64,000 bases of DNA from Volvox africanus (lineage: Eukaryota > Chlorophyta > Chlorophyceae > Chlamydomonadales > Volvocaceae). A program made the position numbers and the translations under genes. The stretch is taken from contig BSDZ01000031.1 of the NCBI GenBank assembly GCA_030268105.1, positions 186,001 through 250,000 of the forward strand, in the 5' to 3' direction. The notes beneath the pieces are model-generated. The model was not told the DNA's origin. It saw only the letters and a program-made list of their open reading frames with translations, and ran no database searches. Position 1 is the first letter of the stretch. Each line of letters starts with the position of its first letter. This document shows, piece by piece, positions 1-64,000 of the stretch.

Positions 1-3000
1 CCTTGGGTTTCATCGCCGGCTGCTCACTCGTCCCGTATGCGGGCATTGCGGTATCCGTCCGCAGGTTGCGGCATCTCACGCTGGTTTCGGATACCCTCCG
101 CGACAGCACTGAGATCCTCATCATGATGGCATGTTTGCTGCTGGTGGTTTTGGTGGTTTTCGGTACCATAATGTATTTTGTGGAGCCCTCAACGTTTGAC
201 AGCATTCCGCAGGTCAGTGTCGACTGGCGAGCGCCTCAGGGGCTGGTTGTAAGGCAAGGGGCGGATATGACAGTGCTTGATGCACGGTGTGGGTGACGGA
301 TGGCGTCTACTGCATTCAGCAGCGTAGCCATCAAGCGGTCTGGCACGTGTACTGAGTAGCCATGGTGCTGTAGTATTGGGCGTTCGATTTTAGGAGCGGC
401 GCCGCTCCGCTGGAAACAAAGTTGATGCAGTGTGTATGTGTGGTTAAACAAAATCTGTTTGGATACAACGATGCCAGTGATTTTAAGGACCGAGTCGTGA
501 CGCGTAGCATATGTCCTTGTCTGTTGACATTGAGGGCGTCTCAATACCTCCTGGCTGGATAGACATGCGGAGCCTCCGCTTTGACGCTATGTCCTTCATG
601 TCCCCAATGAAGGCAATGTACTACGCGCAAACAACCTTAACCACGACGGGCTACGGCGACCTGTACCCCGTGAAACCTTGGGGCAGGTGGGCGAGTGTTT
701 AACGCGCCGCTGGTGCGGGCGGGAAGATCCTTGAAGTGTCTCATGCTGCCATGCATTGCGCTGCTGAGCACGTGGGGTTGGCCCTGCGAGCGGTCCCAGT
801 AAGGTGCAAGCATTAATCTCTCAGTGCGTTTTAAGTTCGTTTCCCTATGTTAGCACCAGCTATGAGAACTATGGTTATGACAAGGAGTGGACCCGTGTAA
901 ATCTTTAGAATTTACGATTAGTCGTCGACACAGCCAGGACAGCAACTGTATCACCATCGGTGCCACGTCAACGTACTATCAGACCAGCACTTCGATCGGT
1001 GAGTTGCGTGGCCTTGCGCTTTACCAAACCGATTGCCGTCCGTTGCAAAATCGCAGATTCGTGGCGGGCGCGGCCATGCTGCTCTGCATGGTGGTCGTGT
1101 CGCTGCCAATCGCTGTCATCGGTGGCAACTTCAGTGAGAAATGGTCGGACTACAAGGAATTTAGGGCCGCTGTCGACCGCAGCTCACGGGTGTACCCTAC
1201 AGCGAGGGAGCTGCGGGGCGAGCTTGAAAGGTATGCTAAAGTTGAGGGGAAGAGTACGATGACGACTGCAAAGGGACCACTAGCAAAATCTTTGAGGGAG
1301 GTAAGGAGGGTGGGCCGAGCCAAATCGACAGTCTGATGCCTTTTTCTTACAGGTATGAGAAGGTTTTGGACGATGTGATGAGACGGCTGCAGGAATGCGA
1401 AGTGGCGTCGGAGAAGCAGCTGCAGATTGTGCGGGAGGAGATTGCGGCCGCGCGCACAGCTCTGGAGCACGGGGATGGGGGTAAGGTAGGCGTTATGTCG
1501 ACCACAGCCGCCGAAAACCGCCTGTTTCATGTGGCCAAGAACATGATGCGTCGTGTACGTCATGGTAGCAGTGGAGCCCTGGTTCGACATGGCAGTTACA
1601 CGGCGGTGCCTCCCACGACCGCAGCACCGTCAATGCGGGGGAGCGCTGCCGATCTCATAGAAATGGCTGATAGCACTGTCTGCGCAAACAGCCTTTCCCA
1701 GGGTCTACAACAGAACATAGATTTGAGAGGGTCTGCAGCTCTGCCGGAGCGCGATGAGGCGCAGCAGGAGGCGGAGGTGGGAGGAGCGGCGGCTGCGGGG
1801 ACGGGATCGGCAGGGTTGAGGCGCGGTCGGAAGTTCAAGGCCATCGTGACATCGGTCATAAGAAACCAAGTTCGGGGCCAAACCGCAGGAGGCATTACCA
1901 TGGTCTCGGAGCCGGGGCTAGGTGACAACACTGTCGCGGTCGCCTCTCTGGGGCCACCTAAAATTGCTTGCGGTCCGACGCATCTGGCAACAAGCAGCGG
2001 CCCCGCAACCGCCGGGGCCTTATCAGCTGGTGCACTGGACGCGTCGGCCCACAGCTCGCGAAACTCCGGGGGGCCATCGCTCCCTCGAGAGTCAGCGCGT
2101 TTCTGCAAAAGTCCCCTGCAGCAGAATGAAAGCAGTTGTGCTCCGCAACTTCACGTGCCGCCTCCACCAACGCCACCTGCGCCGCCTCCGCCTCCGCCGC
2201 CACCGCTACAGCAACCCTCCGTTACCATTGTCTCCCATGAAACCCTCGGTAGCTCCTCAACTGGCGCCGGCGCTGCAGTCTCACCCAGAACGAGCCTCAG
2301 CGCTTTCAAGCGTCATTTGAGCAGCTCCATCACCTTGCTGTTTCCAAGGAAAAGCGAGGCAGTCAATGCCGAGGCGGTGGCTGGCGCAGGGCTGGACGAG
2401 TCTGTGCCTACGGCAACACCCCAACTGCAAGTGGAGTGGTCTGTGCTTGAGGACGCCGGCAAGAGGCTGGAACTTGCTGCGAGGACCTGTAGTCGCGCGC
2501 AGAACCTGCGGATTCGGCAAGAGGCCTTCGCGGCGCAGGCTCGAATCCTGCGAACGGACGAGATGCCGGCAAAGTTTGAGAAGGTGCGAGGATAGCGCGA
2601 ATGAACCCTTAAACGACTTCAAAAGGACATATTTTCCTGTCCGTAATTTTGCATTGCTTGCTTATGCAGGCTTAAATTTTCCTGGCCGTAATTTTAAATT
2701 GCTGACGTATGCAGGCCTATTTGACTTATTTCCCCACTCTCTTTCTTTTTTTGTGCACGGTGCAGTTGGATGAGCAGTACAGGCTCCTGCGTTGCTGGCA
2801 GGATGAGTTGGGCCCGATGGCCGAGCGCATGTGGTGCCTCCGAGACGCGCTGGACGAGCTGGCATGGGGGCTCCAGGAAGGGATGTCGGAGGAGGAGAGA
2901 AAGTACTCACCTGCGAGCCGGGAGGCGCGGGGCATGGCAGACGCAGTGCTGGGTGCCGTGCGCCGGAAGCCAGGCGCCGACGCTGATGCGACGAACAGGG

Positions 3001-3119
3001 GTGGCAGCGTGCGCGCGGCCGCAAGTGCAGCCACTACCATTCTGCGCCCTGAGGGAGTGGTTGATGTATCCACGAGGACCGGTAGCACGCGGGCTTCTGT
3101 TACATCACTGCAAAAGTGA
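1..3119 (+). CDS. Voltage-gated-type potassium channel, 3' part (partial, 5 exons)
   Basis: Plasma- or organelle-membrane K+ channel subunit; the gene begins before the window. Exons I support: about 65-212 (or from 1), 508-686, 1057-1230, 1353-2583 and 2766-3119. The splice phases agree at the last three junctions; the 212/508 junction is phase-compatible but its acceptor is uncertain. In order they encode an Arg-containing S4-S5 segment (VRRLRHLTLVSDTLRDS), hydrophobic S5 ending in YFVE, a pore helix and selectivity filter TTTGYGDLYP, S6 (VVVSLPIAVIGGNF), then a cytosolic tail. TTxGYGD followed by the S6 PIAV motif (PVP-like hinge) is typical of Kv channels. The tail of roughly 530 residues starts with a predicted coiled coil (YEKVLDDVMRRLQ...), passes through a low-complexity Ala/Ser/Pro region including PPPPPPPP, and ends with another helical stretch. 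The stop TGA is at 3117-3119. No cyclic-nucleotide-binding domain is visible. S1-S4 lie upstream and are unseen, so the voltage-sensor class is inferred. Confidence 0.85.
2632..2716 (+). repeat. Imperfect 45-bp tandem duplication inside last intron of K+ channel gene
   Basis: Two copies of a 45-bp unit begin at 2632 and 2677. Both contain ttttcctg-ccgtaatttt and end near tatgcaggc, so the unit duplicates an acceptor-like AG. The acceptor that keeps the frame is further on, at 2764-2765. Confidence 0.7.
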
Positions 3120-4911
3120 CGCAAGGGTGCCCCCGCTGCTATGTGGATGCCAGCGAGGGATTGGGAGGCCTGGATATAGGCCGCGTAGTGATAGAACACT
3201 ATAATTCAGCGCGGCGGCTGCATGCCACAAGAGCTGTCTGCACAAGGCTTCCTCCACTGCAGCATCATGCGCTCGAAGATGGTTGAAGAAGCGCATGCGG
3301 CAGGGCAAGGCTCGTTCAGGAGTGCTGGCGTATGGTAGTGAAAGAGGAGCCTTCCTCCAGCGCAGCCCCTGCAATGCTTTTCGGGGAATTGAACATAAAA
3401 TACGTGTGCGCGCGACGTTATTCGATAGCCGTATGTTATGTGCTCGTGGTTGGGTTGTATGCATCTCTAGGGGCAGTGACACCTTATCCTGGCCCTGATG
3501 CCAAGTGCGAATGCAGGTGGGCGTACAGGAAATGTATATGTGGGCGTGTGTAGGAAGTTTATGAGTTGTTTAGGAAGCGGCCCAAAAGACGAGAGGGTGC
3601 ACTTACCGTACAGGCATTTTGCTGTGTACTCATTGACGAATGATTCGAAAAGCCTGGAGGTGATCATCATCACTGTGCGATCTTCAATATCGTTCAGGTT
3701 GCATTGCCTTTCCATCACAATGTGATACCGCTATGTCACCGTGCTGCTATCAGCTGATGGCTGCAAGTGGGGATGGCTCGTGATTGGAGGATGAGGACCT
3801 CATGCGGAATGATGAGTGCGTCAATCTTTTTAAGTTATGTTTCTTGAAATGGGCTACCATGACTGACCCAACCACGAGTATGGTGCATATCCCATGTCTT
3901 ACAGGCCTTGGGATATGCACCATACTCGTGGTTGGGTGCCCTTTATGGACCTCCTTCTAGGGCATTGCATAACGTGCGTGATAGGAGGGTTCTGCCGGTT
4001 CGGTCGACTCGTACTGCATTTGCTCGACAAATCTGCGATACTATGATTGCAATCCTGTATATGACATGGTTCCTATGTCCCTTTTTCTGATGATGTTCAC
4101 TACGAGTGCTGTATTGCATGTGAGCTCCAAAGGACCGTTGCGATGGCGGTCTGCATGGTTGGTTACCCAGGAGGATGATTGTTCAAGCTAGGTTCTGAAG
4201 GCATACAAACAGTTCTCTGCTTGATTGCATCTGTATCCTCTTTCATGTACTTACGGAAGAGTGGTTGCTATCGTGTATCTTCTTTGACATCGGTAACGCA
4301 ACATCTGCAGGGTGTGTGGTACAGTTGTGTATGAACGCCAATCCGTCATCCCGATGCCCCACGTTTCACACACTCATTGCATATGAACGCCTCCATGAGT
4401 CCCAGGAAACCTGTAAGGACTTCGCGTGCACAGCCTGGGACAAAGCAGATGTCATACATGCTGGTTAGCGCCGCTTTACAATTGAACAGGCGTCGCTTAT
4501 GCACAGACGCACGCAAGCGCGTCCGATATGTGGCCAATGATGTATCAGCATGGTATAAGCGAAGAGCCCAGGTTATCCTAGACTCCTGACATATGAAGGT
4601 TTCGACTTTCGAGCCGAGCGTACGGGAATTCGTACCAGCCTCCTTTCGCACGCTTGTGTGCTTTTGCCTCCCGTGCGAAATATTTGTAGATTTGTAAGGG
4701 CAAATACATTCTACGTTCTTGCTAAATATAATATACAATTGTCGCTTTAAAGGGGTCAAGCAGCCAAACGCGACCTTGATGCCATGCCCTTCGCTGCATA
4801 TACATCCTTTAAATGTTTTAACGTTAATGCTATTTTAACTCATAATATTTCAACTTGCCTTAAGACCTTTTGGCGCGCAACGTGACAGTGCGCTTACGGT
4901 AGGAAGCAAAC
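3120..4911. other. Intergenic / UTR stretch between K+ channel and TPR-like gene
   Basis: No coding exon could be supported on either strand. The first part is presumably the 3' UTR of the channel gene, and the last part the 5' UTR or promoter of the gene starting at 4912. The only clear structure is the perfect inverted repeat at 3866-3937. TGTAA poly(A)-like words occur near 4410 and 4690, too far away to assign confidently. Confidence 0.5.
3866..3937. repeat. Perfect 29-bp inverted repeat (hairpin) with 14-nt loop
   Basis: The arm at 3866-3894 is exactly complementary to the arm at 3909-3937; the loop is 3895-3908. The transcript of either strand would fold into an uninterrupted 29-bp stem. 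Possible readings are a small-RNA precursor, a very small palindromic insertion, or the result of a local inverted duplication. No mismatch or bulge is present, which is unusual for an old structure. Confidence 0.85.
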
Positions 4912-7900
4912 ATGGTGGACTCGGAGCGTAGAGTTGCGGACCTGGAGCAAGCGCTCCAGGCTGCAAATGCACAGGTGGGAACAAATTCAGGATGGACACC
5001 GATCGTGGTGTGCTTGCGCAATTGCGCGAGAGATTATTTGATTACCCACGTCCGTGCAGATGGAAGCAAATGACATGTCGTATTCACTGGCGCTTAAGGT
5101 ACAGAGCCGTGTATGACGTAAGGTTGAAATGGCTTTGCCGAAACTCAATACCTTTTCGCTGTTTGACGCAGCACTATCAGCAAAATGAGGAGCACTGGTC
5201 CATTGAAAAGAGGCAGTTGCAAGAAAAAATTGACAAGCTAGGGGTGGACCTAGAGCAGCGGTCTCAGGTACGGGGTAAGAGGGGAGAGACATCGTCTCGG
5301 CTCCTCAAACAGAAGGGCCCCATGCCGACCGCAGGTCCAGGAGGAGCTTGCACGGGTAGCCCATGAGCTGCGCGGGAAGCAGCGCGCCCTTGATGAGCTG
5401 CAGGGTGCCCTCAGCGTAGTCACTGAACAACGAAGCAACACGACTAAGACTCTCGATAGCCTTAGGACTGTGCTAGTGGCTAAGGATGAGGAAGTCGCCG
5501 TCCTTACCAAGCAGAAGGCGGACCTGATCGACCTGGTGCACCAGTTGCAGACGTCCTTAAATAGCAATGACAACACACGGCAACTGGCGCTGCTGCAGAC
5601 GCAGTATGATCAGGTAGCGTAGGAGGGGAGGGTACGACCGTGTGCCGACCGCGTCACAAGAATCGATTGGCGATTATAACTTACCAAACACCGTAATCTA
5701 CCTGTTCGCTTACTTCGGCAAAGCATCCGCGCCGCCGTACCTTTCTCTGAGAGGGGGGTGATCAATATACCAAGGAGTGGGGCCGAGGAGTCTCAAAGAG
5801 GCGGCGGGTTATATTGCATATGAGTGTGACCAGGCGTGTATGTAAGCATCTTATGCCTTCAGGCGATTGAATGCACTCGCTGGACTTCTCAGGGCATTTA
5901 TGACGCTACTGCAAGCACGCTGTCATGGTTTTCAACATTGCCTCTGCATCGCTGTTAAACTTTCGAGCAGGATCGGAGGTTCTGGGAGAGCAAGCTCAAG
6001 CTCTTGGAGGATGATTTGAACGCTAAGAACAATTTGTTGTTGGATGATAGGAGGTAAATGCTACCAGGGCTACTGGTTCGTGTATACATGTTCTTTGTGG
6101 GCCATGTGGATGTGATCTCCTTGCCGCCGCCCATTAGAATGGCGATTGTTGTGTACCATTATTTTCGAGACAGATAAACCTGAAAAAATGGCAAGGACAG
6201 CCTGTATCTGGGACTTGTTTGGACATCATAAATTCCGGCAATGAAGGCATGCCTGCCTTGGCGTACGGATCGTGATAATTTTATTCGCGTGATGGGTGCT
6301 AGTGTTGCGTTGACGCCGTTCTCTCTTGACCGCAATAACGTACACTCCTTGCTGCAGGCGCGCCTCCGGTGAGCAGCTTGCCCTTCGGCAGAAGGTGGCG
6401 GAGCTGGAGTACAGCAACCAGGTCTCGGACAATGCGCGCAAGCAGCTGGAGGCGCAGCTACGGGAGCTGGATGGCTTCCTGCGCGACGCCCGCAAGTGAG
6501 TCCAGGAAAGGGCTAAAACTGGTGTGGTGTGTTGGACTAGGAAAGGAGCTTGCTACGGCATTGAGATGGGACAGGTTACTTGAGCTGCATTGGAGTAATC
6601 ATAGTGATTGGCACGCATTTCCATTGGGTCCTAATTTCCGGCATGGGGTTTTGGCTACGGGCTAGCCAGTTTGCCTAGTTATACAATGAAAAGCCCTTCC
6701 CCTCCTCATGCTGCCCGTGATGGCAACAAGTCCGAGACATTTATAACAAAGGGCTGGACTTTAGCTGGTGATTTATGAATAGAACGGACGAGTAGTTTGC
6801 ATGTATGGACATGATGGTGAGGACTGGGCCCCTTACTCTCGATGGCCCTTTATGGCATTTCATATGTATGCTATACTATGCTAACCTAATCAACTGTACT
6901 TGGGTAACCACCTGTGCTAACCACCTGTGCTTGGGTATATCCCAAACGCGCTGTAGGCAAGCCCATGACTTGGAGCAGGAAAAGATAGACGTGGAGGAGC
7001 ACTGGCGCCGGCAGGTGAGGGATAAAGAGGCATGGGAAACGCGGGTGCAAAAGACGGACGAAAACAGAGTTCAGAGGCGAAACGTTTACCATACCGGGAC
7101 ACCACGACATCCCTGAATTTACGAAAAATGTGGCAGTTGCGGCCAGCAGCAGTTTGTGGGCGCGATCACACCCTAACACCCTATAAAGCTGTACAGTACC
7201 GTCAATGCATCGGTAGCTCTTCCGCGTTGGCGCAACCTGCGGATTCATCTGGGAATCTTCTTGCTGGGTGACCTCGGGATGGATGACTTGCTGTGCGTGC
7301 AGGCAACCGAGTATCAGCACCTGACGATGCAGCACCAGGCAGCCCGGATGGCCGCTGAAGAGGAGGCTTCGGCGTTAAGGGCGCAGCTGGGGGATTTGCA
7401 GGGTCAGTTGCAGGTGAGCCCCCAGAGGGTGAAATGGCAAACAGGGGGGACTTCATTCATTGACGAAAATAGGGATGAGTTGACAGCTAATTCCTAACAG
7501 CAGACCTTTCACATCATTAGCTCGTTTGATTACGCACTCAAGTGATCGACTCGGTTCCCCTTCAACCGATGAAACTATTGATCGTGGCACTATAAGCCGA
7601 TGATAAACCTGTGGCGACGGTAAATGGCCAGGGCATTAATTCTCAGTGTTGCTCCAACGTTTTCCTAATTACAGGTTCTGCAGGCTATATCCGACGAAGC
7701 AGCCAACAAAGTGGATGCACTGCAGTCGGCTTATGGCAGCGCCTCGCAGCGTCATAAGGCCCAGATTCAACACCTCAACGCCATTATCGCTGCTGCGATG
7801 TCCTCAGGTGATGTCACTGTACTAACCAACGCTTTGCCGCCAGGATCTCCAGAGGCGGCAGCAGCAGCACGTGGCGCGGTCACCGCTGGCCGAAGTGGCG

Positions 7901-10900
7901 CTGCTATAGATCCGGTGACGCCTGGGGTGCAATTGGTCGCAAACACAGCCGGAACGACGCCCGCAACGACCCTAGTGGCCGCTGGAGAGACAGTGCTGCA
8001 GGGCAAGACTGTGATGGAGGTGTGGGCCATGTATCAGGAGATGGTGAGCTGCGGGACGGACAGTAGAGTCGAATTCGGCGATGCTGATATCTGAACCTAG
8101 CGGGCTGCGCTCAGGCGAACAAGTGTTGTCATGAGCAGGGCCTGGATAGCATTTACTGAGGCGTTAATCCATGTATAACCGCTTGCAGCAATGGCGGCGC
8201 GGTATTGAGCTCAGAACATGACATAAAGGCATTGAGGATGCAATTAGTATGCTACAGGTTCTCGAAACGAGAGGTGCGCTTGCCAGCCTGGAGGTGGCAC
8301 GTATATCACGCTGCCTTATGGCTTACATCCATGTCATGTCATATCATGTTCCCGACGTGCATATATAAACAGAATATAAACAGCCCTTATGCTATGGCGT
8401 CCCGCACTGTCTATTTCGGTTCCCGCAGCAAGACGCTTGGCATCAGGAGCGTGCAGAGGCTCGGAAGATGCGAAGCTTCATGGAGACCATTGCGGCAGAT
8501 CTGGAGGCTAAGATGGCGTTCAGCGCACGGCAGCAGGAAGAGGCAGACAAAGTGCGAGAGGCGCTCGACCAGTCCATGGTGGGTGCGACCTAGATTCAAG
8601 TACCAGCTGTCCGCGTTTCTGCACGGGGCGCTCTCTCTTGCCAGATGCCATAGTATCCGCCAAAGGTCATGTGCACCTAGCTCATAAGATTTAATGTGTT
8701 TCTTGAGGCTGTACTGCAGATGGCAAAACCTTGTCTAGCATTGGCTGACGCCATGACTGATTGCGCATATGACTGCGCGCGCGTGCCAATCCACAGGCCA
8801 CTGTGGGGACCCTGGAAGAGAGCAACCGGCGGCTTCAAGATTCCCTGTCCACGGCTCAGGGTTCCTTGGAGCGCAAGGAGTCGGAGAAACGTTCCCAGGA
8901 TCAAACAATCCGGGACCTCAGCCAACAGGTATTGCGCATGTTGGCATGGACGGGGCCGCCCTGGTTCTTGGGCAAGTTTGTATCCTGGCGCCCTTTCCCG
9001 TGGCGCCCCTTATATTGTGCGTCCTTCGCCGAAGTTGTGTGACAATTAAGTTTTATTGTGTATACATAAAACTATTGTCCTTGCGTGTGTAGGTTAAAGT
9101 ACTGATGGAGGAGGTGCAGCGGTTGAGTGGAAAGCCCATCGCGCGCAGCAGCAGCGGCAGCATGGGCTCAGCTGGTGGGTTGACCGTCGGAAACAGAGTT
9201 ACCGCTGATCAGCTGATCAGTGCCACTGACGTAATTAACCACCGGCTAGTCACATTCCGCACGCTGGACGAACTGGTGGAACAGAACAGGCAAGTGCGCT
9301 TCTGGCTTCGTTGGTGGATTTGGCGGGGATTGGAAAATTCTCGCCCACAGGGGCTAGGGTGATGAGAGTGCTGAAAGAGCACAGGGTCCGGGGCTAATAA
9401 TTCCATCGCTATTTCCAAAAGAATTTGAGCAACACTTGTGCTGTGCATGATCGCAGCGACTAATGATGTAAGTGCCTAGAGCTAGGGATGCGTAACCGCG
9501 GCTCTACATGGCATTGAGCATGCATGAACCCAACACCGACATGGCATTGAACATGCCTGCCGTGGCTCTTTCAGCCGTCGGGGTATGTGGGCTCTATCCC
9601 TGTCCCATCTATTCCAATCCCATTCGAATGCCCGCCTCGTCTTCCACAGGCGGCTTCTGACCATGGTTAGAAAGCTCGGGGCTGAGAATGAGCGCAGTCG
9701 GGAGGAGGTGGCCCGGGACGTGGCGCATCAGTTTGCGGCCCGTGAGCAGGAACACAAGTGAGTGGTGCTGGCAAAGGGGTGCGCTATTGAGGAGGGCGAT
9801 GCCGAACGACAAGAATGGTGGATGACGGGATTTCGGTCGGCGAATGATGTAGTAGTGGGGTTTAGGTTTGCATCTGTCAACCAGCTTGCCGGATTACGTC
9901 CTGGTCGGGAGCTTTTGTATCCGAGCTAGCTTTAAGGAAAGCGAACCTGATATTGAAGCACAGGGGATATTGAACAACTCTACTCGAAGAGAGCTGTGGA
10001 GTACAAATTGCCAAGCAAGAATCATCTCACCGCGCGTGCAGGTCGACGATTGCGGAACTGCAACAACTTACTGCAGAGCTTACGGGGGCGACAAGCGTCT
10101 CAACTAAGCGGATTAGTGAGCTAACTGCCCGCACCGTCGAACTTGAGGCAGCGCTGGTGGCAGCGAAGGCAGCAGCGCGTGGGGCCTCGACAATTGGCGA
10201 TGGCGGTGGCGGAACTGCGCCGGTGTCACCAGGGGCTAGATCGCCACCGCCGGGCGATGCGGCTGGACCTGCTGATGACGGCGCAGCTGCGCCAGATACA
10301 GCAGATCTGGCACGGGCCAATGAGGATTTGAGTCAAATGCGACAGGAGATGAGGTCACTTGTTGACACAATGCAGACACAGGTGATGCGGGGTCGCAGAT
10401 GTTGTTACGGGACACTTGGAAAAGGGTTCGTGATGTATCAGCGACGATATTGAAAGCGCATTCATCCGTTCATTGGAACTTACCAGAGTTCCTCATGTCT
10501 GCGCCGATAGGTGAATGAACTTCGCGAGAAGCTGGCAGCGGCAGCATCGGAGTCGGCACGCTACGCAGGCCGTGCAGAGGACTGGCGACAACGGTGCACG
10601 ACGCTGGAGTCCCTGCGGGAGAGCGAGCTGGCTATGCGCAATGCGTTGGCAGCGGAGAAAGCACAGCTGAGTGCGCTGCTGGCGACGGCGCAGCATAAGG
10701 CAGATATGGCGCAACAATCGGTGGAGGAGCTGCAGGCGCAGGTACGCCTTTTACGCATCTATTTATGCACATGTTGTGGATATTGACAGACTCTCACGAC
10801 AGGGTTCTCTAGGGTATTACGACTACCTTGCCGCGGCAACACGTCACAAGCAAGATGTCACGGAGCCGGGATAATAACGTTACAACCCATTTAAGCATTC

Positions 10901-13900
10901 CTCGGCATGCTCACTCTTTGCGTGCTTTTTTCCGGGCCCATGAGACCTGCGCCTTAGCGATGGCCTTGTCCCCAAAGATACACCTTCGACAATCGCGAGG
11001 CTCTTTGCCAATAGCCTATGTGTGATAATATTTGAGTTTTATCCGATGCCGTACTGGTGCTTCGTTGGTCTCTCCTGGGCCCAGATTCGCACCCGCACCG
11101 AGCACCAGGTGGTTCTAGAGGCCCGTATGAGCGCCCAGACCACTGCTCTGGAGGACGCTAGGTCAGCGTTGACGATGGCAGAGACGGAGCGCAACCGTGC
11201 TCTAGCAGATGCAAAGGTGGCAGAGCAGCTCCGAGCAAATAGGTGAGGCGATTGGGCGGGTCAAGTTGACGTACTAATGGGGATGCAACTGGTTTAAGGG
11301 AGTGTGAGGATTGGTCGCGGTAGCAAGTGGAGTAAGCCGGCGTTCCGACTACATCATCGACTGAGTGAACATGTAGGGGCACAGGGAAACGGGGTTAGCA
11401 ATCCAAATGCGCAAACGTGGGCAGCGGGACTAAAGCACCTCGCTTACAAAGGATGGCCTAACACAGCGCCGTGAGAGGTGAAGCCTGCTTTGTCCCCACG
11501 TTCGGCCGTTTTCGTAGCAGGGGCAATTGATAGGTTCGCTGCACTGTGGTTTCATTGCATTTCACGCTGTTATTCCCCACTGCAGTGAAGCTACTGCGCG
11601 AATGCAAAAGGACGATCTTCAGCGGCAGGTGGCCAGTCTGCAGTCGGACATGGCCCGACTCAAGGAGGATCACGAGCGCCAGCAGACCATTTTCCATCAC
11701 TCCGTGGAGGCGGCCACTGCGCAGGTTGAGGGGCGGTGGCCTTGTTTCGACACTGGTTAGATTGTGTGGTCTTGTGTTTTGGCCGCGCTGGTCTGCAGTC
11801 TGTCTCTGTCCCGGTTAAGGAGCATAGCCTGAGTCAAGAATTTGTATCGGTCATTGGTATAGAGTTATAGCAGCCTCCTGTATGGAATGGAGGCGCAGCG
11901 CCTCTACGCGTCCTGGACTTTCATGGCTGGTATGACAATATGCCGCGGCAATTTAGAAATTTCCCCATCCGTTGTATTCCCGACGTGTATTCACACAATC
12001 TGAACAGCTGCGAGAAGTGCGTGATGAGGCCGGCAGCATGCGCCGTGCTCGCGACGACGCGGAACGTTCACTGGCGGAGGCACGCGACCAGGTCGTGGAT
12101 CTGCGTGGTCGCATTGCAGAGCTGCAGGCGCAGGTTTTGGATCTCACAAGTCAACTGGCAGCGGCGCGCGGTGGTGCTGCCGCATCAGCAGATTTAGTGG
12201 AGGGTCAGAAGCTACGAGACGTTGAGGCTCAGTTGCGGGAGGCGCAGGTGTGTAACCTAGGAAAGGACTTGCACGGTGACCGGTGGGATACCCATGATCC
12301 AGGATAAGGGCGTTCACCTTGGGCGATTGCGGCGGAAACTTCACTTACATGTACCTCAGCATCAACATCACCTTCTCGTAACCGTGATGTTGTATTTCTG
12401 CATGATTGTTACCCCGGCCGCTAGGTGCGGGTCACCCAGGGATTGGCTATCGAGGACGTGCTAGTGTAGTTGTTTAGTCGACATTACAGCAACCTCTTTC
12501 CCTGTCCTGGGTTCTCGTTTGAGATCTTCAGTCTTCTATAGCCCGAAAGTTCCTCACCAGAACTTTCGTTACCCCACCGCCAACAGGCCGACCTTGCCAG
12601 CGCCCGTGAGCAGCTGGAGGCCCGGAATTCCGCCCTGGAGACCCTCCGGGGAGCTATGGCAGCGCTGCAAGGAACCTACGACGCGCTTCGGGAGAGTCAT
12701 GAGGCTGCTCAAACTGCAGCGAAGCAGCAGGCGGAGGAGGCGGAAGCGGCGCGCGTTCAGGCCCAGGTACGTAGCATCGCCAAATTTTCTTTTTCAGTGT
12801 ACACTCCGAACGTGCTGACCCCACTCACACGTCCCGTTGGCTGGCACGTTCCTCCCTCTTCTTCATGCCGAATACCAGGCTGCTCTGGCAGCTGCCGAGG
12901 CGGCCATTGCAGAGAGCCGCGCTGCCCTGGCCGCGCTACAGGCCCAGCACGAAGCGCTCCAGGCAAGCAGCGCGGCGGAGGCAGCCCGCCTGAGCTCTGA
13001 AGTGGAGCGACTGGGACGCGAGCTTGCAGACCGGGTCAGCCAGCGCACGAGGGATGACGAGGACATTGCAAGGTTACAGGTGGGTGTTGTAAGACAATTT
13101 GTTTTCTCCGTGCCAAGCGCGCTGATATTAAGGGTCAATAACTGTTATCAGGCCATTTCTGTATGGACAGAATCTTGCGTTCGGTGTGAAGATGTGCAGT
13201 GAAACCTACCAGGTTCGGTGAGTGGTGGTGAGCTTATTTGACGTATGTGCACCTAACATTCTGGACATGTGCGATGCTACTTCAAATTCTGTTCGAGTGG
13301 GCTGCCCTGCATCTGGTCTGTCGTTGCGACTTAGGCTGCCGTCCGTGAGTACCGCAGCCGTTATGAGGAAGCAGTTGGATCGCACGCGCGTGACGTCTCG
13401 GCGCTCCAGACCGCTGAGACGCGACTGGAGGAGGCGCAGGCCAGTGTCAATCGCTTGCAGGTATGGGCACGACGGGGTGGTGGGGTGTTAGGTGGGCTGA
13501 AGGGGCTCTTTTGATGTCAGGGGCTCCCTACCGATTGCGGGGATTTGGGTTTCGTTCGAGTGGCGTCCCTTAGGCTCAACGTCCAATTTGTCGGTTTGGA
13601 GAGCCACCGCTCTGCCATACCCTTGCTTGTGAGGACATCGCTGCATGCGGGCCATGCTACCGCCGACTTAAAACTGGGGCATCGGCAACCATCGCCATCA
13701 CTAAAACTATCTCCAATCCGGTCCTCCACCAGAATGAGCTGACGGCAGCTCTGAGCGGTGTGGATGAGCGGCTTGCGACCGCGGACCGTGAGAAGGAAGC
13801 GTTGAAGGCGGAGTTGGTGGCAGCGGAGGCGCGTTTGGCGGATAGGATTACTGCCAACGAGCAGCTGCTGACGTCAGTGCGGGGATTGCTAGCGGGCACA

Positions 13901-16900
13901 CATCACGAGCTGGTCGGCATGTCGGCGGAGCAGTACAAGGTGCGAATCGGGAGATCCAGGAGAACTCTCAAAAACCGCGCGAGCGTGGCGCATCAACGAG
14001 CTTGTCGTACCTGACCTGCTTCTGTGTGTGATATTTCAAAGAATGTAGACATGCATACCTGCAAACCCAACCTAGTGAAACGGTCTTGCTGCGTAATAAG
14101 TTGTTATTGCTACCCTCAAGAATTTCACTTTCGGAGCATGCACTTGTGCGGGACCTTCTATCCCGGTCTCACCCTTCTCATCCAGCCTACTTCCCTGTTC
14201 CATGCGTTACGTCTGCAGCCTGGATTGGAATTGGAGGAGGTCTGTTAATGGAGGGACAACAACATCTAGCACGGATCTCTTTTCTCCTGCCCCTCACAAT
14301 ATCTGCTTTCTGTAGTTAGCTTGAGTTGGATGCTGAAGGCTCAACCTTGGCATTTCCTGTTTCTCCCTCGGCCCTCAGTCCCTGATGGATTATCTTGGCC
14401 GTGACAAGGCTCTCGCCGCCGCCCAGCTTGAACTCCTGGCGTCGGAGCGCAACAAGCTGCGTGAGGAGCGTGACAACTCTGTGCGACAGGCAGCGGTGCT
14501 GCGGGCGCAGATGGCGTCGCTCCAGGATTCCCTCACCACCAGCCGGGCCGACCTGCAGGTGCGATGCTGGTAACGGGGATCGTGACAACGTTGCTGTTGA
14601 AAAGGGGCATGCTGGTCGTGATGTTGGCCGTAGTGGCAAGTCGAAGGTGAGGGTACACAGGCGTTGTGGCTAAGGCGGAACAAATAGTTCAGTGCTACTG
14701 CATACGCCAAAAAGGTTGACTAATGTAGTTATAAGATGGTCAGGAAATAGGCGCGGCATGTACCTCATCAGCAGAGTCGTGAGCCGCTGCAGGAGCCCCG
14801 CTGGCCGCGCGAAACATTCCCACCCTGCAGCCTTCACTGCTATGCTACCCATCTATGTATACTCCTGGTTGCGACTGTCGTCCTTACAATATCAATCGAC
14901 TTTGCTCGTCAGGCCCGCATCAACCTGCTTGAGGCGGAAGATCATACGCGACGCTTGGCACAGGGGCAGCTTAGGGGCGAGCGGGATACTGCTAGGGCAG
15001 GTACGGAGGGGAGGGTACCTCAAGAAAACCGGCGACTCAAGACCACCGGCTGCCTCTTACTGCAACAGTGACCTACCTTCATCAAATCCATGCGAAAAGG
15101 GCTACATTCCTAGGCGAAACAATTAAGAATTGTGACAGGGTCCTAACCAACTGCCAGCATCGTGCTTCACGCATTGGGCTCCACAAATTGTGACTTACCT
15201 ATCTCCCCTAACTGCAACAATTATGCGTGCCGCCTAAAGTGCCAACGGAAGGCCCCCATAGTCCTATATCCCGGCCCGAGCCTCCCTTTGCAGAATCGGA
15301 GCGGCTCCGAACCCTGCTGGCGGGGGCGGAGCAACGCGCTGGAGCTGCCGAGGCCAGTCTGCGCGAGTCGGCAGCTAATGTTGCGGGGTTGCAGGCGCAG
15401 CTGGAGGCCCACAAACGCGGCGAGGCACTTTGGCGGGAGAAGTACGATGCACTTATGACCAGGTCGGCTCTCTTGGGTATGTTCATATGGTTCAAACTAG
15501 TTGATATCACTCGGTCCAGGCTCCTCACACTCAAATCGGAAAATCACGGTAATGATTGGTTAACAAGTTGAGGTATATTGTCCATTGGCTAAAGAAGCAC
15601 AAATAGGCAGTCGTGTCTGCCGACCCAGGTGCAGGCCAAAGTGCTGTGCTCGTGCTGTGCCGGTTGACTAGTATATCACCGTAATAATGAATCAGGTACG
15701 GGAAGGTCACATTGGAGGAGCACAACACCGTTAAGGCGGCGCTTGCCACGGTCAGGGCCGAGCTGGCATCGGCTTCAGAGCAGGTGAAAGGCCTGCAAAC
15801 TTCAGGCGCTACGCTGCAACAGCAGCTGGATGAATTGCGGACAAGCAAGGATGCCACAGTCGCCGACTTGGAGAAGTCGGTGAGCGCCATAGAATGCATG
15901 CGTGCGTGTAGGTGAAGGCGACAATGGTATTTGCACATGGTTTCCGTACTGCAGAAATTCCAGACGAGACACAGCTCGTGAGGCATTTCATGCTACGCCT
16001 TACCTCTGTTTGTGGCGATACACGGCTTGTCCTGCGGGTAACTGTGTTGCATAATGCTGTGTCATATCGGATCGTACAGCGGAAGGAGTTCGCTGATCTT
16101 CGTGTACGCCACAACATGCTGGTCCGCAAGCACCGCGAACTGACAGCCGCCAACGAAGCGATGGGCAAGGAGCTAGCGGCCGCGCGCGAGCAATTGGCAG
16201 CTGCCAATGATAAGACGGCGGCACTGGAGGCGCAGGTTGGTATATGGCGACCGTTTCTGCGGCGACGACGTGTACAGATTGTGCAACTGAATTCCAAGCT
16301 TAAGTTGCCATGATAAGCTCAAACGAGCTCTGGAATGTCGCGCCTCTGAAACAGAGTTCCCGTGTGTCCACGTACCTTTGTGCATGTTTCGCCTGACAAG
16401 GCCACCTAGCGCATCCGGTGTTTACCCTCATTACCTTTCATTGTCCCTAGGTGGCAAAAGCCAAGGAAGATACGGCAGCATCGGTGGCCGAGGCGACGGG
16501 CAAGATTAAGGCGTCCAACAAGCAGTGAGTACGTGGTTTACCCTTCCCCATTCGTAAGCGCCTAAGTCCCGTGCCCTGTACAAGACTTCTGCATCGGATG
16601 GTGGTTGGTTGACAGCAGCGTTCGTGTACCTAGTTAATTTTCCACAGCTCCTGTCTTTTCGTCTGGAGTCCCTCAGCCTGGTATGGGGCAGGCTGTTGGA
16701 CCAGGACAGGCTGGGGTAACCCTATACGACTGAGGCCCGTACATGGTCAGATCACGGTCCACATTCCGGTAGTACTTCCCAACAACTGGCGTGCACATCA
16801 TCATGTACACCCTGTAAAACTGAAGTTTTGTTGTGTCTACGTGAACCCCGCACAGGGCCATTGAACGGATTCGGACGCTTACGGCGGAGAAAGCCGCTCA

Positions 16901-19900
16901 AGAGGGCGAGCTGCAAGTGGGTCAGGGGTCTGGCGAGCGGTTAGCAGTTGGGGGAATTTATGTTTTTTTGTACTCTAGGACGAGCTGTGTATGATTGCCC
17001 CGTGTCAGAGGCGATTAGATAACCAAAAATACATTTGGCCAGGGACATAATGTTTACATGCAGGTTTCCATCGGCTGCGCCTTGGTGGGCATCTTGCTGA
17101 TGGCCTCGCCTTGCGAGCTATGGTTCTCCATTGGGCGGGGTTCCATCTCTGCACGTTAGCATATTGTAGAAGGCCCATTATCATCACTTTCCTTCCTTTC
17201 GTAACTCGCTATTTCGTTATCCCTTCACTTCCTGACACGCCTTGCCGCGTTATCTGACTGGGCGGGCTCTATAGACGTTGCGCACGTCGCTCGAGTCGCT
17301 AAATAAAACCCTGGAAGAAGAGCGCATACGCCGCGCCAGTGACGGCAGGGCTGCCGCGATGCGGGTCCTGGACTTGGAGCGGCAGCTTAAGACCGCACGC
17401 GAAGAGCGTGAGTCGGGTGGGGGAGGGGTTCGGGGCCAGTGACGTGAGACATGGTCAGGTTGTGACAAAGCGGGAACTGGGAGGTTTGCGCCAACAAACG
17501 GCTTCACCCATGACTGAGTGAGCATACGTGTAATGACGTTATTTGACTGAAAGATAGCGATCGTCTAGGATGCTGTTTGAGGATGCTGGTCTGTGAGATG
17601 GATTTGGAGACATGAACGGGTATTCAGTGTTGGGTTCCCTATGGTCAACGAGGCCTCTACATTCCCACGTTTCCCCTGCCTCGTAGTTGCGTCATCCCAG
17701 GGGAAGGTGCGGGAGCTTACAGAGCGTATTGAGCGCGCCAGGGCTCGCAGGGTTGGGGCACCTACCGGTGCAGCAGGGCCAGGTCCGTCATCGGTCCCCA
17801 CTATTGTGGCCCCTGGGCTATCGGTTGGGGCTACACAACCAACGGTTGCGGCGCCTGCAGGACCGCCGCCGTCGGCGCAACTGCCAGCGCAACTGCCAGC
17901 GCAGTCGCCGCCAACGGTGCCGCCGTCGGAGCCATTTGCATCCGCAGCCTCGCTTGCGGCAGCGGCAGCAGCTGCCCGCGGCGCTCGCAGGACACCGATT
18001 CAGTTCCCCACTCCGGCGACTGTACAGCAATCAACTGTGCAACGGTTGATCACTGTAAGTGACCAAGTGGGATCGGGTGCAGCTGCTGTGCCCGTGGCTG
18101 CGACAGGCAGCGTCGCGGCGGCTCAGCAGTCGCCACCACAGCTGTCGACAGTAGTGTCAACAACGGGTGCAGCGGCCCAGTCCATCGATGCTGCCCCAGT
18201 TACGACCGTTGAGCAGCAGTTTGGCCTATCGGTTAATGATGCTAGCGGGCCTCGTGCTACGGGTGCTTCAACCCTGGCTGGTCCTGACACCCTTGCCCCT
18301 GCTGCTGGTGGGGGTGGGGTTGGTGGCAACGACGTATGCATGGCAGAGGCGAGTCAACACCCTGACGTGGTCCTGGAGCCGGTACAGCCGCTAGCTATGC
18401 GACCCGTCCCGTTGCCATCGCCGCAGCAGGGTGTTTTGGTAGGGACGGTGACGGCAGCCTCGCTGGAAGATACCATCGCCACGGGATCGCAGACTGCCGA
18501 TCTAGGGGAAGTTCCGGCAGATATGGCTGTCAACCCGCATATGGACACGCAGCCGCCAACGCATGCCGGCGCTACGGGAACGGATGCGGAGATGGGGGAT
18601 GCAGGAGCCGAGCCATTGGAGGTCGGCGTTGTGGCTACTAACCCTGCCTCTTCGGCTGATCCTGTAACGCATGCCGCTGCTGCCCCGACTCCAATTCTGG
18701 AGGAACCCGTAAGCCAGCCTGCAACGGCAGCGGAGACATCTGCGGCAGCCGAGGAAAGGATACCGGATGGTGCAAACGTCGTCGCCGTTCAGGAGCAGCA
18801 GGACGGTGGAGAGACTGCTGGTGATGGTCAGGGCAACACAGAAGAAGGCACGGAAGAGGGCTCGGAGGAGGGTGAAGACGCAGGCGCGGAGGAAATTGTT
18901 GTCGAAGGAGAGGGGCCAGCCGATGGTGCAATGGAACAGGGCGAGATTGGGGACGAAGCCGGAGCGGCAGCATGCGGCAGCACAGGAGCGGGACAGGTGC
19001 GTGGATTGCGTGTGTATCGGCCCAGAAATGTGTTCTGCTATGTGGTCCGGCGAACGAAAGAAATGGCCTGCGTTGTTTCGTGCGTCGATGCGCGTTTCAT
19101 GCTTTATGCTTCTACGTTGTGTGCGACGTAGGATGCACCGGAGGAGGGAGAACTCCACGAAGAGCAAGATCTTGGAGCGGAAGGGGTTGCGGGAGACGAT
19201 CGAGAGGAGCAGGTCGCCACAAACACGGCTACGGTAGAGGTGGGGGTGGATACATTACCAGCCGAGGCACAGAATGCCGAAGAGGCGCCACCTGGAACCG
19301 GGCAGCACGAGCAAGAAGACGATGGGGAAGGGGGCGGCGATGTTATTAGCGGCGATGGGGCTGAGGTGGAGGCCGAGGAAGAAGACGGCGGCGGCACCCC
19401 TGTCCCACCCAGTGAGCCGGTGGGGGGTGAGGGTGGGACACCCGGTCCCAGCCCTGTCGCCCTTGCCGCTGTCGATGCAGCAATGGCAGGTATTAATGCC
19501 GCGGCAGCTACAAGAGACGCTGCAGCGGCTGCCCAACGCACAGCCACGTTGGCCCCAGAAGATGTGGCGGCTGCGGAAGGTTCTGCTGCACCCATGGAGG
19601 AGCAGGCGGGATTGGCGGCGGCAGGGAGGGGGGAGGAGGATGGCGGAATGGCGGATCAGCCAACTGCTTTGCCTGTTGGCGGTGACATCGACGCACATCA
19701 GGGTGGAGAGGATGGTGATGGCGACAGCGAGGATGACGGCGATGGTGAGGGTGAGGGTGAGGGCGAGGGCGAGGAGGGCGATGCTGATGCCGAAGATTAC
19801 GAAGACGGAAGCAGCGGCAGCTCGGGGATGGACGACGACGACGACGACGACGACGAGGATCCCGATTTAAAAGCGCTTCGGCTGAAGGTTAGTGTCACGG

Positions 19901-22842
19901 CTGCTGACAGTGTTCGATTCATTAAATTGGTGGCCTTTAGGTTGGTTGAGGCACGCGCTCTGATGGAAGCAGCGTTATTGTGGTTGCATTTGCATGCAGC
20001 GAGAAGGCCACTGAAACGTTTCTGAGATGAATCCCTGGGAGATTTCCAAATTAGGCCATTTGTGCTGTGGACCAAGTTTCTAGTCGACACGGATCAGTGA
20101 AAATGCTCTGGCGGGCAGCGTACCTTGTGTGCTACGAGGACGTTTCTCGTTCAACACTACTATGGAAGCTGTAGGTAACACTTCTAGACTTATTTGCAGC
20201 ACATGCTTCTTTTCTAGGAACAAAATGCTCATGTGGTCCCCTTCGATTGCCTGGCGGCCGTGCCCATTTGCCCCTCTCCTTGCAGGCCATAGCCGCCGCC
20301 ACGACGAACACACGCAAGCGCCAAATGACTCCAATGTTGGAGGACCACTGTGATGGCGAGGAGGCAGTGCGCATGAACCAGGCTGCGGCACCAGGTAGGT
20401 TGCAGCATTACGCATGAAGTTGTTAAGTTTTATAGATCAGATAGATGTCCACGTTCTGTTTGCCATTTGGCCGCGTACGAAGTGTCGGCGTGCAGCCATA
20501 TGTGCAATGGCATTTCTCAGGCGATAGTGTGATAGTGTGATTGCCGTACCATTCACGATAGTCCCATGGTGTGTAAGCTGTTGTGTATCGTACAGTCGTC
20601 AGTCGTTTTCGATATCACAATCGAAATTAAAACGGTAGACGTGCTGCCACAGTACGCTTCCCGTTGGGATGCTGACTTTGCAGGAGATGGTGGTGGCGTC
20701 GGTGATGGTCCTCCTGCCCCTAAGCGGCAGCGGTCTGCTTCGCTCACCTCTCTGGCCGTCCTCTCGAAGGTTCCTGCTAGCGAAACGGAGGTAATTGTTG
20801 CTTCCATGACTTTACCCTCAATTCATTCGGAGCCAGGCATCTCGGATGGGTGCGGTCACCTTAGTTATTTCCTGCATATCAGCAGCCTGGTCAATTTTCG
20901 TTCTCTACGATTTCCATAGTTGGGCTATACCGGGCTCCATTGTAATCCTTATATTCCCGTGCCTCGCATGCACCTTGACCGCTCCTACCGTGCCGCAGGT
21001 GGATGGACAGCCGGAAGGCAAGGCGGACGGAGGTTCGTGTGTCTAAATGGCTCTCGCTTTTGTCTGATCCGATGGTTCAAAGGGTAGCTAGCGTTGCTCG
21101 GCGTTCCTAAAATGCCAATCTGTGTGTTTTTGCTATCCAAGCAGACGCCCGCGGGCTACATGGGACATTACAGATGCAGCACCACCTTTCACTTAGCATC
21201 CAAAGACATTATACATTTAATTGCTTTCGCACGTGCTTCAAGGTGCAGGAAAAGGACAAATCTTTAACTCTTAAGATATCTTTTTGACATTCTAAACTGT
21301 TTGTTGTTGTTAATCCGTATGGCTTCGCTCTGGCCCATTGGCCTGACTCTGCAGGTGCCGAAGCGGAAGAGTCGGATCTGGAACTGGATGACCTTGTCCC
21401 GGGTGTTGTAGCAGGTACCATGAAATGCTGCCCCGTTGCATCATGTGTTTAGGGATTTCTGGTTAACTTTAGCATCGTAAATAGTGTTCTCCTTGGGTTT
21501 GGAGGACGTCCATGGAAAGAAGAACTGTTTCGGTGCCCTTTCACTGTGCAAAAGTGAAAGCGAGCCTTCATACGAGCATTTTCATAATTTAGTGCCGATG
21601 CTCGACCAGATAGGCAAAGTTTACCCGATTTCATACCTGAAAACAAAGCCACGGACTAAATCATCAAGCACGCCTGGGTTTAGCTTGGTCCCGGGAGCCC
21701 TCTGGGGGGTGGCACCTCAAAACTGAGAGTAGTCGGCAAGTTAACGAACTAATATAAAGAACTAAGTGACTTGAGTAATTTCCAAGACTTAAGTAATTTC
21801 CAACCGCCGTTATCTGATAGTGGTAATAATCGCCATGGTCGCAGACCTAGATTCTAGAGACGCGGCAGCTGCGGTGAATGCAACAACGGCGGCTGAAGGT
21901 GGCACACCATCGCAAGGGGCTTGCGCCCCTGCCACATCGCCTGGCCCACCAAATGAGGCCGCTGAAGTCACGGACGCACAAAGATCTCTACCGCGTTCAC
22001 CTTCGCCACCGCAGCAAGGGTCTAAGCGATTGCAGCTGGAAGAGGAGGGAGCAGGGCAGCAGTCTCTACGGTCTTCCCACGGACCTGTAGTCGTGACGCA
22101 AGGCAGCCGGGGTGGCCGTGCGGCATTTACGCGGGGCCGTGGAAATGCACGACGCAGCTCTCATGCTGGGGAAGTTTCCGCACCGCCGTCACCGTCCCCA
22201 GAGCCCACGGGCACGGCAGTGGGCACGGCCGGCACCTCTGGCGAGGCTGCAGGCCTGCAGGCCGGCGCCACAGCGCCCACGAGTTCTAGCACCAGTGGCG
22301 GACCTCAGCAGAAGCGCCAACGTTCAGAAATCAACTTCAATCTAGCGCCGAAGTTCCCTCCTGGACAAGTGGCAGAGACTGGCGGAACTATTGCAGGGCC
22401 GGGGGCGACCAATGCCGGCTCATCGGGGGTGGCTGTGGCTGCTGGTGTTGGGGTTACCCGTGGCGTTCGATCTGCAGTTGCAAGCATTCGCAGGGCGGCG
22501 ATGGGGCGAGGAGCTAGCGGGACGAGTCCTGGAGCGCCGGGTCGCGATATGGGCTCGCCGACGGGTATGGGAGGGATGCTTGCTGCGGGGACGACGGTAG
22601 GCACAACGGGGATACAGACGTCTGGCATGGCTCCGGCACAACAGCAGGCCGTGTTGCAGCAGCAGATTGCAATGCTGCACCAGGCTGTGTCACAGCAGCA
22701 ACAGCAGCAGCTTCTGGCCTCGAGTACGCCACCCCTAAGTCAGGGACAACCGGGTGCCGCGCCATCTGGCGTAGGGCGTGGGAGCCTCCGGGGTGGAAGA
22801 CGCGTCCTGGGGAGGGGCCGCGGCCGAGGAACTTCGTCTTAG
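4912..22842 (+). CDS. TPR: Nuclear pore basket coiled-coil protein, TPR/Mlp1/NUA family (36 exons)
   Basis: Scaffold of the nuclear basket, used in mRNA export and chromatin tethering in known members. Exons: 4912-4974, 5172-5267, 5335-5613, 5971-6053, 6358-6495, 6957-7014, 7303-7413, 7675-8043, 8429-8578, 8797-8928, 9093-9289, 9650-9757, 10042-10381, 10511-10741, 11085-11242, 11586-11724, 12008-12247, 12587-12766, 12879-13079, 13335-13460, 13733-13939, 14379-14558, 14913-15000, 15294-15462, 15696-15879, 16080-16235, 16451-16524, 16856-16916, 17275-17407, 17687-18996, 19132-19887, 20286-20394, 20684-20790, 20999-21032, 21355-21414, 21845-22842. All phases agree and the sum is 8025 nt (2674 aa), somewhat longer than human TPR. 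Family landmarks: MEVWAMYQEM; VINHRLVTFRTLDELVEQNR followed by RLLTMVRKLG; the YEEAVGSHARDVSALQ segment; and SLMDYLGRDKALA. The last third is non-coiled, Ala/Pro-rich then strongly acidic, with PKRQR and QKRQR nuclear-signal-like motifs and an RGRGRG tail. The ATG at 4912 is the first plausible start; a further upstream exon is not excluded. Confidence 0.87.
9290..9649 (+). other. Non-canonical GC-AG intron in the TPR-like gene
   Basis: The donor reads AACAG|GCAAGT and the acceptor TTCCACAG. Only the GC donor (phase 2) gives QNRRLLTMVRKLG, the expected family motif. The nearby GT at 9294 would join in phase 0 and hit TAG after six codons of the next exon. Confidence 0.75.
19741..19860 (+). 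repeat. GAG/GGT and GAC triplet-rich repeats coding acidic tract
   Basis: Short runs of gagggt/gagggc units (about 19743-19780) and a pure GAC run (19831-19857) encode alternating Glu-Gly and poly-Asp in the acidic C-terminal region of the TPR-like protein. They are likely prone to length variation. Confidence 0.7.
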
Positions 22843-23988
22843 GTTAGGGTTATTGGACACAAGCTTTTCCTAAACCAACGGTTATGCGATAGCGCATGTT
22901 AGACCTTGACTGTCAAAATCCGGTTGCCCCCGTTAAGGGTGTTGCCTGACGTTGTCGATCGGTTGGTTGTCTCGGGAAAGCAGCATATATAGCTTGATTA
23001 CTAGGAATTGTGAATGATGCAGCGCACGGGTCCATGGGTTCCTGATCGCAAGTTGCGTCTGTGTAGGCCTGCATCTTACGCAGCTCCCTTGCACACCATC
23101 GCCATAGTCATCAGGCAGGTATGCAGGCGTAGGGAAGTTGAGGGTTTGCACTAGGCGCTTCTCAATAGCCAGCGGACGAGGAGACAGTGAGCTCTTCAGC
23201 TGCCACCTAACAGCTGCGTCTACATCTTTGATAGACGAAGGTTGCCACGTGCAAGCCGTATCACACATCGTGCGCAATTAACCAATAATGATTACCATCG
23301 TCAGCAAAATGCAATTCGTGGGAGCACTCATTGGATCCGGATTTGGGTTTTAAGGAGATGATTTGGGCGAGAACTCACAGCAAAACCGCCTTTGTAGTGT
23401 TCTGCACCGCCTTGCGCCATAGCGCGCGTCTCTGGATCAGACTCGTAGTAGCAGAAAGCCAGGTGTATGGAGTCCGGTCATACAAGATATGACCGAAAGT
23501 GGGTGTGGCAAAGTTTCACCTGTAATGTATGTCAAGTGATAGGGATACTGATATTAATAAAAGATATATAATCTTATACGAAAAGCAAAATGGAGCACAC
23601 AATTGCGCACATTGGCGCTGTCAACGAATATATGTTACCAGATGTCGCGCAGTTATATTCCTTGGACATGTTAAAATTTTGCGGCTATTTTGGGTATATA
23701 TGTGAACTTGTTTTGGTTTGCTGATGGGCACAAGCCTTCGTACATCGCACTACAACCCCGCAACTGCGAGATACTATATGATTGGTGGCGACAGCAGTTG
23801 CTTTCATGACCGAAACCTGTACACAATTAAGCAATTAAAACCCAGCTTAACTTGCAAACCGACGCCGTAGAACTGGCAAGATGTTGTGTACAATTTGAGT
23901 CTGTGCTGACCACTTTTGCATACCCTGAACATCTTTCAACCCAACCTTGATCAACATCTACGCTGGTCTTTGCTGGCGGTCTCCTATA
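22843..23988. other. Region between TPR-like gene and pherophorin; possible minus-strand exon remnants
   Basis: The proximal part is probably 3' UTR. On the minus strand two stretches look protein-like. One, around 23465-23383, contains FCYYESDPETRAM and a good GTGAGT donor; the other, 23277-22933, contains FPTPAYLPDDYGDG. The first has an in-frame TGA shortly upstream and no clean acceptor. I cannot build an open gene, and I do not recognise the product. Confidence 0.25.
23521..23525 (+). terminator. Candidate TGTAA poly(A) signal for the TPR-like gene
   Basis: TGTAA is the usual poly(A) signal of volvocine algae (established knowledge). This is the first one I see after the stop at 22840-22842, implying a 3' UTR of about 0.7 kb. 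Cleavage is not visible from sequence. Confidence 0.35.
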
Positions 23989-26266
23989 ATGATGGGCCGA
24001 CGGTCGGGAAGGCTCTTGCAGCTTGCAGGATGCTTGGCACTGCTACAAGCTGGTAGGGTTTATGTAGATGCAGCTCACACAGAATGTTGACGTTATCTGA
24101 TTGCACGGTGTTCAAATTTGAACCTGGTTCGTTCAGGCTGGGCGTTGGACGTTGACTATACGCCCGCGACAACGGCGGAGGCACTTTCAACATTCCCTTT
24201 TTGCAAATGCAACGACTATCGCACAAGAGCTTCACCATATCGGCTGAAATTTTCTGGGGTCAGCAAGAACACTGCCGGGACTCTTTCAAAACTTTGTTAC
24301 ACAATCGATATGGTAAGCCAGGACCGTCTAATCCTAAAAACGGTGCACTAAATCCTGGATTTCCTGCAATCCGCACACTAATAGGATATTTTTGGAAATC
24401 GTTTCTTCGAAGTTATGTTGACATTTTCCCCGACCCTCCTACGTATGGCTGCAGCCCGGCTGCTACGACACCACCAACGAGTGCTGCAAGTTAGTTTTTA
24501 AAAATCTTGAGAAGATAGAAATGGAAGTGAAGACTGCCTGTCAAAAGGATGTGAAGCAAGTCACGTTGAACGGCAAGTCCCGCACATTCTATGTCCTAAT
24601 GAATGACGCGGGGAGTAGTAGTGTGCTGCGCGTGCCCGCACTTGCCATCAGCAACGGTGGAGCGAATGGCAGCACGCTTTGCATCAATGTCAACGTCACA
24701 TCTCCTTGTGCAACACCCAGGGGCCTGTGCCAGGCTGGTGACGGAACGTGTAAATATGCGACTTTTGAGTCGAGCAACCATTTGTGCTGCGCGACCGCCA
24801 TTGATGGAATTCCTAAGGCGACTCCGTTGATCCCGGCACCAATACGTGCTCCCCTGGCACCGTCATCACCACCTCCTTCTCCACCGCCACCGCCGCCTCC
24901 TCCCCCTCCGCCCCCCCCACCACCATCGCCTCCACCGCCGCCGCCCCCACCGCCGCCGCCCCCACCGCCCCCACCGCCACCGTCCCCTCCACCGCCGCCG
25001 CCACCTCCTCCACCTCCACCTCCTCCTCCTCCACCGCCGCCACCCAGCCCTGTCCCTCCTTCGCCACCGCCACCACCGCCTCCTCCTCCTCCTCCGCCGC
25101 CGCCGCCTTTGAGGCCATCACCACCGCCGCCGCCGCCGCCGCCACCGCCACCACCGCCACCGCCGCCACCCCTCCCCCCGGCGCCTCCGAAGCCGCCCTC
25201 CTCAACCTGCGACTGCCTCAGTCCATTTATAGACAATTACTCCCGATGGCGCTTTCGTTTTCAGGAGTCCGAGGTGGTTGGCAACACAACCATATTCATC
25301 TTCACGCTTTCCGTGGATCCCTCTTCAGAATGCATTCCTGTGACGTATCGCGACGGCGACTGTTGCAACCAGGCCCTCGACGCCGTTTCCCTGGCTGTGC
25401 AATCAGCGTACGTCGATCGTGTCCAATATGCCAAAGTTTACACGTATAATGGCAGCGAGTTGGAGGTCAACGCTATTCATACGGCCAACGGTGGCCTGGG
25501 CATCACCCTGCCACAAATTCTTTACACCGTTGATATCCCCTCCGGCCAGTTTTACACGTTTGAGATCGCCTTCTCTGTTACGGATTGGGCCGATACAACG
25601 AAGATGCCTTGCCGTGCTTCGGCCTACACGCCGACACTGCCATCGTGCGATTACTGGATCCATGGCTGGCAGACCGTGCCTGGTAATCCGACAAGCATAT
25701 TGCCCCCCAACAATCTGACGGCAGGTTGCTGCCCCGAGGGTGTCGTCTCATTTTGCAGTGAGCGCATTAACAGCACCTGCAATCCCCGTCTTACAGACTC
25801 TCCGTTCCGGCTTGACTATGTGAACACGTCACAGACGCAGGCCACTAGCCAAACTACTGTAAGCTTCGCCATTTTATCGCAGCCAGTGACTACTGCGTTG
25901 GGCCCGCAGGAGGGCCTACCAGACTGTTCGGGTATGGCTTTGCAAGGGGTAAAGCTCTACATCGCGGATGCTGCAGCTGCCACAGTCACGGGTGTTGCAC
26001 TCAATAATGGTGCACTGACATTCAACATTGAGAGGGACGCTATTGGAACCTATATTGACGTGTCAGTACCAATATCCCGTTCGGGTATTGGGCATCTGGT
26101 TATGACTTTGGGAGGCCTCTTTAATCAGACCGATGTTTGCGCCAACAAAGTTGGGCAGTTCTCAGTCTGCAATTATGTCTTAAATGGGGCAGGCGGGAAG
26201 TGCTGTGCGATGGGTGATGTTGCGGTCGCAACAATTCAGCGGCCGTTGATCAAGTTTTATGGGTAA
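23989..26266 (+). CDS. Pherophorin (hydroxyproline-rich ECM glycoprotein), 3 exons
   Basis: Secreted extracellular-matrix glycoprotein of volvocine algae. Exons are 23989-24052, 24137-24312 and 24455-26266, with matching phases (1, 0), giving 683 aa. The start is chosen because MMGRRSGRLLQLAGCLALLQAG is a signal peptide, joined in phase to the next exon. Residues about 41-59 carry FPFCKC...SPYRL, the hallmark opening of a pherophorin domain, followed by the Cys-rich segment CYDTTNECCK and further Cys pairs. Residues about 219-328 are an almost pure Pro rod with Ser spacers (24856-25200), a probable hydroxylation and arabinosylation site. After the rod come one Cys-rich domain (CDCLSPFI...) and another that begins with CNPRLTDSPFRL, so the layout is domain-rod-domain-domain. 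The stop TAA at 26264-26266 overlaps a perfect donor-like GG|GTAAGT, so the true 3' end may lie further on. Confidence 0.85.
24856..25200 (+). repeat. Polyproline-coding CCN repeat (pherophorin rod)
   Basis: About 345 bp of almost uninterrupted CCN codons, mixing CCG, CCA, CCT and CCC, encode a rod of about 110 residues. It is low complexity on both strands, and the apparent Gly-rich reading on the minus strand is only its shadow. Confidence 0.9.
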
Positions 26267-27889
26267 GTGGATTTAGTTTCAACTTTTTTCGTGCAATACT
26301 GCACGGACTGGCGATGATTGTCACCCTTGCCCCCAGGACGCGATTGCGATAGCGGAAATTGATTACAACAGTCATAATAGAGTTCTTCACCAACGTGTCT
26401 AGGGGATTGATAGATTAGCGACGACCATGTGGTCTTAGCGATAGGTGCGGGTCCCACGTGTGCGGACTGCACGTCAGCGCATATCTTTTTAGATTGTTTG
26501 ACTAGATGCGTTTGGTGTTGAATGAAGTCTCAGGCGCTGATGGAGAACACTGAGTGGCGGCAAATTGGCGGGCTGAAGGGGCTGAGGTTAGATAAGCTAG
26601 CAGTGACATAGCGCTTGCACAGTTGCCTACAACGATTAGGCAAACTGCTCGTTATCAGCGTGACATAAGCGTCCGATCTTCCTGTGGTGAAACGGGGAGT
26701 TTTGAAACGCAGGATTAACATCGTTAGCTTGTAAAGTGTACCCGAAATATGTGCTCCCGCTCACAGTTAGGTTCTGGTCAGACGAGATTAATTTATCATG
26801 GGCAGCCCATGTGCGGACAGGCAGCATCAGGTGAGGGGTTTCGTTTGTGTCCGGTTGCAAGCCATGACATCTAACATCCTGTTCTTAAGCCTCATGCTAA
26901 AACCCACAGTGTTGGTGGTGTCTAAAGACACCGGTTCATACCACCGCCGGTGTGGTGATATGTCGCAAGGAGTTGTAGGATATGCATGATATCGTGGGAA
27001 CAGAAACAGGCAAATGGCTATTCATTGCGCGAAGATAGTCATAACAATATACACACCAGCTTCACTCCCAAACACCGTAATTCCTCTGTATCTTCTTATC
27101 CATGGACCATAGGCGGTGTTACCTTCTTTGTGTACGGAAAACGCAGACGGGAATACATGACCTTTCTAATCCATGTAATACGGCACCAATGCGTCATACA
27201 ACGAAACCTGGATCTCATTAGCTTGCCAAACGAACAAACTTAATCTTTCATCGGGATACGTTTACCAATGTAGTATCTCGGGGCGTCTACGGGTAGTGTC
27301 CAGGATGGACCGTGCATGGTCATCTTCCGATTGGGCCTTCGCTGCATGTTGGCGGACACAACAGAGATACAATAACAAACACCATTTACTGACCCCATGA
27401 CTTATTTCGCATTATTACCCTAATAACGACTCCCATTCCGCCTTTTAGACACCCTCGAGCTCTCCATACCATTGGCAGCCCGAACCCATAATTGCCGCTG
27501 TTTATGCCCACAAACCTGTCAAGGCCTGACCTACCGATTAACGCCTGGAAGAACTCATAAGAAATATAGAATCCAATTCATGGCTCTTTCTCAGCCATGC
27601 AGTCCCGTGTTCTCTCCTAGCATGCCCTAAACTCTAAGCTCCTGCGTTATACTGGGAGGTGAGCAACGGGAATGGGCTTTGCATCGCCAATACGAGCAAC
27701 GAAACCAGGTTTCATGACACGAGGTGGGGAGTGACTGCGCATCCATGTGCGTTTAGCTTTGTGCTGGTCATATTGATCCAATTAAATTTAACTTACTTGC
27801 TCTATATTACAACGCGCGCAGTTTCCTTGCCATTTTTCGTTTATCACCGATTTGTTAGCAGCTAAGGACACTCTTCCTTTGTATTTTAG
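26267..27889. other. Intergenic between pherophorin and kinase copy 1
   Basis: No coding exon was supported. In particular I found no kinase N-lobe (glycine loop, VAIK or HRD motif) upstream of 27890 on the plus strand. A dispersed repeat copy lies at 27270-27383. The rest appears unique and featureless. Confidence 0.5.
27270..27383 (+). repeat. Dispersed repeat, copy 1
   Basis: About 115 bp similar to 28606-28734 in the same orientation. Shared words include gtctacgggt, ggatggaccgtg and ggtcatcttcc. It lies upstream of the kinase exons, while the partner lies in a kinase intron. Confidence 0.65.
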
Positions 27890-29466
27890 CGCGCTGGTGA
27901 AGCTGGACCACACTCCCGACGCGCTGCCTGAAGACTCCCGGCAGCAGCCCTTCCTAGTGACCCCCTCCAGTGCCTCATCATCACCGACCCTGCCGACAAT
28001 CATTGCCAAGGTGGCGGATTTTGGTCTGAGCACACCGCTGGCAGAAGGGGCCACACCTGCCTCCAAGAACTTCCACGGGACACCCGCCTATGTGGCACCA
28101 AAGGTGGGTGTATGCCTGATACTCATTGAACAGATGTGTCTAACTCGACGAAAGTTGGGAGGCAGCGGGTAACAGGCTATCTCAGCGAGGTCAAATATAC
28201 ATGGTGAGGCATAGTATGGGGACGGGGCGGAGTGCATGGAAAGTCACCCTTGGCTTCTTAGCGTCCACTGTTGTGCCTTCATGTCTACATAAGCCACCCT
28301 TTCACTCTCATGCTCGTCACATGCTGATATGCCATCCGTCCGTGCCTTCTGCCATGTATGTCGTACTGGTATAACTATGTCCGCCTGCAGGTGACAAACG
28401 CTGGCAGGTTATCACCCCGCGCTGATGTGTGGTCTTTTGGCGTCATGCCGATTGAGCTGTTCTTCGGTTACTCTTTGCAGCAAGTACTCGACATTTATTC
28501 GGCAGTCCGCAGGTCCCCAGCGAGTCTTCGAGAGGGTCCGCCACACATGGTATAGAATGTAAAGAACCGCAGATTAGGGATACCCACCGGCCAGCCACGG
28601 CCTTGTGTAGTATCCTGGGGTGTCTACGTCTACGGGTTGTGTCCGGGATGGACCGTGTATGGTCATCTTCCAATCGGGCCTTTGCTTAAGCGGATCGGGC
28701 CTTTGCTTAAGCGGATACAACAGAGATACAACACCCTGCGCCCATGCATCCTGAGTCTGGATCCCGAGATACCGCGGACGTGTTCTGACGGCATGCACGG
28801 AACCGCGGGGTAGGGCCGGGATGCATTTATGTGCCGAATGACTCATCACCTGGATCTGAGCGATGTTCGGGAATGATGAATGGGATGGTTTCTTCGCACG
28901 GTGGTGCCGCGTCAGATACGTGTATGTGGTGAAATGGTGAAAACCAGGTGATGTTCTGAATGCAGTTTCTGCCCTTAACGATGCATGATCTTTATCTTAC
29001 GCGCCGGCCAGCCGCAGCTGCCACTCTGGGAACGGCCGCGGCTTGGTAACCCGCTTAGCACGCTTCGTAACATCTTGGTGTGCGTACAAACCTTCGTATC
29101 TGGAAATTCTAGACGAAGTGGCCGCATGCGGAGTCCTCAAATAATGAACTCTATCTTGGACATCTTCCATAACCTTGCGACCATCAACGTTTTCGTCATC
29201 ACGTGCAATCTATCTACCGACAACCCAACAGTCGATGGTCAGATACCAAGTCCTTCTGTTGTATCGATACGCGTGCATCATACCGGTATATATGTCCGTT
29301 CCCATAAATGTATACCGATGCTCCCGGCTGCATGCAGGACCTTGTGGTGTGCATTCCTGACCCTGAATACGCCGCGCTCGTGGAGAGATGCCTGGCACTT
29401 GAATCCCGAGATCGTCCCGACTTCGGGGAGCTGGTGGCTGCACTGAAGACTGGCCTTCAAAAATGA
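27890..29466 (+). pseudogene. Protein kinase C-lobe fragment (kinase copy 1)
   Basis: Three phase-compatible exons: 27890-28103, 28391-28549 and 29338-29466. They encode KVADFGLS (DFG, metal binding), GTPAYVAP in the activation segment, ADVWSFGVM (subdomain IX) and RCLALESRDRPDFGELVAAL (subdomain XI, with the conserved Arg), then a stop at 29464-29466. This is a Ser/Thr or dual-specificity kinase fold. The normally invariant APE Glu is replaced by Lys (APK), which should weaken the APE-Arg salt bridge. The first exon opens in phase 2, but no exon with ATP-binding or HRD motifs is found upstream, so this copy is probably truncated. The paralogue on the minus strand (58592-43257) keeps APE and has a last exon of identical length (129 nt). 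An unrecognised upstream exon would rescue the gene, so pseudogene status is inferred. Confidence 0.6.
28606..28734 (+). repeat. Dispersed repeat copy 2 with internal 21-bp tandem duplication
   Basis: Similar to 27270-27383. It contains two exact 21-bp direct repeats at 28673-28693 and 28694-28714 (atcgggcctttgcttaagcg plus g). It lies in the intron between kinase exons 28391-28549 and 29338-29466. A short related word also occurs in the matching intron of kinase copy 2 near 43570-43590. Confidence 0.7.
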
Positions 29467-31381
29467 GAGCAAGTGATGTTATAAGTATAATATAGTACGT
29501 CTTCGGATGATAATGGCAAGCAAAGGCTACGTACACGTTATGGGCGATATGGGCAAGTTTCGTTGCTGTATGTACTGCAGAATTAACTACAGGCACTCAG
29601 CGGGATATTTACCTTGGTAAGATACCAGGGAGTTGATTGATGCCTTTAATGCATACATACACCTACATGGAATTCTAAAGGCGCTAAACAGTTGTCGATC
29701 TTTCGGACCCAACCTTTGCTGCTGCCACAGGCTGGTATCATAAATTACCTACCTCGTACATGCCGCATTCTTAAGTAAGGTGGAAGGACGACTTAAGAGG
29801 CTTTGATGGATGCGACGGTTTGTTCGTTTATACGTTGTGTATTACTTGGCTCGACTCCTCGGATGTGGCTTGCGGAGAATGAAGTCCACCCAGCCCGGCA
29901 GCTACGTACCGTTGGACAAGCGAGCTGCCACTATGCCTCAAGCCACAAAGACACACCAAAGTCTGGGCGAGCAATAGTAGTTACAAACAGCTAATGAGGT
30001 ATGAGAACCTCGCCAAATATATAGTTGAAGTGTTAAGTGTCGTACGCTCCATCTAGATCGTCGAACGCACTGATTAGGAAAGAGATTGCTGGCTCAGCGT
30101 CAGAAGACCAAACGCCAGTCTTACTCCATGACAGAAACGTCATGACAGAAACATCCTAAACAGGCAAGACCTAGATATCACCGAGAATACCAATCGTTAG
30201 GAAGATAGAAGAAGTCTGACCGAATATCACAACACGTGGATGCCGCCGGATTGCATCGAACACATAATTTTGAGACGGAGTTGAGCTTGGCTAGGGCGGT
30301 CCTTGCCAGCGTTGTCTTGACGCACTGAATTGATGTCCGTGGACAATATGGGTTTCATCTAATATATAGATATATATAAGATATAATAATAGGTTTATAA
30401 GATATATGTATAATATAATTTTGTAATCAGTTGCTTGAAGCCTGTTTAAACACATTGAAAGGTCACCGCAAGAGCTTCAGGTCACTGCGTGCCTCGTTTG
30501 CTAGCAGGCGTAGTAGCGCCTGGCAACAGCGGGTGCAAATTATGTGCATATATCTACGGTGCACACTTGAGGAGCTGGCTGGCTAGCTCAATACTCGGCG
30601 AATAGACCAGCACCCAGCTAAATATTCATACATTCATATCACAGTTTGCCTTTAAAACCCTATTTAAATTCCAATCCAACGCACACATTGCTAGACTCTA
30701 TCTGTAGCAGCTAATGCATCATCGATTGATTGGGCTGCTGAAGGGAGCGAGACAGCTAGCTAGCTAGCTTATGTATACCCCCATGATGAGCGAGCGAGTC
30801 GTCAGCGAACGTTATCGGAAGGGCCGACAGATGCTACCCTGTTGCAAAGGCAGGTTAATTTATCTTTGATTTGGTGTCATTAAACGAGAGTGAAAGTTCT
30901 ATATACTTAATAAGCCAATGGCTAGGAAGAATCGCTCGGACGAAGTGACTTGCGACAAGCCGCCCGCCGACGACCCAAATGCCCGTCCAAGGCACCTTAC
31001 CTATGCAGTCGCAAGAGCCCACCATGCAACATCCGCATGCCCCACACTAATTCCAAGTCGCCGGCACGACTTCACAGGAGGCGCCACCATTTCCAATCTT
31101 GCACAATAATCTGACACTGCTTCTTCGACTGGTGCAGCAGAAGCAATACTGGCAGCAGCACAGCCTAGGCAGCAAGGCCTGGAGCAGGCGGCGCAGATCT
31201 GGCCGTGCAGCCTGAACTTCTGCTTCCGGCGGCGGCTGCGTGTCCGCCGCTCGGTTAGGTTGGTCCACCCGCCCGTGTCCAACCCAAGCAGCGGTCAGCC
31301 TTAATTTCTAAACGCGACGATTCTTCGGCCCCTCCGTGTACAGCCTCATCGCTGCTGATATAATCACTGGCGCTGGTGCAG
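29467..31381. other. Intergenic before the finger-protein gene
   Basis: AT-rich in parts, with TA-rich runs at 30358-30425 and a gctagctagctagctt run near 30757. A small open stretch starting at ATG 30918 and a Gln/Ala-rich stretch near 31130-31250 could be 5' exons of the following gene, but no consistent splice sites join them. Nothing else was recognised. Confidence 0.4.
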
Positions 31382-34300
31382 CCTCAGCAGCAGCACGCAG
31401 CAGCAGCAGGGCATATCAAGGGTCAGGCCACGGCTCAGATGGCCATGGCCCGACGAGGTGCTTGTCTCACCTGCGGCTCAACCGTCCATAACTGGGGTTA
31501 TACAACACCTGACGGCCGGTACACTTGTCATATGTGCTGTTTTAGCAACCGACAGGCGACGGGCTTCTATGGGCCCCTGGGTTCTCACTCCAGGGAGGAG
31601 GCAGACGGCGGCTTCAGTCGCTCCTGCGCTGAATGCGGTGCCAACAGGACACACTCATGGCGCGGACACAAACAGGTACATACGTACGGCGCGTGTCTAT
31701 AAGAACAATAACGATCCATGTACGAGTGAATATATTCGGGCTGCTGTGAAGAGGGCGGGTTAAAGGGGCTACAGGGCAGGTTCGTTGGGAAAGGGGCCGC
31801 GGGCAAGTCGTCAGTCGCTGGTGTCTTCATCGAGTCGAAACTTTGAAAGCTGCGTAATTCTGAGTTCTCGCGAGCGCGCCTCTGCCCTCTCGACGATCCG
31901 TCCATTTCTTAACTTCATTTTTAAGGAAGATACAATCTATGAGTAAGGCGCAACCTAAGGCGCAACCTTCTGAGGTAGCCGGGATGGAGGCTTTCTGTAA
32001 GCGTGATAGGGCGGCTGCATTCCTCACCAGCAAGCGGTCCTTAGCGAGCGAGCTAACCTGGGCTGAGCCCTATTTCCCAGTCTAGAGGGGCGGCCTCATC
32101 CATTCACCCCCATCGACTTCGTTCAGCATGCAGCCACACTTGTCTTTTGTCGGTTTACGTTGTGATGGCATGAATTTCCAAATGATTAGAGATGTCATGA
32201 ATTATCCGTATGCCGCCTACATACTACGCCTCAGCCTCTACCTCAGCCGTGGGCTTCGTTCCTTCCATGCCGCTACTTGTTGCATCACTGCTGCCGCTCC
32301 CATCGCCTCTCCATCCCATCGATCCCCAGCGTCCCGAGCTTTTTGTCTGCAATGCATGCCACATGCGTTTCAAAAGGAATGGCAGCTACAGACGCCGTGA
32401 TTCTGCAGTCAGAGAGGATTCAGACTGCGACGGCGGCATTGCAGGCAACACTGGCGGCAGTAGCGCAGCGCTGTGGGAATGTCTGACGAAGGAGGCGGCA
32501 GCTGTTGACACCTCCAACGCAGCCACCACCGCCCCACACCTGGCTGCGGCCCACGACGTCGGCGCTGCATGCGTCAGCGCTTCCTCTCTCCCGCAGGCCT
32601 CAATTCGGCCCGCGGGACACCGAACCAGCGACCCTTCGGCGCCTAATGGACGGGCGGTATCGACATGGCAAAGGGCGGCTATGATGCATGGTGAAGCCGA
32701 AAATGCCCCCGGTGGTAATCTCAAAAAAGGCAACATTGAAGACAGTGGAGCAAATCTCAAGAACAGCGAGGATGTCTCCGGAACCAGCCTGGGAAGAGGG
32801 CACAGCAATCTAGGCGCCAGATACGGGCCATGCGACACGTGCGGCCTAGCCCAATCATTGCGGTGGTATAAGCACAAGATGAATCCGAACAAAACCACTT
32901 GCCAGGCCTGTTACAACCGCTACCGCAGGCGGGGTACGTACGGGCAGCACCGAGCTCAGCTGGGCGAAGCGCCCGTCTCCAGCAATGGAAGGCAGCAGGG
33001 GGGGGAAACGGCGTCGGGGCCGACAGGGCGAGGTTGCGGTGGCAGTGGTAAGGGTGCCGCAAGCGGTGAACACTGTAACCCATTGTCATTTGAGGCTTTA
33101 GCGTCCGTGCGGCCGGCTGCGACGGATGGATTGATCGGCAATGACGCCGAGGCGGGGACTGTAGCGGAGCTGCCACCGCTGGCACCGGCGCTTCCTTTGC
33201 CATCACCGCCGCTGCTGGACATCCCGCGACCGATGCCGGCCGCAACATTCAAAAGTGCCGGGCCAGAGTTGTGCCGCAAGCGACAACGGATGGGAAGTAC
33301 GGAGTGCTGCCCGGTTTGCGGCGACGTTCAGCGGCGTCCACTAGCAGCGCCAGCCGGCGTACTTGGCAGTGGTGATGATGATAGATGCATTGACGACACC
33401 GGCAATCCGTGGCACAATGGCGATGGCAGCGTCAGCGATGGTGATGATGGTAGTATTGAGTGTGGTGGTGATGATTGTGGTGGTGATGATTGTGGTGGTG
33501 GTGAGACAGGGCGCCGCCGAGGTCGGTACGGGTTACAGCGTCACACATTCACACATATGGCACGCGGCACGCAGTCTTCGCCGCCTCTGGCAGCCGAAGC
33601 GGAAGCGCCACCCGGTCCCTGCAGCCCCGTTGTGCCACTGCATCCCGCCAACGCGGTGCTGCAGGACGGCTTGGCCGTACATGGCAACAGCAGCACCCTA
33701 GCACCTGTACCGAGGCAAGGCCGTAACGTTGTAGAGTTACCAGCTGTGGCGACCGCTGCGGCCGCGACGGGACCAGGTCCCGTAGCGATGGACATTTGCT
33801 TTGAAGGATTTCGGATGCCCCCCTCTTCGTTATCCAGGCCTGTGGAGGTGGAAGCAGTCAGAGTGTGGGATCCTCATGGCGAGGGGGAAGCTGCTGCTGC
33901 TGCAACAGCAGTATCAGGCAAGAGGGTCTGTGGCATTAGGGCAGAACCACCTCTGCTGGTTGCATCTCCCGGTGAACTCGAAGGTACTTCCGAGAAACCA
34001 AGGTCAGCAGAGCAGGCTGGTGTCGGCAGATCTGCCTCCGATGGAGCGGTCTGCACTGCTGCCGGTGACAGTGGCGCCGATGGCAGTGGCCCTCAGCGCT
34101 GTGCCGAGTGCGGATCTGAGACCACGTCCCATACATGGCGTATGCACCAATCACGACCGGGGCTCGTCAGGTGCTGCCGCTGCTACAATCGGTACCGAAC
34201 AGGAAGATCACACAAACACCCGCCGGGCGCCGTCAGCACCAAGCATGCGGGAGCTGCTGGTCACCCAAAAGAAATATTGAAACCGACCTCAAGCGTTGCT

Positions 34301-35407
34301 ACCCTTGCCGATGAATTTCAGTTTCGTGGAGCAAGGGAATGTGGTAATACTGAGGGAGAGGACACAATAGGAGATCCCGGCAGCGGCAGCCGCAACGCTA
34401 TGGGCTGGGTTATCGACACCGGCATGAACATGGTCAACGGACACTCCCAACCATTTCATCCCGCGGTTGACTTCGCGCGACTGGGGTCGCCGACAGCTGC
34501 TGGCATTGACGGCTTAACGACATGCACCACATACACGTGTGGCAATCCGGCACTCGAACGGATCACCCTGCAGTCTATGCCAGCTGCCGACACGGTGAAC
34601 GATATCCCCTACGTAGAAAGCGTGAGCGGAGGAGGTGCTGTCGCTGTCATGATTGCACGCAACCTCATTTTGCCTGCTGCAGTAAGCGGGAGCGGCGGGG
34701 TCGGCAGCCCTGGTGAAGCTGCTGGTGCTGACGTCGGTGCTGCTGCTGGCGCCCATATTGTCGCCATGGACACCACTTACGTATATTGTGAGGTCTGCGG
34801 CTCAACCAACACCGTCGAAACGATGATGCGCCTGCGCGACGGCCGCGGTAAGGGCCTGTCTCGACACCTGTCTCGTCTGATGCCGCCGCTAGCGACAATG
34901 CCTCGAGGACTCGGGATGTGTCGAGAATGCCGGGCGGCGCTGGGACTGGGGGCCCCTGTGAGGCAGCAGCCGATTTGTCAGTCGTTGAAGGACGAGGAGG
35001 ATGGCAAAGAGGTGGCGGGGCTGGAGAGACTTGGAGAGTCGCCGTTGTCCCCGCAATCATCACCGGCAGCAGCACGAGCATCAGGAATCATGCGGGAACA
35101 CGTTCTGGGAAGGGAGGATTATGGAGGCAAGGGGCGACTGGTTTGGACGTGTAGGGCCAAACATGATGGTGCGGAGCCTGACGCACCGGCGGAGGGTGGA
35201 GGAGAAGATGGCATGGAGGACGAGGAAAAAACAACGGAGGAAGAGAAGAACATGGAGAGAGAGGAAGGACGGACGAAGCAGGCTAATGAACCACGAGGTA
35301 ATTGCGAGGGGGATCGGGCGGTGCCGAAAGTATGGCCTGGTGATGAAGACGTGGGTCCGAATCCGTATCCGAAAAAAAGGGGCTGGTCTGGAGCAGGTTC
35401 TAAATAA
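31382..35407 (+). CDS. Protein with multiple GATA-like Cys4 zinc fingers
   Basis: Probably a nuclear DNA-binding protein; the target is unknown. Two exons are supported, 31382-31675 and 32330-35407 (phase 0 junction), about 1123 aa; the 5' end is uncertain. Finger 1: CLTC-X17-CHMC (31463-31537). Finger 2: CAEC starting at 31625 is completed across the intron by CNAC at 32348-32359 with X19. Finger 3: CDTC-X19-CQAC (32831-32911). Finger 5: CAEC-X20-CCRC (34100-34183). A half finger CPVC lies near 33309, and a Cys4 set with a long loop at 34787-34930. Fingers share WR/WYxH in the loop and a basic follow-on such as NRYRRRGTY, NRYRTGR or MRFKRNGSY, so they look like internal duplications of one module. 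Spacing and CG fit GATA fingers, but the loop differs from canonical GATA. Linkers are disordered Ala/Gly/Pro-rich, and the C-terminus is acidic. The stop is TAA at 35405-35407. Confidence 0.7.
33451..33504 (+). repeat. 15-bp tandem repeats (GDDCG coding)
   Basis: Units of the type tgtggtggtgatgat occur about three times in a row and encode a CGGDD repeat in the finger protein linker. The short period is a multiple of three, so the frame is kept. Confidence 0.6.
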
Positions 35408-38400
35408 GGTGAACGCGCATTTGAAGGCGGAGACGATGAGTTTATTAGGAGCGCTCAACATTTCCGGAAAGGTTATGAAGGAGGCGTGCGAAACGACCCT
35501 TCAAATAGAGGGGTGGAAGTCGTCGCTACATGGTGGCAGCGGTAGTGGAAAAGAAGAGAACAATTTTGGACCCTCATTCCCCGCACCGCCAGGCTGTCGC
35601 AAGCCGGCTGCATTTGTCTCCTCTACCACATCCAGTACCGCAGCGGCAGATCGGTATGGAAGAGGACCTCACGCAGGCACCCTGCCCCCCTTCCCACTGC
35701 CGCCCTCTTAACTACCTGTGCTCAGCAACTACCTACATACAGGAACCAGGGCACCGCAGCCCCTTGCAACAAGATCAGCAGAAGCAAGCGGCAACCCGGC
35801 CCGTTATGGTCTATGCGTCACTGCCAATTCGGGATGATGGGGACGAGCAGCAGCTAGATGAGCAGAATTACCGGCAGGCGACTCAGCAACAAGTGCGCCC
35901 GCAGGCGCCGTGTGGCTTACCTGCCAGTGATCGGGTCCCGCCGGCCGTCCCCTCGATAGGACGACCTGGCTCTTTGGCTGATGGAGCTGAACCTCTCCCT
36001 GGTCTCAGCCCTGATCCTCATGGCTCGCCTGCTGCCACCCCGGATGCTGCGTTTCTGGCACAGCTTACACAGCACTTCGCGGTGACATTGTCAGCAGCGT
36101 GTGAGGTACGGGAGGTACATGAGGCCCACATGAGGTCCAACAAGGACTGAAAAATTGAACAGACGTGTATTTGCTTTTGGGTGGAATTTGTGGATTTCTT
36201 ACAGTGGTTGCCTCTGGGTTTGTCAGCTGCATGGGACTAGCTGGGGCCTGTTGCAGGAGCAGGAGGCCCTTCAATCGTAAATCGCTCCAGGTAAATAATC
36301 TTTATCAACCCCTCCTTTCGTTTTATCGCGACATATTGGCCAAAAACGAAACGCAAGGCCCTTGTGGAGATGGAAGATCTGTACGGCATCCGCCTGCTAG
36401 AAGGCAGCAGCAGGACGCTCCAGCCGACCGATGTTGGGCCAGCGGGCGGCGGCGGTGGCGGAGTGGCGTGCTGGCCTTCAACTCCGTCGCCGCCTGGGCC
36501 TTCGCCCCTTCGGCAGGTGTACGAAGAGCTGTGTGGCTCGGATCGGAAGCTACGGGTGAGCTTGGAGCTCCTGGCTGCCTCCGTCATTTGCCTGCTTGGA
36601 TCTGTCGTCTTCTTTTGGTGTTGAGACTTCGGGCAGATAGAGCGATGGCAGCTAGTAGCGAGTCGATCAGAGAACATATAGGGCAAGGGGATTGCAGGAA
36701 AACTGCAGCGCCAATCCATCAAGAGAGGCAGGTGATGATTTCACCCCGGCGGCGGTCACGCACGACGGCACAAAACCCTTGGGGTTAAGGGTTCAGCGGT
36801 GGTCAGTTTGTCTGGACCTGGATTGGTCCTCACTGCTCTCTTAACAGAAAATGCCAGGAGCCGGTGGCCCGGGCTCGGGCTCAAGACCCGTCCCAGGGCT
36901 TTCTTCCCCTCGATTGATGCGTATGTGCGTATGGATGCATGCTACCTGCGACAGAGTCAAGCCGTGTTAAGTAATTAAGCTATTCCTTGGATGACGCGGC
37001 AGGCGATGATGCTGGGGGACTTGGCACTGCGCTGGTTGGAGGTGAGTGCATCCTAGTCTAAGATCTCTCGAATCAGCAAAACCAAACCACCAAACGTTTT
37101 GGGCACGGTAGGTATCTACGTACTTCGCAGGGCGCGCGCGTGCGCGCGTGTGTGTGTATGTGTGTGTTTGTGTGTAATGTAATTTGTCGCGACGGACGCC
37201 TGCCGCAGGACAATGCCTGGCGAAGGCCTCTTGAGCTGATGCTTGGCCGCCGAGTGCGGGGTCTGGGACTGGATCGAGTGGGGCCCGTGGAAGGACTGAA
37301 TGCGCAGCAACAGGTGTGAGGTTGCATTAGCTCTACCAGTTTGGCAAGCTCCCAGCCACTTCTGCATGTTAGGTGCTGTTGATGGCCCTAGCGACTGGTC
37401 GTGCGAGGCCGATAGTGAGGCTGATGAGTCAGCTTTCGAGTTGTGCCCAAGGGCGTGGACCCTTCTCCCATCCACCTGTGCATCTGACGCATCGGAAGGT
37501 CAGATTAGAGCATGTATGGTGCTGGAAACGATTTTTGCTGGGAGCACTATGGCTGCCGTTGATGTTGCCGCCCACAATACTGAAAACTCGTTGAGTGGTA
37601 ACGATGAGCTAGATCACTACACATGCGGTTTTGACTTCACGCGAACAACATGCACTATAAACCACTGCAGGCTAACTGGGACAGAAGTCGGCGAGCTGTG
37701 TACAGCAATTTTGCAGAGCTGGCCCAGGCTGCCATTACGGCAGCAGCCGGGCGCGATGGCGGCGGCACGGCCTCAGCACTGTTGCCCAGGACTACCCACG
37801 TTTGCGATGGCCGCAGCACATCGGGTGGTGCGGACCAACGGGTCAGTTCATCAGCCATCCAGCATTTCCTTGCTGTAACTGATCATCTCGCAGAAGGCTT
37901 GGCGGGGCACCTGCTAGGGGGGAACCAAACCCCACCATCGCCACCAGGTCCCTCTCAAGAGCCAAAAACACTCACGAAGCTGTCGTCGCCGCCACCATCG
38001 CTGGTGTTACCGCCAGCAGCAGCGCCCATAAGTAAGCAGCAGCCTGTAAAGCCAGCCCCGCTGCCCGTGCGAGCGCTGGTTGAGCCCTTCCGCATTGTAT
38101 CGTCTCAATCTCCGACATTGCCGACACGGCCGCAGCCGGTGTGCCCGCTTCTGCCCCTTGCACCGCGGCTGCAGCCGACGACTGATAAGCCCATTCAATT
38201 GCAGTCAGTACTACCAGTGGCCTGCGAGTTGCACACCTATCCCCCGTCCGTTGCCGTTCCATGTGCAGGTTCCCGCCACTCGGGTATCCTTGGCGCGGGT
38301 CTAAACACAATTGAAACGGTTCTTCGAATGTGTGGCACCGCCGATGCCGCCACCGCCACCGCCATGAAGATCATGAACGGCGCCTCTCATACTGCTGTTG

Positions 38401-39932
38401 GCGTCGACATCGAAGGGCGCGATGGTGGTGGCTGCAGGCATGGAAATAATGATGGTTTGAGAGGAATAAACGGAGCGGCATCTCGTGCCACCGTAACCAT
38501 GTTGCTTCGCAGCGCCGTACACATCGCCGTGCATTTGGCATTTCAGGTGGGCGCCTCTTCTAATGGCAGGCTCATGCTGAGGCTGGTGTCACCGGGGGAT
38601 CCGCTGCCGCCGTTATCACCATCGTCGCCCCCGCCCCCGCCCCCACTCCAAGCCGCTGAGCCAGAAGCGCATGCCCGGCTCTTGCTGGCCCGCTCACCTG
38701 CCCCGGCCGTGCTGAAGGCGCCGATGGCCGTTGCTGTGGAGTGGCTTTGGAGTGAGCTGTACAGCGGGACGGACGTCGATGGCGACAGCGGGAGACATGC
38801 CAGGTGTAGACCGGGTCGTCAGAAAGCTAAGTACCCCGACTGGTGCACCAGTACTAATTGCTGTTGTGTAGACGACAATAGCACCGGCAGCGGCTGTAGC
38901 GGCATCAAGACAAATGCGGTCGGAGTCGCCTGCATGGCTTCAAAGCGGCTATCGTGTACGTTCTATGATGATACCGGCATGGGCCCGCCGCATTCGCCCG
39001 GTGAAGCCTTGCGACCCCCCCCGGTTGGGGAAACGCTGCAGATCCGCTCCAGGGAAGACGAGTTTGCGGACTCGCAAGTATCACGGAATGACGGGGCAAC
39101 ACCTCTACCGGTCATGGTGGGGCCATTCAACATGACACGCCCGCCGTCCCTGGAGGGACCGCCCCGTTGTTTACGCAGGGGACAACCTGCCCTGGATCAA
39201 TGCATTAAGGAATCGGCAGCTTTTGGCAGTGCGGGCGTTTCAGCCGCGTCGGGAGCATCGGTACTGTCAGCCAAAGTTCAAAATTGCGCTCATCATGAGA
39301 CTGCTTCGATCCAGTTGCTGACGGCGGTTGCACGACCCTTCCCGCCGACGTCATTACCCATAAAATCGCCACAACTGCTGCTGGCAGCTCCAGGAGTGCA
39401 GTCACTGCCGCCAACAACGGGAGAGATTATAATGCCAGCTACGCGGCCGCCATATCCTAGCGCGCGTCCCCACCCCGTACTATTACCGCATCCCTCTGAT
39501 TCAAACGTCTGCAGCAGCGACGGTGGTGGGATTGAAAGCTTCACAGGTGGCAGCCGCCATTGCGGTGACGCTAGCAAAAGAGGTGGGGGCGACGGAAGGT
39601 GTGCTGGCGCAAGCAACAGTAGAGATACAATGGCAGCAGTGCTGTGGGTCGTCTCACCTGCGGTAGTGAGCCGCGGAGTGCACTGGGAGAGAGAACTACA
39701 TAAAGAAGACGCAGTGGTCCATAAATCATGCCAACCGCAGACCTCTGCCACAACAACCGCTGATTTTGCAATGGCCACAGTCCATGCAGTTGGCGGCGGC
39801 GGACTGGGCTGCAGCGCAGCCCCGAGTGGCGACGAAGGGGCTGGTCCATCATGGCTCGGGCGCCGAGTAGTGATTGAAGTGCCAGTTGTTCCGGCCCACG
39901 TAGTGGGTTGTGGAACAGTACTGCACAGGTAA
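35398..39932 (+). CDS. Unrecognised multi-exon gene (or 3' continuation of the finger-protein gene)
   Basis: I do not recognise the product. The clearest exons are 36358-36555 (ALVEMEDLYGIRLLEG..., ends at a GTGAGC donor), 37004-37041 (AMMLGDLALRWLE), 37209-37313 (DNAWRRPLELMLGRR..., phase 0 both sides) and the long 37671-39932 exon (753 codons, opening ANWDRSRRAVYSNFAELAQAAI). Probable upstream exons lie in 35398-35650 (helical VLNKVNAHLKAETMSLL...) and 35729-36120. Between 36636 and 36732 no single frame links both neighbours cleanly: one frame has TAG, the other needs an incoming phase 2. The long exon is mostly disordered, Pro/Ala/Ser-rich, with no detected catalytic motif. Its stop TAA (39930-39932) overlaps an AG|GTAAGG donor-like site, so more exons may follow. 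Whether this is one gene with 31382-35407 is unresolved. Confidence 0.4.
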
Positions 39933-41749
39933 GGGACCTGAAGATTTACACTACGGCCTGTAGGAGTGTCCCTGATGTCGCAAGGAATATTGCACCATAT
40001 TGCGAGTGACAGTCATTATTAAGTAGTTGCCATACTGTTGCTGGTGCATTACTATTCAGGAATTGTCACGTTTGTATTCACGCAGCGGAGTGTGCGATGA
40101 TGATTGTCACTCCGTTAATGTGTTCTTGTCCTCAGTACGTTACAATCGTTAACGTGATGAGCCGTGGCAGCGATGCTCCACTCCGGCTCTCTTATCCCTG
40201 TGCTGCCCTGCCGCGGGCTGAAAACCTTTGACCCATGCCACCCCGCTAATCTGGGCAATGCCCCATATTGACAATGCCCCATATTCTGTGCCGCCCCGCT
40301 GTTCGGCTTGGCACCTACCTCCACCAGAACCCCGCAAAACCCTGCAACTCCTCCCTGCAAAACCTGAAACTCCTGAGGGCCAATTAACAGCGAATTGTTT
40401 CAAGTTGGACCAGTGGCCGGCCATGACACATTGTGTTAGAAGCCACCGGTGTAGCCACTGCTTACTGTAGCCACTGCAGAGTAAGAAGTCTCTGTAAGAC
40501 GGAATTGACGTTATCGAGTGTAGTTATTCTGCGACTGGGTGGGTGGTGGGTTTCTTAGAACTGACGGCAATTCAGTAAAAAACACAATTAGTCACAACAC
40601 GGTGAATAGCTGTGGAGTGACAACTCACTCCTTAAGAGAGGATACTGTACGACTTACCGTCCAAGGAATTGCCTTCTCATTCTGAGAAACCTACGCTTTA
40701 GTAAATACTCACAGAAGGGTGTGATGAGATATATTTGAGAGATCTATCGGCATACGTATATATACATTACAAAATAGCGCACCGTACCGTCAGGCAGGAG
40801 GCTGAAGAAGACGCTTATATTAAAGCGTGCAGGACAGAAGAGGTACGCATACTGCTGACATGCCCGTGGTGCGCGTATTTCTCTACCTTCTCTATCTTCG
40901 GATTCGTCATTTGCCGCCGGTTTGTGTCTTGCGGGTCGTCGTTGCAAGGTTACCTAGCTAGCTACATAGGTTCGTGATAGCCAAGCAAGCAGGCGACAAA
41001 GCAAGCAGGACCTCGTCCTTATCATATCTGTTATTATAGTAACAATTATGCTAATAATTATTCTTACGGCTGACGTGTGTCATTTTCCCGTGTGTACATG
41101 TAATTAACACAATTGGGCATGCGTACGCACCCCATGCATCATTCTCAGGCCGCTAGGGTTGACTGGGTTTTTTGATTTGTTTGCGGAATCTTTAGTTGTC
41201 TGTGGGCCCTATTCATGTGCCAGCTCTGTTAGGACCACCGACTGGAGTTAAGGTATCAAGCCACCCCGTACCACCAGGGGCCCAGGGCGACATGGGTGCA
41301 CACTGGCTTCATGGACGGAGCGTCAATTTAATTGCCGACCGAGTCCTACCAGTGAGAGAGGATAGGGGATAGCCGAATAGTTGTGCAGTCGTCATTGCTG
41401 TGCATACCCTCACCGGGGACTACCGACAGGTTCGATATTTCGGGAGGGTGGTTAGTATTGGCGGTTGGCAACTGAGGCCAAATCCGTAATCCTGATTCGC
41501 GATGGGATTATAAAACGGTTACACTGGTCGTTAGTTAAATTAGAATTATTAACAATACACGGATTATTATCATCTCTTGAGCATTTACTGAAATGCATTA
41601 AGGATACAACACAGCCAGGCATGTACCTGCTACCTAGCTTTAAGCTAGCAAGGTGTAGTATCATGATAATGATTAGGATGTCTGATCCTGATGTTCACTC
41701 CCAAGCTCTTTCTTAGAGCATGATACAACACATACGAGAGACCTGCTAT

Positions 41750-41855
41750 GTAGTAGTTGAGAACAGCAAAGGCCTCTCGAGATGCTGACAGCAGCGGTGC
41801 TTCTGCACCTTGATATTGTGCTGGTGTCTGGGCCGTACATGTACACCTACTACAT
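41750..41855 (+). repeat. Inverted copy of kinase-intron segment
   Basis: About 105 bp closely matches the reverse complement of 43646-43741, with a few small indels. Shared words include gtagtagttgaga, gagatgctgacag, cttctgcaccttgatattg and ccgtacatgtac. The partner lies in the intron of kinase copy 2 next to the retrotransposon insertion point. Confidence 0.7.
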
Positions 41856-42334
41856 GCTAGGTAGCAGGCCGGATTACCTGCTTGCCTATCTGATACCGCC
41901 TAAATATATGCCGGGTAGGCTATCTGCTATCATGCCGATAGCCTAGCCTATAATCAGTCGGCTACACACACTTAGCTCAGCATGTTATCGAGCACGTTCA
42001 ACTTTGGAAGTCAGTCGCGCTCAAGGCAGATTTTAAGTGTTGTAGGCTCGGATCTTCTGTCCTACCTATGTAACACAAGTATTGTCGAGTCTGGCTATCT
42101 GGGAGGTTGCACAGCGCGATGCCTTCCAGGGGCACGCACTAGTTTGGCAGGTATCCAATATTGTGTTACACAAGGAATGGGTTAAAAAGGTTATGGGGTG
42201 TGTAGCTGCGGCACGGTGTGACGTGGCGCATCACACCACGCCACATCACGCGCGCAAATTGTTGAGTTTTACACTCCCAACTCACGCAGTTCAGACTCCC
42301 TGCACTCTGTCCACTGTGTATGCGCGCGCACGCG

Positions 42335-42338
<4 letters not shown>

Positions 42339-42382
<44 letters not shown>
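42339..42382. repeat. (GT)22 microsatellite
   Basis: An uninterrupted GT run follows a short alternating purine-pyrimidine stretch (tgcgcgcgcacgcgc). Together they form a potential Z-DNA-forming tract. Confidence 0.9.
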
Positions 42383-42383
<1 letters not shown>

Positions 42384-43218
42384 ACAAGGTATATTGAGGG
42401 CCGCGCACTGTTCCCGGCTTCAAGGAAGCCAACACCAGCTCTTGTTTTCTTTTCACTCCGCACAATCACCAAGAGGACTTTGCGAGTTTCCGTGTGAATG
42501 GCTTTTTCGAAAACCTACCAAGCTGATTTTATGGCTGTTCACAGCAGGGTGGTGCTATTTCCTGCGCCCGTGAGATCAAATAACCCTTCCTGTAGACCGA
42601 TGCATGCAAGAGATACGAAATATTACCTTACCAACGGTGCAAATCCACAATAGAGGCACTTACACAGCAACTTAAATCATGATGATCATGATCATGCACA
42701 AAACTGCGATATGGACTGCGATTGAAGACACACACACACAAGCAATAATCAAGAAACATAAGGTGATGAAAGCACAGACTAACCCAACATCTTGATGGAG
42801 CGCTCTTATTTTCTGCAACAACGAACTACACCCTGCGTCTCCATGTAGCGACCGTTTATTTCCCATGCATACAATATGAGAAGTCATCAGCATGAGACCT
42901 TTCTTGCCTTGTGCGTGCCAGCGACAACCCATCTACACCTGCATAAACCACGAATACCTACCCTCTTAAGCCACGACGACCCTGGCGGCCATGCATCCAG
43001 GAGATTCGGTCAAGAGCAGACAGAGTGCAGCACCCGCCGTGCGTGCACTCTCCCCTACCAACGATTGGGTGGGCTAATTTAGGGCTGATTAAGCTCAAAT
43101 AATAGGTCTGACTGGCTAGTCAGACCCAATTAGCCCAGCCAGTAGTTGGCAGGCAGGGCTCCGCCGGTGGTAAGCACAGTTTGTTGCATTAATCCGCCAA
43201 TATAGGACATCAAGGCAA

Positions 43219-43223
43219 TTACA
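43219..43223 (-). terminator. Candidate TGTAA poly(A) signal of kinase copy 2
   Basis: On the minus strand TGTAA lies about 34 nt after the kinase stop codon (43257-43259), a plausible distance for the volvocine signal. Confidence 0.4.
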
Positions 43224-43256
43224 TCATTGCATTTCTGCCTATAACGTCACTAGCTC

Positions 43257-43385
43257 TCATTCTGGAAGGCCAGTCTTCAGTGCAGCCACCAGCTCACCGA
43301 AGTCTGGACGTTCTCGTGGTTCAAGTGCCAGGCACCTCTCCACGAGCGCGGCGTATTCAGGGTCAGGAATGTGCAATATTAAGTC
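43257..43385 (-). CDS. Protein kinase copy 2, last exon (subdomain XI)
   Basis: The minus-strand exon opens after TGTGCAG at 43385 and ends with TGA at 43257-43259 (42 codons plus stop). It encodes RCLALEPRERPDFGELVAAL, the subdomain XI helix with its conserved Arg. It is nearly identical to the last exon of copy 1 (29338-29466) and the same length. Its partner exons lie on the far side of the retrotransposon array at 58592-58039. The intron between them therefore now contains 14.1 kb of inserted DNA. The exon itself is undamaged. Confidence 0.75.
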   Translation of the reverse strand, partial: DLILHIPDPEYAALVERCLALEPRERPDFGELVAALKTGLPE

Positions 43386-43496
43386 CTGCACACAGCAGGG
43401 AGCACGCACACATATGCTTTATGTGATGTAGTTTTATGCACAATGATATATGATTGTTGTTACGCAAATAAACATGATATTAACAAAACATACATG

Positions 43497-43519
43497 ATAT
43501 ATATATATATATATATATA
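43497..43519. repeat. (TA)n microsatellite
   Basis: A pure TA run followed by a degenerate TA/CA/TG extension to about 43540. It lies within the kinase copy 2 intron. Confidence 0.85.
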
Positions 43520-43767
43520 CATATATACATGCATATATGTTGTATCTATGTTAATCTTCGCCAAAGTGTTCAGGCCCGATCGGAAGATGTCCAGTTTCCT
43601 GATCATCCTGAAAATTAGCCGTAGATACAACAGGATACTACTGTAGTAGTCGTACATGTACGGCACAAACCAGCACAATATCAAGGTGCAGAAGCATCCT
43701 GTCAGCATCTCAAGAGGCCTTTGTGGCTCTCAACTACTACAACTACAATACATGAATTATTCACCTA

Positions 43768-43772
43768 TGTAT
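43768..43772. other. Target-site duplication TGTAT, left side
   Basis: TGTAT immediately precedes the first LTR and recurs at 57897-57901 immediately after the third LTR. A 5-bp duplication is the size expected for Ty3/gypsy integrases. No second duplication occurs inside the array. Confidence 0.85.
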
Positions 43773-44598
43773 TGTTGTGCTACGGTTCATTTCCCGCCGA
43801 CGCGTAGGTCGACGCGATCCTACGAGGCGAAGTGCTTTTGTGATGAACGCATTGCATATGAATGAATCTGCATGATATAAATGTATTCGTGTACATTTAT
43901 ATATGCATTTGGCATGTTGTCATTATCCATCGCGACATCGCATCATGGCAAATCCGCCTAGCATGCATGAATGACCGAATCATTGAAGTGCGCATTATGC
44001 TCGTGCTACGAAATGATAAGTAATATTATCTGATATAATATTACTTCATTACAGCACACGTTGAGAGCGCCGCACTCGTCGCGATACATGCCCAGCAACC
44101 GGATATCGTTATCCGGACCCTTGCATCATGCGAATGCCGGAAAGGCTTATACGTTATTATGCGTAGACATCGCCTAGACGCAGTAGGGTTGTCACATCTA
44201 GGATCGGCCTCCTAATGTGAATCGTACGGCATTGCGATGCTGCGAGTATAACAGATGCGAGGACGGCTAAGCTAAAGAAGACATTCGATACCGGAGAACA
44301 CTTGTGTGTTCTACATTACTATTACTATACGATATTCTACTTAGCCCGAGCTAAGCCTGAACTTCGCTAATCACCGCCGCGTGATGATTGCTTGCTTCCG
44401 GCGCTGACGGCGATTGCGTCCATTGCATCAATCCGATCTGTAAGACCGTAAGTTATATCTCTCTCTTCGTCTTGAAGTCTTCCGCTGTCTCTGTTTGCTC
44501 TCGCTTGCCTTGCTGTACTTGCAAGTGCTCGCGCATCGGTGTCGATAGTCTCCAGACGTGCAGATACTCATGAGCAAACGCGAACGAGAGGTACAACA
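43773..44598 (+). repeat. LTR 1 (5' LTR of array)
   Basis: 826 bp, starts TGTTGTGC and ends TACAACA (TG...CA). It contains a TATA-like gatataaatg near 43873, a 12-bp-arm hairpin at 44018-44046, a short palindrome around ccggatatcgttatccgg (about 44098-44115) and another at gaacac-ttgt-gtgttc. It presumably supplies promoter and poly(A) functions. Confidence 0.93.
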
Positions 44599-44601
44599 AT
44601 T

Positions 44602-44616
44602 TGGTATCGAGACAGG
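44602..44616 (+). other. Primer-binding site of unit 1
   Basis: TGGTATCGAGACAGG starts three bases after the LTR. TGG pairs with the tRNA CCA end, and TGGTATC resembles the initiator-Met tRNA site used by many plant Ty3/gypsy elements. The tRNA identity is inferred. The second copy is at 51251-51265. Confidence 0.65.
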
Positions 44617-44665
44617 TTCGTTGCCTAACTGTCTCTCTTTGTCTAATCGGAAGTAGGTTCTTTCT

Positions 44666-45099
44666 ATGGCGAGTTCCAGCGACGAACCACGAGGACCGCT
44701 AGATACTTTTGCCGAAGACTTAGGCCGCGCCGTTTTGGACGCCGCCGCTTCCGGTTTGTAATTGTTTAATTGCTTTTCCTTAGATTGCTGCACTTGTTGT
44801 GTAAGTGTACGCTCTGAGTCGCAGGTAATCTCAGCGCACCGGCATTGCTTGCCGCGGCGACTGAGACCGGCGTTCGTCCGGACCAGTTGGCGACTCTCAT
44901 TGCCCAAACTACGGAGATCAGGACTCAGCTGGGCAATTACTTGCTGAGTTTGCTGAATCTTCTCAAGAGTACTGTCGGTAGGCTCACCGAATCGCTTTGT
45001 ACTCTTGCCTTTGCGATAGAAGTCGGCTTCTATTACGCAAAACTAGGGTATCGTTTCGTGCTCCATGTCCGCGGAACACGACGATACGCCGCACACTAG
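44666..45099 (+). CDS. Leader reading frame upstream of gag, unit 1 (possibly spliced)
   Basis: ATG at 44666 opens a 30-codon frame (MASSSDEPRGPLDTFAED...). A GT-AG pair (intron 44754-44824, phase 1) would join it to the open frame at 44825-45099 containing LLAAATETGVRPDQLATLIAQ. This ends 35 nt inside gag in a different frame. It is unknown whether it is a real small protein, a spliced leader or the N-terminus of a frameshifted Gag. The same layout is present in unit 2 (51315-51748). No homology was recognised. Confidence 0.35.
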
Positions 45100-46300
45100 C
45101 CTAGCTAGCCAACCCGATTTCGTTGTAGCTGCTAGAGCGCCGGATAGAGGTCTTGAGACTGTTGGCGCGCGAGCCACTCAAGAGCCCCTTTTCCTTCAGA
45201 CCCCTGCTCACTTAATTGTGCCGCATTCAGCAGTGAACATGAATATGGACAACACTGCTGGACCAAGGGTTCTGCCATTACCTCAAGCTCGAGGGCATGA
45301 TGACATCCCTGAGGTGATGAGATTGTCGATTCCCGTTCCTAGGCTCAATATTTCGCTGACCGACAAGACACCAGGGCATAGCATAGCCGATGCAACTCGT
45401 GCGTACGTGCGTGACGCTAAAAAGTACCTCCAAGCTGTTCATGGTGGCGATAATGACGGTATCAGGTGTCTCTTCGTTGGTAACACCCTCGAGGGCGCAG
45501 CGAAGGACTGGTATCGCAATTGGACCAACGCCCGGGGCAGCTATACTTTTGACGAGTTAGTCGCCGCTTTGCTCGCACGATTCGCCACTGAGGTTCAAGC
45601 ACGCGATGTGGAAGCCCGTAACGTTTTGGCAGCCGGTAGCTACCATATGCGTCGGGATGAAAATGTACCTGCGTACCAGTCACGCTTCGAAGCACTTGTG
45701 ACTCCCATTGCTGACCTCACCGAATCTGAGCGTGTCTTTTGGTTTAGGCGAGGCCTAACGAAACTTTTGGCTAAATGGTGCGCCACTGACTTGGTTGGAG
45801 CGCAGATCAAGTCGTATGACGCGTTGGTCGCTTTTGCTAAGGGCGCGGAGATACGACTTCTTGCCGGCGAGGAAGAAGTCAAGTCTGCCCCTCGTGCAAA
45901 TGCCGTGCAAGTGCAGGATCCGCTTGGGGAAGCTGTAGCTCTCGACCAGGACCTCGGCGCGACCCGCCCCACGCCTACTGCCGCGACGCGACGCAGCAAC
46001 GGGCAACGCAAGGCGCGCGGGGGCGCTAGCTCGGGTGTCCGTGGTACAGTAGGAGCAGGTCCGAGCTCGGACCCAGCTAGGAACAGGAAGCGTGGTGGTG
46101 CGCCGTCGTCGGCAGCCGCACAGCGTTCCGATCCCAACGCGAAGCGTACTCGTACGGACGACACATTTATGCCAAAATGGAATTGCAATCGTTCCGAATT
46201 CGAGCGTCGGAAATTGGCCAATGTTTGTCTACGGTGTGCGGAGAATCATTCCACGAAGGATTGCCCTCTAATGCCGCCGTTTGTACCTCAGCCGAAATAG
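45065..46300 (+). CDS. gag: Gag, unit 1
   Basis: 411-residue capsid/nucleocapsid precursor that packages element RNA. The central part shows the Ty3/gypsy Gag (retrotrans_gag) pattern: LFVGNTLEGAAKDWYRNW, then FDELVAALLARFA and VPAYQSRFEAL. After a basic Ser/Arg/Pro-rich stretch comes a single zinc knuckle CLRCAENHSTKDC (spacing CX2CX3HX4C, one residue shorter than the usual CX2CX4HX4C). It ends at TAG 46298-46300, after which the same frame stays open into pol. The start ATG 45065 is the first in frame, with a stop just upstream. Confidence 0.88.
   Translation: MSAEHDDTPHTSLASQPDFVVAARAPDRGLETVGARATQEPLFLQTPAHLIVPHSAVNMNMDNTAGPRVLPLPQARGHDDIPEVMRLSIPVPRLNISLTDKTPGHSIADATRAYVRDAKKYLQAVHGGDNDGIRCLFVGNTLEGAAKDWYRNWTNARGSYTFDELVAALLARFATEVQARDVEARNVLAAGSYHMRRDENVPAYQSRFEALVTPIADLTESERVFWFRRGLTKLLAKWCATDLVGAQIKSYDALVAFAKGAEIRLLAGEEEVKSAPRANAVQVQDPLGEAVALDQDLGATRPTPTAATRRSNGQRKARGGASSGVRGTVGAGPSSDPARNRKRGGAPSSAAAQRSDPNAKRTRTDDTFMPKWNCNRSEFERRKLANVCLRCAENHSTKDCPLMPPFVPQPK
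46298..46300 (+). promoter_or_regulatory. In-frame UAG between gag and pol (candidate readthrough site)
   Basis: Context AAA UAG GGG CUU. The 93 nt after it contain no stop in the gag frame and run straight into pol. The same codon, context and spacing occur at 52947-52949 and, on the minus strand, at 62884-62882 of the diverged third element. Confidence 0.7.
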
Positions 46301-49300
46301 GGGCTTGCCCGGGTTCCTGCGGAGGGGGCACCACCTGGGATTTCTGAACTAACGCGTGGTCGGTGGTCATCCTTACGGCCAGCCGTTAAGGCATTGTTGC
46401 CTTGTGTACTTGGACACATCGAGCGAGTCATTGCGCGACGCATCACGCTTGACGGACGCACGGGACTTCTCTGCTTCGACCCGTTGTGTAATTTGTTTAC
46501 ACCTCGCCGTCCCCTGTCGTCTATCGATCTGTCTAACCACGTGGTTTTGTTCATACCCTCGTCTCTGCGTGAGATGTCGGAACAGTCGGCCATATACAGG
46601 AGGTGTAGGCGTCAATATCCAGGCACTGCCGCATGTGTTTTACTCCCCGCTTTCTGTCGGCGCAAGGCAGAGGCATCGTTAAGGGGTATGCGGCATGTCC
46701 ACCGGTTCGAGCCGGGCACCGTTTTGTTTAATGGTGTGGATCGGGAGGGTACGCTGGCTCCGTGGCCACACCTATCCTACTCGGTTGACGTTTGGTACGG
46801 AGCTCCTGATGGGGGTGCCGTTGGTTACGGACCCGCCCTAAGTGCACTGACGTTGTCTGCTGGGCAGTCGCTCGTAGATAACCGTGTCCCTGTGGTTCAG
46901 ATCGGTCTGAATGGCCGTACTCTGAAGGCACTTGTTGACACCGGTGCCAGCGACGACTTCATCTCTGTCGCAGAGGTGAATGCGCTGGGGTTGTCCCCAG
47001 AGTCGTCTGATTGTCCACAGGTTACCCTTGCTGACGGGGGTAAGCATCCCATCGTGGGCAGGATTACCCTTAGCCTATCGTTAGGCCCTTTGCGTGTTGT
47101 GACCCGTCCGTACGTGCTGCAGGGCTTAGCAGAGACTGCACCGTACATAATGGGGTCGTCGACATTACGACAGTACCGCGCGCGCATCGACATGGAGACC
47201 GCAACCCTGCATATGTGCAAGGGTACTCTGTCGATTAAGGTACCTTTCCTGTCGTTCGAACATGTCACACCAAAGGAGGGCGAAACTGAGGCGGTGCCTA
47301 TGGTTAATTTCGCTGTGACCGCAATGGCCGCGCGAATCGAACCAGAGCTAGTCGGGCGTAAGGAGGCCGTCCGTTTGTTACGGAAGGGTGCCCACGGACT
47401 GCTTTTAAGGCCGCGGGTGAGCTGTTGTGTCACCACCGCGCAGATTTCTGCGGATCCTGAGGTTGAGGCCCTACTGTCGCAGTATGAGGACGTCTTTAAA
47501 GATATCCCTGGCCTACCACCTATGCGTCCTGTTGATCACACAATCCCTCTCATGCCTGGAGCGCAGCCTACGGCCCGGCCAATGTACAGGTTGAGTCCAT
47601 TGGAGCTGGACGAGGTGAAGCGCCAGGTGACGGATTTGCTCGCGAAGGGTATGATACGCCCCAGCACATCCCCGTATTCTGCACCGATTTTGTTTGTCGG
47701 TAAGAAGGATGGGACCTTGCGCATGTGCATTGATTACCGGGGGTTAAATGCGAATACGGTGAAAAATCGCTACCCTTTGCCACGCGTTGACGACCTGTTG
47801 GATAAGCTGAAGGGCTCGGCTTATTTTTCCTCAATTGACTTACAACAGGGCTACAATCAGATTCGCATCGCTGCCTCTGATATCCCGAAAACCGCTTTTC
47901 GGACGCCCTTCGGTCACTTTGAGTATACGGTCCTATCATTTGGTTTGACTAATGCCCCTGCGACGTTTCAGGCGGTTATGGACCGAATGTTTAGGCCGTT
48001 TATCGACAGGTTCGTTGTTTGCTACCTGGATGACATCTTGGTATATTCTAAGACGCGCGAGGAGCACTTGGAGCATTTGCGGCTCGTGCTCGACGTTATG
48101 AGGCGGGAGCAATTGTTTGCTAAACGCGCCAAATGCTTTTGGGCGCAGCCTCAGGTGGAATATTTGGGTCACATTGTATCTGCCACCGGTGTGAAGATGG
48201 ACCCGCGGAAGGTCGCCGTGGTTCGCGATTGGCCTGCGCCTCAGAACCTCACGGAGCTGCGTAAGTTCCTTGGCTTGACCAATTATTTCCGAAAGTTCAT
48301 TGAAAAATATTCCATCATTGCGGCCCCGCTTACTAACTTAACTCGCAAAGGCGTTTTCGTTTCGCTCGAGTCGTGGACGTCGCAATGCCAGCGGGCATTC
48401 GAAGAGCTCAAACGAATCGTTGCCGAAGATGTCACCCTTGCATTCCCTGATTACTCGTTGCCATTTCGTGTTGAGGTAGTGTCTGATGCCTCAATATTTG
48501 GAAGCGGCGCTGTATTGTTACAGGAAGGGCGACCGATCGCCTTCACGAGTAGGAAGTTTTCTGGTGCGGAGATTCGCTACACCACCGGGGAACAGGAGCT
48601 TCTGGCTGTGCTGCATGCTTTAAAGGAATGGCGCTGTTACCTCGAGGGACGCCCGTTTACTTTAAAGACTGACCACAAGCCCCTAACGTTTTTGCAAAGC
48701 GTTCCGACGTTGAACCGCCGTCAAGCTAGGTGGATGGAATATCTAGCTAGGTTCAACTGCACCTGGGAGTATATTTCTGGTAAATTGAATATTGCCGATG
48801 CTCTCAGTCGACATCCGTCGCTACACGCTGCAATTTTGGCAGCGCCCGTCGTGCGGCCACGTAGCGAGGAGGTTCCGATCGCAACGGGCCTCGCGGAGCG
48901 GTTGAAGGCTGCCTACAGCGCAGACGCCTGGTTCGCGGACCCGGCTAATGTAGAAAACCTTCGCAAGCAGAATGGCCTTTGGCTACGGACGGAGGGTGCA
49001 GCTACGCAAATCGTCGTTCCGAACGACGACGCGCTACGCTACGACATCCTTGCGCGGTTCCACGAGGACCCGTTAGCAGGACACCCTGGTAGCAAGCGAT
49101 TGATCGACTTGGTGCAACGTTCCTTTTGGTGGCCTCGTTTGGCTAAGGATGCGGCGAACTTCGTCCAGACATGCAGTCTGTGCCAGCGCAATAAGGCTTT
49201 GTCCGGTAAGGGCCATGGGTTGTTGCAACCGTTGCCTGTCCCGGATGCGCCTTGGGAAAGTGTTTCCATGGACTTCGTAGTCGCGCTGCCCAAAACTGAG

Positions 49301-50362
49301 GGGGGATACGATGCGGTGTTCGTAATGGTCGATCGTCTGACTAAGATGGTTCACCTAGCACCATGCACATCATCCTGCACGGCTGAGCAAACCGCACGTC
49401 TGTTTTTCGATAATGTGGTTCGGTTACACGGGATTCCCAAAAATGTGATCTCGGACCGCGGTGGACAGTTCACGTCTAAGTTTTGGGAAGCGCTCTGCAA
49501 ACTAGTTGGCATGCGCGTCAACCTGAGCACGGCGTATCACCCGCAGACTGATGGTCAAACCGAACGCACAAACCGCACGTTGGGTGATATGTTGCGCAAT
49601 TATGCTGGTCGCACACCACTTGTTTGGGATACATATTTGACTGCGGCAGAATTCGCGCTTAACAACGCTGTTAACCGCTCTACAGGCAAAAGTCCGTTCT
49701 TTCTTAACTACGGATTTCATCCCGCGCTACCCGTGTGGCGTGAGTTGGAAGTGAACGTGCCTGCTGCTAAACTTTTTGCCAAGTCTTTTATGTCCCGAAT
49801 CACAGACGCGAAGTCGTGTTTGGACGCGGCGCAGCAACGAACGACGGAATACTATAACAAATCTAAGCAGGATGTGACGTTTTCGGAAGGGCAACTCGTG
49901 TTGCTAAGCACCAAGAACTTGCGTTCCTTGGCCGACGGATCCCGAAAACTCTTACCCCGCTGGATTGGTCCGTATCCTGTCGTGCGCATGGTTGGGAATG
50001 TGGCTGTGGAGCTTGCATTGCCCACTGATATGACCATTCACCCCACGTTTCACGTATCGCTTGTTCGTCCGTATCGTGGTACGGAACCCGTCCCTGAGCC
50101 TGCTAACGCCCCCGCAGCGATCGAACCAGTTCCCGAGACCTGGATCGCTGGTAAACAGAAGTTTTACGATGTGGAGCGGGTGTTAGATCATCGCGCGCGT
50201 CGTGTGGGCCGACACCGACGTAAGCGAACAGTACACGAGTACTTGGTTAAGTGGACAGGGTATACCGACGAGCACAACTCATGGGAACCGGCACGCAACT
50301 TCTCACAGGACATGAAACCCCTGCTCGAAGAAGCCCGCAAACGTGCCACGCAAGCCCAATGA
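46301..50362 (+). CDS. pol: Pol polyprotein with chromodomain, unit 1
   Basis: In frame with gag after the UAG, 1353 codons to the stop at 50360-50362. Domain order: aspartic protease ([10 protein letters not shown], Asp codon 46937), reverse transcriptase ([29 protein letters not shown] at about 48023), RNase H ([24 protein letters not shown]), integrase with its HHCC zinc region (HPGSKR...CSLCQRNK), catalytic Asp in MDFVV and DRGGQF and Glu in [10 protein letters not shown], then a chromodomain ([19 protein letters not shown]). PR-RT-RH-INT-chromodomain defines a chromovirus, whose chromodomain steers integration to particular chromatin. No defect is seen. Because there is no ATG immediately after the UAG, expression through readthrough is more likely than independent initiation. 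Confidence 0.93.
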
Positions 50363-50406
50363 CCCCTGCAGTCGATGCTGTATGATGCAGCGAGGACGCT
50401 GCATAC

Positions 50407-50421
50407 GGGAGGGGGGATAAT
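50407..50421 (+). other. Polypurine tract of unit 1
   Basis: gggaggggggataat directly abuts LTR 2 and serves as plus-strand primer. Copies: 57056-57070, and 58776-58762 on the minus strand. Confidence 0.8.
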
Positions 50422-51247
50422 TGTTGTGCTACGGTTCATTTCCCGCCGACGCGTAGGTCGACGCGATCCTACGAGGCGAAGTGCTTTTGTGATGAACGCA
50501 TTGCACATGAATGAATCTGCATGATATAAATGTATTCGTGTACATTTATATATGCATTTGGCATGTTGTCATTATCCATCGCGACATCGCATCATGGCAA
50601 ATCCGCCTAGCATGCATGAATGACCGAATCATTGAAGTGCGCATTATGCTCGTGCTACGAAATGATAAGTAATATTATCTGATATAATATTACTTCATTA
50701 CAGCACACGTTGAGAGCGCCGCACTCGTCGCGATACATGCCCAGCAACCGGATATCGTTATCCGGACCCTTGCATCATGCGAATGCCGGAAAGGCTTATA
50801 CGTTATTATGCGTAGACATCGCCTAGACGCAGTAGGGTTGTCACATCTAGGATCGGCCTCCTAATGTGAATCGTACGGCACTGCGATGCTGCGAGTATAA
50901 CAGATGCGAGGACGGCTAAGCTAAAGAAGACATTCGATACCGGAGAACACTTGTGTGTTCTACATTACTATTACTATACGATATTCTACTTAGCCCGAGC
51001 TAAGCCTGAACTTCGCTAATCACCGCCGCGTGATGATTGCTTGCTTCCGGCGCTGACGGCGATTGCGTCCATTGCATCAATCCGATCTGTAAGACCGTAA
51101 GTTATATCTCTCTCTTCGTCTTGAAGTCTTCCGCTGTCTCTGTTTGCTCTCGCTTGCCTTGCTGTACTTGCAAGTGCTCGCGCATCGGTGTCGATAGTCT
51201 CCAGACGTGCAGATACTCATGAGCAAACGCGAACGAGAGGTACAACA
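50422..51247 (+). repeat. LTR 2 (shared middle LTR)
   Basis: 826 bp, acting as 3' LTR of unit 1 and 5' LTR of unit 2. It differs from LTRs 1 and 3 at 50506 (C instead of T) and 50881 (C instead of T). Confidence 0.93.
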
Positions 51248-51314
51248 ATTTGGTATCGAGACAGGTTCGTTGCCTAACTGTCTCTCTTTGTCTAATCGGA
51301 AGTAGGTTCTTTCT

Positions 51315-51748
51315 ATGGCGAGTTCCAGCGACGAACCACGAGGACCGCTGGATACTTTTGCCGAAGACTTAGGCCGCGCCGTTTTGGACGCCGCCGCTTC
51401 CGGTTTGTAATTGTTTAATTGCTTTTCCTTAGATTGCTGCACTTGTTGTGTAAGTGTACGCTCTGAGTCGCAGGTAATCTCAGCGCACCGGCATTGCTTG
51501 CCGCGGCGACTGAGACCGGCGTTCGTCCGGACCAGTTGGCGACTCTCATTGCCCAAACTACGGAGATCAGGACTCAGCTGGGCAAGTACTTGCTGAGTTT
51601 GCTGAATCTTCTCAAGAGTACTGTCGGTAGGCTCACCGAATCGCTTTGTACTCTTGCCTTTGCGATAGAAGTCGGCTTCTATTACGCAAAACTAGGGTAT
51701 CGTTTCGTGCTCCATGTCCGCGGAACACGACGATACGCCGCACACTAG
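51315..51748 (+). CDS. Leader reading frame upstream of gag, unit 2
   Basis: Same organisation as 44666-45099: ATG at 51315, candidate intron 51403-51473, and an open frame that overlaps gag by 35 nt. Differs by two substitutions (51350 silent; 51586 Asn to Lys in the LGKYLLSL segment). Function unknown. Confidence 0.35.
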
Positions 51749-52949
51749 CCTAGCTAGCCAACCCGATTTCGTTGTAGCTGCTAGAGCGCCGGATAGAGGT
51801 CTTGAGACTGTTGGCGCGCGAGCCACTCAAGAGCCCCTTTTCCTTCAGACCCCTGCTCACTTAATTGTGCCGCATTCAGCAGTGAACACGAATATGGACA
51901 ACACTGCTGGACCAAGGGTTCTGCCATTACCTCAAGCTCGAGGGCATGATGACATCCCTGAGGTGATGAGATTGTCGATTCCCGTTCCTAGGCTCAATAT
52001 TTCGCTGACCGACAAGACACCAGGGCATAGCATAGCCGATGCAACTCGTGCGTACGTGCGTGACGCTAAAAAGTACCTCCAAGCTGTTCATGGTGGCGAT
52101 AATGACGGTATCAGGTGTCTCTTCGTTGGTAACACCCTCGAGGGCGCAGCGAAGGACTGGTATCGCAATTGGACCAACGCCCGGGGCAGCTATACTTTTG
52201 ACGAGTTAGTCGCCGCTTTGCTCGCACGATTCGCCACTGAGGTTCAAGCACGCGATGTGGAAGCCCGTAACGTTTTGGCAGCCGGTAGCTACCATATGCG
52301 TCGGGATGAAAATGTACCTGCGTACCAGTCACGCTTCGAAGCACTTGTGACTCCCATTGCTGACCTCACCGAATCTGAGCGTGTCTTTTGGTTTAGGCGA
52401 GGCCTAACGAAACTTTTGGCTAAATGGTGCGCCACTGACTTGGTTGGAGCGCAGATCAAGTCGTATGACGCGTTGGTCGCTTTTGCTAAGGGCGCGGAGA
52501 TACGACTTCTTGCCGGCGAGGAAGAAGTCAAGTCTGCCCCTCGTGCAAATGCCGTGCAAGTGCAGGATCCGCTTGGGGAAGCTGTAGCTCTCGACCAGGA
52601 CCTCGGCGCGACCCGCCCCACGCCTACTGCCGCGACGCGACGCAGCAACGGGCAACGCAAGGCGCGCGGGGGCGCTAGCTCGGGTGTCCGTGGTACAGTA
52701 GGAGCAGGTCCGAGCTCGGACCCAGCTAGGAACAGGAAGCGTGGTGGTGCGCCGTCGTCGGCAGCCGCACAGCGTTCCGATCCCAACGCGAAGCGTACTC
52801 GTACGGACGACACATTTATGCCAAAATGGAATTGCAATCGTTCCGAATTCGAGCGTCGGAAATTGGCCAATGTTTGTCTACGGTGTGCGGAGAATCATTC
52901 CACGAAGGATTGCCCTCTAATGCCGCCGTTTGTACCTCAGCCGAAATAG
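51714..52949 (+). CDS. gag: Gag, unit 2
   Basis: 411 residues, identical to unit 1 Gag except Met to Thr at the position encoded around 51889. The same zinc knuckle and the same terminal UAG (52947-52949), with the frame open beyond it. Intact. Confidence 0.88.
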   Translation: MSAEHDDTPHTSLASQPDFVVAARAPDRGLETVGARATQEPLFLQTPAHLIVPHSAVNTNMDNTAGPRVLPLPQARGHDDIPEVMRLSIPVPRLNISLTDKTPGHSIADATRAYVRDAKKYLQAVHGGDNDGIRCLFVGNTLEGAAKDWYRNWTNARGSYTFDELVAALLARFATEVQARDVEARNVLAAGSYHMRRDENVPAYQSRFEALVTPIADLTESERVFWFRRGLTKLLAKWCATDLVGAQIKSYDALVAFAKGAEIRLLAGEEEVKSAPRANAVQVQDPLGEAVALDQDLGATRPTPTAATRRSNGQRKARGGASSGVRGTVGAGPSSDPARNRKRGGAPSSAAAQRSDPNAKRTRTDDTFMPKWNCNRSEFERRKLANVCLRCAENHSTKDCPLMPPFVPQPK

Positions 52950-55900
52950 GGGCTTGCCCGGGTTCCTGCGGAGGGGGCACCACCTGGGATTTCTGAACTA
53001 ACGCGTGGTCGGTGGTCATCCTTACGGCCAGCCGTTAAGGCATTGTTGCCTTGTGTACTTGGACACATCGAGCGAGTCATTGCGCGACGCATCACGCTTG
53101 ACGGACGCACGGGACTTCTCTGCTTCGACCCGTTGTGTAATTTGTTTACACCTCGCCGTCCCCTGTCGTCTATCGATCTGTCTAACCACGTGGTTTTGTT
53201 CATACCCTCGTCTCTGCGTGAGATGTCGGAACAGTCGGCCATATACAGGAGGTGTAGGCGTCAATATCCAGGCACTGCCGCATGTGTTTTACTCCCCGCT
53301 TTCTGTCGGCGCAAGGCAGAGGCATCGTTAAGGGGTATGCGGCATGTCCACCGGTTCGAGCCGGGCACCGTTTTGTTTAATGGTGTGGATCGGGAGGGTA
53401 CGCTGGCTCCGTGGCCACACCTATCCTACTCGGTTGACGTTTGGTACGGAGCTCCTGATGGGGGTGCCGTTGGTTACGGACCCGCCCTAAGTGCACTGAC
53501 GTTGTCTGCTGGGCAGTCGCTCGTAGATAACCGTGTCCCTGTGGTTCAGATCGGTCTGAATGGCCGTACTCTGAAGGCACTTGTTGACACCGGTGCCAGC
53601 GACGACTTCATCTCTGTCGCAGAGGTGAATGCGCTGGGGTTGTCCCCAGAGTCGTCTGATTGTCCACAGGTTACCCTTGCTGACGGGGGTAAGCATCCCA
53701 TCGTGGGCAGGATTACCCTTAGCCTATCGTTAGGCCCTTTGCGTGTTGTGACCCGTCCGTACGTGCTGCAGGGCTTAGCAGAGACTGCACCGTACATAAT
53801 GGGGTCGTCGACATTACGACAGTACCGCGCGCGCATCGACATGGAGACCGCAACCCTGCATATGTGCAAGGGTACTCTGTCGATTAAGGTACCTTTCCTG
53901 TCGTTCGAACATGTCACACCAAAGGAGGGCGAAACTGAGGCGGTGCCTATGGTTAATTTCGCTGTGACCGCAATGGCCGCGCGAATCGAACCAGAGCTAG
54001 TCGGGCGTAAGGAGGCCGTCCGTTTGTTACGGAAGGGTGCCCACGGACTGCTTTTAAGGCCGCGGGTGAGCTGTTGTGTCACCACCGCGCAGATTTCTGC
54101 GGATCCTGAGGTTGAGGCCCTACTGTCGCAGTATGAGGACGTCTTTAAAGATATCCCTGGCCTACCACCTATGCGTCCTGTTGATCACACAATCCCTCTC
54201 ATGCCTGGAGCGCAGCCTACGGCCCGGCCAATGTACAGGTTGAGTCCATTGGAGCTGGACGAGGTGAAGCGCCAGGTGACGGATTTGCTCGCGAAGGGTA
54301 TGATACGCCCCAGCACATCCCCGTATTCTGCACCGATTTTGTTTGTCGGTAAGAAGGATGGGACCTTGCGCATGTGCATTGATTACCGGGGGTTAAATGC
54401 GAATACGGTGAAAAATCGCTACCCTTTGCCACGCGTTGACGACCTGTTGGATAAGCTGAAGGGCTCGGCTTATTTTTCCTCAATTGACTTACAACAGGGC
54501 TACAATCAGATTCGCATCGCTGCCTCTGATATCCCGAAAACCGCTTTTCGGACGCCCTTCGGTCACTTTGAGTATACGGTCCTATCATTTGGTTTGACTA
54601 ATGCCCCTGCGACGTTTCAGGCGGTTATGGACCGAATGTTTAGGCCGTTTATCGACAGGTTCGTTGTTTGCTACCTGGATGACATCTTGGTATATTCTAA
54701 GACGCGCGAGGAGCACTTGGAGCATTTGCGGCTCGTGCTCGACGTTATGAGGCGGGAGCAATTGTTTGCTAAACGCGCCAAATGCTTTTGGGCGCAGCCT
54801 CAGGTGGAATATTTGGGTCACATTGTATCTGCCACCGGTGTGAAGATGGACCCGCGGAAGGTCGCCGTGGTTCGCGATTGGCCTGCGCCTCAGAACCTCA
54901 CGGAGCTGCGTAAGTTCCTTGGCTTGACCAATTATTTCCGAAAGTTCATTGAAAAATATTCCATCATTGCGGCCCCGCTTACTAACTTAACTCGCAAAGG
55001 CGTTTTCGTTTCGCTCGAGTCGTGGACGTCGCAATGCCAGCGGGCATTCGAAGAGCTCAAACGAATCGTTGCCGAAGATGTCACCCTTGCATTCCCTGAT
55101 TACTCGTTGCCATTTCGTGTTGAGGTAGTGTCTGATGCCTCAATATTTGGAAGCGGCGCTGTATTGTTACAGGAAGGGCGACCGATCGCCTTCACGAGTA
55201 GGAAGTTTTCTGGTGCGGAGATTCGCTACACCACCGGGGAACAGGAGCTTCTGGCTGTGCTGCATGCTTTAAAGGAATGGCGCTGTTACCTCGAGGGACG
55301 CCCGTTTACTTTAAAGACTGACCACAAGCCCCTAACGTTTTTGCAAAGCGTTCCGACGTTGAACCGCCGTCAAGCTAGGTGGATGGAATATCTAGCTAGG
55401 TTCAACTGCACCTGGGAGTATATTTCTGGTAAATTGAATATTGCCGATGCTCTCAGTCGACATCCGTCGCTACACGCTGCAATTTTGGCAGCGCCCGTCG
55501 TGCGGCCACGTAGCGAGGAGGTTCCGATCGCAACGGGCCTCGCGGAGCGGTTGAAGGCTGCCTACAGCGCAGACGCCTGGTTCGCGGACCCGGCTAATGT
55601 AGAAAACCTTCGCAAGCAGAATGGCCTTTGGCTACGGACGGAGGGTGCAGCTACGCAAATCGTCGTTCCGAACGACGACGCGCTACGCTACGACATCCTT
55701 GCGCGGTTCCACGAGGACCCGTTAGCAGGACACCCTGGTAGCAAGCGATTGATCGACTTGGTGCAACGTTCCTTTTGGTGGCCTCGTTTGGCTAAGGATG
55801 CGGCGAACTTCGTCCAGACATGCAGTCTGTGCCAGCGCAATAAGTCTTTGTCCGGTAAGGGCCATGGGTTGTTGCAACCGTTGCCTGTCCCGGATGCGCC

Positions 55901-57011
55901 TTGGGAAAGTGTTTCCATGGACTTCGTAGTCGCGCTGCCCAAAACTGAGGGGGGATACGATGCGGTGTTCGTAATGGTCGATCGTCTGACTAAGATGGTT
56001 CACCTAGCACCATGCACATCATCCTGCACGGCTGAGCAAACCGCACGTCTGTTTTTCGATAATGTGGTTCGGTTACACGGGATTCCCAAAAATGTGATCT
56101 CGGACCGCGGTGGACAGTTCACGTCTAAGTTTTGGGAAGCGCTCTGCAAGCTAGTTGGCATGCGCGTCAACCTGAGCACGGCGTATCACCCGCAGACTGA
56201 TGGTCAAACCGAACGCACAAACCGCACGTTGGGTGATATGTTGCGCAATTATGCTGGTCGCACACCACTTGTTTGGGATACATATTTGACTGCGGCAGAA
56301 TTCGCGCTTAACAACGCTGTTAACCGCTCTACAGGCAAAAGTCCGTTCTTTCTTAACTACGGATTTCATCCCGCGCTACCCGTGTGGCGTGAGTTGGAAG
56401 TGAACGTGCCTGCTGCTAAACTTTTTGCCAAGTCTTTTATGTCCCGAATCACAGACGCGAAGTCGTGTTTGGACGCGGCGCAGCAACGAACGACGGAATA
56501 CTATAACAAATCTAAGCAGGATGTGACGTTTTCGGAAGGGCAACTCGTGTTGCTAAGCACCAAGAACTTGCGTTCCTTGGCCGACGGATCCCGAAAACTC
56601 TTACCCCGCTGGATTGGTCCGTATCCTGTCGTGCGCATGGTTGGGAATGTGGCTGTGGAGCTTGCATTGCCCACTGATATGACCATTCACCCCACGTTTC
56701 ACGTATCGCTTGTTCGTCCGTATCGTGGTACGGAACCCGTCCCTGAGCCTGCTAACGCCCCCGCAGCGATCGAACCAGTTCCCGAGACCTGGATCGCTGG
56801 TAAACAGAAGTTTTACGATGTGGAGCGGGTGTTAGATCATCGCGCGCGTCGTGTGGGCCGACACCGACGTAAGCGAACAGTACACGAGTACTTGGTTAAG
56901 TGGACAGGGTATACCGACGAGCACAACTCATGGGAACCGGCACGCAACTTCTCACAGGACATGAAACCCCTGCTCGAAGAAGCCCGCAAACGTGCCACGC
57001 AAGCCCAATGA
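52950..57011 (+). CDS. pol: Pol polyprotein with chromodomain, unit 2
   Basis: Same length and domains as unit 1 pol (protease DTGAS, RT YLDD, RNase H, DDE integrase, chromodomain). One amino-acid change was seen: Ala to Ser beside the integrase zinc motif (CQRNKSLSG, base 55845). Another base change (56150) is silent. No stop or frameshift. Confidence 0.93.
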
Positions 57012-57070
57012 CCCCTGCAGTCGATGCTGTATGATGCAGCGAGGACGCTGCATACGGGAGGGGGGATAAT

Positions 57071-57896
57071 TGTTGTGCTACGGTTCATTTCCCGCCGACG
57101 CGTAGGTCGACGCGATCCTACGAGGCGAAGTGCTTTTGTGATGAACGCATTGCATATGAATGAATCTGCATGATATAAATGTATTCGTGTACATTTATAT
57201 ATGCATTTGGCATGTTGTCATTATCCATCGCGACATCGCATCATGGCAAATCCGCCTAGCATGCATGAATGACCGAATCATTGAAGTGCGCATTATGCTC
57301 GTGCTACGAAATGATAAGTAATATTATCTGATATAATATTACTTCATTACAGCACACGTTGAGAGCGCCGCACTCGTCGCGATACATGCCCAGCAACCGG
57401 ATATCGTTATCCGGACCCTTGCATCATGCGAATGCCGGAAAGGCTTATACATTATTATGCGTAGACATCGCCTAGACGCAGTAGGGTTGTCACATCTAGG
57501 ATCGGCCTCCTAATGTGAATCGTACGGCATTGCGATGCTGCGAGTATAACAGATGCGAGGACGGCTAAGCTAAAGAAGACATTCGATACCGGAGAACACT
57601 TGTGTGTTCTACATTACTATTACTATACGATATTCTACTTAGCCCGAGCTAAGCCTGAACTTCGCTAATCACCGCCGCGTGATGATTGCTTGCTTCCGGC
57701 GCTGACGGCGATTGCGTCCATTGCATCAATCCGATCTGTAAGACCGTAAGTTATATCTCTCTCTTCGTCTTGAAGTCTTCCGCTGTCTCTGTTTGCTCTC
57801 GCTTGCCTTGCTGTACTTGCAAGTGCTCGCGCATCGGTGTCGATAGTCTCCAGACGTGCAGATACTCATGAGCAAACGCGAACGAGAGGTACAACA
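57071..57896 (+). repeat. LTR 3 (3' LTR of array)
   Basis: 826 bp, TG...CA ends. Matches LTR 1 at the two positions where LTR 2 differs, and has a private A at 57451. Confidence 0.93.
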
Positions 57897-57901
57897 TGTA
57901 T
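57897..57901. other. Target-site duplication TGTAT, right side
   Basis: Partner of 43768-43772. Host sequence beyond it is kinase intron on the minus strand. Confidence 0.85.
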
Positions 57902-58038
57902 GTCAGTGCACGCATGCAGCACTGAGCCCTGTCAACCACCACAAACGCAATCACACTTAGTGGTAGGTTAAAGTCAATCATCAGGCCTAACCAGCAGTTG
58001 TTTGTCACATGCATGGGGTGGCTCCATCCCACATTTAC

Positions 58039-58592
58039 CTTCACAATCGGAAGCCCCCTTATATGATTTGTTGTGGAGCCGGGGACAGCCGTGTAATTGG
58101 CAGCAAGCATTTGGGGCAGGGAGCAGCCGAAGCACAGTTCAACCAGCATAACACCAAACGACCATACATCCGCACGGGATGACAGCTGGCCGGCAGCCGC
58201 CACCTGTATGTAAGTGTACGTGGACATACAGCAGTGGTAATACAGTGGTGCGTGATGCAGGGATTCATTATTACCACTCAGAGCATATCTAATCTCGGAG
58301 CAATGATATCCTTACATACATGGAAATAAATGAATGAAGTGACGACAGACTGAAACGCAGGCAGACAGACTGCAGACAGACCAGCCATCGAAAACATAGA
58401 ATAGAATAAAAAGCAAGGTAGATAAAATGAACCAAAGGAAATTGAGGAGTATGCATGTTGGTGGGAAGTAAACAGCAGAGTATGTAGATGCAAACAGTCC
58501 GGTCATTTAAAACATACTACCTCCCACAAGAACATTTAACACAATTCATCAATGAGTATCAGGCATACACCCACCTCTGGTGCCATATAGGT
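58039..58592 (-). pseudogene. Protein kinase copy 2, activation-loop end and subdomain IX exon, truncated upstream
   Basis: Minus strand: a remnant of an exon at 58592-58575 reads TYMAPE and ends at a GTGGGT donor whose first 25 or so intron bases match kinase copy 1. The next exon, 58203-58039 (phase 0 both ends), encodes AAAGQLSSRADVWSFGVMLVELCFG, the subdomain IX helix with the invariant Asp. The following intron is interrupted by the tandem retrotransposon array; the last exon is 43385-43257. Upstream of 58592 the kinase sequence stops abruptly at a retrotransposon LTR fragment, so DFG, HRD and the N-lobe are not contiguous here. They may lie beyond the third element or be lost. APE is intact, unlike copy 1. 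Confidence 0.65.
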
Positions 58593-58761
58593 GATGGATA
58601 ATGACAACATGCCAAATGTATATATAAATGTATGCGAATACATTTATATCATGCAAGTTCATTCATATGCATTGATCGTTCATGCGTTCATCAAAACAGC
58701 ACTTCGCCTTGTAGGGTCGCATCGACCTACACATCGGCGGGAAATGAACCGTAGCACAACA
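58593..58761 (-). repeat. Truncated LTR (169 of 826 bp) of third element
   Basis: Minus strand from 58761: TGTTGTGCTACGG... follows the LTR start for 169 bp with several C-to-T/G-to-A differences, then switches at 58593/58592 into kinase exon sequence. The remaining roughly 657 bp of LTR are missing. Confidence 0.8.
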
Positions 58762-58819
58762 ATTATCCCCCCTCCCGTATGCAGCGTCCTCGCTGCTTCA
58801 TACAGCATCGAATGCAGGG

Positions 58820-61800
58820 TCATTGGGCTTGTGTGGCACGTTTGGGGGCTTCCTCGAGCAGGGGCTTCATGTCCTGCGAGAAGTTGCGTGCCGGTTCCCA
58901 TGAGTTGTGCTCGCTGGTATACCCTGTCCACTTGACTAAGTACTCGTGTACTGTCCGCTTACGTAGGTGTCGGCCCACACAACGCGCGCGATAATCTAAC
59001 ACCCGCTCCACATCGTAAAACTTCTGTTTACCAGCGATCCAGGTCTCGGGAACTGGTTCGATCACTGCGGGGGCGTTAGTAGGCTCAGGGATGGGTTCCG
59101 TACCACGATAAGGACGGACAAGCGATACGTGAAACGTGGGGTGAATGGTCATATCAGCGGGCAATGCAAGCTCCACAGCCACATTCCCAACCATGCGCAC
59201 GACAGGATACGGACCAATCCAGCGGGGTAAGAGTTTTCGGGATCCGTCGGCCAAGGAACGCAAGTTCTTGGTGCTTAGCAACACAAGTTGCCCTTCCGAA
59301 AACGTCACATCCTGCTTGGATTTGTTGTAATACTCCGTCGTTCGTTGCTGCGCCGCATCCAAACACGACTTCGTGTCTGTGATTCGGGACATAAAAGACT
59401 TGGCAAAAAGTTTAGCAGCAGGCACGTTCACTTCCAACTCACGCCACACGGGTAGCGCGGGATGAAACCCATAGTTAAGAAAGAACGGACTTTTGCCTGT
59501 AGAGCGGTTAACAGCGTTGTTAAGCGCGAATTCTGCCGCAGTCAAATATGTATCCCAAACGAATGGTGTGCAACCAGCATAATTGCGCAACATATCACCC
59601 AACGTGCGGTTTGTGTGTTCAGTTTGACCATCAGTCTGCGGGTGATACGCCGTGCTCAGGTTGACGCGCATGCCAACTAGCTTGCAGAGCGCTTCCCAAA
59701 ACGTAGACGTGAACTGCCCACCGCGGTCCGAGATCACATTTTTGGGAACCCCGTGTAACCAAACCACATTGTCGAAAAACAAACGTGCCGTTTGTTCAGC
59801 CGTGCAGGATGATGTGCATGGTGCTAGGTGGACCATCTTAGTCAGGCGATCGACCATTACGAACACCGCATCATATCCCCCCTCAGTTTTGGGCACCCCG
59901 ACTACGAAGTCCATGGAAACACTTTCCCAAGGCGCATCTGGGACAGGCAACGGTTGCAACAACCCATGACCCTTACCGGACAAAGCCTTATTGCGCTGGC
60001 ACAGACTGCATGTCTGTACGAAGTTTGCCGCATCTTTAGCCAAACAAGGCCACCAAAAGGAACGTTGCACCAACTCGACCAACCGCTTGCTACCAGGGTG
60101 TCCTGCTAACGGGTCCTCGTGGAACCGTGCAAGGATGTCGTAGCGTAGCGCGTTGTCGTTCGGAACGACGATTTGCGTAGCTGCACCCTCCGTCCGTAGC
60201 CAAAGGCCATTCTGCTTGCGAAGATTTTCTACATTAGCTGGCTCCGAGAACCAGGCGTCTGTGTTGTAGGCCACCTTCAACCGCTCTGCGAGGTCCGTCG
60301 CAATCGGCACCTCCTCGTTATGCGGTCGCACGACGGGCGCTGCCAAAATTGCAGCGTGTAGCGATGGATGTCGACTGAGAGCATCGGCAATGTTCAATTT
60401 ACCAGAAATGTACTCCCAGGTGCAGTCGAATCTAGCTAGGTATTCCATCCACCTAGCCTGACGGCGGTTCAACGTCGGAACGCTTTGCAAAAACGTTAGG
60501 GGCTTATGGTCAGTCTTTAAAGTAAATGGGCGTCCCTCGAGGTAACAGCGCCATTCCTTTAAAGCATGCAGCACTGCCAGAAGCTCCTGTTCCCCGGTGG
60601 TGTAGCGAATCTCCGCACCAGAAAACTTCTTACTCATGAAGGCGATCGGTCGCCCTTCCTGTAACAATACAGCGCCGCTTCCAAATACTGAGGCATCAGA
60701 CACCACCTCAACATGAAACGGCAACGAGTAATCAGGAAATGCAAGGGTGACATCTTCGGCAACGGTTTGCTTGAGCTCTTTGAATGCCCGCTGGCATTGC
60801 GATGTCCATGACTCGAGCGAAACGAAAACGCCTTTGCGAGTTAAGTTAGTAAGAGGTGCCGCAATGATGGAATATTTTTCAATGAACTTTCGGAAATAAT
60901 TGGTCAAGCCAAGGAACTTACGCAGCTCCGTGAGGTTCTGAGGCGCGGGCCAATCGTGAACCACGGCGACCTTCCGCAGGTCCATCTTCACACCGGTGGC
61001 CGACACAATGTGGCCCAAATATTCCACCTGAGGCTGCACCCAAAAGCATTTGGCACGTTTAGCAAAGAATTGCTCCCGCCTCATAACGTCGAGCACGAGC
61101 CGCAGATGCTCCAAGTGCTCCTCGTGCGTCTTAGAATAAACCAAGATGTCATCCAGATAGCAAACAACGAACCTGTCGATAAACGGCCTAAACATTCGGT
61201 CCATGACCGCCTGAAACGTCGCAGGGGCATTGGTCAACCCAAACGATAGGACCGTATACTCGAAGTGACCAAAGGGCGTCCGAAAAGCGGTTTTCGGAAT
61301 ATCAGAGGCAGCGATGCGAATCTGGTTATAGCCCTGTTGCAAGTCAATCGAGGAAAAATAAGCCGATCCCTTCAGCTTATCCAACAGGTCGTCAACTCGT
61401 GGCAAAGGGTAGCAATTTTTCACCGTACTCACATTCAACCCCCGGTAATCGATGCACATGCGCAAGGTCCCATCCTTCTTACCGACAAACAAAATCGGTG
61501 CAGAATACGGGGATGTGCTGGGGCGTATCATACCCTTTGCGAGCAAATCCGTCACCTGGCGCTTCACCTCGTCCAGCTCCAATGGACTCAACCTGTACAT
61601 TGGCCGGGCCGTAGGCTGCACTCCAGGCATGAGAGGGATTGTGTGATCAACAGGACGCATAGGTGGTAGGCCAGGGATATCTTTAAAGACGTCCTCATAC
61701 TGCGACAGTAGGGCCTCAACCTCAGGATCCACAGAAATCTGCGCGGTGGTGGCACAACAGCCCACCCGCGGCCTCAAAAGCAGTCCGTGGGCACCCTTCC

Positions 61801-62881
61801 GTAACAAACGGACGGCTTGCTTACGCCTGACTAGCTCTGGTTTGATTCGCGCGGCCATTGTGGTCACAGCGAAATTAACCATAGGCACCGCCTCAGCTTC
61901 GCCCTCCTTTGGTGTGACATGTTCGAACGACAGGAAAGGTACCTTAATCGACAGAGTACCCTTGCACATATGCAGGGTTGCGGTCTCCATGTCGATGCAC
62001 GCGCGGTACTGTCGTAATGTCGAAGACCCCATTATGTACGGTGCAGTCTCTGCTAAGCCCTGCAGCACGTACGGCCGGGTCACAACACGCAAAGGGCCTA
62101 TCGATAGGCTAAGGGTAATCCTGCCCACGATGGGATGCTTACCCCCGTCAGCAAGGGTAACCTGTGGACAATCAGACGACTCTGGGGTCAACCCCAGCGC
62201 ATTCACCTCTGCGACAGAGATGAAGTCGTCGCTGGCACCGGTGTCAACAAGTGCCTTCAGAGTACGGCCATTCAAACCGATCTGAACCACTGGGACACGG
62301 TTATCTACGAGCGACTGCCCAGCAGATAACGTCAGTGCACTTAGGGCGGGTCCGTAACCTACGGCACCCTCATCAGGAGCTTCGCACCAAACGTCAACCG
62401 AGTAGGATGTCCCTGGCCACGAAGCCAGCATACCCTCCCGATCCACACCATTAAACAAAACGGTGCCCGGCTCGAACCGGTGGACACACCGCATACCCCT
62501 TAACGATGCCTCTGCCTTGCATCGACAGAAAGCGGGGAGTAAAACACATGCGGCGGTGCCTGGATATTGACGCCTACACCTCCTGTATATGGCCAACTGT
62601 TCCGACATCTCACGCAGAGACGAGGGGATGAACAAAACCACGTGGTTAGACAGATCGATAGACGACAGGGGACGGCGAGGTGTAAACAAATTACACAACG
62701 GGTCGAAGCAAAGAAGTCCCGTGCGTCCGTCAAGCGTGATGCGTCGCGCAATGACTCGCTCGATGTGTCCAAGTACACAAGGCAACAATGCCTTAACGGC
62801 TGGCCGTAAGGATGACCACCGACCACGCGTTAGTTCAGAAATCCCAGGTGGTGCCCCCTCCGCAGGAACCCGGGCAAGCCC
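58820..62881 (-). CDS. pol: Pol polyprotein with chromodomain, third element
   Basis: Continuous frame from the codon after the UAG to the stop at 58820-58822. All catalytic signatures are kept: DTGASDDF protease, [16 protein letters not shown] RNase H, DDE integrase with CSLCQRNK, and chromodomain [19 protein letters not shown]. Many replacements relative to units 1 and 2 turn Arg into Cys, His, Trp or Gln, or Ala/Thr into Val/Met, the pattern expected from CpG decay. The frame is still open, so decay is recent or selection was present until lately. Confidence 0.9.
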   Translation of the reverse strand, partial: GLARVPAEGAPPGISELTRGRWSSLRPAVKALLPCVLGHIERVIARRITLDGRTGLLCFDPLCNLFTPRRPLSSIDLSNHVVLFIPSSLREMSEQLAIYRRCRRQYPGTAACVLLPAFCRCKAEASLRGMRCVHRFEPGTVLFNGVDREGMLASWPGTSYSVDVWCEAPDEGAVGYGPALSALTLSAGQSLVDNRVPVVQIGLNGRTLKALVDTGASDDFISVAEVNALGLTPESSDCPQVTLADGGKHPIVGRITLSLSIGPLRVVTRPYVLQGLAETAPYIMGSSTLRQYRACIDMETATLHMCKGTLSIKVPFLSFEHVTPKEGEAEAVPMVNFAVTTMAARIKPELVRRKQAVRLLRKGAHGLLLRPRVGCCATTAQISVDPEVEALLSQYEDVFKDIPGLPPMRPVDHTIPLMPGVQPTARPMYRLSPLELDEVKRQVTDLLAKGMIRPSTSPYSAPILFVGKKDGTLRMCIDYRGLNVSTVKNCYPLPRVDDLLDKLKGSAYFSSIDLQQGYNQIRIAASDIPKTAFRTPFGHFEYTVLSFGLTNAPATFQAVMDRMFRPFIDRFVVCYLDDILVYSKTHEEHLEHLRLVLDVMRREQFFAKRAKCFWVQPQVEYLGHIVSATGVKMDLRKVAVVHDWPAPQNLTELRKFLGLTNYFRKFIEKYSIIAAPLTNLTRKGVFVSLESWTSQCQRAFKELKQTVAEDVTLAFPDYSLPFHVEVVSDASVFGSGAVLLQEGRPIAFMSKKFSGAEIRYTTGEQELLAVLHALKEWRCYLEGRPFTLKTDHKPLTFLQSVPTLNRRQARWMEYLARFDCTWEYISGKLNIADALSRHPSLHAAILAAPVVRPHNEEVPIATDLAERLKVAYNTDAWFSEPANVENLRKQNGLWLRTEGAATQIVVPNDNALRYDILARFHEDPLAGHPGSKRLVELVQRSFWWPCLAKDAANFVQTCSLCQRNKALSGKGHGLLQPLPVPDAPWESVSMDFVVGVPKTEGGYDAVFVMVDRLTKMVHLAPCTSSCTAEQTARLFFDNVVWLHGVPKNVISDRGGQFTSTFWEALCKLVGMRVNLSTAYHPQTDGQTEHTNRTLGDMLRNYAGCTPFVWDTYLTAAEFALNNAVNRSTGKSPFFLNYGFHPALPVWRELEVNVPAAKLFAKSFMSRITDTKSCLDAAQQRTTEYYNKSKQDVTFSEGQLVLLSTKNLRSLADGSRKLLPRWIGPYPVVRMVGNVAVELALPADMTIHPTFHVSLVRPYRGTEPIPEPTNAPAVIEPVPETWIAGKQKFYDVERVLDYRARCVGRHLRKRTVHEYLVKWTGYTSEHNSWEPARNFSQDMKPLLEEAPKRATQAQ

Positions 62882-64000
62882 CTATTTCGGCTGAGGTACA
62901 AACGGCGGCATTAGCGGGCAATCCTTCGTGGAATGGCTCTCCGCACACCGTAGACAAACGTTGGCCAATTTCCGACGCTCTAATTTGGAACGATTGCAAT
63001 TCCATTTTGGCATATACGTGTCGTCCGTGTGAGTTCGCTTCGCATTGGGGTCGGAACGCTGTGCGGCTGCCGTCGACGGCGCACCACCACGCTTCCTGTT
63101 TTTAGCCGGGTCCGAGCTCGGACCTGCTCCTCCTGACCCACGGACACCCGAGCTAGCGCCCCCGCGCGCCTGACGTTGCCGGTTGCTGCGTCGCGTCGCG
63201 GCAGTAGGCGTGGGGCGGGTCGCTCCGAAGTCCTGGTCAGGAGCTACGGCTTCCCCAAGCGGATCCTGCACTTGCACGGCATTTGCACGAGGGACAGACT
63301 TGACTTCTTCCTCACCGGCAAGGAGTCGTATCTCCGTGCCCTTAGCAAAAGCGACCAAAGCATCATACGACTTGATCTGCGCTCCAACCAAGTCAGTAGC
63401 GCACCATTTAGCCAAAAGTTTCGTCAGGCCTCGCCTAAACCAAAAGACACGCTCGGATTCAGTGAGGTCAGCAATGGGAGTCACAAGTGCTTCGAAGCGT
63501 GACTGGTACGCAGGTACATTTTCATCCCGACGCATGTGGTAGCTACCGGCTGCCAAAACCTTACGAGCTTCCACATCGCGTGCTTGAACCTCAGTAGCGA
63601 ATCGTGCGAGCAAAGCGGCGACCAACTCGTCAAAAGTATAGTTGCCCCGGGCGTTGGTCCAATTGCGATACCAGTCCTTCGCTGAGCCCTCGAGGGTGTT
63701 ACCAACGAAGAGACACCTGATACCGTCATTATCGCCACCATGAACAGCCTGGAGATACTTTTTAGCGTCACGCACGTACGCACGAGTTGCATCGGCTATG
63801 CTATGCCCTGGTGTCTTGTCGGTCAGCGAAATATTGAGCCTAGGAACGGGAATTGACAATCTCATCACCTCAGGGATGTCATCATGCCCTCGAGCTTGAG
63901 GTAATGGCAGAACCCTTGGTCCAGCAGTGTTGTCCATATTCGTGTTCACTGCTGAATGCGGCACAATTAAGTGAGCAGGGGTCTGAAGGAAAAGGGGCTC
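62882..64000 (-). CDS. gag: Gag, third element (N-terminus outside window)
   Basis: Frame open from the window edge to UAG at 62884-62882. Retains the Gag core and the zinc knuckle CLRCAESHSTKDC. The gag-pol UAG, its GGGCTTGCCC context and the 93-nt spacing are the same as in the tandem units, despite many substitutions elsewhere. Confidence 0.85.
   Translation of the reverse strand, partial: EPLFLQTPAHLIVPHSAVNTNMDNTAGPRVLPLPQARGHDDIPEVMRLSIPVPRLNISLTDKTPGHSIADATRAYVRDAKKYLQAVHGGDNDGIRCLFVGNTLEGSAKDWYRNWTNARGNYTFDELVAALLARFATEVQARDVEARKVLAAGSYHMRRDENVPAYQSRFEALVTPIADLTESERVFWFRRGLTKLLAKWCATDLVGAQIKSYDALVAFAKGTEIRLLAGEEEVKSVPRANAVQVQDPLGEAVAPDQDFGATRPTPTAATRRSNRQRQARGGASSGVRGSGGAGPSSDPAKNRKRGGAPSTAAAQRSDPNAKRTHTDDTYMPKWNCNRSKLERRKLANVCLRCAESHSTKDCPLMPPFVPQPK

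Follow-up and report, generated by a model that had tools for sequence, protein, structure and literature searches.

A candidate programmed UAG readthrough signal at the gag-pol junction of Ty3/gypsy chromoviruses in Volvox africanus

Stop-codon readthrough is an already known mechanism. In the gammaretrovirus Moloney MuLV, gag and pol are separated by a UAG that is read through in a type III context, with a 3' structure located after an 8-nt spacer (PMC4178896, PMC3542737). Other type III signals are those of tombusviruses, luteoviruses and a benyvirus, described as UAG-GGR, AAA-UAG-GUA and UAG-GGG plus a compact stem-loop (PMC3542737). Among the Ty3/gypsy retrotransposons, the fission yeast elements Tj1, Tosmo1-3 and Tcry1 carry an in-frame stop with conserved flanks at the gag-pol junction (PMC10085805), and the rice gypsy element RIRE2 has been cited as a readthrough candidate (PMC2754532). 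Tca2 of Candida albicans is organised as gag-UGA-pol, and its junction directs no readthrough in yeast (PMC2194720). Algae have a chromodomain Ty3/gypsy clade specific to them, Chlamyvir, which is abundant in Volvox carteri (PMC3350952, PMC6317226); the sections of these two papers used here contain no statement on a gag-pol stop. In the literature searched we found no report of gag-pol readthrough in a green alga, or of the signal described below.

Here we analyse a family of Ty3/gypsy chromoviruses from Volvox africanus that very probably uses programmed, type-III-like UAG readthrough to make Gag and some Gag-Pol, a reading that the original prediction had proposed and that our sequence-level checks favour. 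Like Moloney MuLV, these elements have gag and pol in one frame split by UAG-G, with a 3' RNA structure after the stop. They differ from MuLV in their candidate structure, a simple stem of 6 bp set off by a 7-nt spacer, for which the families share no pseudoknot partner, and in their host, a green alga. The Volvox AAA-UAG-GGG also resembles the tombusvirus, luteovirus and benyvirus contexts, although those belong to replicase or coat genes of RNA viruses and in some cases involve long-range pairing, and the CUUGCCCRGG block of Volvox is absent from the type III table of the source excerpted here (PMC3542737). The fission yeast elements, from other hosts, differ in having UGA, a C-rich 3' context and no stem reported in the excerpted text (PMC10085805). 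RIRE2, as a readthrough candidate, and Tca2, with its gag-UGA-pol order, resemble the Volvox elements and differ in host, and Chlamyvir is likened to the V. africanus elements by host and chromodomain only.

Gag and pol share one frame in three copies

The window, a 64,000-nt stretch of V. africanus DNA (GCA_030268105.1, contig BSDZ01000031.1, positions 186,001-250,000), holds chromodomain Ty3/gypsy elements with the following features:

43768-43772, with its partner at 57897-57901: 5-base target site duplication TGTAT, read by eye
43773-44598, + strand: LTR 1 (TGTTGT...ACAACA), from self-BLAST, its ends read from the sequence
50422-51247: LTR 2, from self-BLAST
57071-57896: LTR 3, from self-BLAST
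45065-46297, + strand: copy 1 gag from the first in-frame ATG, with a capsid-like region and a CCHC knuckle
46298-46300, + strand: copy 1 UAG, the gag/pol boundary and candidate readthrough site (TAG in 1037 of 1039 copies)
46301-50362, + strand: copy 1 pol in the gag frame, with protease, RT, RNase H, integrase and chromodomain, ending at TGA
46301-46342, + strand: copy 1 pol codons 1-14, the conserved 3' stretch (GGG CTT GCC CGG G ... CCT GGG ATT), with synonymous constraint and a covariance model match
46308-46313, + strand: copy 1 stem 5' arm, CCCGGG, 7 nt past the UAG, proposed stimulator
46334-46339, + strand: copy 1 stem 3' arm, CCTGGG (CCCGGG in other copies)
46397-46830, + strand: copy 1 N-terminal Pol domain, degenerate, limits approximate
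52947-52949, + strand: copy 2 UAG (gag to 52946, pol 52950-57011, stem arms 52957-52962 and 52983-52988)
62882-62884, - strand: copy 3 UAG (pol 58820-62881, stem arms 62869-62874 and 62843-62848)

Gag, UAG and Pol form a single frame in all three copies, as had been predicted for the stops at 46298, 52947 and 62884 (minus strand). In copy 1 the gag ORF (45047-46300) ends with TAG, and pol (46301-50362, 1353 aa) continues in that frame up to a terminal TGA; the gag of copy 3, which lies from 62885 upwards, is interrupted by the window end. The order PR-RT-RH-INT, with a PF00385 chromodomain downstream of the integrase domains (pol 1289-1337, 46.4 bits against a cut-off of 25.1), is that of a chromovirus, and the copy 1 gag Pfam matches fall slightly below the curated cut-offs. 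ARAGORN found no tRNAs in the window, Rfam gave a single match on 46150-46600, far under its gathering score, and no relatives were confirmed in IMG/VR.

Copies 1 and 2 belong to a single tandem insertion: they are arranged as LTR-internal-LTR-internal-LTR, differ at 5 of 5821 internal bases and have TGTAT on both sides. Copy 3 is separate, and the window therefore contains two independent insertions. Between copies 3 and 1, 68 pol residues differ, close to the approximately 70 originally estimated, and the codon differences are 94 synonymous and 68 nonsynonymous.

Conservation of the stop and of the sequence that follows it

Genome-wide, TAG was present in 1037 of the 1039 family A copies with exact flanks, a way of counting that is biased towards close copies, and two neighbouring control codons were variant in 45/1082 and 41/1078 copies. 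Fisher p-values on these counts are overstated, because the copies share ancestry and the control variants include subfamily alleles. Six families of the same genome (A to F, F being a relic) share the in-frame stop, which is TAG at 143 of the 144 junctions tabulated and TGA at one, in family D. Among 20 later loci, 17 had TAG, one of them a repeat of an earlier locus, and the remaining three had no junction. Across Pol residues 1-190, identity between families A, B, C and E is no higher than 20-49%. The expectation that chance would not place a UAG in every copy holds for the genome-wide count, with its two exceptions, and for the distant families; in the window itself, the three copies amount to two insertions. 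The relatives fetched included no family with gag and pol fused or frameshifted, and the odd copies are degenerate (L107 has a 2-nt deletion and L100 a TAA). The base 3' to the stop is G at 141 of 144 junctions, with U in F and in 2 of 15 C copies. The purine-rich octanucleotide, an alternative type III feature, is not found in family A (GGGCUUGC).

Downstream of the stop, families A, B, C and the relic F have in common the motif UAG-NNN-YUUGYCCRGG and a stem, in which nt 11-16, counted from the UAG, pair with nt 37-42, leaving a 7-nt spacer. The stem starts at nt 8 past the stop in these four families, the position where known readthrough structures lie, and D has a shifted version; the distant E has the UAG with neither stem nor motif. 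Where residues are conserved in A, B and C, identical codons are used at 5/5 positions in pol codons 1-14 and at 4/54 later, a stretch picked after inspection of the data (run permutation p = 0.0013). In the stem alignment 95.4% of cells are paired, with two-sided changes at three pairs. None of 500 shuffles reached the observed covariation score, a control that still contains family relatedness, and the count of further pair types was not above the shuffles (126/500). The alignment, A2, holds 40 of 45 distinct junction rows (L091, L097, L114 and both E rows are omitted); the 3' arm of its D row is misplaced, and that row therefore counts against the stem. Unprompted, RNAalifold recovered five of the six pairs. 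A covariance model built from A, B and C found F at its UAG (E = 1.1e-7) and gave no match to D. Per-family shuffle rates for the stem were 1.3% (A), 2.8% (B), 2.8% (C), 4.6% (F) and 2.2% (D), and cannot be multiplied, the families not being independent.

These results recast the pairing originally proposed. Self-pairing of the bases right after the UAG (GGGCTTGCCCGGG) is not conserved, since family B has GAACTTGCCCAGG, and the stem that is supported joins 46308-46313 with 46334-46339. A downstream stem, for which a covariation check had been proposed, is supported by the synonymous constraint and the two-sided changes, and does not extend to family E. The local GGG-CUUG-CCC pairing was discarded, family B having GAACUUGCCC. 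For a MuLV-like pseudoknot, in which loop nucleotides would pair with a stretch further downstream, candidate pairings vary by family and none is common to all.

Folding energy is uninformative as a statistic at these junctions. The 80 nt from +3 in family A are less stable than dinucleotide shuffles (z +2.3), and A, B, D and E do not stand out from synonymous shuffles. A family A hairpin at about +52 to +90, where a sliding scan gave its lowest z (-3.2 at +43), was set aside as far from the stop.

Readthrough and its alternatives

In the model that we propose, most ribosomes would terminate at the UAG and release Gag, and a minority would insert an amino acid there and continue, yielding Gag-Pol. 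The putative stimulator would be UAG-NNN-YUUGYCCRGG together with the compact stem-loop, which opens with its 5' arm 8 nt past the stop. We infer from the conserved features that ribosomes read through, at some rate and with some amino acid inserted, and that the stem acts as stimulator. The start of Pol bears on this model. The first pol-frame AUG is codon 92 in family A and codon 130 in family C; in B and E an AUG already occurs at codon 20 and codon 25, which limits the argument from a missing AUG to A and C. Codons 15-91 of family A pol, which precede that first AUG, show protein-level constraint (pN/pS 0.26), and selection is detected on either side of the UAG.

Tca2, whose gag-stop-pol layout gave no readthrough in a reporter (PMC2194720), stands as a caution against reading the mechanism from the layout, and other routes to Pol have to be weighed. 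An intron across the UAG could be spliced out of some transcripts, as happens in Ogre, and so bring gag and pol together in frame (PMC6317226). Gene models for the family do predict introns in the gag leader, and in-frame donor/acceptor-like pairs exist in A (-62 to +85, 147 nt) and B (-11 to +82, 93 nt). We nevertheless consider splicing improbable: with one representative scanned per family, no two of A, B, C and E had a donor-like site at a matching place; L154 and L170 carry an altered version of the B donor GTAAGG; and of the gene models seen only P0126, with a jump from gag to protease, is spliced across the UAG. Moreover, the Ogre ORFs are a few hundred bp apart in the account excerpted here (PMC6317226), whereas the Volvox ORFs adjoin at the stop, and splicing needs neither an open frame on either side of the UAG nor conserved codons and a stem after it.

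Separate production of Pol, by reinitiation, internal entry or a subgenomic promoter past gag, would fit the AUGs of B and E, and the Tca2 junction DNA contains a minor promoter (PMC2194720). It strikes us as very improbable, since the first AUG of A and C lies within or past a conserved domain, family A is protein-constrained upstream of it, and six families keep pol open in the gag frame exactly from the gag stop, which separate production would not need. Hardly credible is a UAG that arose as a stray nonsense mutation, or one that this genome reads as a normal sense codon. The copies of each family descend from few progenitors, so UAG identity within a family proves little by itself, but the same stop is found in families with 20-49% Pol identity and with selection on either side of it, and we rejected both versions.

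If readthrough is indeed used, a green-algal branch would be added to the retroelements that set their Gag:Gag-Pol ratio at a stop codon, in a high-copy family whose exact junction occurs 1037 times in a single genome. The proposed signal spans no more than ~42 nt and is unlike the contexts tabulated in the excerpted source (PMC3542737); being short and distinct from these, it would offer a natural variant series for studying sequence and stem against termination on plant-lineage ribosomes, testable by simple reporters in algae. More tentatively, and with confidence just short of even, we suggest that readthrough is clade-wide in green-algal chromoviruses, that it uses a signal particular to it (UAG-NNN-YUUGYCCRGG and a 6-bp stem) and predates the split of families now <50% identical, and that it attaches Pol through a domain with an N6-adenine-methyltransferase fold, whose NPPY motif is kept in at least one family (E). 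In relatives, the N-terminal Pol domain has this Dam-like fold.

Gag-UAG-Pol elements and conservation of the stop

The window (C31:186001-250000, within a 141-Mb eukaryotic genome) carries three Ty3/gypsy elements with a chromodomain. As originally predicted, gag of copy 1 ends at TAG and pol follows in the same frame:

45047-46300, plus strand: gag of copy 1, TAG-terminated
46301-50362, plus strand: pol of copy 1, frame continuous with gag

By Pfam, pol contains protease, RT, RNase H, integrase and chromodomain; gag has capsid-like matches that fall slightly below the curated cut-offs. Copies 1 and 2 have the middle LTR in common and one TGTAT flank on each side, so they are not independent but represent a single tandem insertion. 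Copy 3 (minus strand) is a separate insertion, and its pol differs by 68 amino acids, close to the 70 or so first estimated.

Head-to-tail arrays with common LTRs were seen in the window (2 units, 43768-57901) and, in 6647-bp steps, elsewhere (for example five units at C99:509551-537437 and four at C16:2714302-2734971). Gene models P0122 and P0129 place two extra exons upstream (44666-44755 and 44818-44976, with gag from about 45176), the first of them partly common to model P0133; on these gene models, the 5' leader of the element would contain introns. The capsid region is skipped in three models (P0129, P0132 and P0134).

We sampled 81 copies of the window's family (A), namely 80 fetched of 97 listed, including copies 1 and 2, plus copy 3. 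All 81 have TAG, though 8 carry stops in the adjacent 600 nt of gag. The absence of TAG variants from the 73 copies with intact flanks is unremarkable, since 211 of 400 codons are equally invariant there. The conservation argument is carried instead by the genome-wide counts, in which an exact pattern gave 1037 sites with TAG versus 1039 with any codon between the same flanks (2/1039 non-TAG). The same exact-flank count for two neighbouring control codons gave variants in 45/1082 and 41/1078; these include subfamily alleles, so p-values for the difference are overstated, but the contrast is still strong. The stop is kept across copies, as proposed.

Searches of the same genome, with either gag or the beginning of pol as query and only the best candidates scored, turned up further families. 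In all, 150 loci (L009-L158) were picked by hand and yielded 144 tabulated junctions.

Junctions in family A and related families
A: 101 rows (100 distinct places), TAG
B: 11 junctions, TAG
C: 15 junctions, TAG
E: 9 junctions, TAG
F (a relic): 1 junction, TAG
Dead relative of A: 6 junctions, TAG
D: 1 junction, TGA
L100 (dead family), untabulated: TAA
L107 (A), untabulated: 2-nt deletion preceding TAG
L127 (B), untabulated: TAG there, frame degenerate
L132, L152, L156, untabulated: no intact junction

Consistent with the original prediction, 143 of the 144 tabulated junctions have TAG, and no fused or frameshifted family was found among the fetched loci, a subset of the genome's Ty3/gypsy elements. 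In the tabulated junctions of A-F, gag is open up to the stop and pol runs onward in the same frame; D (L131) and F (L089) are the sole copies found and their frames are damaged downstream. Over Pol residues 1-190, A, B and C share 41-49% identity with one another and 20-29% with E. Twenty further loci gave TAG in 17 (L175 repeating L129) and no junction in L166, L169 and L172. At the protein level, the gag homologues P0125, P0127 and P0131 all terminate at the equivalent alignment position and have lysine as the residue before the stop; two are metagenomic and the third comes from a different Volvox africanus record.

The dead family (L099-L105) has a TGA 9 nt ahead of the TAG position in all 7 fetched copies, which suggests that it amplified while already defective. 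Additional stops occur in 6 of the 7 within the stretch examined.

Conserved sequence and proposed stem 3' of the UAG

Counting from the U of UAG, nt 11-16 can pair with nt 37-42.

Sequence after the stop and stem arms
A: GGG-CUU-GCC-CGG-G; CCCGGG/CCYGGG
B: GAA-CUU-GCC-CAG-G; CCCAGG/CCUGGG
C: GGC-CUU-GCC-CAG-G (mostly); CCCAGG/CCUGGG
F: UGG-AUU-GUC-CAG-G; UCCAGG/CCUGGG
D: GGA-CUG-GCC-CAG-C; CCCAGC/GCUGGG, loop 3 nt shorter

At residues conserved among A, B and C, identical codons are used at 5/5 positions in pol codons 1-14 (codon 1 following the UAG) versus 4/54 later (p = 2.5e-5, the stretch having been picked post hoc; run permutation, p = 0.0013). The stem arises by chance in 1.3-4.6% of synonymous shuffles, depending on the family, and RNAalifold, unprompted, recovered five of its six pairs. 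This stem, which is not the local self-pairing first proposed, found partial support from covariation: over 40 rows 95.4% of cells are paired, two-sided changes occur at three pairs and the covariation score was matched by 0/500 shuffles, but the count of pair types showed no excess (reached by 126/500 shuffles of the 40 rows) and E, which keeps UAG and frame, lacks the motif of A, B, C and F. Searching with a covariance model built on 13 A/B/C rows gave a hit at the UAG of F (E 1.1e-7) and, of the 6 dead-family loci supplied, hits in 5 (E 0.002-0.01), with no match in D or E. Total folding energy is ordinary in most families (z versus synonymous shuffles: A 0.0, B -0.9, C -2.3, F -2.0, D -0.6, E -0.3; A versus dinucleotide shuffles, +2.3). 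The case for a signal is the specific stem and codons, not stability.

Probable translation into pol and known readthrough systems

The first AUG in the pol frame lies at codon 92 in A and 130 in the C copy L122, versus codon 20 in B and 25 in E, which limits any argument from a missing AUG to A and C. After 8 of the 81 copies were excluded for disrupted flanks, distinct variants in codons 15-91 of A numbered 19 synonymous and 13 nonsynonymous (pN/pS 0.26, similar to 0.34 in gag and 0.38 in pol 92-200). Protein-level selection on a segment with no start codon of its own argues for ribosomes arriving from gag.

Taken from sequence comparison, the best explanation is very probably programmed UAG readthrough. 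By published description, type III readthrough combines a UAG, followed by a 3' G or a purine-rich octanucleotide, with an RNA structure; readthrough structures in general typically begin about 8 nt past the stop. Tabulated contexts include UAG-GGR (tombusviruses), AAA-UAG-GUA (luteoviruses) and, together with a compact stem-loop, UAG-GGG (a benyvirus) (PMC3542737). In MuLV, an 8-nt spacer precedes a pseudoknot, and 5-10% readthrough inserts glutamine (PMC4178896). The proposed Volvox signal would act like a type III signal and is a putative member of that class. Among retrotransposons, Ty3/gypsy elements of fission yeast rely on an in-frame UGA (PMC10085805), and RIRE2, a gypsy element of rice, has been named as a candidate (PMC2754532). 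In Ogre elements, by contrast, an intron separating the ORFs is spliced out (PMC6317226). By host and chromodomain, the Volvox elements likely belong to Chlamyvir, an algal chromovirus clade (PMC3350952, PMC6317226). No report of readthrough in algal retrotransposons was found in the titles and beginnings of abstracts listed by searches of mainly freely accessible journals, PMC3350952 and PMC5009743 among them. The mechanism is already known; what would be new is its occurrence in an algal lineage, with a conserved sequence and stem that lie ahead of a domain with a putative N6-methyltransferase fold.

The Pol domain behind the signal and other features of the window

The Pol segment immediately behind the signal is conserved across the clade:

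46397-46830 (approximate), plus strand: N-terminal Pol domain, window family
L121:28-597, minus strand: N-terminal Pol domain, family E

The E domain matched the Dam N6-adenine methyltransferase family PF05869 (E 2e-5, 24.8 bits) under the cut-off of 28.1; two relatives exceeded it (P0105, 31.3 bits; P0058, 32.8 bits), and the window copy itself had no match. AlphaFold models the E domain with confidence (mean pLDDT 87.3), with low values over the 30 residues that directly follow the stop. The solved structures that this model matches best belong to cap-specific adenosine N6-methyltransferases (6irw, E 5.4e-4, TM-score 0.52 by query). From these matches and this model, the domain is predicted to be an N6-adenine methyltransferase fold. 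NPPY, the catalytic motif of N6-adenine methyltransferases, is present in E versus IPSS at the same place in the window family, which appears to have lost it.

Elsewhere in the window, a pherophorin-like ORF (24422-26266; PF12499, E 5.5e-28) has internal repeats around 24869-25189. Two long stop-to-stop ORFs (32201-35407, 1068 aa; 37635-39932, 765 aa) had no Pfam match at E 0.01. An inverted repeat pair of 165 bp, 88% identical, lies at 29319-29483 and 43240-43404.
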